Positions 1 through 64,000 of a stretch of DNA of 64,000 nucleotides are shown here, piece after piece. The notes beneath the pieces are model-generated. The model did no database searches. It saw only the letters and a list, made by a program, of their open reading frames with translations, and was not told the DNA's origin. Within the stretch, counting starts at the first letter, position 1, and every line of letters starts with the position of its first letter. The position numbers were made by a program, and so were the translations under genes. The stretch is taken from positions 1,364,001-1,428,000 of the forward strand of contig NZ_FQZX01000001.1 in NCBI RefSeq assembly GCF_900142175.1, in the 5' to 3' direction. Origin of the DNA: Maribacter aquivivus (GTDB taxonomy: Bacteria > Bacteroidota > Bacteroidia > Flavobacteriales > Flavobacteriaceae).

Positions 1-945
1 CATAACAAGTAACCCATCTTCAGCTTGGCAAGGATTTTCTTCCTTGCCAAGAAAATAATCAACTGTAGCTTGTATCATAGGTTCTTGAACGTGCTTTGGG
101 TTAGTGAATGATAATATTTGTTCTTCTTTGATGGTTTTTAAAATAAGCTCGCTTCCAAAAAAAGAAAACTCAATGCTTCCTTCACTGCCATAAATAATGC
201 ACTGATCTTTTTGGTTATTTTCTGCTACATTGAAATTCCAGATACCACGAAATTGAATTCCATTTTGAAATGAAATAATTCCATTAACAATCTCTTCTAC
301 GTTTGCATTTCTAGTTGTTGATTTAGTTAATCCGAGAACTTTATCTATTGGTCCAAAGAAATAAATCATTAAATCTATATGGTGTGGTGCTAAATCGTAA
401 AAGTATCCTCCACCCGATACTGCTGGTTGAATTCTCCAATTGTCTTTAACATTTGCAACAAATAGTTTCTTTTTAGATTGTAAAACTTGAAGATCAATAT
501 GTAGTATGACACCAATGCTATTTGCCTCTAATAGTTCTTTTACTTTTAAAAAAGCAGGTAGTTTACGACGATAGTGTGCCATGGTAAGCTTATTGGTACT
601 GTTTTTAAGTGCATTGCATATTTGTTTGGCTTCATCAGCGTTTAAAGCCATTGGTTTCTCCAAGTATACATGTTTACCAGCTTTCAATGCTTGTAATGCA
701 TATTTTAAATGTGATGATGGAGGCGTGGCAATATATACTGCATTTATATTTTTATTATTAAGAATATCATTGGGATTAGAAGTCCAATGTTGAATATTAT
801 GCCGTTTTGCAAAATCTTTAGCTTTTTCTTCATTTCGACGCATAACGGATAGTAAATTAGAATTAGCCACTCTTTGAAAAGCGGGTCCGCTCTTTACTTC
901 GGCTACATCTCCACAACCAATTATTCCCCAATTAATCTCTTCCAT
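1..945 (-). CDS. Gfo/Idh/MocA-family NAD(P)-dependent oxidoreductase, C-terminus cut by the window edge
   Basis: Translating the minus strand from the ATG at 945-943 gives an open frame of 315 codons running off the left edge. The N-terminus WGIIGCGDVAEV is a Rossmann dinucleotide-binding loop (GxGxxA type). YLEKPMAL carries the Glu-Lys-Pro motif of the family, whose Lys is catalytic. GGGYFYDLAPHHIDLM has the conserved Asp/His pair of the substrate domain. The family oxidises or reduces sugars, inositols and related polyols with NAD(P); the substrate cannot be read here. No upstream in-frame ATG extends the Rossmann start. It lies tail-out from the EPS locus and may be ordinary sugar metabolism. 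The missing C-terminus is only a window effect. Confidence 0.88.
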   Translation of the reverse strand, partial: MEEINWGIIGCGDVAEVKSGPAFQRVANSNLLSVMRRNEEKAKDFAKRHNIQHWTSNPNDILNNKNINAVYIATPPSSHLKYALQALKAGKHVYLEKPMALNADEAKQICNALKNSTNKLTMAHYRRKLPAFLKVKELLEANSIGVILHIDLQVLQSKKKLFVANVKDNWRIQPAVSGGGYFYDLAPHHIDLMIYFFGPIDKVLGLTKSTTRNANVEEIVNGIISFQNGIQFRGIWNFNVAENNQKDQCIIYGSEGSIEFSFFGSELILKTIKEEQILSFTNPKHVQEPMIQATVDYFLGKEENPCQAEDGLLVM

Positions 946-1084
946 CTTTTTGTCCTTAAAATTCTTAAAATCTATCTGCTCTTTATCTTTTTAAAATTAC
1001 AAATTACCGGCGATTTATCTTTTTTACGAATAGAATTCTCATAAATGAATTGGTTAATTTATTTTTGACCAAAATTAGAAATAC

Positions 1085-1954
1085 ATGGCTTCAGGTTTTT
1101 TTGCAATTTTAGATGATGTAGCGGCACTTTTAGATGATGTTGCTGCAATGAGTAAAATAGCCACTAAGAAGACAGCTGGTATTCTAGGTGACGATTTAGC
1201 CGTAAATGCTGAAAAAGCATCAGGGTTTGTTTCTCAGCGCGAATTACCGGTATTATGGGCGATTACCAAAGGTTCGTTGCTCAATAAAATTATAATTCTA
1301 CCCATAGCCTTTTTATTAAGTGCTTTTTTACCCTGGGCGGTAACCGTAGTTTTAGTACTTGGCGGAATTTACCTTGCTTTTGAAGGTGCTGAAAAAATCC
1401 ATGAATTCTTTGTGCCTCATGAACATGACCATATAGCTGCTGAAGCAAAGCCAATGACTAAAGAAGAGATTCTGGAACTAGAAAAAACCAAAGTAAAATC
1501 TGCCATAGTAACCGATTTTATTCTATCCATTGAAATAGTAATTATTGCTCTAGGTGCGGTGATAAAAGAGCCTTTAGTTACACAAATTGCAGTAGTATCT
1601 GTTGTTGCACTGTTAGCTACTGTAGGTGTTTACGGCATAGTAGCACTAATTGTACGCATGGATGAGTTTGGTACACGATTAATTAACCTGAACGAAGAAG
1701 AGAATAGTATCTCTGATAAAATAGGTAGGTTCTTTGTTAATGCACTACCTAAAGTAATTAAGGCTTTGTCGGTTATAGGAACTATAGCTTTACTATTAGT
1801 TTCGGGCGGAATATTTGTCCATAATATTGATTTCTTTCATCATTTTCTTCCGAATGTACCTAGTATGCTAGTAGAGTTTGTGGTGGGGCTAATTGTAGGT
1901 TTTGTAGCACTGATACTCTTCAATGGCGTTAAGATGCTATTTAAAAAGAAATAA
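1085..1954 (+). CDS. DUF808 family inner-membrane protein (YedI-like)
   Basis: The 289-aa protein opens with MASGFFAILDDVAALLDDVA, the characteristic start of the DUF808/YedI family. Several hydrophobic stretches follow (about residues 67-100, 140-162, 168-190, 235-255 and 265-285), separated by a charged loop containing HEHDH and a conserved FEGAEKIHEF segment. The molecular function of DUF808 proteins is unknown; they are predicted multi-pass inner-membrane proteins. The stop codon at 1952-1954 directly abuts the stop of the convergent sugar-phosphate transferase at 1955, with no intergenic base. That leaves no room for a conventional terminator between the two. It is probably a housekeeping neighbour, not part of the EPS pathway. 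Confidence 0.85.
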   Translation: MASGFFAILDDVAALLDDVAAMSKIATKKTAGILGDDLAVNAEKASGFVSQRELPVLWAITKGSLLNKIIILPIAFLLSAFLPWAVTVVLVLGGIYLAFEGAEKIHEFFVPHEHDHIAAEAKPMTKEEILELEKTKVKSAIVTDFILSIEIVIIALGAVIKEPLVTQIAVVSVVALLATVGVYGIVALIVRMDEFGTRLINLNEEENSISDKIGRFFVNALPKVIKALSVIGTIALLLVSGGIFVHNIDFFHHFLPNVPSMLVEFVVGLIVGFVALILFNGVKMLFKKK

Positions 1955-3301
1955 TTAATAGGCTTTGGCTTCCCCTTTAATAGCATTGTAAATTGTTAAG
2001 AATACAATTTTGGCATCTAAGGCAAGTGACCATTTTTCCATATAAAAAATATCATACCGTACCCTATTAATAATATCGGAACGATCAAGAATCTCTCCTC
2101 TACAGCCTTGAATTTGTGCTAAGCCTGTAATGCCTGGTTTTATAAAGTGTCTTACTAAATATCTATCTACAGAGTTTTCATACTCTTGGGTATGTACCAC
2201 CATATGTGGTCTAGGACCAACAACACTCATGTCGCCCATTAGTACATTAAAAAATTGAGGTAATTCGTCTATGCTTGTTTTCCTTAAGATTTTACCCAAT
2301 TTAGTAACTCTGACATCATTTTTAGTAGCCATTTGTGTATCACTAGTAGTACTCTTGGCCATGGATCTAAATTTGTAGCACCAAAATACATCTCTATTGA
2401 CCCCGTGGCGCTGCTGTTTAAAAAACAAAGGACCTTTAGAATCAATCTTCATTAATATATATACTAGCGGCGTTAACCATGACAATACAAACAGTATAGC
2501 AAAGCTTGATATTAGAATATCAAAAATACGTTTGATCATGTTGGAATAATCTAAATCTAACGGTGATGCCCTTAAGTTTAAAATTGGAACAGCACCATAT
2601 AATTCTATTGACATAGCGCTAGAGAATAATTCTTTATTATCTGGAATGATCTTTATCCTTTTAAGACTATTATCGGCAATTTTCATTACATACTGTATTT
2701 CTGCTTTAGATAGTTTAGAAGCCATACAGTACACTTCTTCAACATTATTTTCAAAAATATAATTGAAAGAACTTTCAATATCTCCTAAACAAGTAGGGTG
2801 ATCTGATTTTACATTATCAAAATAGCCCATATACCGATAGCCGTATTCTGGATTATCGAAAATACGTCTTAATTTTTGTAGGTTCTTGTCTTTTCCGATG
2901 ACAACAACTCTAGTGCTATTAAACCCTTTGGTTCTATATAATTTTTTAGCCCAATAGAATAATACCCTGAACAACGTTAATAGAAAACAAATTTGCACAT
3001 ACACCAATGATAAATAAATAGGTGTATACGAATTCATGCCTAAGAACACAAAAGAGGTAAAATAGACCAAGCCATAGATGACAAATAGTACAACGAAAGT
3101 TTTAAAATTGGTCATAAAACCATCTCTTCTAGCCGTTGGGTAGAAGTTTAAGCTATACGTGGTAATTAGCCATGTAAGATTGTAATAAAGTATGCTAGAG
3201 CCATTAAAATAGGTATCTGGTATGTATGCGTATAGTGTTAAGTTAATTAACAGTATATGCACCACAAATGATAATGGTATAATAAAATTCGATTTCTTCA
3301 T
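1955..3301 (-). CDS. polyprenyl-phosphate sugar-1-phosphate transferase (WbaP/WcaJ-type PST), left copy
   Basis: This enzyme starts EPS repeat-unit synthesis by moving a sugar-1-phosphate from a nucleotide sugar to undecaprenyl phosphate in the inner membrane. The 448-aa chain has about four or five N-terminal membrane helices (residues 8-120) and a CoA-binding-like Rossmann domain (about 125-220). A membrane-associated helix (about 255-282) is followed by the bacterial sugar-transferase domain with CYKFRSM, SIDELPQFFNVLMGDMSVVGPRPH and RHFIKPGITGLAQ. It is last in a minus-strand group gmd-fcl-PST. A paralogue of nearly the same length with the same YNAIKGE.KAY C-terminus sits at 58917-60266. 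The sugar (glucose, galactose or other) is not readable from the sequence. Confidence 0.92.
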   Translation of the reverse strand: MKKSNFIIPLSFVVHILLINLTLYAYIPDTYFNGSSILYYNLTWLITTYSLNFYPTARRDGFMTNFKTFVVLFVIYGLVYFTSFVFLGMNSYTPIYLSLVYVQICFLLTLFRVLFYWAKKLYRTKGFNSTRVVVIGKDKNLQKLRRIFDNPEYGYRYMGYFDNVKSDHPTCLGDIESSFNYIFENNVEEVYCMASKLSKAEIQYVMKIADNSLKRIKIIPDNKELFSSAMSIELYGAVPILNLRASPLDLDYSNMIKRIFDILISSFAILFVLSWLTPLVYILMKIDSKGPLFFKQQRHGVNRDVFWCYKFRSMAKSTTSDTQMATKNDVRVTKLGKILRKTSIDELPQFFNVLMGDMSVVGPRPHMVVHTQEYENSVDRYLVRHFIKPGITGLAQIQGCRGEILDRSDIINRVRYDIFYMEKWSLALDAKIVFLTIYNAIKGEAKAY

Positions 3302-3424
3302 TTAAGCTTTTAGTAATGGTTGGTTAAAGAGCTAATGATAGGTTATTAATGTTGACCGATAGCTTTACAGCTGCCGGTCAACGTTAAATCTGAGTTCGAT
3401 AGAAATCTGTAGGTAAATAAACAA

Positions 3425-4516
3425 TTAATTCTTAGCGGTATACCAAGAATATACTTGTTCTATTCCTTGTGATAATGAAACGGTGTGCTTCCATCCAAGG
3501 TCATGTAATTTTGAGGGGTCTGTTAGTTTTTTTAATGTACCATCTGGTTTTTCGGTATTAAAATACAGTTCACCTTTAAAATTGATTTTCTGCTGTATTA
3601 GTTCAGCTAAATCTTTTATGGTAATATCTACACCAGTACCTATGTTGATGTGCGTATTACGAACTTCTTTGGTGTCTTGTGAATAACAGTCTTTGAAATC
3701 TCGCTGCTCCATTAAGAAAACACATGCATCTGCCATGTCTTCGCTCCATAGAAACTCTCGCATTGGTTTACCTGAACCCCATATTTCTAAGTAAATAGTG
3801 TCATTTTTTCGTTTAATACCATACTTATCTAAAACAGCAAGTATGTCATTTTCAGATGAATTTCCATTCACACCTTCAATAGGCAATGCATTTAAATCTT
3901 TAGCAATTGTATTCCAATCATTATTTTCTAGCGCCTTACCTAAGTGCATTTTTCTAATTAATGCCGGTAATACATGCGACTTTTCTAAATCGAAATTATC
4001 ATTAGGTCCGTACAAATTGGTGGGCATTACAGAAATAAAATTGGTGCCGTACTGTAAATTGTAACTTTCGCACATTTTTATACCTGCTATTTTAGCAATG
4101 GCATAGGGTTCGTTTGTATACTCTAGCGTATCTGTCAATAAATAGTCCTCTTTCATTGGTTGAGGACAATTTTTAGGATAAATACAGGTACTACCTAAAA
4201 AGAGTAATTTTTGCACTCCATGAATATGACTTTGATGTATGACATTATTTTGAATCATAAGATTCTCATAAATGAAATCTGCTCTATACGTGTTATTCGC
4301 AACTATACCACCAACTTTGGCAGCTGCAAGAATAACATAAGAGGGTTTTTCAACCTCAAAAAAGGTTGCGACATCTGTGGGGTTAGTCAAATCTAACTCT
4401 TTGTGAGTTCGGTAAACTAAATTAGTATACCCTCTACTCTCAAGATTCTTAACTATTGCACTACCCACAAGACCACGATGACCTGCGATATATATTTTAG
4501 CTTCTTTATTTAACAT
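3425..4516 (-). CDS. fcl: GDP-L-fucose synthase
   Basis: This is the bifunctional epimerase/reductase converting GDP-4-keto-6-deoxy-D-mannose to GDP-L-fucose. The short-chain dehydrogenase (SDR) glycine motif is GHRGLVGSAI near residue 12. GSTCIYP supplies the catalytic Ser region, and YAIAKIAG near residue 138 the Tyr-x-x-x-Lys pair. At 363 aa it is longer than enterobacterial Fcl (about 320 aa). The excess lies mainly in a segment around residues 195-240 before the MREFLWSEDMA motif, which I recall as common in Bacteroidota versions. It lies 47 bp downstream of gmd and 123 bp upstream of the PST gene on the same strand, so a co-transcribed group is likely. No second fcl is present in the window although gmd is duplicated. 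Confidence 0.95.
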   Translation of the reverse strand: MLNKEAKIYIAGHRGLVGSAIVKNLESRGYTNLVYRTHKELDLTNPTDVATFFEVEKPSYVILAAAKVGGIVANNTYRADFIYENLMIQNNVIHQSHIHGVQKLLFLGSTCIYPKNCPQPMKEDYLLTDTLEYTNEPYAIAKIAGIKMCESYNLQYGTNFISVMPTNLYGPNDNFDLEKSHVLPALIRKMHLGKALENNDWNTIAKDLNALPIEGVNGNSSENDILAVLDKYGIKRKNDTIYLEIWGSGKPMREFLWSEDMADACVFLMEQRDFKDCYSQDTKEVRNTHINIGTGVDITIKDLAELIQQKINFKGELYFNTEKPDGTLKKLTDPSKLHDLGWKHTVSLSQGIEQVYSWYTAKN

Positions 4517-4563
4517 TTGGCACTATTTACCTACTATTAGAAGAATTGATAGTTTATAATTAT

Positions 4564-5676
4564 TTATTCAAAATAATTATACGTTACATAACCACCTTTT
4601 TTCAAATATTGATCTTTTTGCATCAATTTTAAATCATGTGTCATCATGTCTTTTACCAAACCTTGTAAGTCATATTCAGGAATCCAGCCTAATTTAGTAT
4701 TTGCTTTTGTCGCATCACCAATTAATAGTTCAACCTCTGTTGGTCTAAAATATTTAGGATCAACCGCAAGAACTTCTTTACCGATTTCTACTTGAATATC
4801 CGGATTAGAACATGATTTAATATATCCTTTCTCTTCAACACCTTCTCCTTTAAATTCTAGTTCAATACCCATTTCTGCAAATGCCATTCTTACGAATTCA
4901 CGAACAGGAGTAGTTTTGCCAGTTGCAATAACCCAGTCTTCTGCCTCTTCAGCTTGAAGAATCATCCACATCATGCGCACATAATCTTTAGCATGACCCC
5001 AATCTCTTTGCGCATCTAAGTTACCTAGGTAAATTTTGTCTTGTAAGCCTAAACCAATTCTTGCAGCTGCTCTTGTTATTTTTCTAGTCACAAAAGTTTC
5101 TCCTCTAATTGGCGATTCATGGTTGAAAAGAATACCATTGCAAGCAAACATATTGTAAGCTTCTCTATAGTTTACAGTAATCCAAAATGCATACATTTTT
5201 GCAACTGCATACGGGCTACGTGGGTAAAAAGGAGTAGTCTCTGATTGTGGTACTTCTTGTACTTTTCCGTATAATTCTGAAGTGGATGCTTGGTAAATAC
5301 GTGTCTTTTTCTCAAGACCTAATAAACGTACGGCATCTAAAATTCTTAGTGTACCTAAACCATCTGCATTACCAGTATATTCTGGAACTTCAAATGAAAC
5401 CTGCACGTGGCTCATTGCCGCTAAGTTGTAAATCTCATCTGGTTGAATTTCTTGTATTAATCTAATAAGATTAGTACTGTCTGTCATATCACCATAGTGA
5501 AGTACAAAATTTCTATTCTCAATATGTGGGTCTTGATAAAGATGATCAATTCTGTCTGTATTAAACATAGACGCTCTTCTTTTTAGACCGTGTACTTGAT
5601 ATCCTTTTTTTAATAAAAATTCGCTTAAATAAGCGCCGTCTTGACCTGTGACTCCAGTGATTAATGCTACTTTCAT
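4564..5676 (-). CDS. gmd: GDP-mannose 4,6-dehydratase, left copy
   Basis: Gmd removes water from GDP-D-mannose to give GDP-4-keto-6-deoxy-D-mannose, the first step to GDP-L-fucose. The 370-aa protein begins [20 protein letters not shown] with the GxxGxxG NADP-binding loop. It carries STSELYG and the catalytic [11 protein letters not shown] (Tyr-x-x-x-Lys), plus [11 protein letters not shown] and the [16 protein letters not shown] segment typical of Gmd. It is the first gene of gmd-fcl-PST on the minus strand, with Fcl immediately downstream. A second copy at 60452-61564 is almost the same protein with many silent DNA differences, so the duplication is not very recent or the copies differ in source. 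An AT-rich hairpin lies about 40 bp upstream of the start. Confidence 0.97.
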
Positions 5677-6614
5677 ACTATTGTAAAATGGATTTATAAT
5701 GTTTTATTGTTTCTTAATTATCTAAAAGCTTTATTTAAAAGTTAGATAATTGTACTATTTAAAATATATTTGAATTAATGTTTCCGCCAAACAATCCACT
5801 ATAATAAGTATTTTGTTTTACTGATAAATAATTTAAAAGGTTTAAATAAGTATAGGGAATCATTTTGTAAAGTTATTATAACTAGTTTTTAAAAGTATAA
5901 TTATGTTTTACCACAACCTAGATTATAATAATTTAAGTCTTTAGAAGTCAGTATAGATATTAATAGCAGTACTAACTGTGGTTAATGGTTGTGAGGCAAA
6001 TTTAGAATATTATTTGAGTATTATCGCTCAAAAAAATCAAACCTTAGGCCAACTATTGATATATTCGATAAACTGTGTTTTCAATGCACTATATAATGGT
6101 AATGTGCGATGAATGTGATGAAATCTTAATAAGTGTGGGATTTCTTTTTTGATGATTCATTAAATTATTCGTTGTTATTTTTAATAATCAGAAGTCTTTT
6201 AAAGTCATCGATTGTAGTTGTGCAAAGATGATATGTAATTGTATTGTAACCTTTGTCCTACTTGACTTTGTGGTAATTGTTATATTTTACTTTGTGACTA
6301 AGTCAGTGGAGTATTGATGTTAAAATTAATTAACGTTATACAAGTAGAAATGTAGTTGCAGCTTGCTTATTACAGTGCTTGTTTCAATAGGATTAAACTT
6401 ACCTAAAGGACCATTCTATAATTAGCAATTTGTATTAAATTTTGTTAAATTTTAGTAAAATTCATACAAAAGCGGTGCAGTTATTAATATTTAGCTTAAG
6501 TTTATTTCATCAAAATTTAACAGATATCTCTAATGTATTAGAAATAGATTTGAATTTTGATTTGAAATTTTTATTGTTTTTCCCCGTTATTTTATCAACT
6601 TAAACCACCATACG
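5677..6614. other. 938-bp intergenic region between divergent gmd and a small basic protein gene
   Basis: No protein-coding frame or structural RNA is recognisable. The region is very AT-rich and lies between two divergent transcription units, so it should hold promoters for both. A 10-bp inverted repeat sits next to gmd (see 5716-5751). Around 6263-6290 there is TTTG followed about 16 bases later by TTACTTTG. This is one mismatch from the Bacteroidota -7 consensus TAnnTTTG and could drive the rightward gene, but it is weak. A sizeable 5' leader is possible for the small gene. Confidence 0.4.
5716..5751 (-). promoter_or_regulatory. AT-rich inverted repeat in the leader of gmd
   Basis: AATTATCTAA at 5716-5725 is mirrored exactly by TTAGATAATT at 5742-5751. 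An inner CTT/AAG can add three pairs with a small bulge. It ends about 40 bp upstream of the gmd ATG on the minus strand, so it would form in the gmd leader mRNA or act as a palindromic protein site. Its AT content makes chance a real possibility. Confidence 0.3.
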
Positions 6615-6866
6615 ATGATATCTAACATTTTAAACGGGAAACTAACATCTTCTTATCAGAAGAAAAAGTTAGTTTCTCTTGAAGATTGCTACATGCACCT
6701 TAAGCCTTATTTTAGGTTAAAGAAAAGTGCGAAGAGTAACGAAACCGATAATGTATTGGTTCGTAAAAAATCAAAGAGTGCAAAAGTTAAAAATGCATTC
6801 AATTCCATTGAGCAAAATCAAATTTTGTACGCCAAAATTATGACCGAAAGGTTGTTGAAAGTTTAG
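6615..6866 (+). CDS. small basic protein sharing a C-terminal motif with the protein at 62785
   Basis: An 83-aa, lysine-rich, soluble protein with no recognised domain. Its C-terminal part, SIEQNQILYAKIMTERLLKV, closely matches the end of the 89-aa protein at 62785-63054 (EENQILYAKIMQER). The N-termini are also alike (MI-N, a serine pair, then KKK). The match at both ends, with similar length and the same position divergent from an EPS head, supports a real gene. A strong hairpin 80 bp after the stop fits a terminator. The high Lys content and predicted helical tail would fit a nucleic-acid- or protein-binding regulator, but that is a guess. I do not recognise the family. Confidence 0.7.
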   Translation: MISNILNGKLTSSYQKKKLVSLEDCYMHLKPYFRLKKSAKSNETDNVLVRKKSKSAKVKNAFNSIEQNQILYAKIMTERLLKV

Positions 6867-7355
6867 GCAATTAGAAAATGAGAATGTTTTCTTTATGAAA
6901 GTGTTTTCTATTTTAAACAAAAAGTGCTCAATTGGTATTTAATATAAAGTGTAATAATGAATTTTAGTAATTCATTATTACACTTTTTGCGTTTTATATT
7001 AAACGTTATAGCTTACCTAGCTCTCAATTTTTAGCGGACTTATTAAGCTCAAATGCTTCCATAATATTTATGTTTTTTCTTCTCTTTCAAACGCACATCT
7101 AGTATTCACTACACATCAGCGAAACTAAATATCTATTCTATAGATTTATAATATATTTATCGCACAATGTTATAATTGTAAATTTTAATCGCTGCCATGA
7201 TAATGTTCGTTTAATAAGTTAGAGACCTTTTGTTTATTTTTAATGAAGTAGTAAATACCTGATTAAAATGACTAAAGAAACTTTAAGTTATAAGACCTTT
7301 GTGGCTGTTGGTTCCCCTAAATTTTGAATTGCAATAACCTATTTATTAAAGAATC
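6867..7355. other. 489-bp intergenic region before the first NRPS gene
   Basis: It contains the terminator-like hairpin of the upstream small gene at its left end. No coding frame is evident in the rest. The NRPS frame is closed by an in-frame TAA at 7347-7349, so the promoter and leader of the NRPS gene must lie here. I find no good TTTG/TAnnTTTG pair; the nearest is GACCTTTG near 7300. Confidence 0.4.
6946..6986 (+). terminator. 18-bp perfect hairpin, probable terminator of the small gene at 6615
   Basis: The arm at 6946-6963 is the exact reverse complement of 6969-6986, with a five-base loop (TTAGT). The right arm ends in a T-rich run. Flanking TTTAATAT and ATATTAAA can pair outside an asymmetric bulge. 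It starts 80 bp past the stop of the small gene. Because the stem is AT-rich and symmetrical it could also act on minus-strand transcripts. Confidence 0.6.
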
Positions 7356-10300
7356 TTGGAAGTACTGACACATTTTAATCCTTTTGAAGGCCCAGAGATA
7401 AAACATATTCTGCACACTACAGATGCGCAAGAAGAGATTTGGTATTCTTGTTATTTTGGTGGTGACGATGCGAATAAAGCATATAACCTTTCATTGATCA
7501 TTGAATTTGAAGGTAATTTAGATATTACCGCATTACAATGGTCTGTTGACATGCTTATTAGTAGGCATGAAGCTTTACGTTCTGTATTTAGTCCTGATGG
7601 AAAATTTATTAATGTATTTGCGGCTATCATCGCAAACATAGATTTACAAGACTATGCTGGTCTATCTTCTCAGGAAAAAGATGCTGCAATAAAAAGCTAT
7701 ACCAAGAACGATACTGGTAAGGTCTTTGATCTTACCAAAGAACCATTAATACGATTTGCGGTTCTTAGAACTGAAGCTGACAAATTTCAGTTTATAATGA
7801 CCACGCATCATATTGTTTGTGATGGTTGGTCCTTAGGTATTATCATGCAAGAATTAGGAGCCTTGTATTCTGCAAAGGTCAAAAATGTTTCTCATAATCT
7901 TCCTGATTCGGTGCCGTATACTGAGTATGTGGCGCATCAAAATGAAATAAAAATAAGTCCGGAATTCAATCAAACGGAACAGTACTGGTTGAATGTCTTT
8001 CAAAACGATATACCGAAAACTAATCTTCCTACAGATTTTAAACAGATAACCAAGAGAACCTATAACGGTGCACGAATTAATCAGTTATTAGATAAAAACG
8101 TAGTAAAAGGTATTAAACAAACTGGTATTAAGGGTAACTCTAGTTTGGTACTTACCTTAATGGCGGCTTTTGAAATATTACTGTATAAAATTACCAAACA
8201 AGAAGGTATTGTGCTGGGGTTGCCTGTTGCAGGGCAATCATCTATGGGCGCAAAGCATCTTGTAGGGCATTGTGTGAAGTTGTTACCGATGAAGAGTAAT
8301 CTAGACATTGACGACAGTTTTATAGACTATTTAAAGAAAAGAAAATCTGCCAATTTTGATGCTTTCGAGAATCAAGAATTGTCATTTGGTAGCTTATTAA
8401 AGAAGCTTAACATTCCTAGAACTCCAGGTAGAGTCCCATTAGTACCTGTAGTTTTTAATGTTGATATGGATTTGGACGATGGCGTTACTTTTGAAGGGCT
8501 TTCGTATAAATATCATAGTAATGAACGAGAATATGAAACCTTCGAATTATTCTTGAATGCCACAGGGTCGAAAGACAATATAGTTTTAGAATGGTCATAT
8601 AATACCAACTTATTTAAAGAAAGTACTATACATGCTATGGGCGAATCTTTCAATGCTATTTTAAATAAATTGATTGAACAGCCTAATGCTAAATTATCTG
8701 AAATACTAAACAGATCTAATGAAGATAGTATTGTAACGGGATTGTCATTAGACTATCCTAATACTACGCTTCATGAATTGTTATATAAGCAGGCTACAAG
8801 TACGCCAACAGCAATTGCATTAGAATTTAAAAACGAAAAGGTTACCTATGCAGAGTTGCAGCGAAAAATTAATAGTACTGCTGTGTACTTGTGGGAAAAA
8901 GGTATAAGACCAGGAGATACAGTTGCTATTTCATTGGAGAGATCACCTGAGTTAATTGCGACGCTATTTGCAATTCTTCAGTGTGGTGCTAGATATGTGC
9001 CTATAGATACCGGATACCCTGATAATCGTACCTTATTGATGATTTCAGATGCTGAATCGGCGTTCTTTATTTGCGATACATCTAAACAAGCGCTAGAACA
9101 TGGTGCTAAAACGATTTTCATTGAAGAATTAAGAATCAAAGCAAATGAAACTAGTGAAACCATTATTGATGTAAAAGTACCTTCTGATGCAGGAGCGTAC
9201 ATTATATATACTTCTGGATCTACAGGAAAGCCAAAAGGCGTGCAGGTAACACATAATAATGTTGTGAACCTGTTGTTTTCTATGGGTAATGAGCCAGGTA
9301 TTACACCAAATGATAAAATATTTGCTACCACAACAATCTCTTTTGATGCCATGGTTATGGAGATTTTCTTGCCATTGATTCATGGTGCCAGTGTGGTATT
9401 GGTCGATGAAGAAACACGAAAAGATGGTCACCTTTTATTACAAAAAGCAATAGAAGATAACATAACCGTTATATGGGGTACGCCAACGATATGGCAAATT
9501 TTACTGGATTCTGGTTGGAAAAAACCATTGCACATTAAGGCTCTTATTGGTGGCGAACCGGTTTCTAAAGCACTTTCATTAAAGTTGCTAGAAAAGGTTG
9601 ATGAAGTATGGAATATTTATGGTCCTACGGAAACCACCGTTTGCTGTATACTTACAAAAATTACAGATCAAGATGATCCTATTACCATAGGCAAGCCTAT
9701 TGCAAATACAGATATTTATATTCTAGATGCTAACGGTAAACCAGTGAGAACTGGGGAAGTTGGAGAAATAGTTATTGGTGGCGACGGAGTAACCAATGGA
9801 TATTTAGGACAGGAAGAACTTACCAACGAGCGTTTCGTTAACAATACGTTTCAAGCTGAAACGAGCACTAAAATGTACTTGTCTGGCGATTTGGGTAAAC
9901 TTTTGCCTAATGGTCAAATTGAATGTTTGGGTCGTAAAGATGGGCAGGTTAAAGTTCGCGGACATAGAATTGAACTTGGCGAAATTGAACATTCTTTAAA
10001 TAAATTGAAAGGAATTCAGTCTGCAGCCACTGATGTTAGAAATAATGCTTTAAAAGCATATGTTGTTTATGAAGGTACAAACGATGAATGGGATACTGAT
10101 GTTGCACTTTGGAAGAAGCAACTAGCATCTGAGTTACCCGTTTTTATGTTGCCCCATGAATATATTAAATTAGATGAATTACCAATTACCTTAAATGGTA
10201 AATTAGATAGAAAAAATCTGCCAGATGGTACGCATATAATTACTAATAAAGTAGAAAGCACGCAACCTTTTACCAAGGCGGAAAAATTAGTTTCTGAAGT

Positions 10301-11315
10301 TTGGAAAGAGTGTTTGTTTTTAGATACTATTAATTTAAACGATGATTTCTTTGAATTAGGTGGACATTCTTTAATTGCTGCCAAAGTAATGACTAGGCTA
10401 GAAGAAAAATCTGGTCAACGTTTGCCGTTATCTTCTTTGTTTGAATATTCAACGGTTAAAAGTCTGGCGAGTTTATTAAAAATTGAGGAGAATACCGTAA
10501 CCTGGGATTCAATGGTGCCAATTCAAAAAAACGGATCTAAAACGCCACTATTTATAGTTCATGGTGCAGGGTTAAATATACTTTCTTTTAAAACTTTAAA
10601 GCATAATATGGATCCTGAGCAGCCTATTTATGCTTTTCAGGCTAAAGGTTTAGACGGTAAAGAAGATTTATTGACTTCTGTAGAAGAAATAGCAGCACAT
10701 TATAATGAGTCTCTTTTGGCAACACAACCAAAAGGACCTTATAAGTTAGCGGGTTATTCTTCTGGGGGTATTATCGCCTATGAAATGGCAAAACAATTAA
10801 TGGCAAAAGGGGAAGAGATTTCTGCTTTGGTATTGTTAGATACCTACGCCTATGCCCATTACGGTAAGAGTACTAGTTTAGGTAAAAAGATAGCTTATGG
10901 TAATTATTTAGCTAATAAGACCTTGCATGTTTTAAAGCAATTATCAAGTAGAGAAGGGTTTAAATATAGGATTGGAGTCACAAAAGCTAACTTGAAGAAA
11001 TTGTATTTAAGATTAAAGAAAGATAAAACTACAGTATCTAAGACGGATTATGATTGGGAGTATGAAGGTCGAATTATTGAGCATAATAAGGTTGTAGATA
11101 GGTATCATTTAAAATCCTTGCCAATAAAGGTCGATTTATTTAGAATCGAAGATGTTATTGATTATACGCATGATAGTGTAAATCTTGGCTGGAAATCTTT
11201 TGCAGAAAACGGAATTGAGCTACATTATGTACCAGGAGATCACCTAAGTATGTTTAGCCCTCCTAATGATAAAGTTTTATCAGCATCGCTGCAAAGAGTG
11301 CTTGATAACAACTAA
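7356..11315 (+). CDS. nonribosomal peptide synthetase, C-A-T-TE termination module
   Basis: The 1319-aa protein activates one amino acid, condenses it with an upstream acyl or peptidyl thioester and releases the product. Condensation domain (about 20-455) has an intact HHIVCDG (His151, His152, Asp156). Adenylation domain (about 470-975) has YTSGSTGKPKG near 619, YGPTETT and the NGKLDRK lysine. The carrier domain has GGHSL with the phosphopantetheine Ser at 1005. Type I thioesterase (about 1075-1319) has GYSSG with Ser1135, Asp1162 and GDH with His1296. By alignment from memory the A-domain pocket reads D-A-M-W-I-G-I-V-C, of uncertain specificity. The only start compatible with the C domain is TTG at 7356, since a stop lies at 7347. 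It stops 21 bp from the convergent methyltransferase. Confidence 0.95.
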   Translation: MEVLTHFNPFEGPEIKHILHTTDAQEEIWYSCYFGGDDANKAYNLSLIIEFEGNLDITALQWSVDMLISRHEALRSVFSPDGKFINVFAAIIANIDLQDYAGLSSQEKDAAIKSYTKNDTGKVFDLTKEPLIRFAVLRTEADKFQFIMTTHHIVCDGWSLGIIMQELGALYSAKVKNVSHNLPDSVPYTEYVAHQNEIKISPEFNQTEQYWLNVFQNDIPKTNLPTDFKQITKRTYNGARINQLLDKNVVKGIKQTGIKGNSSLVLTLMAAFEILLYKITKQEGIVLGLPVAGQSSMGAKHLVGHCVKLLPMKSNLDIDDSFIDYLKKRKSANFDAFENQELSFGSLLKKLNIPRTPGRVPLVPVVFNVDMDLDDGVTFEGLSYKYHSNEREYETFELFLNATGSKDNIVLEWSYNTNLFKESTIHAMGESFNAILNKLIEQPNAKLSEILNRSNEDSIVTGLSLDYPNTTLHELLYKQATSTPTAIALEFKNEKVTYAELQRKINSTAVYLWEKGIRPGDTVAISLERSPELIATLFAILQCGARYVPIDTGYPDNRTLLMISDAESAFFICDTSKQALEHGAKTIFIEELRIKANETSETIIDVKVPSDAGAYIIYTSGSTGKPKGVQVTHNNVVNLLFSMGNEPGITPNDKIFATTTISFDAMVMEIFLPLIHGASVVLVDEETRKDGHLLLQKAIEDNITVIWGTPTIWQILLDSGWKKPLHIKALIGGEPVSKALSLKLLEKVDEVWNIYGPTETTVCCILTKITDQDDPITIGKPIANTDIYILDANGKPVRTGEVGEIVIGGDGVTNGYLGQEELTNERFVNNTFQAETSTKMYLSGDLGKLLPNGQIECLGRKDGQVKVRGHRIELGEIEHSLNKLKGIQSAATDVRNNALKAYVVYEGTNDEWDTDVALWKKQLASELPVFMLPHEYIKLDELPITLNGKLDRKNLPDGTHIITNKVESTQPFTKAEKLVSEVWKECLFLDTINLNDDFFELGGHSLIAAKVMTRLEEKSGQRLPLSSLFEYSTVKSLASLLKIEENTVTWDSMVPIQKNGSKTPLFIVHGAGLNILSFKTLKHNMDPEQPIYAFQAKGLDGKEDLLTSVEEIAAHYNESLLATQPKGPYKLAGYSSGGIIAYEMAKQLMAKGEEISALVLLDTYAYAHYGKSTSLGKKIAYGNYLANKTLHVLKQLSSREGFKYRIGVTKANLKKLYLRLKKDKTTVSKTDYDWEYEGRIIEHNKVVDRYHLKSLPIKVDLFRIEDVIDYTHDSVNLGWKSFAENGIELHYVPGDHLSMFSPPNDKVLSASLQRVLDNN

Positions 11316-11336
11316 AGCTTAGAAGTTTTCTAATAG

Positions 11337-12200
11337 TTAAATAGTAATAGCCGCTAAAATTTCTTTTTCGCTATAATTGTCAGCACCCATATAGCTTAGA
11401 TAGTGCTCTGTACTGCTATCTTTTCTGGAGTGATGCCATAAATTAAAGCCTGCATTTTTGAACAGTAGTTCGTAATTGTGAGAAAATGAACGCTCATAAC
11501 CATAAGGTTCAGAATGCTTATTAATTTTTAAATCATGATCAACGCCGTTGGGTTCAATAGCAATGAAAATGGTATTTCCTAAGCGATTTACCTGTTGTAG
11601 AAAATCTTGTAGTCTACTTTCAGTAAAGTACTCTAGAACTCCTCTAGAAGTTACAAAGATCATATTTTTGTTAGCATAGGTATTAACCCAATCAAAAGCA
11701 TCACTAGCTACGAATTCAAGTTGCGTGTTCTTTTTGTAAGTTTCCTTGTTCTGTTTAATCTGATTTTGATTTAAATCAATACCTACAAATCTTTTAATTT
11801 GAGGGAGCTGTTCGCTTAGGTAATTCAAGACCTTTCCATTACCTGTCCCTATCTCAACTATAGTATTGAAACCCTCATTTTCAGTTGATAATTTCTCCTT
11901 CAGCAATTCAAAAATAAAAGAGCATTCCGGTAAGAAATTGTTTTCAAAAGAGTCTTTTGTTGCAGCAAAAAAGTTGTCACCCTGATGTTCCCAATATGCT
12001 TTATGAAATTTAGACAGGGTTTCGTGATCTGAATTTTCTTCTACTTTTCTTAAAAGAGATTTGCGGATAAAACGTTCAGTTAAAGTAATTTTGTTTCCGT
12101 CAGTGATAGTCATGCCGGTTTTAGCAAATTCTTCAGCCTTTTTAGGCATTAGAAAGACAAGTAAATCACCAATAAAAATTATAATTTTACTTTTCATCAC
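11337..12200 (-). CDS. class I SAM-dependent methyltransferase
   Basis: The 287-aa protein has the SAM-binding motif I VEIGTGNGKVLNYL near residue 115. It has the acidic end of strand 2 (GIDLNQNQI) and the motif II region (FVASDAFDW), in the usual class I order. The N-terminal 90 residues are not recognisable, apart from a hydrophobic stretch FIGDLLVFLMP that could touch the membrane. It lies between the two assembly-line genes but on the opposite strand, convergent with the C-A-T-TE gene. Its 516-bp upstream region is shared with the divergent NRPS/PKS gene. A tailoring O- or N-methylation of the NRPS/PKS product is plausible from position only; an EPS or metabolite target is equally possible. 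Confidence 0.8.
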   Translation of the reverse strand: MMKSKIIIFIGDLLVFLMPKKAEEFAKTGMTITDGNKITLTERFIRKSLLRKVEENSDHETLSKFHKAYWEHQGDNFFAATKDSFENNFLPECSFIFELLKEKLSTENEGFNTIVEIGTGNGKVLNYLSEQLPQIKRFVGIDLNQNQIKQNKETYKKNTQLEFVASDAFDWVNTYANKNMIFVTSRGVLEYFTESRLQDFLQQVNRLGNTIFIAIEPNGVDHDLKINKHSEPYGYERSFSHNYELLFKNAGFNLWHHSRKDSSTEHYLSYMGADNYSEKEILAAITI

Positions 12201-12455
12201 AGTGTAAAAAAAAATAATTGATATGCAATATTAGGTATAAAGTCGATTGTTTTTAAAAAAACTTAATTCTCTTAGTGGAAATTTTTAGTCATTTATCGAT
12301 GAAATCTGCTTATAAACTATGGTTATTTATCCTCTTTTTTTAATCTCAATTCTATTTCGAAGAACGTCATTTTTTTCTCGATGAAATTTTAGGGAATAAA
12401 AAAATAATAAATGGAGTGATTTGCACTAATGTTTACTGTAAAATATTGATATTCA

Positions 12456-12567
12456 ATTATTTGTGATATTTTAGTTATCAAGATATTACTTTTAAGCCAC
12501 TTCTTTGTAGTCAAATTGTTTATGATATTTAGTAATTTTACTTGATTGATTATTTGCAATATTTTAG
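12456..12567. repeat. three imperfect AT-rich direct repeats upstream of the NRPS/PKS gene
   Basis: Copies at 12456-12474, 12515-12532 and 12549-12567 share the pattern ATT-TTT--ATATTTTAG. The first and third differ at two of 19 positions. They sit 30-140 bp upstream of the leader hairpin and could be operator sites, but composition alone could generate similar strings. Confidence 0.35.
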
Positions 12568-12595
12568 ACAGACATGTGTATTGAAAATGAATTAG

Positions 12596-12645
12596 TTAAA
12601 ACATTAGATGGATTAAATTTCTATATAATCCATCTAATGTTTTAA
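12596..12645. promoter_or_regulatory. perfect 20-bp stem-loop in the NRPS/PKS leader
   Basis: The arm TTAAAACATTAGATGGATTA at 12596-12615 is exactly reverse-complemented at 12626-12645, with a 10-base loop. It ends 71 bp before the ATG of the 2463-aa synthase. No gene reads into it from the left on the plus strand, so it is not a terminator of a preceding gene. A leader attenuator, an mRNA-stability stem or a palindromic binding site are the likely roles. The run following the stem is AAAAG, not a T-tract, which argues against simple intrinsic termination rightward. Confidence 0.65.
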
Positions 12646-12716
12646 AAGTTCGCCATTTTCAACTAAAAATAAGTAAATAGCAACCCCACAAGTCTATACC
12701 TAATTATCATTTTATA

Positions 12717-15700
12717 ATGGAAGCCAAAAAAGCGAATTTAATAACTGATTCTACCATAGCATATTGGAAGAATATTTTATTAGATGATGTCAAATTATTA
12801 GATCTACCTAGTAGAAAGTTAACTGTAAAAAATAGTGTTGATCAAGGTTCTTTGTTACGTACCCAATTTTCTGCTGATGTCACAAGTAAAGTAAAAGCCA
12901 ATATAGTTGGCGATAATAAGATTGAGGCTTTTTTTATTACAGCGTTAAGTATTCTTTTACAACGATACACCAATCAAATTGATATTGCATTCGGTTTAAC
13001 TTTCGATGATAACGACAATGCTCATAATAATCTAGCGTTATTTAGAAATAGCATAGACCCTACTACAGACTTTACTACTTTAAATAATCAAGCAAAAGAA
13101 ATACTTGCTTTACATAAAGCGAATCCATACCCGACCGATAAATTTTTAAAAGATTTTAATCTGGTAAAGGACAATGGTGAGAACGTTGTTTTAGATGTTG
13201 TACTAGCCATAAATTCTATAAAAGATTCGGCTACTATTTCAAACGATACCGATGCTACAGATGCCATTGAATTTATTGGCTCGGTCCATTCTAAGTCGAA
13301 TATTAAGGTGGTATTGAATATTGCTGATGAGCATATTAAATTCGATCTAATTTTCAACGAGAATATTTTTGACAAAGAGTTGATCATGCAATTCATGCAG
13401 CACTATAAGCATATTGTGCCACTCTTAATTGAACAATCTTCAACAGCAGTTGGTAGTCTTAATATTCTTTCAGAAAAAGACCAATCTACATTATTGAATG
13501 AATTTAATAACCCTTATGCAGCATACCCAAGAGAGAAAACTATTGTTGATTTATTAAATGAGCAAGCAGTTAAAACTCCGAATAACATAGCGGTAGTTTA
13601 CGAAGAAAATTCGTTAACCTATGCTGAGCTTCATAAATTATCGAATCAATTTGCCGACTATCTTATTAAAAAACATGGCGCCGCCAAAGGTGATTTTGCG
13701 TGTTTAATACTGGAGCGTAGCGAATGGTTGATTGTAAGTATGATGGGTATTATAAAGGCAGGGGCTGTGTATGTACCTGTAGACCCAAATTATCCCGATG
13801 AGCGAATAGATTATATTAAAGAGGATAGTAATTGCGATTTTACGGTTGATGCTGCGGCAATAGAAGAATTTAATGCCACTAGTGATACGTATTCTACTGA
13901 AGAAGTTAAAGACATCAACTTAGAACCTAGCGATTTAATATATATTATTTACACTTCTGGTACTACGGGTAAGCCCAAAGGTGTGCAATTAGAGCATAGA
14001 AATATTGTTAGTCTGTTCGTAAATGATGAACCATTCTATGATTTTAATGAGACTGATGTTTGGACCATGTTCCATTCGTATTGTTTTGATTTCTCGGTTT
14101 GGGAAATGTACGGGGCATTGTTATTTGGGGGTAAACTTATTATTCCTTCAAAAGAGGTGATTAAGGATCCTTACGAGTTCATGTCCTTGGTAATTAAGGA
14201 AAAGGTGACGATTTTAAATCAAACACCTTCATCTTTTTTAAACATTATGGGTAGTTTGCCTACAGATGATGTTGATTTAAATTTACGATATGTCATTTTT
14301 GGGGGAGAAGCTTTATTTCCTAAGTATCTAGAAAAGTGGTACTGTAAATTTCCAAGTATTCAATTTGTAAATGGGTATGGTATTACAGAAACGACCATAT
14401 TTACAACGTTTAATATCATTGATGACGAAGATATCAAAACCAATATTTCTAATATTGGTAACTGTATATCAACATTATCTTCTCATGTGGTGAATACCAA
14501 TAACCAATTGCAACCTATAGGAGTTATAGGTGAATTATGTATTTCTGGTCATGGTCTTGCAAGAGGATATTTGAACAGACCAGAACTGACTGATCAAAAG
14601 TTTATTGATAATCCTTTTGAAGATGGAGAAAAAATGTACCGTTCAGGTGATTTAGTAAAAAGACTTTCTGATGGTACTTTAGAATATATAGGTAGAATAG
14701 ATCACCAAGTTAAGATTCGTGGGCACAGAGTAGAATTAGGGGAAATTGAATCTTCTATTGATGCTATTGCAGGGATAAAGCGTACGGTGGTATTGCCTAA
14801 TACAAATGCAGAAGGTGAAGCCAGGTTGGTTGCATACCTTTTAGCTGATGGTGATAAACCTGAAATAAGTAGTATTAAGCAAGAGCTTTTTGATAAACTT
14901 CCAGAATTTATGATGCCTACATTTTTTATGTGGGTAGATGAGTTTCCAACAAATTCAAACGGTAAAATCGATAAAGAAAAATTACCGGAGCCAGAGTATC
15001 TCAGGGCAACATCAGATGTAATTTTTAGAAAACCTCGTACTAAGACTGAAAAAGGACTTGCCAGTATTTGGGAAAAAGAACTAAAAGTATCGGGTATAGG
15101 TTTAGACGATAACTTTTTTGAAATGGGCGGTACTTCTATTGTAGCGCAAAAAGTGGTTAACGCCATTATGAAAACACTTCAAGTAAGAATACCGGTAACC
15201 AAATTATATCAGTATACTACTATTTCTGGGCTTTCAGCATTTATGGGAGGCGATAAAAAAACAGCATTGTTTTCTAATAAGCGAAACGTAAAAAATAAAA
15301 ATAAATCTAAGGATGTAGCTATTATTGCCATGTCTGCTAGATTTCCAGGAGCTAATACTATTGATGAGTTTTGGGATGTTTTAAAGAATGGAAGAGAAAC
15401 AATTTCATTTTTCACTCCAGAGGAATTAGACCAAAGTATTCCTGAAGCGACACGAAAAGATCCTTTGTATGTTGCCGCAAGAGGTATTGTCCCTTCTGCA
15501 AAAACATTTGATGCCCGCTTTTTTGGATTGACTCCTAAATTTGCTGCGGCAATGGATCCTCAGCAACGTTTGTTCTTAGAACTGGCTTGGGAAGTACTTG
15601 AAGAATCTGGTCACTTGCCAGAACATTATACAGGTAGAGTAGGGGTTTATGCTGGTACGGGTACAAATACCTATTATAAAAAGAATATACTGCCCAATAG

Positions 15701-18700
15701 TGAAGTTGTAGAGGCTATTGGTCAACTGCAGTTAGATACCGCAAATGAGAAAGATTATATAGCATCAAGAACAGCATATCAGTTAGATTTAAAAGGACCT
15801 GCAGTTAGTGTGCATTCCGCTTGTTCTACATCGTTATTGGCAATTGCCGAGGCGGTGGAAGCAATACGTAACGGGCAGTGTGAAATTGCTGTTGCAGGTG
15901 GGTCTAGTATTACGGCACCAATGAATAGCGGTCACTTGTATCAAGAGGGGTCTATGCTGAGTACAGATGGCCATTGTAGACCTTTTGATGCTCAAGCTAG
16001 AGGTACCGTTTTTAGTGATGGTGCAGGTGCTATTATACTTAAAGATTTAGAAGAGGCAAAGAAAGATGGCGATATTATTTATGGCGTTGTAAAAGGTGTT
16101 GGTATAAATAATGATGGTGGTCATAAAGGTAGCTTTACAGCGCCTAGTGCAGAGGGTCAGGCTAATGCAATTGCAGCAGCTATTAATGATGCTAATATTT
16201 CACCAGATACTATCAGTTATATTGAAACGCATGGTACGGCGACACCATTAGGTGATCCTATAGAAGTTGAGGGATTAAACCTTGCCTTTGGGGAACAAGA
16301 GAAGCAGAATTTCTGCGGGCTAGGTTCTGTGAAAAGTAATATGGGGCATATGACTGCAGCAGCAGGTGTTGCCGGTATAATAAAAACAGTTTTAGCATTT
16401 AATCATAAAGTAATACCACCTTCATTAGGTTTTGATAAGCCTAATCCTGAAATAGACTTTGAAAACAGTCCGTTTTATGTCAATAATAAGCTGTCTGATT
16501 GGAATGTTAAAGGTCAGCGAAGAGCAGGTGTAAGTTCATTTGGTGTAGGTGGAACCAATGTGCACATTGTAGTAGAAGAATATGAAATGGAAGCGAGGAC
16601 TTCTAAATTTCAACGCCCTTTACAACTACTACCTATTTCTGCGAAAACCAATACAAGTTTAGCTGGATACGAAACAGTATTAAAAAAACATATCGATGCT
16701 AAACCAGATTTAAATTTGGCAGATGTAGCTTACACGTTAAGTACTACTAAAGCAAGTTTCAATAATCGTAGATTTATTTTAGCAAGTGATACAAAAGACG
16801 CTTCTGCATTTTTGATTGATAACGATCTAAAAACGACACAGTCATCAGTTGTAAAAAACATTCCTAGTGAGATCGTATTCTTACTCCCAGGTCAGGGTTC
16901 CCAATATTTGAACATGGGTAAAGACCTTTATGATGGGGAAAGTGTTTTTAGAGAAGCTGTAGATATTTGTGCTGATTTATTATTAGATACCATAAAAGTA
17001 GATATCAGAGAAATCATTTTTCAGGATGCAAGTTCTGAGGAAGCAGAAAGTAAGTTACGAGATACCCGCTATACACAACCTGCATTATTTACTATAGAAT
17101 ATGCGCTTTCACAATTATGGATGAGCTGGGGAATACAGCCTACTGTATTATGCGGACATAGCCTTGGGGAATTTGTAGGTGCTCATTTAGCCGGAGTTTT
17201 CAGTTTAGAAGATGCCTTGAAATTAGTTTCAATGCGGGGTATTCTGGTAAGCGGACTTCCAAAAGGGAGTATGCTTACCGTGAGAATAGATCAAGAATCG
17301 CTAGAAAAAATTCTTCCGAAGACATTAGCTATAGCAGCTGTAAACTCAGCAAAGCTTTGTGTAGTATCTGGTGAAGATGATGAGATAACGAAATTCAGTG
17401 AACTTTTAAAAGAGCAGAGTTTAGCATACCGTTTAATTGCTACCAGTCATGCTTTTCATTCCTTTATGATGGATCCTATTTTAGAGGAATTTGGTGATGT
17501 GGTCAAGAATATCAACTTAAATATTCCTGAATTACCAATAATATCAACCGTTACAGGTACTTGGCTTACAAATGAAGAGGCTGTAGATCCTGTATACTGG
17601 ACAAACCATTTACGAGATACCGTAAGATTTTCAGATGCTATGGATACCATAGTAAAGTTAGAAGACGTTGTCTTGTTAGAAGTGGGTCCGGGTAATACGC
17701 TTACTACTTTAAGTCGCCAGAATAAAGGTGCAAAAAATATAAAATCTTTAGCTTCATTAGCTATCCCGAAAAAAGAGGAGAATTCTTATAACGGGGTATT
17801 GAAAGCTTTAGGGCAATTGTGGTTAACTGGTCTTACCATAGATTGGAACGCCTTATACACAAACCAAGAAAGGCAAAAACTTAGATTACCAACCTATGTT
17901 TTTGACCGCAAACCATGCTGGATCGATCCTCTGGTTTCTATTCCAAAAGAAAGAACCCATTTGAATGCCGATCAGCCGATAACTAGAATAATAGAAAAAC
18001 CAAAAAGTGCCGCACCAATGAGAAACGTCTCTATTTTAAATAAAATTTCAGAGTTAATTTCAAATTCATACGGAATTGAGCTTGAAGTTGCCGACAAAGA
18101 CAGTAGCTTTTTAGAATTAGGATTAGATTCTTTAATTCTAACACAAATGGCTATTACCTGTAAAAAAGAATTTAAGATACCAATTACATTTAGACAGCTA
18201 AATGAAGATATAAATACTCCTGAGCTTCTTGCCAATTACTTGGATAAGAACTTACCGGCAGATGTAATGGCACCACAACCGGTTGTAGAAGCAGCTCCTC
18301 AGCCAGTTGCCGCTTTTAATCAAGTTCAACAAGTTGTTCCTGCTAATTATACCACTTCGGCTACAAACCAAACGGCTATAGGTCTAATAGGTGAGCAGCT
18401 TAATTTGTTAAGTCGACAGCTTCAGTTATTACAGGGTAATACTGTAGCTCAAGCCCCACAGCCTGTTGCTGTTCCAAATCCTGCTCCTGCAAAAGTGGTG
18501 AATGGGTCTTCTACTTTAGATGCACGTTCAGAACAAGAAACGATGGAACATAAAAAACCATTTGGAGCATCACCTAGAATTGAAAGGCAATCCACTGGTT
18601 TAGATCAGGCACAATCGCAGTATTTAAAGGATCTTACAGTAAGGTACAATACCAAAACTATTGGTAGCAAAAACTACGCTCAAAATAATAGAGCTAAAAT

Positions 18701-20108
18701 GGCAGATCCTAGAGTAGTATCTGGTTTTAAGCCATTAACCAAAGAGTTGGTTTATCCAGTTGTAATCGGTAAATCTAAGGGTAACCGTCTATGGGATGTA
18801 GATGGTAATGAATACATAGACGCCTTAAACGGATTCGGATCTTGCTTTTTTGGATATCAGCCAGATTTCATTAAAAAAGCCATGCATGACCAAATTGAAT
18901 TGGGTTATGAAGTAGGACCACAACATCCTTTGGCAGGCGAGGTTTGTGAACTTTTATGTGAATTTACAGGTCATGATAGAGCTGCTTTATGTAACACAGG
19001 GTCAGAAGCTGTTCTTGGAGCTATGAGAATTGCTCGTACTGTAACCGGGCGTTCGCTTATTGTTGCGTTTACAGGTGCTTATCATGGTATTAATGATGAA
19101 GGTATTGTAAGAGGTTCTCAGAAAAAGAAAACGTTTCCGGCAGCAGCTGGTATTTTACCAGAAGCAGTTCAGAACATGTTAATTCTTGATTATGGTACAG
19201 ATGAAAGTTTGCAAATAATTAAAGATAGAGCTCATGAAATTGCAGGAGTGCTAATAGAGCCTGTTCAAAGTCGTAGACCAGAATTTCAACCCATAGAGTT
19301 TATTAAGAAAGTAAGAGAACTAACTACTGCAGAAGAGATTGCTTTTATTTTCGATGAGGTTATTACCGGTTTTAGAATGCATCCGGGTGGAGCGCAGGCA
19401 TTATTTGATGTTAAAGCTGATTTAGCAACTTATGGTAAAGTAATTGGCGGCGGAGTATCCATCGGTGCTATTGTAGGTAAAAAAGAGTATATGGATGCGC
19501 TTGATGGCGGATTTTGGCAATATGGTGATGACTCATACCCTGAGGTTGGGGTTACCTATTTTGCGGGTACTTTTGTACGTCATCCTTTAGCACTGGCTTC
19601 TGCAAAGGCAGTCTTGCTTCACATGAAAGAACAAGGTCCAAGTTTGCAGGCAAATGTATCTGCTATGACAGAACGTATGGCAAAAAGCTTGAATGCTACT
19701 TTTGCAAAAGACGGACTCCCAATAGAAATCACTTATTTTGGATCTTTATGGAGATTGAAATTCAAGAAAGATATTCCGTATTCAGAATTGTTGTTCGTTA
19801 GTATGCGTGAAAAAGGAATTCATATTTGGGACGGTTTCCCTTGTTTCTTGACCACTGCGTATACGAGCGATGATGTTGATTTCTTGATGAAAACGTTATT
19901 GTCTTCTATAGACGAATTGGTAGCTGTAGGTATATTATCTAAGGAAGCAGTAAATGGTAATCATGTGGTTAGCTCGCAATCTTCTTTTGATAAATTGAAT
20001 ACGCCTCCGGTACCTGGTGCACGTTTAGGAAGGGATGAAAAAGGCCAACCAGCTTGGTATGTCGCAGATGCTAGCCAAGAGAGCGGTTACTTGAAAATTG
20101 AGATTTAA
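12717..20108 (+). CDS. hybrid NRPS/PKS: (half C)-A-T-KS-AT-ACP-aminotransferase
   Basis: The 2463-aa protein loads an amino acid, extends it with a malonyl unit and transaminates the beta-keto group. Order: a C-terminal-lobe-only condensation remnant (about 15-265) without HHxxxDG; A domain (about 285-770; YTSGTTGKPKG near 412, pocket read D-F-W-N-I-G-G-I-F); carrier T (GGTS, Ser807). KS (866-1290) has Cys1036, His1172 and His1211. AT (about 1385-1690) has GHSLG Ser1482 and HAFH at 1578, a malonyl-CoA signature. ACP has LGLDSL Ser1805; a Pro/Gln/Val-rich linker spans about 1850-1960. A class III PLP aminotransferase (about 2000-2440) has NTGSEA, FDEVITGFR and Lys2241. There is no KR, DH, ER or TE, so the chain must pass to another protein, probably the C-A-T-TE enzyme. 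KS-AT-ACP-AMT resembles the McyE and mycosubtilin-type beta-amino modules. Confidence 0.95.
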   Translation: MEAKKANLITDSTIAYWKNILLDDVKLLDLPSRKLTVKNSVDQGSLLRTQFSADVTSKVKANIVGDNKIEAFFITALSILLQRYTNQIDIAFGLTFDDNDNAHNNLALFRNSIDPTTDFTTLNNQAKEILALHKANPYPTDKFLKDFNLVKDNGENVVLDVVLAINSIKDSATISNDTDATDAIEFIGSVHSKSNIKVVLNIADEHIKFDLIFNENIFDKELIMQFMQHYKHIVPLLIEQSSTAVGSLNILSEKDQSTLLNEFNNPYAAYPREKTIVDLLNEQAVKTPNNIAVVYEENSLTYAELHKLSNQFADYLIKKHGAAKGDFACLILERSEWLIVSMMGIIKAGAVYVPVDPNYPDERIDYIKEDSNCDFTVDAAAIEEFNATSDTYSTEEVKDINLEPSDLIYIIYTSGTTGKPKGVQLEHRNIVSLFVNDEPFYDFNETDVWTMFHSYCFDFSVWEMYGALLFGGKLIIPSKEVIKDPYEFMSLVIKEKVTILNQTPSSFLNIMGSLPTDDVDLNLRYVIFGGEALFPKYLEKWYCKFPSIQFVNGYGITETTIFTTFNIIDDEDIKTNISNIGNCISTLSSHVVNTNNQLQPIGVIGELCISGHGLARGYLNRPELTDQKFIDNPFEDGEKMYRSGDLVKRLSDGTLEYIGRIDHQVKIRGHRVELGEIESSIDAIAGIKRTVVLPNTNAEGEARLVAYLLADGDKPEISSIKQELFDKLPEFMMPTFFMWVDEFPTNSNGKIDKEKLPEPEYLRATSDVIFRKPRTKTEKGLASIWEKELKVSGIGLDDNFFEMGGTSIVAQKVVNAIMKTLQVRIPVTKLYQYTTISGLSAFMGGDKKTALFSNKRNVKNKNKSKDVAIIAMSARFPGANTIDEFWDVLKNGRETISFFTPEELDQSIPEATRKDPLYVAARGIVPSAKTFDARFFGLTPKFAAAMDPQQRLFLELAWEVLEESGHLPEHYTGRVGVYAGTGTNTYYKKNILPNSEVVEAIGQLQLDTANEKDYIASRTAYQLDLKGPAVSVHSACSTSLLAIAEAVEAIRNGQCEIAVAGGSSITAPMNSGHLYQEGSMLSTDGHCRPFDAQARGTVFSDGAGAIILKDLEEAKKDGDIIYGVVKGVGINNDGGHKGSFTAPSAEGQANAIAAAINDANISPDTISYIETHGTATPLGDPIEVEGLNLAFGEQEKQNFCGLGSVKSNMGHMTAAAGVAGIIKTVLAFNHKVIPPSLGFDKPNPEIDFENSPFYVNNKLSDWNVKGQRRAGVSSFGVGGTNVHIVVEEYEMEARTSKFQRPLQLLPISAKTNTSLAGYETVLKKHIDAKPDLNLADVAYTLSTTKASFNNRRFILASDTKDASAFLIDNDLKTTQSSVVKNIPSEIVFLLPGQGSQYLNMGKDLYDGESVFREAVDICADLLLDTIKVDIREIIFQDASSEEAESKLRDTRYTQPALFTIEYALSQLWMSWGIQPTVLCGHSLGEFVGAHLAGVFSLEDALKLVSMRGILVSGLPKGSMLTVRIDQESLEKILPKTLAIAAVNSAKLCVVSGEDDEITKFSELLKEQSLAYRLIATSHAFHSFMMDPILEEFGDVVKNINLNIPELPIISTVTGTWLTNEEAVDPVYWTNHLRDTVRFSDAMDTIVKLEDVVLLEVGPGNTLTTLSRQNKGAKNIKSLASLAIPKKEENSYNGVLKALGQLWLTGLTIDWNALYTNQERQKLRLPTYVFDRKPCWIDPLVSIPKERTHLNADQPITRIIEKPKSAAPMRNVSILNKISELISNSYGIELEVADKDSSFLELGLDSLILTQMAITCKKEFKIPITFRQLNEDINTPELLANYLDKNLPADVMAPQPVVEAAPQPVAAFNQVQQVVPANYTTSATNQTAIGLIGEQLNLLSRQLQLLQGNTVAQAPQPVAVPNPAPAKVVNGSSTLDARSEQETMEHKKPFGASPRIERQSTGLDQAQSQYLKDLTVRYNTKTIGSKNYAQNNRAKMADPRVVSGFKPLTKELVYPVVIGKSKGNRLWDVDGNEYIDALNGFGSCFFGYQPDFIKKAMHDQIELGYEVGPQHPLAGEVCELLCEFTGHDRAALCNTGSEAVLGAMRIARTVTGRSLIVAFTGAYHGINDEGIVRGSQKKKTFPAAAGILPEAVQNMLILDYGTDESLQIIKDRAHEIAGVLIEPVQSRRPEFQPIEFIKKVRELTTAEEIAFIFDEVITGFRMHPGGAQALFDVKADLATYGKVIGGGVSIGAIVGKKEYMDALDGGFWQYGDDSYPEVGVTYFAGTFVRHPLALASAKAVLLHMKEQGPSLQANVSAMTERMAKSLNATFAKDGLPIEITYFGSLWRLKFKKDIPYSELLFVSMREKGIHIWDGFPCFLTTAYTSDDVDFLMKTLLSSIDELVAVGILSKEAVNGNHVVSSQSSFDKLNTPPVPGARLGRDEKGQPAWYVADASQESGYLKIEI

Positions 20109-20145
20109 AAATAGAAAGATTTAGAAAATAGATATGACTATTTAG

Positions 20146-20838
20146 ATGACACATTTATTGTTTACTTATTTAACCGATGAAGGCAACGATTCTTTTTTTG
20201 CTGAAGCAAAGCATCGTTTCTCGACGGAGTTTGTAAACAAGTTTTCTAAATATAAACGTTGGCAAGATGCAAAATCTACCATTCTTGGTAGGTTGTTATT
20301 AGCTTACGGATTAAAGAATTTGTATCAAGTAGATATAAATAACCTCAAGATGAATTTCTCTAAGGATAAAAAACCCTTTTTAGAAAATTCATCTATTCAA
20401 TTCAACATTTCACACTCCAATGATGTAATTGTTTGCGCAATTACATCGGTGGGTGATATAGGCGTTGATATTGAGAAAATCAGTGATATCAATATTCATG
20501 ATTTTATAGATCAATTCTCTCAGTCAGAATACGAAGCAATCATAAGTTCGTCAAATGTACAGGAGCAGTTTTATAGATTTTGGACCCAAAAAGAGGCTAT
20601 TGTTAAGGCAAATGGTTCTGGTTTGCATATACCTTTGAATTCATTTGAAATAAATAACCATCAAGCAACAGTTGCGGATCAATGTTATTTTTTGAAGGAA
20701 ATACCTCTCAATCCCCAGTATATATGCAATGTAGCCACCCAAAATATAATATCCGATAACGTAATGACGTTAACAAGTCTTAATACGGAATTAATTACAG
20801 GTTTTGGGTCATGTAACAATTTTAAATCTTTTTGCTAA
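20146..20838 (+). CDS. Sfp-type 4'-phosphopantetheinyl transferase
   Basis: This 230-aa enzyme moves phosphopantetheine from CoA to the serine of carrier domains, here presumably the three in the neighbouring synthases. The family signatures are visible: FNISHSND near residue 85, GVDIEKI near 107 (metal-binding Asp and Glu) and RFWTQKEAIVKANG near 145 (WxxKEA). The length is typical of Sfp-type enzymes. The ATG is 37 bp after the stop of the NRPS/PKS gene and on the same strand, so co-transcription is very likely. The next gene on this strand, about 200 bp on, is the polysaccharide exporter. The proximity makes it the dedicated activator of the cluster, although it may also serve other carrier proteins. 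Confidence 0.93.
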   Translation: MTHLLFTYLTDEGNDSFFAEAKHRFSTEFVNKFSKYKRWQDAKSTILGRLLLAYGLKNLYQVDINNLKMNFSKDKKPFLENSSIQFNISHSNDVIVCAITSVGDIGVDIEKISDINIHDFIDQFSQSEYEAIISSSNVQEQFYRFWTQKEAIVKANGSGLHIPLNSFEINNHQATVADQCYFLKEIPLNPQYICNVATQNIISDNVMTLTSLNTELITGFGSCNNFKSFC

Positions 20839-21041
20839 TAGCGGTGTATGCCTTGTATGGCCGTTAAAGTGCTTTCGTTTATATCTAATCTGCTTAGGCG
20901 GTAATTGTGATATAGATAGATTTCTTAATTACGACGATTATATAAACGATGACGTCGGAATTTATAAGCAATCAATTTTTGTTTGATTTAATTTTGACCC
21001 TTACCATGTACAATAACTATAAGCTACAAACTTTACTATTT

Positions 21042-21833
21042 ATGAAAGCTGATATTTCCCCATTTAATTTTAAGAACATAAGAAATTCATTGTTTAGATT
21101 TTCTTTACTATTACTAGTTGCATTACAAATTTCATCTTGTGGTAGTGCAAAAAAGTCTTCTTACTTTAATGAAGTAGGTAACAATTCATTTGCTACTTAT
21201 TTTGAACCATTAGAACCAATATTACAGAAGAATGATTTGTTGAGCATAAACATTACCAGTTTAAATGCAGAAGTAACAGAGATGTTCAACCTAGCCAATA
21301 ACGCTGGTGGTGCGCAACCTACAGGGTATTTAATTGATCAAGATGGTTTCATACGTTTTCCGGTTTTAGGTAAAATAGAAGTTTCTGGGTTGACCAAAAA
21401 AGAGCTAAGAGAGTATATTAGAGGAGAATTAATTTCGAAAAAGTTATTAATGGAGCCCATTGTAGATATTCGATTCATGAACTTTAAGGTTTCTGTTTTA
21501 GGCGAAGTAAATCAGCCTGCAGTTTTTACCATTCCAAATGAAAAGGTAACATTACTTGAGGCTTTAGGGATGGCAGGTGATATGACCATTTATGCACAGA
21601 GAAATAATGTTTTGTTGATTAGTGAAGAAGATGGAGTTAAGAGTACAAAAAGAATTGATTTGACATCAGACGAATTATTTACCTCTCCGAACTACTACTT
21701 AAGACCAAATGACATCGTTTATGTTCAGCCTAACGATAGAAAGGTTAGAAACACCTCTAATGCTGCCCAGTGGTTTTCAGTAATACTAGGTTCTTTATCA
21801 TTAGCGGTTATTTCTATTTCTACTTTTAAGTAA
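21042..21833 (+). CDS. Wza-like polysaccharide export outer-membrane lipoprotein (BexD/CtrA/VexA family)
   Basis: This protein forms the periplasmic/outer-membrane part of the EPS exit channel. From the ATG at 21042 (263 aa) there is a signal peptide with lipobox ISSC, so the lipidated Cys is about residue 34. A polysaccharide-export domain follows (QKNDLLSINI... GYLIDQDGFIRFPVLGKIEV). An SLBB-type domain follows (FKVSVLGEVNQPAVFTIPNE) and a hydrophobic C-terminal helix (WFSVILGSLSLAVISIS). An in-frame ATG at 20949 would put 31 extra residues before the signal peptide; I prefer 21042 because the signal then starts at the N-terminus. It is followed by the Wzc-like gene. It is the only Wza homologue in the window although there are two Wzx/Wzy sets. 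Confidence 0.9.
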   Translation: MKADISPFNFKNIRNSLFRFSLLLLVALQISSCGSAKKSSYFNEVGNNSFATYFEPLEPILQKNDLLSINITSLNAEVTEMFNLANNAGGAQPTGYLIDQDGFIRFPVLGKIEVSGLTKKELREYIRGELISKKLLMEPIVDIRFMNFKVSVLGEVNQPAVFTIPNEKVTLLEALGMAGDMTIYAQRNNVLLISEEDGVKSTKRIDLTSDELFTSPNYYLRPNDIVYVQPNDRKVRNTSNAAQWFSVILGSLSLAVISISTFK

Positions 21834-21944
21834 ACTCAACAATATATCTTTAAAAAAAAAACAGTTTACTTAAGTCTTAATGTTTTATAACCACCATAAC
21901 CTGGTTATGTATACTGAAGCTTAATTACCCTAAAATTGAATGTA

Positions 21945-24263
21945 ATGACTGAAAAGGAATATTTCGATTCACAAATGTCTTCCAAAGAAAATGGAGAAAA
22001 TTTTGATTTGAAAGCACTGTTTGCCAAATACCTTAAATCGTGGAAACTTTTTCTGATTTCTCTGATTGTATTTTTGGCTTTAGCTGTGGCTGCCTTACAA
22101 TTTGTTCGTACGTCTTATAATGTTACTAGTAAAATACTATTAAAGAACGAAACAGCTACTATTGATGCATCAGGTAATAACTTGGTGAACAATAACCCTT
22201 TTAGTAACTCTGAAAAGGTAAACAACGAAATTGAAGTACTTACTTCTGTGCATTTAATGCGGTCGGTGTTAGATAGTTTGTCGTTACAAGGCAAGGTTAT
22301 AGCTCCTGATGTTTTTCCTGAGACAGAATTATATGGTTCTGAACTGCCTTTTAAGATTGTAGTTGATACCCTATTTCCACTTGCTTATGAAACTACTTTA
22401 AAAATTAAAATTGAAGGTGCAGATAGCTTTAGTATTACTGAAGAGTTTGAAGATGCTTTAACAGACTCTAGTACTTCAAGTTCTTCTTATGGCTATAATA
22501 CCTATAATTATGGTTATAAAATTGAAAAACCATACGGTATTTTTCATATTGTTGAGAATGAAAAAACGACTTCAAAAGATGCTGAGTTCGTTGTTGAATT
22601 TAGAGATATTGATGAATTAGCACATGACTATGTAAAAAAGGTATTAAATATTTATGTAGTTAATAAAGATGCTTCGGTTATAAATATTGAATTGAAAGAA
22701 TCAAATCCAGAAAAGGGTGAAGATATTATTAATGGTCTAGTTGAAATGTACGGTTATAAAGCATTTTTAGAAAAGAATGCTGTAGCATTAGAAAATGTAA
22801 AATTTATTGATAATCGTTTAAATACGCTTTCCGTAGAGCTTAGTGAAGTAGAAATGAACGTGGCACAGTTTAAAACAGAAAATGAACTTGCCAATGTTGA
22901 GTTTGATGCCAATTCTTTTGCTGCACAAGAAATAGATTATGGTAGAAAATTGACCGAGTCTGAAATCGAATTAAAGGTTCTTAGTGCTATCGAGCGTAAT
23001 TTAAAAAGAGGAGATAGTGAATCTACCATAAATTCGTTGAGTGTTACAAGCGCAAATTTAATCTACCTAATTGATAGTTATAATAAATTATTAATAGATA
23101 AGAAAAGTCTACAAAGAACCGTACCTGAGAACAATCCTAGAATGATTGATATTAGGGGTCAATTAGAACAGCTTAGGAGAAATATACTTGGTAGTCTTTC
23201 TACATCTAAGCAAAGCTTGAGAACTACTATTAATAGTATTAAAGGTAGGTCGGATCAATTTGTTGAAAAGAAGCAACGTATACCGAATATGCAAAGGCAG
23301 TTATTAGAAATTAGCAGAGAGCAGGGTATTAAAGAGAATTTATTTTTATATCTATTGCAAAAAAGAGAAGAAGCAGCTTTAATGGTTGGTGTTAGAAATG
23401 ATAATTTCACAATCATTGATAGAGCAATAACCGATTTTGAATCTGGCTCGCCTAGTAAAAAATCATTTCTTTTAATTTCCTTTTTAATGGGACTTATAGT
23501 TCCAATAGGTTTTATACATTTAAAAGATGCACTTAACTCTAAAGTCACTAATAAGAAAGATGTCGAGGCAAAGTTAAATGTGCCGGTTATAGGCGAGATT
23601 GTACATAATAAATCTAAAAATAACCTAATAGAAAAAGGGGAAGAAGAAAGTGCATTAGGACAGAGTTTTAGAATGATGAGAATGAATCTAGACTTTATGC
23701 TCTCTAAAAAGAAAGTGCAAACGGTTCTAGTAACTTCGGCAATTAAAGGTGAGGGAAAAACTTTTTTCTCTTCAAACATGGGTGTCGCTTTGGCTTCATC
23801 AAGTGCTAAGGTTTTAATACTAGAATTAGACAAACACAATCCTGAATTGATTGAAGCTTTGGGAGAAACCAAAAAAGAGTATGGTATTTCTAATTATTTA
23901 AACCAAAATCATAATACTATAACCGTTAATGATCTTCTAATTCCGGTAAATAATAATCCAAATCTTTTCGCAATTGGTTTGGGGTCTGAAAATATTGACG
24001 GGCTAGAGTTTTTCAATTCGAATAGAATGGAAATATTAATGAATAATTTAAAACAAGAATTCGATTATATATTAATTGATTCAGCACCAATAGGTAAATT
24101 GGCAGATACTTTTGCACTTTCGAGATTTACAGACTGTTGTATTTGTATGGTTAGGGAAAATCACTCTAATCTAGAAGATTTAGCGATAATAGAAGATCTT
24201 AAGGTGAACAAAAAGTTTAAAAACCCAATGGTGGTTTTAAACGATGTAACTTCTAACGAATAG
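21945..24263 (+). CDS. Wzc-like polysaccharide co-polymerase with BY-kinase-type ATPase domain (left copy)
   Basis: This inner-membrane protein controls chain length and export. The 772-aa chain has a first membrane helix near residues 35-57, a large periplasmic coiled-coil region and a second helix near 500-520. A cytoplasmic P-loop domain follows with Walker A AIKGEGKT (about 595-602) and Walker B YILIDSAP. Two features of canonical tyrosine kinases are weak. The Walker A' motif reads ILELDKHNPE, without the first Asp and the Arg, and the C-terminus ends VLNDVTSNE with no tyrosine cluster. A Tyr/Ser-rich patch (SSSYGYNTYNYGYK, near 180) is in the periplasmic part. A TTG nine bases upstream is an alternative start; ATG at 21945 is preferred. 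Wza precedes it and a Wzy-like gene follows 43 bp on. Confidence 0.9.
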   Translation: MTEKEYFDSQMSSKENGENFDLKALFAKYLKSWKLFLISLIVFLALAVAALQFVRTSYNVTSKILLKNETATIDASGNNLVNNNPFSNSEKVNNEIEVLTSVHLMRSVLDSLSLQGKVIAPDVFPETELYGSELPFKIVVDTLFPLAYETTLKIKIEGADSFSITEEFEDALTDSSTSSSSYGYNTYNYGYKIEKPYGIFHIVENEKTTSKDAEFVVEFRDIDELAHDYVKKVLNIYVVNKDASVINIELKESNPEKGEDIINGLVEMYGYKAFLEKNAVALENVKFIDNRLNTLSVELSEVEMNVAQFKTENELANVEFDANSFAAQEIDYGRKLTESEIELKVLSAIERNLKRGDSESTINSLSVTSANLIYLIDSYNKLLIDKKSLQRTVPENNPRMIDIRGQLEQLRRNILGSLSTSKQSLRTTINSIKGRSDQFVEKKQRIPNMQRQLLEISREQGIKENLFLYLLQKREEAALMVGVRNDNFTIIDRAITDFESGSPSKKSFLLISFLMGLIVPIGFIHLKDALNSKVTNKKDVEAKLNVPVIGEIVHNKSKNNLIEKGEEESALGQSFRMMRMNLDFMLSKKKVQTVLVTSAIKGEGKTFFSSNMGVALASSSAKVLILELDKHNPELIEALGETKKEYGISNYLNQNHNTITVNDLLIPVNNNPNLFAIGLGSENIDGLEFFNSNRMEILMNNLKQEFDYILIDSAPIGKLADTFALSRFTDCCICMVRENHSNLEDLAIIEDLKVNKKFKNPMVVLNDVTSNE

Positions 24264-24306
24264 GTGATTTATTTCACACAAAATTACTACACAGGATAAA
24301 ACAACA

Positions 24307-25563
24307 ATGAATATATATTATATTATTACTTTGTTTTTTTTACTATTTGCTTCTAAAGCCAATTTTTTAGTTCAATCTAATTTAGCGTGGTTTGGTTTTG
24401 AAGTGTGTATGATATTTGTTGCCTTTTATTTTAAAAGGGTGAAGAAAAAAGATGTGCAGTTTTTTTTAATAAGTGCTGGAGTTTATTTTGTTTACATTTT
24501 ATTTCGATTCAAATTAAATCAGTTACCCAGCGATTATTTTAAGAGTGATGTATTTTACTTTTTCAAATTTGTACTTACTTCTTATTTGTTCTGTTTGATA
24601 TTAAAAGAGAAGACTCTTTATTATTTAGTGAAAGTCATTTCACATTTGGCACTGATATCCATTGTTTTTTATGTCATTCAATTTTATCAAAACGGGGCTA
24701 TAGTTAAAGCGATAGGCAATACGTTCGAAAGCCTAACGGTCAATGATGAATCATCTAGGTATACTAATTTTTTAATATTTACCTATGATACTATTCATTA
24801 CTACAGGAACTCGGGATTTTGTTGGGAACCAGGGGCTTTTGGTTCATTTTTGACTTTAGCACTTTTGTTCAATTTTTTAATGAATGATTTTAAGTTAAAT
24901 AAAGAAGCATTTATTATTACACTTGCTATTTTAACAACGGTATCCACTACTGCCTATTTGGGTGTATTTCTATTATTTTTCTTGAGATATCGTGTTTTAA
25001 ACAAGGGTAGTAAAGTAGCTATTATCGCCTTTGCTATAATTTTTGCATTAGCAATACCTAATGTACCATTTTTAGGAGACAAAATAGTTGAGATTTATGA
25101 TCAGGATATTAAGGATCTTAAAAGAATTGAGCAATTGTCTACTTATTATGATGATGTGCAAAGACAAATTCCTTTGAATAGATTTGCTAGTGCAATATTT
25201 CTATATGAACAATTTGATTGGAAATTGTTTTTAGGTGTTAGTAACCAATATGATGAATATTACATACATGAATATAATATTAATATTTCTAATGGAATCA
25301 TGGACTTTATTACCAAATTTGGAGTCGTAGGTCTTTTTGTTTTGTTGTATCGTTATGGAGCTGTGTGTAAGGTGTATCTCCGTAAAACGGAATATGTGAT
25401 CTATTCCATATTAATTTTAATAATTCTAAGTTTTGGGGAACCTATATTGATGCTGCCTATTTGTGTCATATTCATGTTTTTACCCAAATTTAAGAATCAG
25501 GATTTTTCGGCATTATCTTATGCTTATAAAACTAAATATTTAAAAGTAGCAAATACCCAATAA
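24307..25563 (+). CDS. Wzy-like O-antigen/EPS polymerase (multi-pass membrane protein)
   Basis: The 418-aa protein has about ten hydrophobic helices spread over its length. A large extracytoplasmic loop (about residues 255-310) holds charged and aromatic residues, including the YDDVQRQIPLNRFASA segment. A conserved-looking GFCWEPGAFGSFL lies near residue 172; WEPG is seen in O-antigen ligase/polymerase-like proteins. Such enzymes join lipid-linked repeat units at the periplasmic face. Polymerases are poorly conserved, so the call rests on topology plus position between Wzc and Wzx genes. The next gene starts seven bases after the stop, consistent with one operon. An O-antigen ligase role cannot be excluded. 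Confidence 0.75.
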   Translation: MNIYYIITLFFLLFASKANFLVQSNLAWFGFEVCMIFVAFYFKRVKKKDVQFFLISAGVYFVYILFRFKLNQLPSDYFKSDVFYFFKFVLTSYLFCLILKEKTLYYLVKVISHLALISIVFYVIQFYQNGAIVKAIGNTFESLTVNDESSRYTNFLIFTYDTIHYYRNSGFCWEPGAFGSFLTLALLFNFLMNDFKLNKEAFIITLAILTTVSTTAYLGVFLLFFLRYRVLNKGSKVAIIAFAIIFALAIPNVPFLGDKIVEIYDQDIKDLKRIEQLSTYYDDVQRQIPLNRFASAIFLYEQFDWKLFLGVSNQYDEYYIHEYNINISNGIMDFITKFGVVGLFVLLYRYGAVCKVYLRKTEYVIYSILILIILSFGEPILMLPICVIFMFLPKFKNQDFSALSYAYKTKYLKVANTQ

Positions 25564-25569
25564 CCGATA

Positions 25570-26937
25570 ATGATAAAAGCATACAATACAGTAAGGGTAT
25601 TTATTAAATCTTATTTCGAAGGAAATTCAAGAACTAATTTGTTGGTTAAGAATGTGTTTTCTTCTTTGATATTAAGAGGTTTGGGGACTGCCATTAACTT
25701 TCTCTTTGTTCCTTTGGTTATTAATTTTGTGAATGCTGAACGTTATGGAATTTGGTTAACATTAAGTTCAGTATTAACCTGGTTTACACTTTTGGATATA
25801 GGTTTTGGAAATGGATTGCGAAATAAGTTTTCTGAGGCGGTCGCATTAGATGATATTAAAGAACAACGAAAGTTAGTACATACTACAGCAGCTGTTTTAA
25901 TACTTATTTCAGCCCTCATCTTTATCCTTAATATCATATTTACCGATCAAATAAAATGGGATGAGTTTTTAGGTGTTGATGCTTCGTACAGAACGGAGTT
26001 GCAGCAGCTTGTATTTTTACTGATTTCCTTTTTTAGCTTACAGTTTATATTTCAAATTTATAATCCTATACAGTACGCATTACAAAAACCGGCAATGATT
26101 GCGAGAACAATTTTGGTAGGTAACGCGCTGGGTTTAATAGGTATTCTGTATTTAAGAGAATTTTCTGAGCCTTCATTGTTTAATTTGGGTTTTGTAGTTA
26201 TGGGTAGTAATGTGCTTTCCATATTTTTATTTACAGCATATTTCTTTATCGTTCAAAGACGAGATTTAATTCAAAAAATAGAAAGACCTACACTAGATAC
26301 TTTAGGGTCTATTTTTTCTCTTGGTATAAAGTTTTTCTTTTTAAACATTGCATATATGGTGCAATTTCAAACAAGTAACTTTTTAATCAGTAAATATTTT
26401 ACACCAGAAAAGGTTACGGAGTTCAATATCGCTTTTAAGCTGTTTAGCGTGGCTTCTCTAGTTTTTGGTATCATACTTAGTCCGGTGTGGAGTTCGGTTA
26501 CCAATGCCCAGGTAAATAACGATTATACCTGGATCAAGAAGTTAATTAAGAAGTTGCTACTAATCTGGGGTATTATTGCTGTAGGAAGTATTATTGTTTT
26601 AATGATTGCACCTACCATTTATCACTTATGGATTGGTGATATTATTACGATACCGTTCATAACATCATTAGGTGTGTTGCTTATTGTACTATCTAATTGT
26701 TTTTCTTCAATTTTTATTAGTGTCCTAAACGGTATGGGTAAAGTAAACCTGCAATTTTACATTTCCATTTTTGTTATCATATTTTTTGTACCCATAGCTT
26801 ATTTTCTATCGGTAGAGATGAGTTACGGTATTTTTGGAATATGTATGGCAATTGTCATTACAAATGTGAACGGTTTAATAGTAGCACCATATCAGGTGTA
26901 CGTAGAAATGAGAAAAAATCGAAAATTACCAGCTTAA
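25570..26937 (+). CDS. Wzx-like polysaccharide flippase (MOP superfamily), left copy
   Basis: The 455-aa protein has about twelve to fourteen hydrophobic helices in two similar halves, as in the MATE/MOP exporters. The start region LVKNVFSSLILRGLGTAINFLFVPLVINFV and the following GIWLTLSSVLTWFTLLDIGFGNGLRNKF are the typical flippase N-terminal pattern. It would flip undecaprenyl-pyrophosphate-linked repeat units to the periplasm. It is tightly packed behind the Wzy-like gene and 20 bp before a family 2 glycosyltransferase start. A paralogue with the same ERYGIW/SAYYGEW-type motif is at 47654-49027, which indicates two separate export systems. Confidence 0.9.
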   Translation: MIKAYNTVRVFIKSYFEGNSRTNLLVKNVFSSLILRGLGTAINFLFVPLVINFVNAERYGIWLTLSSVLTWFTLLDIGFGNGLRNKFSEAVALDDIKEQRKLVHTTAAVLILISALIFILNIIFTDQIKWDEFLGVDASYRTELQQLVFLLISFFSLQFIFQIYNPIQYALQKPAMIARTILVGNALGLIGILYLREFSEPSLFNLGFVVMGSNVLSIFLFTAYFFIVQRRDLIQKIERPTLDTLGSIFSLGIKFFFLNIAYMVQFQTSNFLISKYFTPEKVTEFNIAFKLFSVASLVFGIILSPVWSSVTNAQVNNDYTWIKKLIKKLLLIWGIIAVGSIIVLMIAPTIYHLWIGDIITIPFITSLGVLLIVLSNCFSSIFISVLNGMGKVNLQFYISIFVIIFFVPIAYFLSVEMSYGIFGICMAIVITNVNGLIVAPYQVYVEMRKNRKLPA

Positions 26938-26957
26938 AAAGTTGTAATAAACTAGAG

Positions 26958-27845
26958 ATGATGTCAACTAATGAAAAGAAATTAATTACTGTTTTACTTA
27001 CGGTTCACAATCGTAAGATGAAAACGTATAGCTGTTTGCAAGCATTATCTAAATGTATTTTAGATGATGGTTTCGAGTTGAATATATTCTTGGTAGATGA
27101 TGGTAGTACTGATGGTACGACCGCGTATTTGCAGGATAAGTTTGATAATCTTCGGATTATACAAGGGTCAGGAAGTTTATTCTGGGCCGGTGGTATGCGA
27201 GCTGCCTGGAAATATGCCAATGAGCATGAAAAAAATACAAATTACTATTTGCTATTAAATGATGATACCATTGTTTTTGAAGATACTATTACCAGATTGT
27301 TCAGTGATTTGAAAGCTACTAATGAGCCGAAGAGTATTATAGTGGGACCAACTATGGATCCAGATACAAAAAAGATATCCTATGGCGGACATCAACTATT
27401 AAATAGACTGACTTTTAAAAGTAAAATGTTAATACCTAATAATGAGTTTCCTCAAAAATGTGAGTTAGGTAATGCCAATATAATGTTGGTACCTAAAGAG
27501 GTATTTGTCGAAATTGGATCACTAACAGAAAATTATACACATGGTATAGCGGATTTTGACTACACTCTGAAAGCTTTAAAAAATGGTATCAATACCTATA
27601 TTTCTAGTTCTTACTGTGGCTATTGTATTAATGACCACGGAGTAAGTTGGTTAAGTCAAAAAAGTAATTTAAAAGATCGTTTAAAGTATTTGTATAGTCC
27701 TACAGGATTATCATATAAAGAATATTTACAATTTGTAAAAACACATTTTCCATTACATCTACCACAAGCCTTTTTATTGTTGTGGTTTAAAACCTTATTT
27801 CCTATTGTTTGGCAATTATTTAAAAATGAAGAATATTTAAAATGA
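26958..27845 (+). CDS. family 2 glycosyltransferase
   Basis: From ATG 26958 the 295-aa protein begins MMSTNEKKLITVLLTVHNR, the usual GT-A fold start. IFLVDDGSTDGT gives the nucleotide-binding Asp pair, and YLLLNDDTIV the DxD-like metal site. GSGSLFWAGGMRAAW and the GIADFDYTLKAL acceptor region follow. It should add one sugar to the lipid-linked repeat in the cytoplasm. A longer frame from 26841 overlaps the flippase by 97 bp in another frame; I reject it because those residues are unlike a GT-A N-terminus. Its stop overlaps the next start (ATGA). The sugar is unknown. Confidence 0.88.
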   Translation: MMSTNEKKLITVLLTVHNRKMKTYSCLQALSKCILDDGFELNIFLVDDGSTDGTTAYLQDKFDNLRIIQGSGSLFWAGGMRAAWKYANEHEKNTNYYLLLNDDTIVFEDTITRLFSDLKATNEPKSIIVGPTMDPDTKKISYGGHQLLNRLTFKSKMLIPNNEFPQKCELGNANIMLVPKEVFVEIGSLTENYTHGIADFDYTLKALKNGINTYISSSYCGYCINDHGVSWLSQKSNLKDRLKYLYSPTGLSYKEYLQFVKTHFPLHLPQAFLLLWFKTLFPIVWQLFKNEEYLK

Positions 27846-28777
27846 ATACGGATTTGTCCATATCCCCCTTACTTTTTATTATTTTTAATAGACCGGAACA
27901 AACAAGAAAGGTCTTTGAAATGATAAAAAAGGCTAGACCTAAAAAACTGTATGTTGCAGCAGATGGACCTAGACAAAATAGTACTGATGAGCAACGTTGT
28001 AAAGAGACTAGAGCTATCATAGATTTAGTGGATTGGGACTGCGAGGTTAAAACACTTTTTAGAGAAGAAAATATTGGTTGCGGCTTAGGACCAAAAAAAG
28101 CAATTGATTGGTTCTTTGAAAATGAAGAAGAAGGTATCATTTTAGAAGATGATTGTTTGCCTTCAGAAAGCTTTTTTAAATTCTGTTCAGAACTGTTAGA
28201 AAAATATCGAGATAATAGCCAGATAATGCATATTGGAGGTTCTAATTTTCAGAACGGATATGTTTCAGATTCTGATTACTCGTACTACTTCTCTTATTTC
28301 AGTCATGAATGGGGTTGGGCTAGTTGGAGAAGAGCTTGGAAACATTATGATTATGAAGTGTCAACGTATCCGGAGTTAAAAAAGAAAGGATATTTCGATA
28401 AGTACTTTTCTAATTTTATTGAAAAGAAATACCGACTTAGCAAGATTGAAAAAACAATTAATGCAGAAGAAGTTACTTGGTGGGATTATCAGTGGGATTA
28501 TACCAAATTAATCAATTCAGGATTATCTATAATTCCGCATCAAAACATGATTAAGAATTTAGGTTTTGGTGAAGATGCTACACATACTTTAAGTGCTAAT
28601 GATGAAAGGCAAAAAAATGAAGCTCATGAATTAAAATTTCCCTTAGCACATCCTAGTTTTGTAATTAGAGACATAAAAGCAGATAAGAAATATTTTAATT
28701 GGTTTTTTAAAACCACAGTTCTACGTAGAAAAATATTAAGCTTCTTGCGATTTCCAGGATATTCAAGCTTAGGCTAA
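27842..28777 (+). CDS. GT-A fold nucleotide-sugar glycosyltransferase (HlpA-like family)
   Basis: The 311-aa protein starts LSISPLLFIIFNRPEQTRKVFEMIKKA and contains KLYVAADGPR, GPKKAIDWFFENEEEGIILEDDCLPS (EDD metal-binding motif) and HEWGWASWRRAW. These are hallmarks of the family annotated as hemolytic protein HlpA-like or nucleotide-diphospho-sugar transferase, common in capsule loci. A role in adding a repeat-unit sugar is likely; no haemolysis is implied. It overlaps the previous gene by four bases, so translational coupling is probable. It ends the plus-strand run that begins with the NRPS/PKS gene, and the next gene is convergent 41 bp away. Confidence 0.85.
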   Translation: MNTDLSISPLLFIIFNRPEQTRKVFEMIKKARPKKLYVAADGPRQNSTDEQRCKETRAIIDLVDWDCEVKTLFREENIGCGLGPKKAIDWFFENEEEGIILEDDCLPSESFFKFCSELLEKYRDNSQIMHIGGSNFQNGYVSDSDYSYYFSYFSHEWGWASWRRAWKHYDYEVSTYPELKKKGYFDKYFSNFIEKKYRLSKIEKTINAEEVTWWDYQWDYTKLINSGLSIIPHQNMIKNLGFGEDATHTLSANDERQKNEAHELKFPLAHPSFVIRDIKADKKYFNWFFKTTVLRRKILSFLRFPGYSSLG

Positions 28778-28818
28778 TTTTAAACGAATTGGGTCAATGG
28801 TATTGATTTTGTTGCAGA

Positions 28819-30273
28819 TTAGTTATCAGAATTACAGTTGAAATCAAGTAAAATAGGTTCTCTCGGTTCAAAATCGATATCATCTCTATAGTCTACAACT
28901 TCAAAACTATATTCTGGCCAAATGATATTGGTAGGATTACATGATTCATAAACTAGGCAGTCAGTTATTTTATTGCCACCAGAAGTATCAAAAGCTGCAA
29001 ATATTAATGAGTTAGATGCTGGTAGCCCTCTGTCTTGTCCTAACTCTCCACATATAATTTGCTTCGCACGTAATCTGTTAAAAGTTACATTCCCAGAACC
29101 TTCAACTGAAGATGCAACACCATTTCCCATCTCTAAAAAGTCAACATCTTCAACAAGTCCGCCCGTACCTCCACGTGCACCTTCAGTATTTTGATCTTCA
29201 AACATTACACCAACACCCCTAGGGCTATTGTTGCCAACTATCAAACCTTTTTTAATCTGTTGTCCCGCACTTTTGTAAATACTAATATTGTCTTCGGTCC
29301 ATGCAATTTCTCGGTCATTTATTACTGAAAAATTCTCCAATAATCCTCCAATACATTTATCGTATTGTACTAATTGTCCTCTAGGAAAAGGACCTCTCAT
29401 ATTGTGACCTTCAATATAGGTCAATACAGACTCATCGCATTGATCTAATCGAATACCGGTAGAGCCATCTTCTACTTTTACATGGGTAATTACTAAATTC
29501 TCAGTATCAAATCCCTCAATACAATTTCTGGTAGCATCTGGTAAAGGACCACTAGAAGGGGCATCTGTATATTTAATGGAACAGTTTTCTATCGTTAAAT
29601 TATCTGCCTTAGCAAATTTAATACCCATATACGCACCGGTGTAATCAATAATACAATTTGATATGACGACGCCTGTAAATCCATTAATTTCTATACCATG
29701 CTGATTTAATGTTTTAATATGCAGGTTTTCTATGCGCTGGTTATTTTCAGTGACAATTATTGGACCTGAATCTTGACGAATGCTTGTGCATGGGGCTTCG
29801 ACAATCTCAGGTTCTACTGTTTCAGGTTCAGCAATTGTTGGTACTACGGTATAGTTTTCTTCCGTTCCATTTTCAGAAGTTACAGTATAGGTAACTTCCT
29901 CGCTAAAATCTTGTGGAGTAGTGGTATCTGGTATTACGGTTGCAGCCGAATCAACGGTAATGGTAGGTTTTAGTTGAAGCGTAGATATGCTACTGGTATC
30001 AATGTCAACATATATAAGATTTTGTTCTTCATCAATAACACCTATAATATCTGTGTTCAAACCTATATTATCAATTGATTGTATGCTGAAATTAGAAATT
30101 CTAAGCGTTGGGATAAAAACAGCTTCTTCCGTTGAGGTATCTTTAATTATAGATTCGCTAAGAATATCATGGTCAGACGAACAAGACCCTAATTGTAAAA
30201 ACGGGAATGTTAGTACAAGTAAAATAAATACTGTAGTGTTGAAGTACATGGGTTTAAATGTGATTCTTGCCAT
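28819..30273 (-). CDS. secreted lipoprotein with Ig-like domain and right-handed beta-helix
   Basis: The 484-aa protein has a signal peptide ending in LQLGSC, so Cys31 is the likely lipidation site. Residues about 50-145 form an Ig-like segment (ISTLQLKPTITV...FSEEVTYTVTSENGTEENYTV), reminiscent of the DUF5018 type. After a Pro/Glu/Val linker, residues about 165-450 form short repeating strands (ENLHIKTLNQHGIEI, VVISNCIIDYT, LTIENCSIKYT). This is a parallel beta-helix as in pectate-lyase-like proteins. In an EPS locus this architecture suits a polysaccharide lyase, epimerase or tailspike-like binder, but no catalytic residues can be assigned. It is convergent with the operon ending at 28777. 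A second beta-helix lipoprotein lies at 31568-33700. Confidence 0.8.
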   Translation of the reverse strand: MARITFKPMYFNTTVFILLVLTFPFLQLGSCSSDHDILSESIIKDTSTEEAVFIPTLRISNFSIQSIDNIGLNTDIIGVIDEEQNLIYVDIDTSSISTLQLKPTITVDSAATVIPDTTTPQDFSEEVTYTVTSENGTEENYTVVPTIAEPETVEPEIVEAPCTSIRQDSGPIIVTENNQRIENLHIKTLNQHGIEINGFTGVVISNCIIDYTGAYMGIKFAKADNLTIENCSIKYTDAPSSGPLPDATRNCIEGFDTENLVITHVKVEDGSTGIRLDQCDESVLTYIEGHNMRGPFPRGQLVQYDKCIGGLLENFSVINDREIAWTEDNISIYKSAGQQIKKGLIVGNNSPRGVGVMFEDQNTEGARGGTGGLVEDVDFLEMGNGVASSVEGSGNVTFNRLRAKQIICGELGQDRGLPASNSLIFAAFDTSGGNKITDCLVYESCNPTNIIWPEYSFEVVDYRDDIDFEPREPILLDFNCNSDN

Positions 30274-30702
30274 AACGTTTATTTATATCATTGGGCCATG
30301 AATAAATATTGAAGCGTTTAGTCTGTATTGTCTAGTCTCTATGAATAACTGATTTTTCCGTTGAATGTTGTTCTTGAATAATAAACAGGTTAATTTATGG
30401 AGTGAATATTGATAATTTGTAAAAAAAAATATTACAGATGAAGAGATGTAATTTTTATAAGATGGTTAAATAATTAAAATAGATCTAGAAAAAATGGATT
30501 TATATGAGATAGTACATTTACTAAATACTCTTAAATTGAAAATAAACTTACCTTTTCTGCAGATAAACGTAATTTTAGTGTTAATAATTTAGAATTCGAT
30601 ATCTTTGGTTTTAAATTCTAATAACCCCCGGAGTAATTGCTATTCCTAAATTATAGCTGTTAATATTTAACGGTTAGTTGGTTTTAAGAGAATGTATTTA
30701 CT
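30274..30702. other. 429-bp divergent intergenic region (beta-helix lipoprotein / WecG gene)
   Basis: No coding frame is evident. It should contain the promoters of the two divergent flanking genes. One candidate is listed at 30575-30607; the remainder is AT-rich without recognisable structure. Confidence 0.4.
30575..30607 (+). promoter_or_regulatory. candidate Bacteroidota-type promoter of the WecG/TagA gene
   Basis: TATCTTTG at 30600-30607 matches the -7 consensus TAnnTTTG exactly. TTAG (30575-30578), 21 bases upstream, resembles the -33 TTTG element imperfectly. The gene starts at 30703, leaving a leader of roughly 90 bases. Confidence 0.35.
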
Positions 30703-31461
30703 ATGATTTTAGATGATTATATGATTGCTACTGATGTTAATTCAGAAGTTTTATGTCTTGGTTACCCTATTTATAATTCTTCACTTAATGATTTACCTAA
30801 TAAATCAAAATTGTTGGTGAATACCATCAATCAATATTCATATTGTATTTCAGAAGAAGATGCTACTTTTAAAGAAGCACTTTTGAATAGTGATGTTATT
30901 TTGCCCGATGGTGTTGGTATTGTATTTGCATCAAAGTGGTTGAATGATGTTAAGGTAAAAAAAATAGCTGGAGCAGATTTTCATGAGTTTCAATTAAAAC
31001 GTTTAAATAGTATTAATGGTTCTTGTTTTTACTTGGGTGCTTCAAACGAAACTTTAGGTAAGATAGAAACCAGGTTGAAAAAAGAATACCCAAATGTGAA
31101 ATTTGGTAGTTACTCGCCACCCTATAAACCAAGCTTTACAGAAGAAGATAACGTAAAAATGATACAAGAGGTGAACAATTTTAGTCCAGATGTATTATTT
31201 GTGGGTATGACTGCTCCAAAACAAGAAAAATGGAGCTATGCGCATAAAGGTGAACTTGAAGCTAAAATTATCTGCTCTATAGGTGCTGTATTTGATTTTT
31301 ATGCAGGGACCGTAGAAAGACCTAATAAAATTTGGCAAGATTTAGGTTTAGAGTGGTTAGGTCGTCTTTTTAAAGAACCTAAAAGAATGTGGAGACGATA
31401 TATTTATTATGGTGGCATTTTTGCTAAGCATATGGTAAAGGCTAAATTTAATCGCTTATAG
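30703..31461 (+). CDS. WecG/TagA/CpsF-family glycosyltransferase (GT26)
   Basis: The 252-aa protein has the family order. LVNTINQYSYCISEEDATFKEALLNSDVILPDGVGIV contains the conserved ILPDG motif, and GADFHEF is followed by FYLGASNETL. LFVGMTAPKQEKW and GAVFDFYAGTVERPNKIWQDLGLEWLGRL complete it. These enzymes add a sugar, often N-acetylmannosaminuronate, ManNAc or glucose, to a lipid-linked acceptor early in repeat-unit synthesis. It stands alone on the plus strand between two minus-strand beta-helix lipoproteins. A consensus-like promoter lies upstream, so it is probably transcribed on its own. Confidence 0.92.
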   Translation: MILDDYMIATDVNSEVLCLGYPIYNSSLNDLPNKSKLLVNTINQYSYCISEEDATFKEALLNSDVILPDGVGIVFASKWLNDVKVKKIAGADFHEFQLKRLNSINGSCFYLGASNETLGKIETRLKKEYPNVKFGSYSPPYKPSFTEEDNVKMIQEVNNFSPDVLFVGMTAPKQEKWSYAHKGELEAKIICSIGAVFDFYAGTVERPNKIWQDLGLEWLGRLFKEPKRMWRRYIYYGGIFAKHMVKAKFNRL

Positions 31462-31567
31462 TTAAATGGAACTGATACAACTTTAATATTCTGGTATTCT
31501 AAATTTATTTTAATTAGTCCTAACTTCAAGTGATTTCTAAATAAAATAAAATTTTAGTTACTAAATA

Positions 31568-33700
31568 TTAATTACATAAGTTGAGACTTGAATTTTCTAT
31601 AACATTATTTGTTCCTCTTAGCCTAAAACACCCCGGACTTGTGGTAATAACTTCAACTCCCGATAATGAAACGTTTTCTCCGTCTGCACTATCCAAAGGA
31701 TAGACAGTAGAGGTAAGTGAATTATCTTTGAGTACCATATTTTCGAAAATTACATTATCTAGATTTCCTACAAATCTTAAGGTGTTAAATTTGTGACGAT
31801 CTTGGAATATACCGGTTTCGCTTTCGGCATACATATTTTTGAATGTTCCATTAGAAATATCTTGAATGTCAGCGAGCCCATCTCGTCTATAAGAAGAGTA
31901 TCCATCTACTGTTACGTTGGTAATATGATCTGTGAGTTTAAGAGAATTGCAATATCCACCACCTGATCTTACATTAGGTGAACCAACATAATTACCATTA
32001 TCAATTACGTCAGAAATATGTACCTCTCGAGAATCGTTCGGTTGACCATCTTTGTTGATGTAAAACAAATGAGGTGGAGGTGACCAAGTACCACCATTTC
32101 CGCCAATATCACCTCCAGCGGAATTTTGAATATCAGTATACCTATGCGAACGTACTGTCTCAACATTAAAATTTGACACATTACCTTGTATGCCCATAAT
32201 TGTGCCATCTAAAGTCAATCTTCTTAATGTAACGTTTGAAGTTTGAGTTTTAGGGTCAGTACTTTCGTTCGTTACACTGGTATTTTCGTTAAACTCTGTC
32301 GTTAACTTCATGAAATAAGGGCAGAATTGTTGTGCATTTGCACCATCTGGCACTCTTAATGAAACATCTTCTAGTAGAATATTTGAGGCGCCTCTAATGT
32401 TAAAAACTGCCCAAAAGGAAATTGCTCCCGACCATGCAGGGTCAGCGCCAGAAAAAGACATTCCTTTATTAGCAATTAACCAGTTTTCTACCTGTAATTG
32501 ATTGGCGGCATTTGTTTGCGAATCAATCGGTAAGGTAGAATAGGTTTGATCCCATACCATATTTATATTTTTAAAGGTAACATTATCGGCAAGTGCTATT
32601 ATAAATGCTGGTGAACGTAAGTTGTTGATAATTAATTCTGATTCAGATGTACCCTCTATCCAATCATTATCATTCAAGAAAATTGACTTTGTACCAGTAG
32701 CCGAAACATCAATAAACATTTTTCCATCGATCAAAATTTTGGCATTTGTATTATTTGCTTGTTTAAGGGTCTCTACAAGATAGTCTCTGTCATCGGTCGA
32801 ACCGTTCATGTAAGCGCCAAACCATTGAGGCTTAATAAACTCTGTGCCAAGGGTTCCAGCTAAATTAATTGATTCAAAAATACGTTGGTTGTCTTCAGTT
32901 TGAATTATTGTATTGTTGAAGGATATGGTACCATTAACTAGGGTGCCACCTTTAAAAATTAAGGTAATATTTTCCGGTAATATTATTTCTTGACCACTAA
33001 GCTCAAAACGGTCAAAAATCTCCCATGAAGCATTACCCATATTTGCAGGAATATTACTCCAATCAAAATTGCTTGGGATTACAAAATTCGTACTACTTAT
33101 GTCGTCGGTACCACTAGTATTATCAGTTTCCTCGTTTCCTTCTGGTTCTATTGTTACAGTGCCTTCTTCAGTTGTAGTAGAACCATCTTCCTCTTCTACT
33201 TCAATGACATAATCAAAGGTGTCTGTTTCTTGATTGTTTTGTTCTTCAGTTTCAGAATCGTCGGATGATGATTCTGAAGTTTCAGTTGATGTTTCTGATT
33301 CTTCTGATTCATTGGAAGAAGAATCAGAAGAATCTTCATGTGGCGTTTCTGCTGTATTGGAATCAACTTCATTATCAGAAGTATCTGTAGGAGTATAAAT
33401 AATTTTTTGATTTTCACTAATCTCTATAGCTCCATTTTCTGGATTAGAAGTTTGAATAATTTTCACATTTTGCCCTGCTGCAAATGTATCATTGGCTAGT
33501 ACATCTAAAATTATAGGGTCGTACCCGTTAATTATAAAAGCATCATCTACTGCATATTGATTATTGTTTTCATTAATGTTGGTAACATATTCTGAGAGAA
33601 TATCCGTATCCTTACTACAAGAAAAGTGAAGTGAAAATATTGCTAATAAAAAAAGTATATTAATCTTCTTGAAAATTAATCGTTGCATAAATAGGTTCAT
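31568..33700 (-). CDS. secreted beta-helix lipoprotein with acidic Ser/Glu/Thr-rich insertion
   Basis: From the ATG at 33700 (710 aa) a signal peptide ends at LHFSC, with lipid Cys about residue 28. An in-frame ATG at 33739 would add 13 residues before the signal, so 33700 is preferred. Next is an Ig/cadherin-like domain (VDDAFIINGYDPIILDVLANDTF ... KIIYTPTDTS) that is interrupted by about 60 residues almost wholly Ser, Glu, Thr, Asp and Asn. The fold then resumes with TFDYVIEVEEEDGSTTTEEGTVTI. Residues about 220-710 resemble a pectate-lyase-like right-handed beta-helix (KPQWFGAYMNGSTDDRDYLVETLKQA is the usual start). It may bind or cleave the locus polysaccharide; no active site is assignable. 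Confidence 0.8.
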   Translation of the reverse strand: MNLFMQRLIFKKINILFLLAIFSLHFSCSKDTDILSEYVTNINENNNQYAVDDAFIINGYDPIILDVLANDTFAAGQNVKIIQTSNPENGAIEISENQKIIYTPTDTSDNEVDSNTAETPHEDSSDSSSNESEESETSTETSESSSDDSETEEQNNQETDTFDYVIEVEEEDGSTTTEEGTVTIEPEGNEETDNTSGTDDISSTNFVIPSNFDWSNIPANMGNASWEIFDRFELSGQEIILPENITLIFKGGTLVNGTISFNNTIIQTEDNQRIFESINLAGTLGTEFIKPQWFGAYMNGSTDDRDYLVETLKQANNTNAKILIDGKMFIDVSATGTKSIFLNDNDWIEGTSESELIINNLRSPAFIIALADNVTFKNINMVWDQTYSTLPIDSQTNAANQLQVENWLIANKGMSFSGADPAWSGAISFWAVFNIRGASNILLEDVSLRVPDGANAQQFCPYFMKLTTEFNENTSVTNESTDPKTQTSNVTLRRLTLDGTIMGIQGNVSNFNVETVRSHRYTDIQNSAGGDIGGNGGTWSPPPHLFYINKDGQPNDSREVHISDVIDNGNYVGSPNVRSGGGYCNSLKLTDHITNVTVDGYSSYRRDGLADIQDISNGTFKNMYAESETGIFQDRHKFNTLRFVGNLDNVIFENMVLKDNSLTSTVYPLDSADGENVSLSGVEVITTSPGCFRLRGTNNVIENSSLNLCN

Positions 33701-34511
33701 ATTGTAGATGTAATTTTGGGGTGGGTGGTACTTAAACAATTACTTTGGGGTTGTATTTGTTTAAATAATTAACTATGTTCTTTATTTGTTTTTTGTTTAT
33801 ATTTTTGATATACGTATACAATTAAGGTTTTGGTTGTCCAAGACATTGATTATTAGACAATTGTTTTTTAAAATGTTGTGAAAACCTCATTTAGGATAAG
33901 TATAATTTTGGTTTTTTGTTGTAAAGAAATATTTAATAATTTTTTTACAAAAATATTTAAATAAATAAAATAATCGATGAAATATTCAAATAATCGATGA
34001 AATACACTTGATAATTTTTTAATCTATTTTTTATTCAACTTTCTTAAGCAAAACTTGAATAAAATGTAATTAATAGTTGAATTACGTAGTTTTTGGAAAA
34101 ACTTAATAAACAATATTTTATTTAGAGGATCTATTAAGAATGTAGAAATACAGACTTGGGTAAGATTAGAATTTGTCTGTTTTAGGACGTATAGTAAGTA
34201 CAATTAAGAATATATCTTAATTAAATTCTTACTATAGAATAGGTAAAACTGCATAGAACAGATGTACCTCGATTTAAAAATGAATCTAATTATTTTTATA
34301 TTTTATAAAGACTATTCTCGTAGTTTTTATAAAATTAATAAGGTATAATAAAATACTAGGTTTAAATTCTGACATACCATAGTAAATTACGGTAATCGGA
34401 AAAATTCTGTTTTCTTGAATGGTATTAATCTTGATACTTTGTATTTTTTTTTTGCTTTTATCAGTCGAATTGTAGAGTTATGATTTTTAAGGAAAATTTA
34501 AATATTTTATT
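33701..34511. other. 811-bp AT-rich intergenic region between two minus-strand genes
   Basis: No frame with coding character is present. It should hold the promoter of the beta-helix lipoprotein on the minus strand, and perhaps the 3' end of the long EPS transcript coming from the right. The notable structure is a pair of identical 17-base boxes at exactly 20-bp spacing (33968-34004). The rest is homopolymer-rich A/T sequence. Confidence 0.4.
33968..34004. repeat. two identical 17-bp boxes spaced exactly 20 bp
   Basis: AAATAATCGATGAAATA occurs at 33968-33984 and again at 33988-34004. A 20-bp period is about two helical turns, so both would face the same side of DNA. The core TCGATGAAAT also occurs twice upstream of the NRPS/PKS gene (12295-12305, 12378-12387). 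This looks like a tandem operator about 270 bp upstream of the beta-helix lipoprotein gene, but no regulator can be named. Confidence 0.4.
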
Positions 34512-36248
34512 TTATTGTTTCAATGATAGAACATAGTTGGAAACTTCTATTATTTCGTCATTTGAAAGTTTATTTTTCCAAGCGGGCATAGCGCCGTTTG
34601 CCGATCCATTTTTGATAATAAATTTCAAATTTTCTTTTCCCTTTGCTTCTTTATCGTTAATTAAATTGGGTGCTATGGCTCCTTGTCCCTCTCTTCCGTG
34701 GCATGTTTGACAATTTTGTTGGAAGATAGTTTTTCCAGTTTTTAATCTTTTATTAAATTCTTCATTGGTTGATGATAAGATTTTAAAATTTTCTTTTCTA
34801 ATGGGTTTAAATAAGGTAATGGTCAAATTATTAAACCCAGATACGTAAATATTACCATTTATTGGGTTCTCTATAAGATCTAGAGGACCGCCATCTAAAA
34901 CTAAGCCCATATCAGAACCTAGATAATCTTGAACTATATCCTTTTTTGACCCACCAGGTCTTAGAATAATAATGTCATTGTATTGCATTCTTGTCACTAG
35001 AATACAGTTTTGCAATTTTCCATTGAATACTTTGCTTTTATATTCAATAATACCAGTGGGGGCAACGTGTGGTCCAAAATCATAAGAAAATCCTCTAAAA
35101 TTGGTATCTGCTTCTATTCCGTTATATTCAAAATTTTCAACATCTATATCACCTCGATTGAGAACGTATTCTGCTCTTAAAGGGTTTGGGTGTCCATAAT
35201 AACCGCCTTGCTCTACACGAACCATAAAATCATTTTGATCAGGCTGAGCTCCTATAATTGCTCGAATATTTTTTGGTCCTTTATAGTTTATCGATGATAG
35301 AGGCGGGACGTAGTAGGGAGATTTTGGGTTAGAGGTTGGTGTGTTTTCATTTCCTCCAGAACCATTAATGGTTGTGTATAACTGACCATTGCTATGCCAA
35401 ACTAAATCATATGCATTTCTTACACCTGTAGCATAGATTTTTAATGGTGAATTATTTTGATATGGATCATAATTTCCGCCACCATCTTTTGTTTTAACAT
35501 CTAGAGGTAGTTCATTTGGTAATTTATTGGTGTCTAAAATTAAAATAGTAGCGGATAATGATGCCTCTTGAAAAGGTTTTTGCTTTTTCTCACAATCACA
35601 CCATCCCATACCTGTGTTGGCTCCTTGACTAAAATATAGTTTACCATTCTCGTCAAAAACAATAGAGTTTGCAAAATTTTCTTGATTTGGACCAAAACGG
35701 GGCAAACCTTTTATTATTATTTCATTTCTCAGGACCTCATCTGTTTCGCTGCTTAATTGTAAACGTGTTATACTACCAGCCCAATCTATTTTATCTTGAT
35801 TCATAGAAGAATTTGAGAACTTTACCCAATCACTATCGGTTTCTGAGTTTGAAGTCCAAATAATTAAACTATCGGAACTGGATATGGGGTCGAAAGCTAA
35901 ACCTATTGTGAATTTTGATAAGTCGCCATATGGTTTAAAGGTGTGTTCTAATTGTAATTCTCCAGTCGGCTGAATGTTAAACCGTAAAATCTGTCCATTA
36001 ATTTCACTTGCATATAGCTTGTGGTCAGGTCCGATAACTAAACTGGTAAATTGTCCTTTAATAGTTTTGTCTAAATTGACTTTTTGGAAGAGAATACCAT
36101 CTAATTCATTGTTAGGCATTGTGTTGTATATGCGTATTTGTCTATTTATATATCTATTGATTCGATTTGGATAAAACACAAGAATTAGTAATAATCCTAA
36201 AGTAAATAGCATTGCGACTTTTTTTGATTTACCATTCATACAAATCAT
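34512..36248 (-). CDS. membrane-anchored PQQ-type sugar dehydrogenase-like propeller with C-terminal cytochrome c
   Basis: The 578-aa protein has one N-terminal membrane helix (about residues 10-27). A six-bladed glucose/sorbosone-dehydrogenase-like propeller covers about 45-490 (QFTSLVIGPDHKLYASEINGQILRF, ANSIVFDENGKLYFSQGANTG, IYATGVRNAYDLVWHSNGQLYTTING). A class I cytochrome c domain follows, with CQTCH at 513-517 and the Met ligand in GAMPAW. Members pass electrons from a substrate via PQQ to heme, though many propellers of this type lack PQQ activity. It is the last gene of the right EPS operon; a much larger relative (51635-58765) sits near its start. The anchor suggests action at the periplasmic face. 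An ATG three codons on (36239) is an equally good start. Confidence 0.87.
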   Translation of the reverse strand: MICMNGKSKKVAMLFTLGLLLILVFYPNRINRYINRQIRIYNTMPNNELDGILFQKVNLDKTIKGQFTSLVIGPDHKLYASEINGQILRFNIQPTGELQLEHTFKPYGDLSKFTIGLAFDPISSSDSLIIWTSNSETDSDWVKFSNSSMNQDKIDWAGSITRLQLSSETDEVLRNEIIIKGLPRFGPNQENFANSIVFDENGKLYFSQGANTGMGWCDCEKKQKPFQEASLSATILILDTNKLPNELPLDVKTKDGGGNYDPYQNNSPLKIYATGVRNAYDLVWHSNGQLYTTINGSGGNENTPTSNPKSPYYVPPLSSINYKGPKNIRAIIGAQPDQNDFMVRVEQGGYYGHPNPLRAEYVLNRGDIDVENFEYNGIEADTNFRGFSYDFGPHVAPTGIIEYKSKVFNGKLQNCILVTRMQYNDIIILRPGGSKKDIVQDYLGSDMGLVLDGGPLDLIENPINGNIYVSGFNNLTITLFKPIRKENFKILSSTNEEFNKRLKTGKTIFQQNCQTCHGREGQGAIAPNLINDKEAKGKENLKFIIKNGSANGAMPAWKNKLSNDEIIEVSNYVLSLKQ

Positions 36249-36272
36249 TAAATAGATGAATTTTTTTAAAAT

Positions 36273-37178
36273 TTAAAGCCTTATTTGATAATTCTGCAGT
36301 ATAAACAACTTCATTTTTTCTTTATCGCCTCCGCAATGCTTTTTTATTTCATAAATTTTGGCATCTACTAAGGTTCTATACCACCAACCTTGTAAAAAAT
36401 GCCATAAAAATCCTTCTTTACCTTGTGTAAAGCCAAGTTTTAAAAAATAACGGTAAATAAAATATATAAAGGATCGCCAAAAGAGGGGCATATTAGCGTA
36501 TTTTTTTTTCTTGTCTCGTTTGGACAAGGCGTCTTTTGACATCTCATATTGCAATACTTCTGAAGATTTCGGTTTTATAAAGTTGTATTCTAAATTTAAT
36601 AAATCTATCGCCTCTCTAATAGAATATCCATCATGTTTTTGAATCCACCAACCAAGGGGGTTTAAATTATGGTCTACAAAGTATCCTTCAAAATGGATGC
36701 TTTTTCCCTTTGTCAATACTATATGCTCATCCATCCATCTTTCCTCACAAAATCCATGCTTATTTTTAAATAATCTTAGCATGTTCATTTGTAACATTCC
36801 CTTGGTCATTAATGTATTAAGAAAATACATTTTTCGTTCGAATACTATTCCTGATATATTTTTTTCTAAACGTGGTAGTTTTCGATTGATTTCGGAAATC
36901 AAGTCTGCCATTAAATATTCATCGGCATCTAGACGAAAAACCCACTCGGTAGTAATTGGCAAGTTGTTCAAGCCCCAATTTAGCTGTTTGGCATAATTAT
37001 TTTCCCATTTATTTTGGTATACTTTTGCACCTAACGATTCTGCAATGTGAATTGTATTGTCGGTAGAAAATGAATCTACCAAAAAGATTTCTTCAGAAAA
37101 TTTTTGAGCATTTTTTATACAGCGTTCTATATGCTTTTCTTCATTATAAGTTAGAATGATTGTAGATATGGTATCCAT
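36273..37178 (-). CDS. family 2 glycosyltransferase (WaaE/KdtX-like)
   Basis: From the ATG at 37178 (301 aa) the protein begins MDTISTIILTYNEEKHIERC. It continues IFLVDSFSTDNT and TEWVFRLDADEYL, the latter holding the DxDE metal-binding site. GFCEERWMDEHIVL near residue 165 is typical of the WaaE/KdtX branch of GT2, and a C-terminal hydrophobic/aromatic tail follows. A longer frame to 37238 would overlap the acetyltransferase by 61 bases in another frame and adds residues unlike this family. With the ATG at 37178 the gene overlaps the preceding stop by one base (TAATG), the signature of translational coupling. Confidence 0.88.
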   Translation of the reverse strand: MDTISTIILTYNEEKHIERCIKNAQKFSEEIFLVDSFSTDNTIHIAESLGAKVYQNKWENNYAKQLNWGLNNLPITTEWVFRLDADEYLMADLISEINRKLPRLEKNISGIVFERKMYFLNTLMTKGMLQMNMLRLFKNKHGFCEERWMDEHIVLTKGKSIHFEGYFVDHNLNPLGWWIQKHDGYSIREAIDLLNLEYNFIKPKSSEVLQYEMSKDALSKRDKKKKYANMPLFWRSFIYFIYRYFLKLGFTQGKEGFLWHFLQGWWYRTLVDAKIYEIKKHCGGDKEKMKLFILQNYQIRL

Positions 37179-37729
37179 TAGCTTTTTATTTCTCTGATTT
37201 TTATAAATTTTGCAGGATTTCCGCCAACTACTGTCCAAGAATCTATTTTCTTAAACACAGCCGATCTTGCTCCAACAACGGCTCCATCTTCAATTATAAC
37301 CCCTGGTCCTATAAATGCATCTGCGCATACCCAAACTTGATTTTTTATATATATAGGAGCTGCGTACCATTCTAAAGATGGTGTTGTGTGGTAGTGAGAA
37401 CTAGCGCAGATATAACTTTTCTGAGAAATTATAGTGTTTGACCCTATGCAGACCAAGCCTTGGTTATAGATATCTACATTGCGCCCTATTGCACTAAACG
37501 AGCCCATTTCTAAGTTCCAGGGTGCCCAAATTTTTACACTTGCATATATTAAACTATTGTTACCTATTTTGGCACCAAATAGTCTTAAGATGAAGTTTCG
37601 CCATGTACGAAAAATGTTAAGAAAAAAGACGCGAAAGAATAAAATATAAGTAATTGACCAAATAACCCTTTTTATCCTACTTTTTAATGTAAAAGGATCA
37701 TGATATTTAGACATGTCAATTCTATTCAT
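37178..37729 (-). CDS. WcaF-like hexapeptide-repeat acetyltransferase
   Basis: The 183-aa protein has a positively charged hydrophobic N-terminus (FTLKSRIKRVIWSITYILFF). A left-handed beta-helix follows: IGNNSLIYASVKIWAPWNLEMGSFSAIGRNVDIYNQG, ICASSHYHT with likely catalytic His residues, and IGPGVIIEDGAVVGARSAVF. It ends VVGGNPAKFIKIREI. This matches putative colanic-acid acetyltransferases of the WcaF type, which O-acetylate a repeat-unit sugar from acetyl-CoA. It is coupled by a one-base overlap with the downstream glycosyltransferase. The acetylated residue is unknown. Confidence 0.9.
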   Translation of the reverse strand: MNRIDMSKYHDPFTLKSRIKRVIWSITYILFFRVFFLNIFRTWRNFILRLFGAKIGNNSLIYASVKIWAPWNLEMGSFSAIGRNVDIYNQGLVCIGSNTIISQKSYICASSHYHTTPSLEWYAAPIYIKNQVWVCADAFIGPGVIIEDGAVVGARSAVFKKIDSWTVVGGNPAKFIKIREIKS

Positions 37730-37748
37730 TAAATATACTATTAGATTG

Positions 37749-38534
37749 TTATTGAACTTTTAAAGATTGAAATCTCATTAGATTATAAACTGGTTTTAAG
37801 TTTTTGGCTATAAAATGAGAAGAAGTAATTAACTTTTCTATCATCCAAATCTTAACTGAACTATAATTTAAAATTTCTTTACGAATCTTATTTGCTTCTG
37901 CTAGACCCTGTTTTTTATTTACACTGGAAACTCCATCTAAGTTGAACAGGCAAATCCAATTATCGATGTATTGAATATTTGATGCCTTGCTCAAAAATTC
38001 AATTGTGAATTTATAATCAGCAGAAATAGGATAGTTATGTTGATCAAAAGATAAATTATTTTCTTTTATAATTTTGAGTGAGTATATCATGGCTTGATGA
38101 TTTGTAAACATACCATACCATGAATACTTGTGGTTTCTAGCTTTCTTGTAGTTTAGGTCATTTGAATTATGTTGTTTTACAACGGCATTGCCATAAATGA
38201 AGTCAGACTCTTTGGTTTTAACATCTTCAAATATAGAAGATAGTGTGTGCTTGTTAAATAAAGAGTCTCCACTGTTTATAAAGATCACATAATCTCCCGT
38301 AGATAGGCTTAAACCTTTATTCATTGCATCGTACAATCCTTTATCAGGTTCAGAAATAAAAACATTTATCTTTTCATTGTATTTATTTATTATATCTGTA
38401 GTTCCATCATTAGAAGCTCCATCTATTATAATATATTCTTGGTTTAAATATGTTTGATTTATACAGCTAAGAATCGTCTTTTCAATTGTTTTCACTTCAT
38501 TATAGGAGATAGTTATAATGGATATTTTTTTCAT
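37749..38534 (-). CDS. family 2 glycosyltransferase
   Basis: The 261-aa protein starts MKKISIITISYNEVKTIEKTI. It contains YIIIDGASNDGTTDIINKY (GT-A nucleotide-binding Asp) and GDYVIFINSGDSLF (the metal-site region, here NSGD in place of DxD). GNAVVKQ, GMFTNHQAMIYS and ADYKFTIEFL follow. It resembles the WcaE/WcaA-like GT2 branch found in capsule loci. It should transfer one hexose or deoxyhexose in the cytoplasm. It lies five bases downstream of the preceding glycosyltransferase gene and 19 bases before the acetyltransferase start, on the same strand. Confidence 0.88.
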   Translation of the reverse strand: MKKISIITISYNEVKTIEKTILSCINQTYLNQEYIIIDGASNDGTTDIINKYNEKINVFISEPDKGLYDAMNKGLSLSTGDYVIFINSGDSLFNKHTLSSIFEDVKTKESDFIYGNAVVKQHNSNDLNYKKARNHKYSWYGMFTNHQAMIYSLKIIKENNLSFDQHNYPISADYKFTIEFLSKASNIQYIDNWICLFNLDGVSSVNKKQGLAEANKIRKEILNYSSVKIWMIEKLITSSHFIAKNLKPVYNLMRFQSLKVQ

Positions 38535-38539
38535 AGTCG

Positions 38540-39712
38540 TTAATTTTTTAGCAAACCATTTAGAAAAGTATTCGCAGTGATTTCTATAGAGAAATATTCT
38601 TTGTAAACATTTATAGCAGATTGGGCAAAATTTTCTTTTACTTGAAAATCGAAATCATACCATTTTCTTAGTAAAGCTTCTGTGCCTATCATGGTATCTT
38701 GTTCAATAATACCGGCATTACCTTGTTCTATTTCACGCCAAATATTAACCTTGTTACTTATAAGCACAGGTTTTCTACAAGCCAATGCTTCAACAACAGC
38801 GATACCAAAATTTTCTTGATGGCTTGGAAGAATAAAGACATCACTTTCGTAAAATGCCCCCCATTTAGAAAGCCCTTTTAACATACCCGGAAATATGATG
38901 TTATTTGATGTTGAGGCTAGTTGTTGCATCGCTATTCCATAAGACTCTTCCAAACCTGGTCCGGCGATTATTAATTGGGGCAAGTTTTGTATTTCTTTTT
39001 CTAGTTTTAAATAAGCCATGATCAAAAGATCAACTCCTTTTTTAGGATGTACCCTACTTAGAAAGATAATATGAGGTTTCCCGTTCCATTGGGGTACTTG
39101 TTTTGAAAAAGCATTTCGCATTGAAGAATGCTTTTTTGGGGGTGGTTGAATACCATAGCCAACATTTATTTCTGTTTTAGGATTGTAGTTGGGGAAGGTA
39201 GTCCTTGCCAATAGCAACTCTTCTTCACAGGTAAATAAAATTCCATTTGCATTGTTCACTACTTTTTTCTCAATTAATTTCCAGTAAATATCATTCCGCA
39301 GTGCTTTTAGTTTGCGTGTTGTTGCTTTTTGGAAATATGGGTCTAACATGCCATGTGGCATAACATATACTTTTGGTGATGTTTTATAATTTTTTCTATG
39401 TGTTAAAATAGATTTGATACCTGCATAACTAGAAAAAAGCCATAGCCCATGTATTATGACAATATCAAATTTATTATAGTTGTCAAGTAGCCATGGAATT
39501 AGTTTTTTATTGTATTTCCAAGGCGTTTTAGCTTCACCTAATGTATGAATAGGAAAGATATCTTGACCTAGATAATCTGCGTTTGGGCTGTCCAAACAAA
39601 CTACTTCGTTATGAACATTTGATTTTTGTAGCTCGGGAATTGCGTTTCTGATTCCTTGGCAAGGCCCTCCCTGTTTAGGATCCATACTTGGAATAATACG
39701 TAGAATGTTCAT
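38540..39712 (-). CDS. family 4 glycosyltransferase
   Basis: The 390-aa GT-B protein begins MNILRIIPSMDPKQGGPCQGI, the glycine-rich N-terminal loop of GT4. Its C-terminal domain has IIFLSRVHPKKGVDLLIMAYL, LIIAGPGLEESY and the E-x7-E region FILPSHQENFGIAVVEALACRKPV. These enzymes are usually retaining transferases using GDP- or UDP-sugars. Its ATG overlaps the end of the upstream glycosyltransferase by four bases, so the pair is probably translationally coupled. Donor and acceptor are unknown. Confidence 0.9.
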   Translation of the reverse strand: MNILRIIPSMDPKQGGPCQGIRNAIPELQKSNVHNEVVCLDSPNADYLGQDIFPIHTLGEAKTPWKYNKKLIPWLLDNYNKFDIVIIHGLWLFSSYAGIKSILTHRKNYKTSPKVYVMPHGMLDPYFQKATTRKLKALRNDIYWKLIEKKVVNNANGILFTCEEELLLARTTFPNYNPKTEINVGYGIQPPPKKHSSMRNAFSKQVPQWNGKPHIIFLSRVHPKKGVDLLIMAYLKLEKEIQNLPQLIIAGPGLEESYGIAMQQLASTSNNIIFPGMLKGLSKWGAFYESDVFILPSHQENFGIAVVEALACRKPVLISNKVNIWREIEQGNAGIIEQDTMIGTEALLRKWYDFDFQVKENFAQSAINVYKEYFSIEITANTFLNGLLKN

Positions 39713-40698
39713 GTTTTGGCTAAATTTTGATATAGTTCAACATATTGTTTGGCTATGTTCTTAACAGAAAATCTTTTTGCGTTCACTAATCCTTTTTCAA
39801 TAATATCCAAGCGATAAACATTATCGGTAATTACCTTTTTATATGCTCTTGAAATTGACTTTTCACTAGTTGGATCAACAAATACAGCTCCATTTCCAGC
39901 AACTTCAATAATAGGCTCTATTTTTGAAGTAATAACTATTCGACCAGTTTGTTGACCTTCAATTACGGGCATTCCAAACCCTTCATATAATGAAGGAAAA
40001 TTAATTATATCACTATTAATATACTCTAATCTTATTTCTTCGTCCGTAAGATTAAACCTGTTGGAATAATCAATGTTATACATTTTTAAAAGCTGTAGTT
40101 GTAACTCGTTTAAAGTACCTATAATGCGAAGATGACAGGGTATTTCTTCTAGCGCTTTTATCGTTTTGTCTAAATTTTTATTCCAACCTGTGCCTATATG
40201 TAGAATAACCGGTCTTTCTTGATTGAAAGACTTCTTGGAAAATTTAAATATCGGGTCAACGGCGTTGTGTATAACTTCTAGTTTGTCGGTTTTAATTTTA
40301 CTGAGGATATTATTTTTGGTTTGATCAGAAATGCATACTACTTTATCGGCAATTTTTAATGGTAAATACAACCAAAACAACCATTTGTAGCAACGCTTAA
40401 AAGGGTTTTTTACATTGTCCAAAAATACAAGGTCATGTATAGTTAATACGGTTTTAACACCAATTAAAGCTATTAATACATCATGAATATGTCCTGTAAT
40501 ATGATGTATGGCATGTTTATTCTTTTTTTTATAAGTAAAAATATTATTTTTCAGAACGTCTATTGGCATAGAGCCTACGCAAGAAACTTCATAAATGGTT
40601 ATATCTAATGTGGTATCCAACTCTTTTATCAATGTTCTGAATACTCGATGTATGGAATGACCTACTTTTGGGTTTCTAAAGAAATAGTTGATTTTCAT
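39709..40698 (-). CDS. family 4 glycosyltransferase
   Basis: The 329-aa protein starts MKINYFFRNPKVGHSIHRVF and has a short N-terminal GT-B lobe. KVVCISDQTKNNIL, VIHNAVDPIF, VILHIGTGWNKNLDKTIKAL and NFPSLYEGFGMPVIEGQQTGRIV (the GT4 E-x7-E motif) identify the family. At 329 aa it is short for GT4 but complete. It lies between a CapK-like gene (11 bases upstream) and another GT4 gene (four-base overlap). It probably adds one sugar to the growing repeat unit. Confidence 0.9.
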   Translation of the reverse strand: MKINYFFRNPKVGHSIHRVFRTLIKELDTTLDITIYEVSCVGSMPIDVLKNNIFTYKKKNKHAIHHITGHIHDVLIALIGVKTVLTIHDLVFLDNVKNPFKRCYKWLFWLYLPLKIADKVVCISDQTKNNILSKIKTDKLEVIHNAVDPIFKFSKKSFNQERPVILHIGTGWNKNLDKTIKALEEIPCHLRIIGTLNELQLQLLKMYNIDYSNRFNLTDEEIRLEYINSDIINFPSLYEGFGMPVIEGQQTGRIVITSKIEPIIEVAGNGAVFVDPTSEKSISRAYKKVITDNVYRLDIIEKGLVNAKRFSVKNIAKQYVELYQNLAKT

Positions 40699-40709
40699 TC
40701 GAGGTTTTT

Positions 40710-42080
40710 TTAAATATTAGATGTTACATTACTAATAATTAATGGGGTTTTGTTCCCTACTTGACGTATTTTATTGGTTTTTGTATATCTAATTTTAATT
40801 TCAGAACGAGATCGTTTTTTTAATAAGTCCACCATTTTTTCTGCGCTGATTTTACAACCTTCTTTTATTCTAGGCACAAAATTTATTGATACTGAGAAGT
40901 CAACTTGTTGTATTAATTGGAGTTCTTTAAACATACCCATATGTTCATTGAACATTGCCATTATATGCTCTCCTTTAATATGAAGTCCAGAAGGTGTGAC
41001 AATATGAGTTGACTGTCGCCCATGTATATTATTCATTAAAGGTAAAGGAATGCCACATGTGCACTTCATTTCTTTGTATTGACCTTCATCCCCAATTTCA
41101 TAACGTATTAATGGAAAAGCATAGTTGGTTAAATCTGTCAGCAAAATTTTACCTGTTGTATTCGGTGGTATTGGCTGATTAAATTCATCTACAAATTCAA
41201 TATGAACAGTGTCTTGCATAATGTGTAGACCTTCTTTATTTGGGCATTCTGCGGCAATCAACATTATTTCGGTATTTCCATATTGATCGCATACAGGTGC
41301 ACCAAAGGCTTTTTCCATTAGTATTCTTTGTTCTTCAAATAATGGTGCAGATGTTACCCATACCATTTTGGGAGCATGTATTTTTATATTGTTATCTAAT
41401 AAATACAAGGCAAATTCGAAAACAACATCTACATATCCTTGTAATAAAGTAGGCTTAATTCTATTAAAATCCCTAACATATTTTTCTAGCTGTTTTTTCT
41501 GGGGATTAGCTGCCGCCAAGAAAATTCTTTTAGTAGGCCACCATAGAATTGTGTTAAGTATTTGTTTAAAAAATGACTTTTTAAAACGATAAATAAATGC
41601 TTGGTTTTCCCAAGGGTTAATGCCCCACCAACTTAAAATACGCCATCTAATTGGTGTTTCTGGATGTCTATTGTCATGAATTACCGAAACAGGAAGGCTG
41701 GTACTGCCAGATGTGCTAACCTTGTCACAATAAGATGGTGATACATTATTTACCTTTATAGAATGAAAATTATTACGTATTTCTTCTCTGGTTAAAGGTG
41801 GTATTTTTAAAAATTCTTCTGTTGTTAGATTACCTGTTTCATTGATTTTCAAATCTGCATATTTCTTTTTGTAGAAATCAGAATGTTCTTTTGCATGTTG
41901 AAAAATTGCATTACGCTTTTTAATATTGATACTTGAAATATTTTGATTCTTCAGCGCATCATCTGTTTTTCTATGTAATCGATCTAGCTTGGGACGTAGA
42001 ATTTTTGTCTTCAATAAAAATATCAATTTTGAAAAACTGCCACGTGCTGTTAATACATTTTTAGGGGGTGTAATTTGCAT
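40710..42080 (-). CDS. CapK/phenylacetate-CoA ligase-like adenylate-forming enzyme
   Basis: The 456-aa protein belongs to the PaaK/CapK group of adenylating enzymes. It has the P-loop-like KVSTSGSTSLPVSV, QYGNTEIMLIAAEC (the aromatic-G-x-TE region) and LLTDLTNYAFPLIRYEIGDEG, followed by a cysteine pair CTCG. CapK-like proteins are frequent in capsule loci but their substrate is generally unproven. Activation of a carboxylic acid for attachment to a sugar is a reasonable inference. The TSGST core diverges after the threonine (SLPV instead of GKP), so activity should not be assumed. It sits 103 bases downstream of the WcaI-like gene. Confidence 0.85.
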   Translation of the reverse strand: MQITPPKNVLTARGSFSKLIFLLKTKILRPKLDRLHRKTDDALKNQNISSINIKKRNAIFQHAKEHSDFYKKKYADLKINETGNLTTEEFLKIPPLTREEIRNNFHSIKVNNVSPSYCDKVSTSGSTSLPVSVIHDNRHPETPIRWRILSWWGINPWENQAFIYRFKKSFFKQILNTILWWPTKRIFLAAANPQKKQLEKYVRDFNRIKPTLLQGYVDVVFEFALYLLDNNIKIHAPKMVWVTSAPLFEEQRILMEKAFGAPVCDQYGNTEIMLIAAECPNKEGLHIMQDTVHIEFVDEFNQPIPPNTTGKILLTDLTNYAFPLIRYEIGDEGQYKEMKCTCGIPLPLMNNIHGRQSTHIVTPSGLHIKGEHIMAMFNEHMGMFKELQLIQQVDFSVSINFVPRIKEGCKISAEKMVDLLKKRSRSEIKIRYTKTNKIRQVGNKTPLIISNVTSNI

Positions 42081-42183
42081 AAACGTTTTAGTTAATATTT
42101 AAATTCTAATCAACTATAATTTAACTGGATATTATTTCTAAAGCCTAGGTATTTCATTTATTAATGGGTTTAATGTCACTATT

Positions 42184-43443
42184 TTATTCGTGTAAAAGTC
42201 GATTGTTAAAGGAGTGCATAATGTTGTCAATAGCCAAATGTTCTTCGGCATAGGTTCTTGCAGCTTGTTTTATATTATGATTGTTTGTATTAAGATATGC
42301 CTCTAAAATACCGGTGTTTAAAGCTTCTTGATTTTCCGCAGATACTAAAAGCCCCATACGATATTTACAGACCACTTTGTGTAATGTAGATTTGGCATTT
42401 GCAGTAATTAGTGCTAAGCCTCCTACGGCCAAAATAGTAGTAAGTTTGGATGGCATGACCAAATCACTAGCTTTTTCTTTTTGAATAATTAAATGCATAT
42501 CTGCCATGTTTAAAAAGGTATTAAATTCTTCTTTAGGCTGTAATGGCATAAAACTTACATTATCTAATTCCATAAGTTCGGCTTTGTTTTTTAGAATTTC
42601 TTTGTAAGGTCCTGTACCGCAAATTATAAATTGAAGATTGCGATGAGCGTTTAGTGCTTTTGCAGTTTCTAGTATAGCTTCTAGTCCTTGTTTTTCGCCG
42701 ATTGCACCAGAATATAACACTACGTAATCACTCAATTTAAAACCGAACTTCTCTTTTAATAGACCCTTTTCCTTTATTGGAAAAAAGTTATTTGTTTCTG
42801 TCCAATTAGGAAAGAGACTTATAGGCTTATGGGCTTTTTTACCTATTCGATCAATCATTCCTTCAGAAATACTACTTATAACGTCTGTATTTTGAAATAT
42901 ATAATGTTCTACTTTATATAACATTTTCAATAAATTATTAGACTTAATTATTCCCAAGTCTTGAGCAGCTTCAATTTGCATATCCTGAATGTGATATAAA
43001 TGTTTGGCACCTCGAATCTTTTTTTGAAATACACCAATTAATCCTAGTTGAAAAGAAGGTGCGACCGTAATAACCCAATCGAATTTCTTTTGAAATAGAA
43101 TAGGGGTACTACCCAAAAGTGCCGATATCGAAAAAGAGGTGTCTAAAAGCATACGTTTTAAGCCATTTGGTTTATTAGGTACGTACATAGGACATCTAAT
43201 AATATTTAACCTACCACCTGATTCGTAATGTTTGGTTTCTTTCTTATACCAAAATCTATTTTTTCGATAAGGTTCCTGAACTTTCCAATAAGGATAATAT
43301 GGATATGCGGTAAATACACAACAATGGTGTCCTTCTTGAGCCAACCAATGCATCATTTCTCCAGAATATTTGCCTATTCCGGTCAATTCGGGTGAAAAAT
43401 TATACCCAATGAATAAAATACGTTTAGTGTTTTTTAGTTCCAT
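42184..43443 (-). CDS. WcaI-like family 4 glycosyltransferase
   Basis: The 419-aa protein starts KRILFIGYNFSPELTGIGKYSGEMMHWLA and continues CVFTAYPYYPYWKV, HIQDMQIEAAQDLGII, LFPNWTETNNFFPI and VVLYSGAIGEKQGLEAIL. This is the pattern of the colanic-acid transferase WcaI, which is thought to act on a fucosyl acceptor. That fits with GDP-fucose genes in the locus but is not proof. The usual GT4 E-x7-E region is relaxed (VMPSKLTTILAVGGLALI), as in WcaI. A 392-bp gap precedes it, so an internal promoter is possible. Confidence 0.88.
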   Translation of the reverse strand: MELKNTKRILFIGYNFSPELTGIGKYSGEMMHWLAQEGHHCCVFTAYPYYPYWKVQEPYRKNRFWYKKETKHYESGGRLNIIRCPMYVPNKPNGLKRMLLDTSFSISALLGSTPILFQKKFDWVITVAPSFQLGLIGVFQKKIRGAKHLYHIQDMQIEAAQDLGIIKSNNLLKMLYKVEHYIFQNTDVISSISEGMIDRIGKKAHKPISLFPNWTETNNFFPIKEKGLLKEKFGFKLSDYVVLYSGAIGEKQGLEAILETAKALNAHRNLQFIICGTGPYKEILKNKAELMELDNVSFMPLQPKEEFNTFLNMADMHLIIQKEKASDLVMPSKLTTILAVGGLALITANAKSTLHKVVCKYRMGLLVSAENQEALNTGILEAYLNTNNHNIKQAARTYAEEHLAIDNIMHSFNNRLLHE

Positions 43444-43835
43444 TTCGTGTTCGTTTTTAAGCGTTATTTAATTAACCAAATCTTATAAGTCTGGGTTAAA
43501 ACTATTTTTAGCTTTCATTATCTATCAGACCATATTTCAAGTGTTTTTGGTATGGAGAGAATGTGCTATTTATGTTATAACAATATGCTCAAGTTGATTT
43601 TAAGGCAATCTTACAGATCAAAATGTTTTTAAATGAGTTATATGCGGTCTCAAAAGGCTCGCATTTGTCATTTAAAAATAATGGGAGAACACGGGGGAAG
43701 TTTACATGATAATAATGTTGAAATAAAAATTAAAAATTATAGGTTTTATAAACCTTAGAGTGTATTCTAATTGAACGTTAGATAATATTTCTAATTATGC
43801 TTTATTGCTTCTATTCTATATTCATTAATTGAAGG
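43444..43835. other. 392-bp gap inside the right EPS operon
   Basis: No coding frame is convincing. One small palindrome AGGTTT-TAT-AAACCT is at 43741-43755. In an otherwise tightly packed minus-strand operon this is the largest gap downstream of the PST gene, so it may hold an internal promoter or mark an inserted or deleted gene. Confidence 0.35.
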
Positions 43836-45011
43836 TCAAGCAACCTTATTGGCCAAAACATCTATATAAATCTCTTCAAGATGATTTAGTATAATGCTCT
43901 GGTCAAACTTACTGATGTTATCTAGCCCTTTATGAATTAAATTACTTCGCTCTTCATCGTTCAATTGAAGTGTGTCTTCAAGAACCTTAGCGGATTGAAG
44001 TGCCCAAAAAAGTAATTTTTTATGATTTGGACTACGTTTTAAATATATTGCGGCACTACCTCCAACTTCATTCATTGGAGCTTTATTTGTTGTAATGACA
44101 GGGCAGCCGGCTGCCATAGCTTCAATAATAGGAAAACCAAAGCCTTCTTCTAATGATGGAAAGACAAATACACTCGCTCCTTGATACGCATAAGATAAAA
44201 GATTATCATTGGCGTCTTCTATAAAATAGATATCTTCTTTGTAGGGGGACCGTTCATAATAAGTTCTTATATTAGTTGATGGTTTATAACCAATCATTAT
44301 TAACGGTAAAACTTTTTCAGAAATGTCTCTCCAGGCGTTGTATAGTGTAATAACCCCAATTCTGTTTTTGTAAAAAGTATTACCCCCAACATGTAATACA
44401 TAACCATGCTTTAAATCTAATCTCAGATGCTTTCCTACAACGACTCTCGCATTTTCCATATTACCGGGTACAAATATTGAATCTAATGCATTGTATACTT
44501 GTTCAACACGTATAGGTTTTTTCTTTAAAAAAAATAATAAATCCTTTTTGGTGTTATTGGAGATACATACAAAATTATCAGCCATAGATAGACCTCTAAG
44601 AATTAGTTTTTGGTATATTTTCCCTGAAGTACTTGTTGGGTTTTCCTTTATAGTGCCCAATGCGGATTTTAATGCGATAAAATCATGGCAATGTACAATA
44701 TGTTTTTTTTTTCGAATCAGTGGCATCCATATACTTAATGCTTGGTCAATTAAAACAAATAATACATTTTTATCCAAGACTTTACTTTTCTTTTTGAAGT
44801 ATATTGGAAATATTATGTATTGATCTATATATCTTAACCACTTATTAATACCCTCAGGGAATTTATATTTTGATAGATAAAGTTTTGGACCCCAGACTTC
44901 AATATTATGCCCCTTTTTACACATCCCTTCACGTATAAAATTTTCATACCTTTTCATACTATATCCTAAGGTGTTCTCGTGATGAATTAAGAGTATAATT
45001 TTCAACTTCAA
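43836..45011 (-). CDS. family 4 glycosyltransferase
   Basis: The 391-aa GT-B protein starts MKLKIILLIHHENTLGYSMKRYENFIREGM. It has HIVHCHDFIAL, NFVCISNNTKKDLL, VEQVYNALDSIF, YVLHVGGNTFYKNRIGVI and VFPSLEEGFGFPIIEAMAAGCPVITTNKAP, the latter carrying the E-x7-E of GT4. It should act in the cytoplasm on the lipid-linked repeat. It follows the Wzy-like gene with a 36-base gap on the same strand. The specificity is not readable. Confidence 0.9.
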   Translation of the reverse strand: MKLKIILLIHHENTLGYSMKRYENFIREGMCKKGHNIEVWGPKLYLSKYKFPEGINKWLRYIDQYIIFPIYFKKKSKVLDKNVLFVLIDQALSIWMPLIRKKKHIVHCHDFIALKSALGTIKENPTSTSGKIYQKLILRGLSMADNFVCISNNTKKDLLFFLKKKPIRVEQVYNALDSIFVPGNMENARVVVGKHLRLDLKHGYVLHVGGNTFYKNRIGVITLYNAWRDISEKVLPLIMIGYKPSTNIRTYYERSPYKEDIYFIEDANDNLLSYAYQGASVFVFPSLEEGFGFPIIEAMAAGCPVITTNKAPMNEVGGSAAIYLKRSPNHKKLLFWALQSAKVLEDTLQLNDEERSNLIHKGLDNISKFDQSIILNHLEEIYIDVLANKVA

Positions 45012-45047
45012 TTTGAATTTATAAGTAGTAAGTTAACCTTACTTAAT

Positions 45048-46631
45048 TTAGTTCTTTTTATAGCCTAATTCTCTTTTATTTGAACTATTGGCAGAAATTA
45101 AATTTATAGCCAATCTTACTATGTGAAAAATTACGAGATATGTAAATATGCCTTCCAAATAGCCTCTTATGATATAACTGAAATCTCTTGTTATACCATT
45201 TGCATTTCTAAACATACCTAAAAATATAAAAACATTCATAAGTGCAAAAGGAGCATATTGTAAACCTTTTTCGCCGAAAAAGACAAAGGAATTAAGTAGT
45301 TTGAAAATAATGAAGAATACAATAAATTGTATTGGGAAATACCAGAATCCGAAGGTAGCTAAACCATCTCCTATATGACTTGTTATTCGATAGCCGCCAA
45401 AACCAGAACCATATAAAAAATCTCCTCGCGAGAACTCCATTTTGCTTTTATCGATATGAATGTTTAAAAAACGTAATAACGGAGTTGGAAATAATGATAA
45501 AAGATTAGTTTTAAATAACTCTCGCATTAATGGATTCGAATAACCTTTTTTTTCGGCATAATATAAGGTCTCATCTGTAATTCTTAAATTGGCATATCTA
45601 GCCATCATGAAATTATCAAGGTAATCTTCTGTCCAGCCTTCATTATATTTAGTGGAATTTTTATCTTTTTTTTTGAATTTGACCGATTTTATTCGATTCA
45701 TTAATGATTCGTTCTGCAATGTGTTTACAGTTTGTTCAAATAGCTCTAACTTATCTACCTTGGCTCTCACTTTTCTTGTATGCAGCATGGCTAAAGAAAC
45801 ATTAGATAGAAGGCCAATTATGAACCATAAGGTAACACCAAGGCAAATTGTTTTAAAGGGAGATAAATAGTTGTAAATTTTAATATCATTTAAGACTATG
45901 TACAAAAAAGTAAGAATAGCCATTATTGCGATAGGACTTATAATACTTTCTCTACTATTAGACGCAATGTTTATTATGAAAATAATACCAGTGTATAATA
46001 GAACACTTTTAAGATGAGTATATTTTATATGTAATAGCGAGGGGTAAAACAAACATAAAGGGGCATACATTAAATAGTCTAGACCTGCTAAAAATTTACC
46101 GGTTACATCGCCGTACTCCACACCGCCTGCGCTAAAGTTGTAGATTCTTATCATTAAGCCAATAATGCCAAGCCCCCAAATTATTGTAGGTGTGATTTCA
46201 AAAAAGCGTAGTTTGAAAAGGGTTTCCTGTATAAAGTTATTCTTAAGCTTTTTAGATGAATTTTGGCATGCCAAATAGAAAGCCAAAGATGAAATTAAAA
46301 ATAATATTATTTCATATAAAAAAGTTTCGAAAGGGCGTTCAAATCCATAAGATATTGGCTTACATTCTGTTAATGTTCCTATTAATGGTAAATACCTGTA
46401 CATAAACATTGATAAATACATTAAAAAGGCAAAAGGGAAAAAACGAATATATTTTTCTTGTAAAAAATAAGAAAACACGCTAAAACTTATTACCGCCATA
46501 ATACAACCATAAACGTTTGCCAAGGACGGAAAAATTGATAATTCTATCAGAATGCCGATTATTAAAAACCATCTTAGACCAATTTTAAAATTAGTTAAAA
46601 TATGAATTGATGTTTTACCCATTTGCTGCAA
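45048..46631 (-). CDS. Wzy-like polymerase (oligosaccharide repeat unit polymerase family)
   Basis: The 527-aa protein has about twelve hydrophobic helices. A large loop around residues 285-400 carries SRES-like, RKVRAKVDKLELFEQTVNTL and GYRITSHIGDGLATFGFWYFP segments. SRESIISPIAIMAILTFLYIV and the final GxxxG-rich region resemble oligosaccharide repeat-unit polymerases. Position between Wzx, a CgeB-like transferase and GT4 genes supports the role. The start overlaps the upstream gene by 17 bases; an ATG three codons later (46622) still overlaps by eight. It shares little visible sequence with the polymerase at 24307, so the two likely join different repeat units. Confidence 0.78.
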   Translation of the reverse strand: MQQMGKTSIHILTNFKIGLRWFLIIGILIELSIFPSLANVYGCIMAVISFSVFSYFLQEKYIRFFPFAFLMYLSMFMYRYLPLIGTLTECKPISYGFERPFETFLYEIILFLISSLAFYLACQNSSKKLKNNFIQETLFKLRFFEITPTIIWGLGIIGLMIRIYNFSAGGVEYGDVTGKFLAGLDYLMYAPLCLFYPSLLHIKYTHLKSVLLYTGIIFIINIASNSRESIISPIAIMAILTFLYIVLNDIKIYNYLSPFKTICLGVTLWFIIGLLSNVSLAMLHTRKVRAKVDKLELFEQTVNTLQNESLMNRIKSVKFKKKDKNSTKYNEGWTEDYLDNFMMARYANLRITDETLYYAEKKGYSNPLMRELFKTNLLSLFPTPLLRFLNIHIDKSKMEFSRGDFLYGSGFGGYRITSHIGDGLATFGFWYFPIQFIVFFIIFKLLNSFVFFGEKGLQYAPFALMNVFIFLGMFRNANGITRDFSYIIRGYLEGIFTYLVIFHIVRLAINLISANSSNKRELGYKKN

Positions 46632-47652
46632 TGATGTCTAGCATTTTTTTAATGCTTTTATTATTGGAATAGCCAGATGTTTGACATCTTTCTAAACCTG
46701 CCAATGCTATTTTTTTTCGTTCATCTTCATTGATTAAATAATATTTACAGTGCTCTAAGAGTTCTTTGTTAGATGAAAAATAGACTGCTTCCTTTCCTTC
46801 TTCAAAAAGGTTTAAATGTTCATTTGTGCGTTCCGCTAACATAAAACCACCACAAGCAGGAATTTCCATTGTTCTAGTAGTTTGTTGGTCATAGTTTTTT
46901 TTACGTAAAAAGCATAGTGATATTTTAAAGGCTTGTAAAGCTTTTGAATAATCTTCTGAAAATATGGCCGGTAATATTGTTAAATAGGGTGAAGTACCTT
47001 TATAATTATTCCATTTTCCGTCTCCAAATACTTTAACTGGGATATTATTTTTAACAAGAAACAGAATGCTTTCACAACGCTCTTTTTCCCATGATCCTAC
47101 AAATCCTACTTCTCCACCTAACCTTTTGATATCGATGTCAGCTAATATTCTAGGGAAGTGAAAAGAGTCTTCGTACATATTATCTATAAACTTTATGTTT
47201 TTTGCTCCAAGATTTTTCATCTCATTCAAAATGTATGATTTATTAGTAAAAATATAATCGTAATGAGGAATACATTGAAGATAGTTTAGACTTTGATTAT
47301 GACGCAAGGCCATATTATCTGGTGAGTAACTTATAATACTGGTTTTTGGAGATTTACATTTTATAAAGGTTAAGGTAGATTTGTTAATAGTTACCCCCTT
47401 ATCTATCCAAACAATATCATATGTATTATGAGATACTAATTCTTTGATTTTCTTATTTGCATTGGTACCATCGGGAAGTTTTATCGGAATTCCTTTTTGA
47501 AATAAATGATAAGCTATTCTATGCCACAAATTGATGTTTGGCAATCCAGCTTCAATTTTATCTATAGTATCTGAATTATTTTGTAATGCCCAATGTCTAT
47601 GTAATGATGTACTACTTAAACTTCTGAACCAACCAATAGATAAAATCTTCAT
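46615..47652 (-). CDS. CgeB-like glycosyltransferase
   Basis: The 345-aa GT-B protein contains YDIVWIDKGVTI, SYSPDNMALRHNQSL and FTNKSYILNEMKNLGA. GEVGFVGSWEKERCESILFLVKN, VKVFGDGKWNNY and QTTRTMEIPACGGFMLAERTNEHLNLFEEGKEAVYF follow. The final block, with EIPACGG, is the signature of the CgeB/glycosyl-transferase 1_2 group also found in spore maturation and capsule loci. It starts one base downstream of the flippase gene end and overlaps the polymerase gene. Donor and acceptor are unknown. Confidence 0.88.
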   Translation of the reverse strand: MKILSIGWFRSLSSTSLHRHWALQNNSDTIDKIEAGLPNINLWHRIAYHLFQKGIPIKLPDGTNANKKIKELVSHNTYDIVWIDKGVTINKSTLTFIKCKSPKTSIISYSPDNMALRHNQSLNYLQCIPHYDYIFTNKSYILNEMKNLGAKNIKFIDNMYEDSFHFPRILADIDIKRLGGEVGFVGSWEKERCESILFLVKNNIPVKVFGDGKWNNYKGTSPYLTILPAIFSEDYSKALQAFKISLCFLRKKNYDQQTTRTMEIPACGGFMLAERTNEHLNLFEEGKEAVYFSSNKELLEHCKYYLINEDERKKIALAGLERCQTSGYSNNKSIKKMLDIIAANG

Positions 47653-47653
47653 T

Positions 47654-49027
47654 TTAGTTTTTGAATTCTTGAAATTTATAGTTTATCTGAGATAGAAGTT
47701 CTTGTAATTCTTGCAAACCTTTTAAAAACAAATCTTTTACTGACATTTGCATTAATCTACATGCATAAGGAATTACTAATAACACTAAAATAAAATCTAG
47801 GGAAATACTGCCTATTGCAGCACCAACTAAACCATATTGTTTTGATAAAAAATATGATAGCAAAACAGATATTATTGCAACAATTACGCCGTATAATGCC
47901 ATTTTATATGGCTTGTTCACAACACCAAAAACCATTTCTGCGGTCCACCAAAGTGCATTGAAAACCATGCCAGCTGTAAAGATGTACCACATAGCTTTTG
48001 GTATTTCCAATTCATTTTGTGTCCATATATTATAGAACCATAATCCAAATATTGCTAAGAAAATAAAGCTTATAATTGAAAGAGATAAAATTCCAGTTAC
48101 AGATACACGAAAAACTCTTTGTGCTGTTTTCCAATTACCTCTGCCAATTTCAAATTGTAGTTCTGGAAATACCGCAGTTTTTACCATGAATAATAGTTGG
48201 TTTAAAGACCTACTTAAGGTTCTAACGGTATTAAATGCAGCAACTGCTTCGGGTCCTAGAACAATTCTTACCACAAAGGTAGTTCCTTGAAAATAGACGA
48301 CCTGCCAAACTGGCGACATAAGATAACCTAATCCTTTTCGGGTAATGGACTTTAAAATGATTTTATCTTTTTTTCCGCGAAATGTTTTAAATAGACCCAG
48401 AATCTGCCTCCCTTTTATCCAATAAAAAATATTAAAGAGAATGGTTACAGTAAGTTGTGAAAGTGCAAATTCAATCACACCATACCCAAGTAGTAAAACA
48501 CATAAACCTGCCAATAGGTTTAAAGTTGATTTTATGGTTAAAAAATTAATATTCAAAGCAGCTTTTTGAGCAGACCTAAAATACGATTCTATTAATTGAT
48601 CGTAAAAATTTAATAGTCTTACAAAAATTAGTATGCTAACAGCTATTTTAGCATCTTGACTATTTATCAGCGATTTGTCAAAAATTTGAAAATGGTCTAA
48701 AACTAATATCCCTACAAAACTTAAAAGCATTGCTGCGACAATCATATTTGTAATAACATACATGCCTGTTTTGCTAATGTCAGCAGCCTTTTGCTTGTCT
48801 CCGGCAGCAAAACTAAGTACAAAACTATTTGCCGCTGCAGTACCAAACCCCAAATCAGAGAATGCTATTACACTTGGTATTATTGTAAGTGTCAACCATT
48901 CACCATAATAGGCAGAACCCCATGAGGTAATGAAAAAAGGCACTAATAATAGTTGATCTAATATACGTACACCTTTTTGGAAAACAGATGCAATACCGTT
49001 TTTTAGAAGTCTTTTTCTTAATGACAT
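47654..49027 (-). CDS. Wzx-like polysaccharide flippase, right copy
   Basis: The 457-aa protein has about fourteen hydrophobic helices. The N-terminal pattern LRKRLLKNGIASVFQKGVRILDQLLLVPFFITSW, GEWLTLTIIPSVIAFSDLGFGTAAANSF is typical of O-antigen flippases. It probably flips the repeat unit made by the right locus. It follows the Wzc gene with a 229-base gap and is followed one base later by the CgeB-like gene. The paralogue at 25570 shares the same N-terminal layout but is clearly different in sequence. Confidence 0.9.
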   Translation of the reverse strand: MSLRKRLLKNGIASVFQKGVRILDQLLLVPFFITSWGSAYYGEWLTLTIIPSVIAFSDLGFGTAAANSFVLSFAAGDKQKAADISKTGMYVITNMIVAAMLLSFVGILVLDHFQIFDKSLINSQDAKIAVSILIFVRLLNFYDQLIESYFRSAQKAALNINFLTIKSTLNLLAGLCVLLLGYGVIEFALSQLTVTILFNIFYWIKGRQILGLFKTFRGKKDKIILKSITRKGLGYLMSPVWQVVYFQGTTFVVRIVLGPEAVAAFNTVRTLSRSLNQLLFMVKTAVFPELQFEIGRGNWKTAQRVFRVSVTGILSLSIISFIFLAIFGLWFYNIWTQNELEIPKAMWYIFTAGMVFNALWWTAEMVFGVVNKPYKMALYGVIVAIISVLLSYFLSKQYGLVGAAIGSISLDFILVLLVIPYACRLMQMSVKDLFLKGLQELQELLSQINYKFQEFKN

Positions 49028-49256
49028 TTGATGCTTTTTTTTACTATATATTGGTAGTTGTCAATTTTTTTTCTGCTTTACTAAACTAGTCATCATAATG
49101 CTTTAAAACTTGGTATGCTAGATTGTGTGGTATGTCAATGGTTGTTAAATAAAACCTCGGTACCCTTAATAATTTTATATAAACTTTATTCTACTAATAT
49201 TAAAGTAGCTTTTAGATATTATATTTAATCTTTTTTTTTAATATATGTAAAGTAAA

Positions 49257-51527
49257 TTAACTGTGGTCATGACCATATGACGGACCTTCTTTAGTATCAT
49301 TCAATAAAACCATTGTGTTTTTTAATTTCTCATTTTTGTAAACAGTTTCAATTGTCTTTAAATGTTCTTTATTGGTTACATCTTTTCTAACCACATAAAT
49401 TGTACTGTCTATAAATTTATTTAATGCAAAAGCATCTGAAACTAAACCTATCGGTGGGGTATCTATGATGATACGGTCATAATTTTCTTTCAAATTTTTT
49501 AATAAACCATCAATACGTTTACTCAACATTAGGCGTCCAATATTAGAATTCACAACTCCTGACCCTATCAGCGATAAATTTTCTATAGAAGGATGTTTTT
49601 GTATTATAATATTACTTGTTAATCCTTTTTTGATTATGAAGTCAGAAACACCAGGGGAGTTATCCATATTAAAATCAGCCATTAATTGCGGTTCTCTTAA
49701 ATCAAAAGCTATCAGTATTACTTTTTCGCCTAAAGAAGCCAATGTGACTGCTAAATTAGATGCTATAAAGGTTTTTCCCTCACCTTTTACAGTTGATGTA
49801 ACCAATAAGGTTTGATTTTTTTCAGTCTTCTTAAGATAATCTAAATTGAAATGTAAAAGCTGAAAAAGTTCAGTAGTTGGTGATGTTCCTCTACTTTCAT
49901 TATGAAGCAGAATTCCCTTTTTCTTACTTCTAGAAATTTCACCTAAAAAAGGAACTGATAAGCTTGTTGTTAGGTCTTCAACAGAAGTTACTTTGTTGTC
50001 CCAAGCATCCTTCACAAAAACCATAGAAAATGGCACTAATAATCCAAATAGTACACCAGTGAGGTAAAGTATTTTTTTGTTCGGACTTATTGGGAATTTT
50101 CCCGCTTGAGGATAGCTGACAATTCTTGTAGAGGATACTGGTGTGGCTAGTGATAATACCTCTTCTTCTCTTTTCTGCAACAAGAAAAGATATAAACCCT
50201 CTTTAGTACTCTTATCTCTGCTTATTTCTAATAATTTTTTTTCCATTCCAGGAACTCTAGCAATTCGAGCATCATAACGATTCGCATTGCTTAATAAGTT
50301 CTGACGGGCTATAGAGTACCCATTTTTAACGCTTCTTATATTTTGTAGAATTGATTCTCGTAAGTTGTTCAGTTTATCATTTAGATTCACTAAAACAGGA
50401 TTGGAGGTAACAGCAGATTGTGATAATTGATTGCGTTCTAAAAGAGTAGTGTTATAGTTGTTTATTAGACTTGTCAAACTAGAATTATTTATAGAAAATG
50501 ATCCTCCTATGGTAGATTCAGTAGTTCTACTCAATAATGATGTTTCAATATTGTCCAAAACCTTAATTTGGGTCTGATATTCTGCAACTTGTTTTTTGTA
50601 TTCATTAGACTGCTGAATATAACTATCAGCATTTCTTGCTACATCGGTAACAACATTTTCAGATTTAAAATCTGCGACTGATGTTTCTACATCTTCAATT
50701 TCTCCTGATAATAGCTTTAAACGCTCATCGATCATCTTAATCGTGTTCTCAGCCAATTCATTTTCGTATTTAATAGTTTTGTCAATATATGTTTCTACTA
50801 AACCTAAAAGAATGTCTTCACCTTTTTTCTGATGTCCGGCGATAAAATTTATGTTTAAAAGACTTCCTGTTTCATTATCTGGATGTACACTTAAGTTTTG
50901 CAAGAAGTTTGTAATAAGATCTTTCTTTTTTCCAACCACAAAATATAGCGGCTCTAAGTTGTCAATATCGGTAACTTCGTTTTTTAAAACAATAGTGAAA
51001 GTACCATAAGGTAAGGTTATCAATTCACCAAAATCATGCTTGGAATACAACTTTTTATCATTGTAGTCTGTATTTAATTCAAAGGTTTCCGAATCTAGAA
51101 AATTAACTGAAATTTGAAGACCATAAGCTAGACTGTCAGAAGTTTCATCGACTAAAATACGAACTGGTACATCCTCTCCATATATCTCAATATCTCTTAT
51201 TTTCCCTTCTTTATAATAAGTTATATTAAATGTGTTTTTTGTTATAACCTCTTCCATAACTCCGGTCGAGGTTAGAATACCTATTTCGTCTTCAAGGCTG
51301 TTTGCAGTTTTTACTAATCCAAACTTTCCAAAATTGTTGTTTTCAACAAACCCCTGTCTAGATTCTGTATTTTTAATCAGAATTTTACCTTGAATTTCAT
51401 ATTCGGTTTGTGACCAGTACCTTATGTACATAAAGACTGTTACTACTGCCAACATTATGCAGATTGTAAAAAAAGACCAATACCTACTATATTTTGAGAA
51501 TAAACTTCTAATATTCCATTGTTCCAT
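49257..51527 (-). CDS. Wzc-like polysaccharide co-polymerase with BY-kinase-type ATPase domain (right copy)
   Basis: The 756-aa protein has a membrane helix near residues 17-33, a periplasmic coiled-coil region (about 230-450) and a second helix near 480-500. A P-loop ATPase follows with VTSTVKGEGKTFIASN (Walker A) and YDRIIIDTPP (Walker B). Walker A' reads VILIAFDLREPQ: the Arg and second Asp are present but the first Asp is Ala. The C-terminus ends SYGHDHS with one Tyr only, so the usual autophosphorylation cluster is missing. It would set chain length for the right system. A Wza partner is not encoded nearby, so it may share the exporter at 21042. Confidence 0.9.
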   Translation of the reverse strand: MEQWNIRSLFSKYSRYWSFFTICIMLAVVTVFMYIRYWSQTEYEIQGKILIKNTESRQGFVENNNFGKFGLVKTANSLEDEIGILTSTGVMEEVITKNTFNITYYKEGKIRDIEIYGEDVPVRILVDETSDSLAYGLQISVNFLDSETFELNTDYNDKKLYSKHDFGELITLPYGTFTIVLKNEVTDIDNLEPLYFVVGKKKDLITNFLQNLSVHPDNETGSLLNINFIAGHQKKGEDILLGLVETYIDKTIKYENELAENTIKMIDERLKLLSGEIEDVETSVADFKSENVVTDVARNADSYIQQSNEYKKQVAEYQTQIKVLDNIETSLLSRTTESTIGGSFSINNSSLTSLINNYNTTLLERNQLSQSAVTSNPVLVNLNDKLNNLRESILQNIRSVKNGYSIARQNLLSNANRYDARIARVPGMEKKLLEISRDKSTKEGLYLFLLQKREEEVLSLATPVSSTRIVSYPQAGKFPISPNKKILYLTGVLFGLLVPFSMVFVKDAWDNKVTSVEDLTTSLSVPFLGEISRSKKKGILLHNESRGTSPTTELFQLLHFNLDYLKKTEKNQTLLVTSTVKGEGKTFIASNLAVTLASLGEKVILIAFDLREPQLMADFNMDNSPGVSDFIIKKGLTSNIIIQKHPSIENLSLIGSGVVNSNIGRLMLSKRIDGLLKNLKENYDRIIIDTPPIGLVSDAFALNKFIDSTIYVVRKDVTNKEHLKTIETVYKNEKLKNTMVLLNDTKEGPSYGHDHS

Positions 51528-51634
51528 ATATTACTTTATTTTTTGTTAGCTATATAATATTTAGGTAACCTATTATATAGCTTTTACAAGTTCTTAATTT
51601 TCAATAATGAATTTTAGGATTGATTTTTTTAATA

Positions 51635-54600
51635 TCAATTTTTAAACATTTTAATCGTAGTTGTTTTACCATAGTCGTCCACCGTCATAATGGTATAAAT
51701 TCCACTAGATAAATCATCGATGTAAATTTCTACATCATTAGTATTTTCAAAATCAATCTCCAATTTTTTTACTAACAATCCATTTGCGGAATAGATAAAA
51801 ACCTTCTGACAAACCGTATTTATATCGTCTGAATGAAGCGTAAATAAATCATTTACCGGATTTGGGTATAATGAGAGTTGAGAATCCTGAATTATTTTTG
51901 CTTTTAAAGCAGTGCTTTTGCTTGTAGTACCATTGTTAGGGCATAGCTTTACAAAATCTAACAGGTTTGAAGAATCAATGTCTCCGTCAGATGCTTGTAC
52001 AGGCGTAATTGTAAATTGAATTTCATTAACTCCGTTAGGTACTTGAAATTGTCCGGAATGTACTATCCATGATTGAGAAGAAGATACCGTTGCAATAACT
52101 GTTTGATTTCCGATTGGTCCTGCTGAAATACTAATGATATCAGTACCTTCTCGACCTTGATGCGAGAGCTCCCAGTCAAGTAATTGACCTGGTGTTACCG
52201 AAACTATTTGATTATGATGATTGGCATCCATTTCTACGAATACATCTCCATCTGGGGCTATACGACCTAAAAAACCACTTTGACCTAGTTCTAAACTGCC
52301 TCCTTGAGAGATTCCACCTTGTTGCAGTATTATACCACCTGTAGTAAACCATCCAGGAAAGTCGTTATCTGTGTGTGTGTCAATAAATTTAACCCCATTA
52401 TTAACAGTTCCTAAATCTTCTATTAAATCATATGCATTATTGTATGATGGATTGCTGGTTTCTTCAAAACTTCCATTTATCAATAGACTAAATTCTCCCG
52501 ATGCACATTGACATGCACATGAATCTGCATTAGATCTATAAATTTTAATAGACTCGGTATCATCATAATTTGAATATGATAATAAATCGACGGTATTGGT
52601 TATTAGTATAAAAGGTGTACCTCCAAAGTCTAATTCTGGATATAGTTCAACGGTGTAACCTTCTTCAATTTGAACAGAACCGATATCATCTGGAAGAATA
52701 CCTGACAGCGACATATTAGCATAATTGCCTATGCCAAAAGACCATGAAGAACCCATATAATCTTGATTTCGAAATAATGTAGCTATAGTTGGCTCTACAG
52801 TTGTCGAGCTTTCAAATATTCTTACAGATGATGCTAAATCATTAAAGCCTGTAGAAACCAAATTAGGTCCATTTTCTTCAAGTGTAAATTTATCACCTCC
52901 AAAATCTTTTTCAGAATAAAGTTCAATGATATAACCATTCTCTAGTTGCACCGATGAAGCATCATTCTCATTAATACCCAGTAATTCTAAGTCGGGATAA
53001 TCTCCTGCTTCCATTTGCCAAGAACTACCCCCATAGTTGATGTCTTGAAATAATGTTGCAATAGTTGGACCAGCAATTGCCATATGCTCGTATATTTTTA
53101 CTGAAGATGTAAGATCGTCAAAACCTGAAGTAACCAAATTTGTATTACTTTCATTTAGTATAAATACATCACCTCCAAAATCCCTTTCAGAATAAAGTTC
53201 AATGATATAACCTTCCGCAACCTGTACAGATGAAGCATCATTATCGTTTATTCCGTAAAAGGCTAGGTCTGGGTAATCTCCTGCGCCAAGTTGCCAAGAT
53301 GATCCATTATAACCTGTATTTTGAAATAAAGTTGCTATGGTTGGTCCCGTAGGTGTTGAACTTTTATATATTTTAATAGATGAGGTTTGGTCATTGAACT
53401 CTTCGGATACTAAGTCTGGTGAGTTTTCCTCTAAGACGAATATGTTACCTTCAAAATCTTTTTCAGAATATAATTCAATAATATAGCCTTCTAGAATCTG
53501 AACCGAAGATGCATCATTATCGTTAATTCCTTGCAGGGTTATGTCGCGATATTCTCCAGCTTCCATTTCCCATGCTGTTCCGCTGTAATTGATATTCTGA
53601 AATAAGGTTGCAACTTTTGGTCCAGTTGCTATCATGGATTGATACACTTTTACTGATGATGTTTGATCGTCAAAACTTGCGGTAACCAAATTTGAATTGT
53701 TTGCCTCCAATATGAATAAATCCCCTTCAAAATTCTTTTCGGAATACAATTCAATAGTGTAGCCTATTTCAATTTGAACTGATGAGGCATCATTATCGAT
53801 AATGCCTAGTTGTGTAATATCTGGAAATTCTCCTACAGCAATTTTCCATGCTGAACCACCGTAATTTGTATTTTGAAAAAGTGTGGACACCGTTGGTCCT
53901 GAACTTGTAACACTTGGGTATATTCTAATGGATGATGTCTGGTCGTTAAATCCGGAAGAAATAAGGTTAGTTGCGTTTTCCTCTAAAACGAATACATCGC
54001 CTCCAAAGTCTTTCTCAGAATATAGCTCAATGGTATAACCTTCTGTGATTTGTATAGATGAAGCATCGTTATCATTAATTCCTTGAATAGTAATATCACG
54101 ATATTCACCAGCTCTCATTTCCCATGAAGTTCCGGTATAGTTGATATTCTGGAACAAGGTTGCTATTACAGGATTAGTTGTTACTATTGATTCATATATT
54201 TTAACAGACGATGTACGATCGTCAAAACCAGCGGCGACTAGATTAGTATTGTTTGCCTCCATAATGAATACATCACCTTCAAAATTCTTTTCGGAATATA
54301 ATTCAATTGTATAGCCTACTTCGATTTGTACCGATGAGGCATCGTTATCGTTAATTCCTTGCAATGAAATGTCTTCATAATTACCAGCAGAAAGTTGCCA
54401 TGCAGAACCACCATAATTTGTATTTTGAAAAAGTGTTGCAACTATTGGTCCAGAAGGCACTACACTTTTATATATCTTAACAGATGATGCTTGGTCGTTA
54501 AAGCCTGTTGAAACCAAATTGGGTCCATTTTCCTCAAGAATAAATACATCACCGCCAAAATCTTTTTCAGAATACAGTTCAATAATATAGCCTTCAGTTA

Positions 54601-57600
54601 TCTGTACCGATGATGCATCATTATCACTTATTCCTTGTAAAGTTAAGTCGGTATATTCCCCTGCCTCCATAGCCCATGAAGTACCTGTATAATTGACATT
54701 TTGGAAAAGTGTGGCAACAACATCTAATTCTGGCTCAAATACAATGATTTTAATTGATTCTGTGTCGTTATCAATGCCAAGTGATGTAAGGTTTTCAGAA
54801 TCTGATGATAATATCACAGGAGTACCTCCAAAGTTTAATTCCGGGTATAATTCTACTGAAAAACCTTCTTCGATTTGCACCGAACTTATCGCATTCATTG
54901 TTAAGTCTTGAAGTGAAATATCAGCATATTCTCCTTCTTCTAGTTCCCAAGAATTGCCGCTATAATCGCTATCTTGATAAAATGTTGCCACTGTTGGTCC
55001 CGAAGGCACTACACTTTGATATATCTTAGCAGATGATGCTTGGTCGTTAAAGCCTGTTGAAACCAAGTTGGGTCCATTTTGCTTAAGAACGAATACATTT
55101 CCACCAAAATCTTTTTCTGAAAACAGCTCAATTACATAACCTTCTAATATCTGTACCGATGAGGCATCATTATCATTTATTCCCTGTAAGGTTAGGTCAG
55201 GATATTCACCCTCTTCTATACCCCATGAGATGCCGTTGTAGTCGACATCTTGGTAAAGTGTGGCAACGACTTCTAATTCTTGCTCGACCACACTAATTTT
55301 GACTGATTCTATATCATCGTCTATGCCAAGGGTAACAAGATCGTCAGAATCTGATGTTATTATTACGGGTATACCTCGATAATTTAAATCTGGATATAAT
55401 TCTATAGAAAAACCTTCTTCTACCTTTACTGAACTTACCTCGTTCAACGTTATGCCTTCTGTCGAAATGTCTGGGTATTCTCCTTCTTGAAGAGGCCAAG
55501 AGTCGCCAACATAATTATTGTTTTGATAAAAGGTCGCTACCATAGGTGCTGAGGGTATTTCTGATGGATAGATTTTTATTGAAGATAACTTATCATTAAA
55601 ATCGTAATGACCTAAAAAATTTGAATTTCCATTTAGGACTACCACTTCTCCTTCATAATCAATCTCTGAATACAATTCAACAATATAACCTTCATCTAAC
55701 TGTAGTGAAGAGGCTTCATTATTTGGTATATTCTCATAGGTAATCACTGGATAATTTCCTTCGCTAAGTTCCCAGCTAGTTCCATTGTAATCCGCATGTT
55801 GAAAAAGGGTTAGGACCGGAACGGCAAGTTCTCCATTAATAGCGTTAATATTTATTTCAATATTGAACTGGTACGTTCTATTTAAATGCGGTACAATAGA
55901 GTTTCCTTGAGGAATATATCCCATTACCAAATGGGGGTTAGAATTGGCATTGGCTTCATAAGATTGCCAAATATCATCGGTAGAACCTGATGTTATGGCA
56001 GGTATTAAACTATTATCGGTAGTTGAGCCAGACCCATCAGGATAAGCATCCATAAAACCTGGAGCTATACTTTCGCCAGGTTGTAAAATAACCGCATCAT
56101 TAGAATGGTCACTGAAATTGAAAGTGTTATTGCCAATACCATACTCAGAAGGGGTTCGTGTTTGACCAATTGATACAACTTTAAAATCGTTTTCACCAAG
56201 AACTTTAACTATAAAAGGTGTTACTGGGTTGCCCAATCTACTGGCATAAAAGTTAAAATTTTCAAGGCATATACTTACGGAAATATCTTCGTTATTGGTG
56301 TATGACCCTGTTCTGCTTACATTTATATGAGGGCTATGGGCATCTAGAAAGTTGCCATCAGTTAAATTATCACTACCTAACAAGGCAGTATTTTCTTCGT
56401 TACAGTTTCCATTCAAGCTATTAATCCATGCTTCTACTAATTGTATAGCCTCGGTGTCTACCCTACCTTTTGCCAATGGTGGCATCATTGTAGAAAGGTC
56501 TAAAGAATTCAATCTAAAATGCACGTTTGACTGCGTAACCTCTCCGGGTACAATGGCTTTATTGCTTCCTGTCAAATCTTCTATAATATCGCCTTGTATT
56601 AATGCTTGTTCTGATAATGGTGTGCTGAAACGCAAATCAAAACTCGCCCTAGTATTTCCCGGTAGATGACAATATGCGCAATTAGAGTCAAAATATGATC
56701 TTGCTCTAACTTCTAAAGATTGATTGTTATCATCAATACTAACTAGGGTGGGAACGTTTTCTAAATCTACTTCGGGAATAAAGCCTAATGCTGTCAAAGT
56801 TTCCAGTTGGTTAGATGTTCTACCAGTAGATGGATACAATATTTTTTTATTTAATTGCCTAGTATTAAAACCCAATACCCATCCGGCACTAGGGTTGTGA
56901 CATTGAATACAAGTATTTGAAGCAGGATATTCATAGCCAAATGTGTCGCCGTCAATCGTAATATTTTCATTATCACCAAGCAAAAGTAAATCAGCTTCCA
57001 AACCGTTACTTCTCCATTTGTAAGTGCTACCAAACCACTCACCATCTTCACTATGAATCCACAAACGTGTTTCTAATTTGGTGCCGTTTGTATTATTGAA
57101 TTGTTTAATGAATGTTGTGCCAATAGGAAAAGTCCAATGCCCTTCTTCATTATATCCAATTTGTTCAATAGTACTATTAACATTACCATCTTGTGGAATT
57201 GAAACCCAACGTTGTTTTTCTGTACCAGAAGACCAAAGAGGATTGTTAACCTCATAAGGTATTACACCTTCCGTAGGAGTTAAATTTTGTAAATCAGAAA
57301 AGATTCCTGTTTCTGATAAAAGTGAGGGTAGAGGCTCATTTTGATTATCTTGATTATTTATAATTTTAAAAATTTTACCACCACCCGGAACGCCATTAGA
57401 AAGTTTAAGGACCATTAATTCGTTAGCATGATTATACCCTAAGGATGATATTCCATTAAATACAGATCCACCAATATTACTGATAACATCTACTTCGCCG
57501 AAAGTATTACCACCTGTGTGTGTTAGCGCATATACAGATCCGTTTGCATTATCACCAAATATATATTTTCCATATAGACTGGGGATTGCAGTACCCCTGT

Positions 57601-58765
57601 ATACATACCCACCAATAACTGCGCTTCCTACAGATCCATCATATGCATAAAGGGGTTCTCTTTCTGTACCATATAGCGGATTGGGCATATTTGTTGAGTT
57701 TCGGTATCCATCTACAAAACCTTCTTTAATATTCCATTGAAAATTTAGACCAGGTTGATCTATTATATTTACTTCTTCCCATTTTGAAGCTCCTACATCA
57801 CCTAACCAGAAATTGCCAGTAGGTGGGTCATAGGTCATTCTAAAGGGTTGTCTAAGACCAATGGCGTAAAATTCTTCTAAAAACTCACCGGTTCCAGTGA
57901 CCCAAGGGTTATCATTTGGTATATAATAACCTTGAGTATAAGATTGATCTAAATTTATAGGTGTATTACTATTATCAGGTTGCCTTTCTATGGGATGACT
58001 TATTGTTCCTCCTTGCATGTCCACATCTATTCGCCATACACCACTTCTAAAACGATCATTCAGTAATTGAGTATGTGGAGTGGCCTCAACGCTATGAGTA
58101 CCTTCATCACCAACCGAAACATATAAAAACCCATCTCCGTCAAAGGCAAGTCCGCTACCATCGTGACCTTTTGTAGTATCATACTGATTAATCATAATTA
58201 GTTCGCTACTAGGGTCAAAAGTAGTTCCTGTCCAAGTAAACCTACTTAATCTATCATAATAAGGTTCAGTCCAATCTGAATCTTCATTTTCCGTTTTATG
58301 TACATAATAAACATAGATATAATCTTTACCTAAACTTTTTCCGAAATCGGGGTGAAAGATTACATTTTGAAATCCACCATGTTTTTGACCAGTATTGCCA
58401 CTATAAGTATAGTACCAACAACGGTCCTGAATATCCATAACCAAAGTACGTTCAGTAGATTGGGCATTATCATTGTCTGGTATGGTGTAAAAACGACCGT
58501 CCATCTCAACTATCAATAATTTGTTCGTTTCTGGAAACGGTAAAATTGCTTGTGGTGATTCCCATTCGATATTAGTATGTATTTCTACTAGGTCAATATC
58601 TTCACTCGGTTTTGAATTAGGAAGATTACCGTTCATAAAAGGAGTAATAGCTTGAATGCTATCTAGACCGGGTTGAAAATAAATTACCGCCTTAAAACTT
58701 AAAAACGCTAAAGGTAAAAGCAATAATAACCATGATTTTTTCTGTGGGATAAATGATGTTCTCAT
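51635..58765 (-). CDS. giant secreted protein: sorbosone dehydrogenase-like propeller, diheme cytochrome c region, 12 beta-gamma-crystallin domains, T9SS signal
   Basis: The 2376-aa protein begins with a hydrophobic export signal (residues 10-30). Residues about 55-480 form a PQQ-type sorbosone/glucose-dehydrogenase-like propeller (GHDGSGLAFDGDGFLYVSVGDEG, GLRQPFRMTYDPPTGNFWLGDVG). Residues about 490-800 contain two c-type heme sites, CIQCH (619-623) and CAYCH (696-700), in the arrangement of SO2930-type diheme proteins. After a linker domain come twelve repeats of about 91 residues (984-2078), each with two Greek-key motifs of beta-gamma-crystallin type. A DUF642-like sugar-binding-type module (about 2095-2280) follows a Cys-rich SCACQCASG. 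A T9SS type A sorting domain closes it (LYPNPVNDLF, about 2298-2376). It lies between PST and Wzc genes, which points to a cell-surface or matrix protein of this EPS. Confidence 0.9.
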   Translation of the reverse strand: MRTSFIPQKKSWLLLLLPLAFLSFKAVIYFQPGLDSIQAITPFMNGNLPNSKPSEDIDLVEIHTNIEWESPQAILPFPETNKLLIVEMDGRFYTIPDNDNAQSTERTLVMDIQDRCWYYTYSGNTGQKHGGFQNVIFHPDFGKSLGKDYIYVYYVHKTENEDSDWTEPYYDRLSRFTWTGTTFDPSSELIMINQYDTTKGHDGSGLAFDGDGFLYVSVGDEGTHSVEATPHTQLLNDRFRSGVWRIDVDMQGGTISHPIERQPDNSNTPINLDQSYTQGYYIPNDNPWVTGTGEFLEEFYAIGLRQPFRMTYDPPTGNFWLGDVGASKWEEVNIIDQPGLNFQWNIKEGFVDGYRNSTNMPNPLYGTEREPLYAYDGSVGSAVIGGYVYRGTAIPSLYGKYIFGDNANGSVYALTHTGGNTFGEVDVISNIGGSVFNGISSLGYNHANELMVLKLSNGVPGGGKIFKIINNQDNQNEPLPSLLSETGIFSDLQNLTPTEGVIPYEVNNPLWSSGTEKQRWVSIPQDGNVNSTIEQIGYNEEGHWTFPIGTTFIKQFNNTNGTKLETRLWIHSEDGEWFGSTYKWRSNGLEADLLLLGDNENITIDGDTFGYEYPASNTCIQCHNPSAGWVLGFNTRQLNKKILYPSTGRTSNQLETLTALGFIPEVDLENVPTLVSIDDNNQSLEVRARSYFDSNCAYCHLPGNTRASFDLRFSTPLSEQALIQGDIIEDLTGSNKAIVPGEVTQSNVHFRLNSLDLSTMMPPLAKGRVDTEAIQLVEAWINSLNGNCNEENTALLGSDNLTDGNFLDAHSPHINVSRTGSYTNNEDISVSICLENFNFYASRLGNPVTPFIVKVLGENDFKVVSIGQTRTPSEYGIGNNTFNFSDHSNDAVILQPGESIAPGFMDAYPDGSGSTTDNSLIPAITSGSTDDIWQSYEANANSNPHLVMGYIPQGNSIVPHLNRTYQFNIEININAINGELAVPVLTLFQHADYNGTSWELSEGNYPVITYENIPNNEASSLQLDEGYIVELYSEIDYEGEVVVLNGNSNFLGHYDFNDKLSSIKIYPSEIPSAPMVATFYQNNNYVGDSWPLQEGEYPDISTEGITLNEVSSVKVEEGFSIELYPDLNYRGIPVIITSDSDDLVTLGIDDDIESVKISVVEQELEVVATLYQDVDYNGISWGIEEGEYPDLTLQGINDNDASSVQILEGYVIELFSEKDFGGNVFVLKQNGPNLVSTGFNDQASSAKIYQSVVPSGPTVATFYQDSDYSGNSWELEEGEYADISLQDLTMNAISSVQIEEGFSVELYPELNFGGTPVILSSDSENLTSLGIDNDTESIKIIVFEPELDVVATLFQNVNYTGTSWAMEAGEYTDLTLQGISDNDASSVQITEGYIIELYSEKDFGGDVFILEENGPNLVSTGFNDQASSVKIYKSVVPSGPIVATLFQNTNYGGSAWQLSAGNYEDISLQGINDNDASSVQIEVGYTIELYSEKNFEGDVFIMEANNTNLVAAGFDDRTSSVKIYESIVTTNPVIATLFQNINYTGTSWEMRAGEYRDITIQGINDNDASSIQITEGYTIELYSEKDFGGDVFVLEENATNLISSGFNDQTSSIRIYPSVTSSGPTVSTLFQNTNYGGSAWKIAVGEFPDITQLGIIDNDASSVQIEIGYTIELYSEKNFEGDLFILEANNSNLVTASFDDQTSSVKVYQSMIATGPKVATLFQNINYSGTAWEMEAGEYRDITLQGINDNDASSVQILEGYIIELYSEKDFEGNIFVLEENSPDLVSEEFNDQTSSIKIYKSSTPTGPTIATLFQNTGYNGSSWQLGAGDYPDLAFYGINDNDASSVQVAEGYIIELYSERDFGGDVFILNESNTNLVTSGFDDLTSSVKIYEHMAIAGPTIATLFQDINYGGSSWQMEAGDYPDLELLGINENDASSVQLENGYIIELYSEKDFGGDKFTLEENGPNLVSTGFNDLASSVRIFESSTTVEPTIATLFRNQDYMGSSWSFGIGNYANMSLSGILPDDIGSVQIEEGYTVELYPELDFGGTPFILITNTVDLLSYSNYDDTESIKIYRSNADSCACQCASGEFSLLINGSFEETSNPSYNNAYDLIEDLGTVNNGVKFIDTHTDNDFPGWFTTGGIILQQGGISQGGSLELGQSGFLGRIAPDGDVFVEMDANHHNQIVSVTPGQLLDWELSHQGREGTDIISISAGPIGNQTVIATVSSSQSWIVHSGQFQVPNGVNEIQFTITPVQASDGDIDSSNLLDFVKLCPNNGTTSKSTALKAKIIQDSQLSLYPNPVNDLFTLHSDDINTVCQKVFIYSANGLLVKKLEIDFENTNDVEIYIDDLSSGIYTIMTVDDYGKTTTIKMFKN
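52535..55816 (-). repeat. twelve tandem ~273-bp coding repeats (beta-gamma-crystallin domains)
   Basis: Each unit encodes ATLFQ..NY.G.SW...EG.Y.D, then I.DNDASSVQ, then GY.IELYSEKDFGG, then NDQTSSVKIY. By eye 17 of the 24 expected (N/D)(N/D)xx(S/T)S calcium-binding motifs are intact. Units 2, 4 and 12 form a second class with ELYPELNFGGTP and degenerate motifs in both halves. Units 3 and 5-11 are most alike, suggesting recent expansion there. Confidence 0.88.
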
Positions 58766-58916
58766 AATTTTAGTGAGGTTATAATTAATGAAATACTAAA
58801 ATGAAATTGGGAGAACTGATTTTTTATTGTTATAACTGTTTTTGGGGTACTTTTTTGTTTTGCCTTATTTACAATAATGGATAATATTAAAAATTTTATA
58901 TTACTGTGGTCAATAT

Positions 58917-60266
58917 TTAATATGCTTTTTCTTCACCTTTAATAGCATTATAGACCGTGTAATAAATAATGGATAGATCTAGTTTTAATGACCATTTTTC
59001 CATGTAAAAAATATCGTATCGAACTCTATTTATAATGTCTGATTGCTCTATTATTTCGCCTCTATAGCCTTTTATTTGAGCCAATCCTGTAATGCCAGGT
59101 TTAAGAAAGTGCCTTACTAAATATTTGTCTACCGAATTTTGATATTTTTCAGTATGTAAATGCATGTGTGGTCGTGGGCCAACTACGCTCATATGGCCTA
59201 AAAAAACATTTATGAACTGCGGTAGTTCGTCTATGCTTGTTCTTCTTAATATGCGCCCTAACTTAGTTACTCTCATATCGTTTTTACAGGCCATAAGAGT
59301 ATCACAATCATTTGATCTTGTCATTGATCTATACTTATAGCATAAAAAAGTTTTTTTATTTAAGCCATGTCTGCTTTGTGTAAAGAATACGGGACCAGGA
59401 GAATCAAATTTTTGTAAAATATAAATTAGAGGTGATAGCCAAGAAAGAATAAAAACAATGACAAGACTAGAGAAAAATATATCGAAGCCACGCTTAACTA
59501 AATTCGCATACTCTAATTCTAAAGGTGAAGCTCTTAGGTCTAAAACAGGAACATTGCCGTATAGCTCTACTGACATCGCTCTTGTGAAAAACTCTTTATT
59601 GTCAGGTATAATTTTGATATGTTTAAAGGTATTATCGGTAATTCTTATTAGTTCTTTTATTTCGTTTTTAGTTAGTTGAGATGCAATACAGAATACTTCA
59701 GTAATATCATTTTCAAAAATATATTTGTAACACCTTTCTATGGACCCTAAGTATGTAGGGCTTTTTGAAATTTTATTGTCAAAAAAACCGACATACTCAA
59801 AGTTGTGGTCTTTATTGTCAAAAATTGCTCTTACTTTTTTTAGATTTTTATCCCAACCTACAACTACGACTTTGTTTGGCTTAGAGATTGAAGAATAATA
59901 GATTTTTTTTATCCAATAAAAAAATATTTTAAAAACTGATAATTGTAGGCAAATAAATCCATAAACACTAAAAAGATATACTATACTATAGGTTTTTGGT
60001 CCTAAAAAAGTAAATGAAGAAAAAAATACCAACCCGTATAATACAAAAACTCGTAAAAAATTAAACGTTTTAGATGTACTAGCTTTTCGTTTTGCCCTTG
60101 AATAAAATTTAATACTATGAGTTACAAATAACCATCCCAAATTATAGTAAATAACCCCGGTAATACCATATCTATATGTCTCAGCTGTAAAATAATACAA
60201 AGTAGCATTTATGGCAACTAGATGAATTAACAAAGAAAGAGGTATTCCAAAATAGGATTTTTTCAT
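58917..60266 (-). CDS. polyprenyl-phosphate sugar-1-phosphate transferase (PST), right copy
   Basis: The 449-aa paralogue of the enzyme at 1955-3301 has the same plan. N-terminal membrane helices (residues 8-120) lead to a Rossmann-like domain with KVVVVGWDKNLKKV, then a helix near 258-280. The sugar-transferase domain follows with CYKYRSM, TSIDELPQFINVFLGHMSVVGPRPH and RHFLKPGITGLAQ. It would load the first sugar of the right locus repeat unit on undecaprenyl phosphate. It lies 185 bases downstream of gmd and 151 bases upstream of the giant protein. The two PSTs are close enough to accept the same sugar, so both polymers may start alike. Confidence 0.92.
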   Translation of the reverse strand: MKKSYFGIPLSLLIHLVAINATLYYFTAETYRYGITGVIYYNLGWLFVTHSIKFYSRAKRKASTSKTFNFLRVFVLYGLVFFSSFTFLGPKTYSIVYLFSVYGFICLQLSVFKIFFYWIKKIYYSSISKPNKVVVVGWDKNLKKVRAIFDNKDHNFEYVGFFDNKISKSPTYLGSIERCYKYIFENDITEVFCIASQLTKNEIKELIRITDNTFKHIKIIPDNKEFFTRAMSVELYGNVPVLDLRASPLELEYANLVKRGFDIFFSSLVIVFILSWLSPLIYILQKFDSPGPVFFTQSRHGLNKKTFLCYKYRSMTRSNDCDTLMACKNDMRVTKLGRILRRTSIDELPQFINVFLGHMSVVGPRPHMHLHTEKYQNSVDKYLVRHFLKPGITGLAQIKGYRGEIIEQSDIINRVRYDIFYMEKWSLKLDLSIIYYTVYNAIKGEEKAY

Positions 60267-60451
60267 GTTATTAAATTATATATCAATGAACTAGTTAAAC
60301 ATGGTTAGTGAATACTATTTAAAAAAGTTTCAAAAAGTCAAATTGTATTTTTTGGATAGTAAAATCTAAGATTTAATAGGGATGTTTTTTTGAAATTAAA
60401 TGGGTTTTATTATTTGATTAAATTGTTGAATCTGAATTAGATATAAAATTT

Positions 60452-61564
60452 TTATTCAAAGTAGTTATAGGTTGTATAACCACCATTTTTCAGATATTGA
60501 TCCTTTTGCATTAATTTCAAATCACTATTAACCATATCTTTTACCAAATCTTTCAGTTCATATTCAGGAGTCCAACCTAGTTTAGTATTGGCTTTAGTTG
60601 CATCGCCTATAAGTAGTTCTACCTCGGTAGGTCTAAAATATTTTGGATCTACGTTTAGTACTTCTTTGCCAGTTTCTATTTTTAATTCTTTATTTGAGCA
60701 TGATTTGACATATGCCTTTTCTTCGATACCTTGACCTTTAAATTCTAATGTGATACCCAGTTCATCAAAGGCCATGCGAACAAACTCTCTGACAGGTGTG
60801 GTTACTCCAGTGGCGATAACCCAATCTTCAGGTTCTTCTGCTTGTAAAATCATCCACATCATTCTTACGTAGTCTTTTGCGTGTCCCCAATCTCTTTGAG
60901 CATCTAGATTTCCTAAATAGAGTTTATTTTGTAAACCTAAAGCAATTCGAGCAGCAGCCCTGGTAATTTTTCTAGTTACGAATGTTTCTCCTCGAATAGG
61001 GGATTCATGATTAAACAATATACCATTACAGGCATACATGTTATATGCTTCACGGTAATTCACTGTAATCCAAAATGCGTACATTTTTGCCACTGCATAA
61101 GGACTTCTTGGGTAAAATGGTGTTGTTTCAGATTGTGGCACTTCTTGTACTTTTCCGTACAGTTCTGATGTTGAAGCCTGATAAATCCTGGTTTTTTTTT
61201 CAAGTCCTAATAAGCGAACTGCATCTAAAATCCGAAGTGTTCCTAAACCATCGGCATTACCTGTATATTCAGGAACTTCAAAAGATACTTGTACATGACT
61301 CATCGCCGCTAGATTGTATATTTCGTCGGGTTGAATTTCTTGAATTAAACGTATCAAGTTGGTACTATCAGTCATGTCTCCATAATGTAGAATGAAATTT
61401 CGATGTTCAACATGTGGATCTTGATATAAATGGTCTATACGATCTGTATTAAATAAAGATGCTCTTCTTTTTATACCATGTACTTGATACCCTTTTTTAA
61501 GTAAAAATTCACTTAAATAGGCTCCATCTTGTCCAGTAATTCCAGTAATTAATGCTATTTTCAT
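60452..61564 (-). CDS. gmd: GDP-mannose 4,6-dehydratase, right copy
   Basis: From the ATG at 61564 the protein is 370 aa, exactly the length of the left copy, and begins [20 protein letters not shown]. All key blocks are conserved: [16 protein letters not shown], the catalytic YAVAKMY and [17 protein letters not shown] longer frame to 61645 would add 27 residues with no counterpart in the other copy. Most differences from copy one are in the region about 270-315. There is no fcl beside it, so the right locus must use the left fcl or divert GDP-4-keto-6-deoxymannose to another sugar such as GDP-rhamnose. It follows UpxY at a 494-bp distance. Confidence 0.96.
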
Positions 61565-62058
61565 TGGTAAGGATTTAGAAATATTCTTAAAAAGAAAGTT
61601 TGTTGGTTTTGGAAATTTAACACAGCGCTCCGCATCGTAAGTCACAAAAATGTAGATTCACGGTAATTATAATGTCAAATTCGAAGTGTATATATTACTT
61701 CTGAAAAAAATATCTGGGGGAAGTTTAAATGTCAATGATTTCAAACAACTAAAAGGGAGAATTAAATAACAAAACAAACATATGTTGCTAAGGGATACAT
61801 TCCAAAATAAAATGTTAACAAATCTAAAAATTACGGAATATGTATTTTTGGCAAATCTTTTAAAGTATATCGACAAATATTAGCGGTAAAATCTATCAAT
61901 AAAATATAGCTAACTATTTGATATTTAAATTGGTAGAATTTTGAAATAGATTAAAGGTAGAATTAATCGATTATCTGCACAGTTAATTTTACAAAATGAA
62001 TTTTCATTCGTTTTTTTTTGCTTTTAGGTTACCAATATAATAGATAAGCCAGTGAAAA
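61565..62058. other. 494-bp leader region between UpxY and gmd
   Basis: No credible gene is present; a 69-aa frame at 61667-61876 on the minus strand lacks a family match and ordinary codon pattern. Since UpxY-type antiterminators act on the 5' leader of their operon, this stretch may be the transcribed region where the antiterminator loads or works. No strong hairpin was found by eye. Confidence 0.35.
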
Positions 62059-62538
62059 TTATACAATATCCCTCAATTTCATATTAAGAACAACACCCAT
62101 ACCTTCTAAAATTAATCGTACTCGGGTTTTTCCTATTTCAATAATCTCTGCTTTCTGGTCTTTTAAAGCTCCATATTTTATTGAAATTTTATCGCCAGAT
62201 TCTAGTTTGGTTAGACTATAATTTTCAACCGTATCGTTAGTTAACCACTTTTTTAAAGTTTGCATCTCAATATCACGCACAATAGCGGGGTTTCCCAACC
62301 AATATAAATATCGTACAACACCAGGAACTTCAAAAACCCTTTGTCTTTCTGATTCTGAGATATTTACAAAAACATAAGATTTAAACAAAGGAACTTCAAT
62401 AGTCTTTTTTCTGTCACTCCATTGTTTTAACTCCTTTATCATAGGACAATAAATATCAATCTTGTGGTCCAATAATCTTTGGGAAACCTTCTTTTCGTTT
62501 TTGGGTTTTACATAAATGACATACCAGTTTGTGGACAT
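62059..62538 (-). CDS. UpxY/NusG-like capsule transcription antiterminator
   Basis: The 159-aa protein has an NGN domain at the N-terminus: NWYVIYVKPKNEKKVSQRLLDHKIDIYCPMI, VPLFKSYVFVNI and VRYLYWLGNPAIV. A short KOW-like domain at the C-terminus has LESGDKISIKYGALKDQKAEIIEIGKTRVRLIL. This is the plan of the UpxY proteins that head capsule operons in Bacteroides and relatives, where they prevent premature termination of the long operon. It is first on the minus strand ahead of gmd, PST and the rest, down to about 34512, so it probably controls the right EPS locus. The left locus has no copy in the window. Confidence 0.92.
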   Translation of the reverse strand: MSTNWYVIYVKPKNEKKVSQRLLDHKIDIYCPMIKELKQWSDRKKTIEVPLFKSYVFVNISESERQRVFEVPGVVRYLYWLGNPAIVRDIEMQTLKKWLTNDTVENYSLTKLESGDKISIKYGALKDQKAEIIEIGKTRVRLILEGMGVVLNMKLRDIV

Positions 62539-62784
62539 ATGATAAATTATAAGATTCTATAATAAGGTAATAATTTTTTTGCTTTTCAAGTATTTAATAG
62601 TGTTTTATAAAATTAATATCAAAAGTGCTAATGCTATTTTATCAACCTAGAAGGTTTTGGATATAGTAGTTTGATTTGTATTCGTAATTATTTCAAATAG
62701 TTTTCTGTAAGAAAAGGACTGCATAGTTTATACTATTATCATATTAAGTTCGTTTTGTATAAAACCTCAAATTCTTATCGTGTT

Positions 62785-63054
62785 ATGATTTTAAATCTAT
62801 TTAAGTCTAGTTCTAAACAGAAGAAAACGAAATCTCTTTATAAAAATTCAGTTACTCATGAATTAAATTCTTTATTAAATGATTTAACCATTGTTACTAC
62901 AAAGAATCCCAAAGATGATAAAGCAGATAATTCTATTAAAGAAAAAGCTTCATCGCTTGTTTCTTCTTTAGAAAGACAAATAGAGGAGAATCAGATTCTA
63001 TACGCGAAAATAATGCAAGAGCGCATGATGAGAACTAGAAGGAAATTAATGTAA
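62785..63054 (+). CDS. small basic protein, homologue of the protein at 6615
   Basis: From the ATG at 62785 (89 aa) the sequence is MILNLFKSSSKQKKTKSLY, followed by a Ser/Lys/Asp-rich middle and a helical tail LERQIEENQILYAKIMQER. The tail matches the 83-aa protein at 6615-6866 over about 15 residues with one or two changes, and the N-termini also resemble each other. A TTG at 62755 could start ten residues earlier, but the matching MI-N start favours 62785. It is divergent from UpxY with 246 bp between. A hairpin with a six-T tract follows 57 bp after the stop. Function is unknown; the repeated placement next to EPS heads suggests a locus-linked regulator. Confidence 0.72.
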   Translation: MILNLFKSSSKQKKTKSLYKNSVTHELNSLLNDLTIVTTKNPKDDKADNSIKEKASSLVSSLERQIEENQILYAKIMQERMMRTRRKLM

Positions 63055-63110
63055 CAGATATTGTGTATAGCACTAATTAAAAATTCAATAAAGTAAAATA
63101 TTTGCATATA

Positions 63111-63142
63111 AAAAAAGTTCTCAATTTCTTGAGGGCTTTTTT
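63111..63142. terminator. terminator-like hairpin (bidirectional), copy 1
   Basis: AAGTTCTCAA pairs with TTGAGGGCTT around a TTTC loop, flanked by A-run and T-run for about 14 pairs. It serves the small gene ending at 63054 on the plus strand and the tRNA relic on the minus strand. It is nearly the same as the hairpin at 63508-63535. Confidence 0.75.
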
Positions 63143-63170
63143 AGTTTTGGTTCTCGGCTGATCAGATACA

Positions 63171-63223
63171 GGCAGGAACTCGAACCCGCACCCCTCTCGA
63201 CTGAGCCGAGACATGTATTCTAA
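63171..63223 (-). pseudogene. tRNA-like relic related to tRNA-Asp
   Basis: On the minus strand TTAGAATAC, then a five-pair anticodon-like stem (TCTCG/CGAGA), then GCGGGTTCGAGTTCCTGC mirror the order and much of the sequence of the intact tRNA-Asp 330 bp away. The D arm and matching acceptor stem are missing, so it should not be charged. The loop would present TCA but lacks the conserved T33. It is followed by a copy of the tRNA-Asp terminator. Confidence 0.6.
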
Positions 63224-63224
63224 G

Positions 63225-63488
63225 CTATTTTATAAGGTTCGTTTTTTGCTTGAAAAGCCAGAGTAGATATTGCCTATGTTGCCTTTTCAACATTTTCTCT
63301 TTTATAAGAGCTTCTTTTTTGGAATTTAATTTTTCTGCATAGACTAGTTTCCACGGTCCTTTGTTTTTGGTGTATGTTGTTTTGCCTTGATTATGTTGAT
63401 CCAATCGCATTATATAATCTGTGGAATATCCTTTGTAATAGACATCATGCGAAGTAGAATAAATAATGTAAACGTAGTGGTGGGTCAT
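63225..63488 (-). CDS. GIY-YIG domain protein (UPF0213/YhbQ-like)
   Basis: The 87-aa protein begins MTHHYVYIIYSTSHDVYYKGYSTD, giving the paired YVYIIYS...YYKGYS (GIY-YIG) strands. A conserved Arg/His stretch RLDQHNQG, then WKLVYAEKLNSKKEALIKEKMLK follow, with the catalytic-type Glu. Small stand-alone members of this superfamily are single-domain nucleases or degenerate DNA-binding relatives; cellular roles are poorly known. It is bracketed by a tRNA relic at its 3' end and tRNA-Asp with a terminator at its 5' side, on the same strand. That suggests it arrived or duplicated together with a tRNA segment. Confidence 0.88.
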   Translation of the reverse strand: MTHHYVYIIYSTSHDVYYKGYSTDYIMRLDQHNQGKTTYTKNKGPWKLVYAEKLNSKKEALIKEKMLKRQHRQYLLWLFKQKTNLIK

Positions 63489-63507
63489 AAAACAGTTTGT
63501 AAACGAA

Positions 63508-63535
63508 AAAAGCTCTCAATTTCTTGAGAGCTTTT
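63508..63535. terminator. terminator of tRNA-Asp, copy 2 of the hairpin
   Basis: AAAAAGCTCTCAA and TTGAGAGCTTTT form 12 pairs around a TTTC loop. Read on the minus strand it starts three bases after the tRNA-Asp 3' end and continues into a T-run, a standard intrinsic terminator. It matches the hairpin at 63111-63142. Confidence 0.85.
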
Positions 63536-63537
63536 AG

Positions 63538-63611
63538 CGGTCTGGACGGGACTCGAACCCGCGACCCCCTGCGTGACAGGCAGGTATTCTAACCAACTGA
63601 ACTACCAGACC
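63538..63611 (-). tRNA. tRNA-Asp (anticodon GTC)
   Basis: The minus strand gives acceptor GGTCTGG pairing with CCAGACC, a D arm with AGTTCAGTTGGTTAGAAT, and anticodon stem CCTGC/GCAGG with loop CTGTCAC, anticodon GTC. The T arm GCGGGTTCGAGTCCCGT follows and the discriminator is G. The CCA end is not encoded. The length is 74 bases. Confidence 0.97.
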
Positions 63612-63684
63612 GTGGCGTTTAGCGAGTGCAAATATATGTAGTTATTTGTATTGCGCAAACATTTTTTTTACTTTTTTTTTCTGT

Positions 63685-64000
63685 CTAGAGAAATTTATTT
63701 CTTTCTACGAGAAAAGTATTGAGAACAGTAGAGAAATCTCGCTGTATATCAATGTCAACATATTTGATTTTATACTGGGCGCATTTCATTTTTATGTCAG
63801 ATAAATACTCAGTAATACGTTCATTATAAGCTTCTTTGATATTGTCAGCATACAAATCTAAATGTTTGCCGGTTTCAACATCGACAAATCTCTTCGGTGT
63901 ATTTTCGAAATTAAAGAATAATTCGCGCTGTTTATCCATCGGGTGAAAAAGTACAACATCATGCTTATTATATTTCAAATGACGGAGTGCTTCGAACAAT
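63685..64000 (-). CDS. DUF58 domain protein, C-terminal part (5' end beyond the window)
   Basis: The frame is open to the right edge; 105 residues are visible. EALRHLKYNKHDVVLFHPMDKQRELFFNFENTPKRFVDVETG and the end CAQYKIKYVDIDIQRDFSTVLNTFLVERNKFL match the C-terminus of DUF58 proteins. In Bacteroidota these sit next to MoxR-type ATPases and VWA proteins (the Bat operon). The start lies outside the window; no internal methionine is taken as a start. It is ordinary chromosomal flank rather than part of the EPS locus. Confidence 0.85.
   Translation of the reverse strand, partial: LFEALRHLKYNKHDVVLFHPMDKQRELFFNFENTPKRFVDVETGKHLDLYADNIKEAYNERITEYLSDIKMKCAQYKIKYVDIDIQRDFSTVLNTFLVERNKFL

Follow-up and report, generated by a model that had tools for sequence, protein, structure and literature searches.

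The described proteins closest to the one reported here each correspond to a part of it. Fungal AA12 CcPDH has an N-terminal heme b domain (AA8) and a CBM1 module alongside its propeller, and in AA12 the counterpart of the PQQ-contacting arginine is Arg430, according to excerpts of the report (PMC6881789). Human HHIP has EGF repeats and binds Hedgehog and heparin, HHIP-C binding the latter partly via its propeller, as given in part of the published account (PMC8660895). Protein S, vibrillin and clostrillin are beta/gamma-crystallins with the calcium motif N/D-N/D-X-X-S/T-S, and crystallin calcium affinities of 4-100 uM are given in the excerpted text of the same source (PMC3551895). In Cellvibrio, a c-type cytochrome reduces LPMOs, as stated in an excerpt (PMC8981238).

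The window that we analyzed is a stretch of 64,000 nt from Maribacter aquivivus (GCF_900142175.1, NZ_FQZX01000001.1, positions 1,364,001-1,428,000, forward). On its minus strand, at 51635..58765, lies an ORF with an ATG start and no internal stop whose product, which we call the giant protein, has 2376 aa and 261.6 kDa and, minus its first 27 residues, a predicted pI of 4.05. All coordinates refer to the window, and those of the giant protein's features to the minus strand. From the N to the C terminus the chain consists of a hydrophobic export signal (58676..58765, about residues 1-30, read by eye), a six-bladed GSDH propeller (57344..58603, about residues 55-474), an SO2930-type diheme cytochrome c region (56414..57328, residues 480-784), a beta-sandwich domain (55817..56413, residues 785-983), twelve beta/gamma-crystallin domains (52532..55816, residues 984-2078), a DUF642-like domain (51878..52531, residues 2079-2296) and a T9SS type A C-terminal sorting tail (51638..51877). 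A first-pass annotation had proposed the propeller, two hemes c, twelve crystallins and a T9SS signal in one 2376-aa chain, and profile and motif searches bear this architecture out; the beta-sandwich and DUF642-like domains had been overlooked. A plus-strand gene was ruled out, as the translated plus-strand frame is full of stops and the locus holds a single plus-strand ORF of at least 100 aa, 105 aa long. Chance or an assembly artefact was ruled out by the presence of a 12-unit array in each of three genomes and by purifying selection, dN/dS against Maribacter sp. 1_MG-2023 (L014) being 0.11 for the core and 0.20 for the array.

On balance, we lean towards reading the giant protein as a secreted quinohaemoprotein sugar dehydrogenase that is fixed in the EPS of its own operon. 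The chain would enter the periplasm, gain two hemes c and PQQ, and then leave via the T9SS; its propeller would oxidize a sugar, either free or within a polysaccharide, and electrons would pass via the two hemes to an extracellular acceptor, possibly an LPMO, by analogy with the Cellvibrio case, or another cytochrome. The beta-sandwich, crystallin and DUF642-like domains would hold the head in the matrix, with the crystallins forming a calcium-loaded acidic spacer able to cross-link with anionic polysaccharide. As regards export, the sorting tail matches Por_Secre_tail PF18962 (38.3 bits, cut-off 27) and TIGR04183 (30.5 bits, cut-off 23) and the T9SS translocon gene SprA was found in the genome, so that sorting domain and secretion system together place the protein among type A cargo. 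The domain preceding the tail is termed DUF642-like because its match to PF04862 (E 0.0034, 17.6 bits) is under the curated cut-off of 27 and falls short of membership; BLASTP matches to it occur in 11 of 121 proteins, query included.

The redox head provides the evidence for enzymatic activity. Its propeller matches GSDH PF07995 at 84.4 bits, above the curated cut-off of 25. When aligned via this genome's Asd, His201 (58163..58165) is the equivalent of the sGDH catalytic His144, and in the alignment Arg305 (57851..57853) is the equivalent of sGDH Arg228, which we take to contact PQQ; the first position is H and the second R in 121/121 proteins compared (query included), and thus the propeller has the catalytic His and PQQ-contacting Arg of the sGDH/Asd type. 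Directly behind Arg305, where Asd has Asn, the 121 proteins have E, Q, H, S or N. The Asd GRVR arginines, which serve the PQQ carboxylate, have no counterpart, the aligned stretch VFNGISSLG being without Arg in an alignment of a divergent region; in AA12 enzymes PQQ is bound by other residues, according to part of the source (PMC6881789). A search for PqqC, among pqq genes, found none in the genomes of M. aquivivus, L014, L015 and L021, and the same search was positive in 2/15 genomes; PQQ would therefore need to be scavenged. Oxidation of sugar at the surface, which the first-pass annotation had raised as a possibility, gains from the invariant His and Arg and loses from the missing carboxylate arginines and PqqC, and we consider it likely for this propeller. 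We file the giant protein as a GSDH-fold protein predicted to work like a PQQ dehydrogenase, short of proven sGDH/Asd-type membership.

The cytochrome region covers profile positions 2-314 of 314 in TIGR03806 with a score of 215.2 bits, under the curated cut-off of 313.3. Motif searches locate heme c site 1 at CIQCH 619-623 (56897..56911) and site 2 at CAYCH 696-700 (56666..56680), and the Cys, Cys and His of both motifs are kept in 121/121 proteins compared, query included. Met761 (56483..56485), a candidate distal heme ligand, is Met in 120/121. The beta-sandwich that follows is matched by no Pfam or NCBIfam model and is conserved, being present in 110 of the 121 GSDH-diheme proteins compared.

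Is the propeller still an enzyme? A possible, though doubtful, alternative is that it has become an HHIP-like glycan-binding scaffold, the giant protein being mainly a calcium-stabilized matrix adhesin whose cytochrome is vestigial or structural. HHIP chains are the nearest solved relatives of the propeller by sequence and also top the fold comparison, albeit by a small margin, and the heparin binding of HHIP-C, the missing Asd-type arginines and the negative PqqC search all suit such a scaffold. The fold is also close to those of Asd, sGDH and AA12 (identity to Trichoderma reesei AA12 over the propeller is 14%), and the invariant His201 and Arg305 positions point to oxidation, in agreement with the dehydrogenase reading that we prefer.

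The head belongs to a large family. We identified 772 homologues, with the family found in Verrucomicrobia and Bacteroidota and some members annotated as PQQ-dependent sugar dehydrogenase; domain content was counted by eye on precomputed Pfam lists for 120 listed of the 772. ThuA occurs in 81 of those 120 and crystallins are absent from 111, the nine bearers all being among the 11 closest listed relatives (identity at least 52%), of which the other two have discoidin and Ig-like domains. Further tail modules on the same head are LamG, PA14, CBM6 and discoidin. Even crystallin number varies: by an anchor pattern P0002 has 12 repeats, P0005 10, P0004 9 and P0006 4, by eye L017 has two units and L141 one, and P0007 and P0008 have none. 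The constant part of these proteins is thus the head; the tail is an exchangeable module that probably serves to hold glycans. A search with the tail (residues 984-2296), limited to 7984 candidates that share words with it and are of similar length, returned six proteins, five with crystallins and one (P0106) with the C-terminal domain, all six with PF07995. Among 36 Maribacter genomes, 24 have head matches at E <= 1e-50 and three the full giant protein (core 97-100% identical; remaining matches 36-42%). M. aquivivus itself has two more copies of the head, large paralogues lying close together elsewhere in the genome (L011 3587-10369 and 13759-19470), both ending by eye in sorting-like tails, and ricin-type lectin and PKD domains occur in the first of them. 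The combination had initially seemed unrecognizable; its GSDH-diheme head is known and widespread, but the crystallin tail and the association with EPS genes are confined to a small branch. We found no published description in the literature searched, most subscription papers lying outside it.

The EPS genes of the window were named by eye from sequence unless a family is cited. The giant gene lies between those for PST, an undecaprenyl-phosphate sugar phosphotransferase (58917..60266, minus strand, 151 bp upstream), and a Wzc-type chain-length/export kinase (49257..51527, minus strand, 107 bp downstream), in a same-strand run from a NusG-like gene through to the gene at 34512. Its supposed place at the head of an EPS operon needs qualification: it is near the head but not first, NusG-like, GMD and PST genes preceding it. 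The order PST-giant-Wzc is also found in L014 and in an uncultured Maribacter (L015), whose operon genes are mostly 90-99% identical to those of M. aquivivus; below this range are the NusG-like gene (80%), the whole giant (85-88%) and, in L014, the second propeller gene discussed below (78%). L016 and L021 retain the order NusG-GMD-GMER-PST-giant, though their PST is just 63-65% identical and their giant about 76%, over a stretch of some 1110 aa. In L140, a further locus of the L021 genome that holds the other end of the giant, the crystallins, the C-terminal domain and the sorting tail are present, and the genes behind them make up another EPS set, with flippase, fucosyltransferase, polymerase, glycosyltransferases and Wzc (by eye). 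In a Saprospiraceae genome, the head (56%) is preceded by PST-like, GT, MBOAT and SGNH genes in L020, and the tail end in L141 has polymerase, GT, flippase and Wzc genes downstream on the opposite strand (both by eye). The proposed tie to EPS genes is thus upheld, since it recurs in relatives with different EPS genes.

To put numbers to this tie, 57 of the 71 loci fetched, those with a length of at least 9 kb, entered a count of EPS-type neighbors, which were found in 5/6 branch loci vs 1/51 wider-family loci (L059), a comparison that stands without a matched background and whose probes came from this window and two branch genomes, so that distant EPS genes could escape in the 51. The loci fetched do not include those of the homologues P0004 and P0006, from Maribacter 2307ULW6-5 and IgM3_T14_3. 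The five linked loci amount to about three independent cases, one in Saprospiraceae, because the block of the window recurs in L014 and L015, and L016 and L021 are alike in arrangement. The sixth branch locus, L023, has no EPS genes, with RND efflux and sensor genes upstream, and none were seen in L017, a shorter locus covering the downstream side only. That fusions of this kind are common and unlinked to EPS genes is true of the head and untrue of the crystallin-bearing branch. In seven other Maribacter EPS loci (L156-L162), those with the nearest Wzc relatives (55-63%), the giant is absent at the same locus: Wzc comes straight after PST in six of them, and in one (G007) Wza stands between the two. 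EPS export can therefore do without the giant protein. We had also considered it as a substitute for Wza, of which no ORF was seen by eye in the operon, and rejected this, as six of the seven loci have neither Wza beside Wzc nor the giant.

The locus data bear on a second and decidedly improbable alternative, that the giant protein is a scavenging enzyme for foreign (algal) polysaccharides with a variable binding tail, present in the EPS locus by chance or by hitchhiking on a mobile operon. The two paralogues outside the window's operon, of which one has a tail with ricin and PKD domains, would fit, as would the dS of most EPS genes against L014, which is below that of two housekeeping genes as if the operon had been exchanged; however, the linkage persists where PST has diverged, where the EPS genes are others, and in a second family, and the 1/51 of the wider-family loci sets the branch apart.

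The divergence from L014 is unevenly distributed. Two housekeeping genes (part of dnaE and a DUF58-type gene) have dS of 0.39 and 0.43; GMD, PST, Wzc, Wzx and the next GT have 0.01 to 0.17, and most later EPS genes are within 0.01-0.23, below both housekeeping genes. Two GT genes are diverged (0.55-0.57), and the NusG-like gene (62059-62538), upstream of the operon, is strongly diverged from both L014 and L015 (1.4-1.5, with 1.45 against L014). Within the giant gene, the head as a whole has dS of 0.11, with higher windows of 0.45 (codons 361-480) and 0.80 (codons 1081-1200), and the distal third (51635-53730, within CR8 to the tail) 0.6 to about 1.4, the last window being saturated. Array values are inflated by the comparison of shuffled repeats, CR5 of M. 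aquivivus being 98% identical to L014 CR3 and 90% to L014 CR5; the non-repetitive C-terminal domain alone gives 0.84. The diverged stretch has a sharp downstream boundary, with the adjoining Wzc at 0.008. The outer end of the giant protein, diverged from L014 and L015 alike, has probably been exchanged, whereas the head seems to move together with the operon. What might favor such exchange? Contact with phages or grazers could explain it, as could a need to fit different glycans.

At the far end of the operon is a second propeller-cytochrome gene (34512..36248, minus strand), which encodes 578 aa with a GSDH domain (PF07995, 39.3 bits) and one CxxCH (PF13442, 55.5 bits). It lies 24 bp behind the last GT, and is followed by a 772-bp gap. 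The distance from its start to that of the giant gene is about 22.5 kb, of which other EPS genes occupy some 15 kb. Because the catalytic His is replaced by Asn in the alignment of all three copies, this protein may transfer electrons rather than oxidize sugar. Near full-length copies occur in 3/36 Maribacter genomes, the same three as the giant, but as proof of a partnership this co-occurrence is weakened by the sharing of the whole operon as a block in those genomes. Its dS is 0.90 against the copy of L014 (G024), in which a stop falls near the beginning of the aligned part, and 0.11 against that of G030. At E 1e-20 the genomes of L016, L020 and L021 gave no match, and in those of L017 and L023 and three other Maribacter the propeller part alone matches (41-48%), inside much longer frames.

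Two secreted proteins beside the EPS genes, a right-handed beta-helix (28819-30273) and a protein with a Big_9 domain (31568-33739), have N-termini alike, and a similar N-terminus is found in the protein following Wzc in L140. By eye, the plus strand carries a hybrid nonribosomal peptide/polyketide cluster that ends in a phosphopantetheinyl transferase gene (7356-20838) and a second EPS cluster with Wza and Wzc (20949-28777), and there are additional copies of PST and GMD at 1955-5676.

We now turn to the crystallin array, whose repeats are 91-92 aa long, the last of the twelve being cut at 85. It matches Crystall PF00030 with 309.7 bits and 11 stretches passing, and the 11 PF00030 matches at E <= 0.001 in the genome are all within the giant ORF. 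Solved beta/gamma-crystallins match the repeats by sequence, with Protein S best (E 4.8e-11) and others weaker; the profile match of about 310 bits and these matches argue for a crystallin fold. Canonical [ND][ND]xx[ST]S motifs fill 17 of 24 possible places, precisely the number estimated earlier; 1000 shuffled versions of the array averaged 0.45 and never exceeded 4. Both motifs occur in eight domains and a single one in CR11, and CR2, CR4 and CR12 lack them; an 18th match is outside the array, at residue 2277. Profile score and calcium motifs together place the array in the PF00030 family. Sea-water calcium is about 10 mM. As the crystallin affinities cited at the outset are far below this, the sites are predicted to be filled permanently, and calcium would therefore be cement rather than signal. 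The giant protein may tie calcium and polysaccharide together, as the first-pass annotation had suggested. We give hardly any credence to a calcium biomineral or cation store, where the main task, to nucleate or buffer calcium, would fall to the acidic array and the redox head would come second. Although the array's net charge of -143 and its 17 motifs would suit such a role, crystallin number varies from 12 down to none on a constant head, which marks the tail as an optional part.

If the matrix-fixed dehydrogenase that we favor is correct, it could be part of a wider scheme, which we hold to be unlikely as a whole. In that scheme, the EPS would be an electroactive, calcium-cemented matrix in which the embedded quinohaemoprotein oxidizes sugars, perhaps the EPS itself, perhaps tailoring it to acidic, calcium-binding ends; electrons would move via extracellular hemes, the interchangeable crystallin units would set spacing and adhesion, and the second propeller-cytochrome would be the cell-side partner. 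Our observations raise several testable questions. Does an EPS operon supply its own oxidoreductase to the matrix? Are the GSDH-diheme proteins, which are common and apparently uncharacterized, PQQ enzymes? And what is the role of long crystallin arrays in bacteria?

In comparison with known systems, the giant protein shares its propeller and diheme region with all GSDH-diheme (TIGR03806-like) proteins compared (121 of 121, query included) and the beta-sandwich with most, whereas the majority of those listed have ThuA, crystallins are absent from nearly all, and their loci are rarely near EPS genes. Fungal AA12 CcPDH is like it in plan, with propeller, cytochrome and binding module, although we do not claim AA12 membership, and differs in having the heme b and CBM1 modules described in excerpts of the source (PMC6881789) where the giant protein has diheme c, crystallins and a T9SS tail. 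Escherichia coli Asd and Acinetobacter calcoaceticus sGDH differ in that the Asd carboxylate-site arginines lack a counterpart in the giant protein, whose head is, moreover, fused to a cytochrome and a tail. By sequence, and by a small margin in fold, the nearest solved propeller is that of human HHIP-C, but HHIP is not known to contain a cytochrome. Lastly, Protein S, vibrillin and clostrillin are of the same domain family and have the same calcium motif, and what distinguishes the giant protein from these microbial beta/gamma-crystallins is that it carries twelve such domains in tandem on a redox head.
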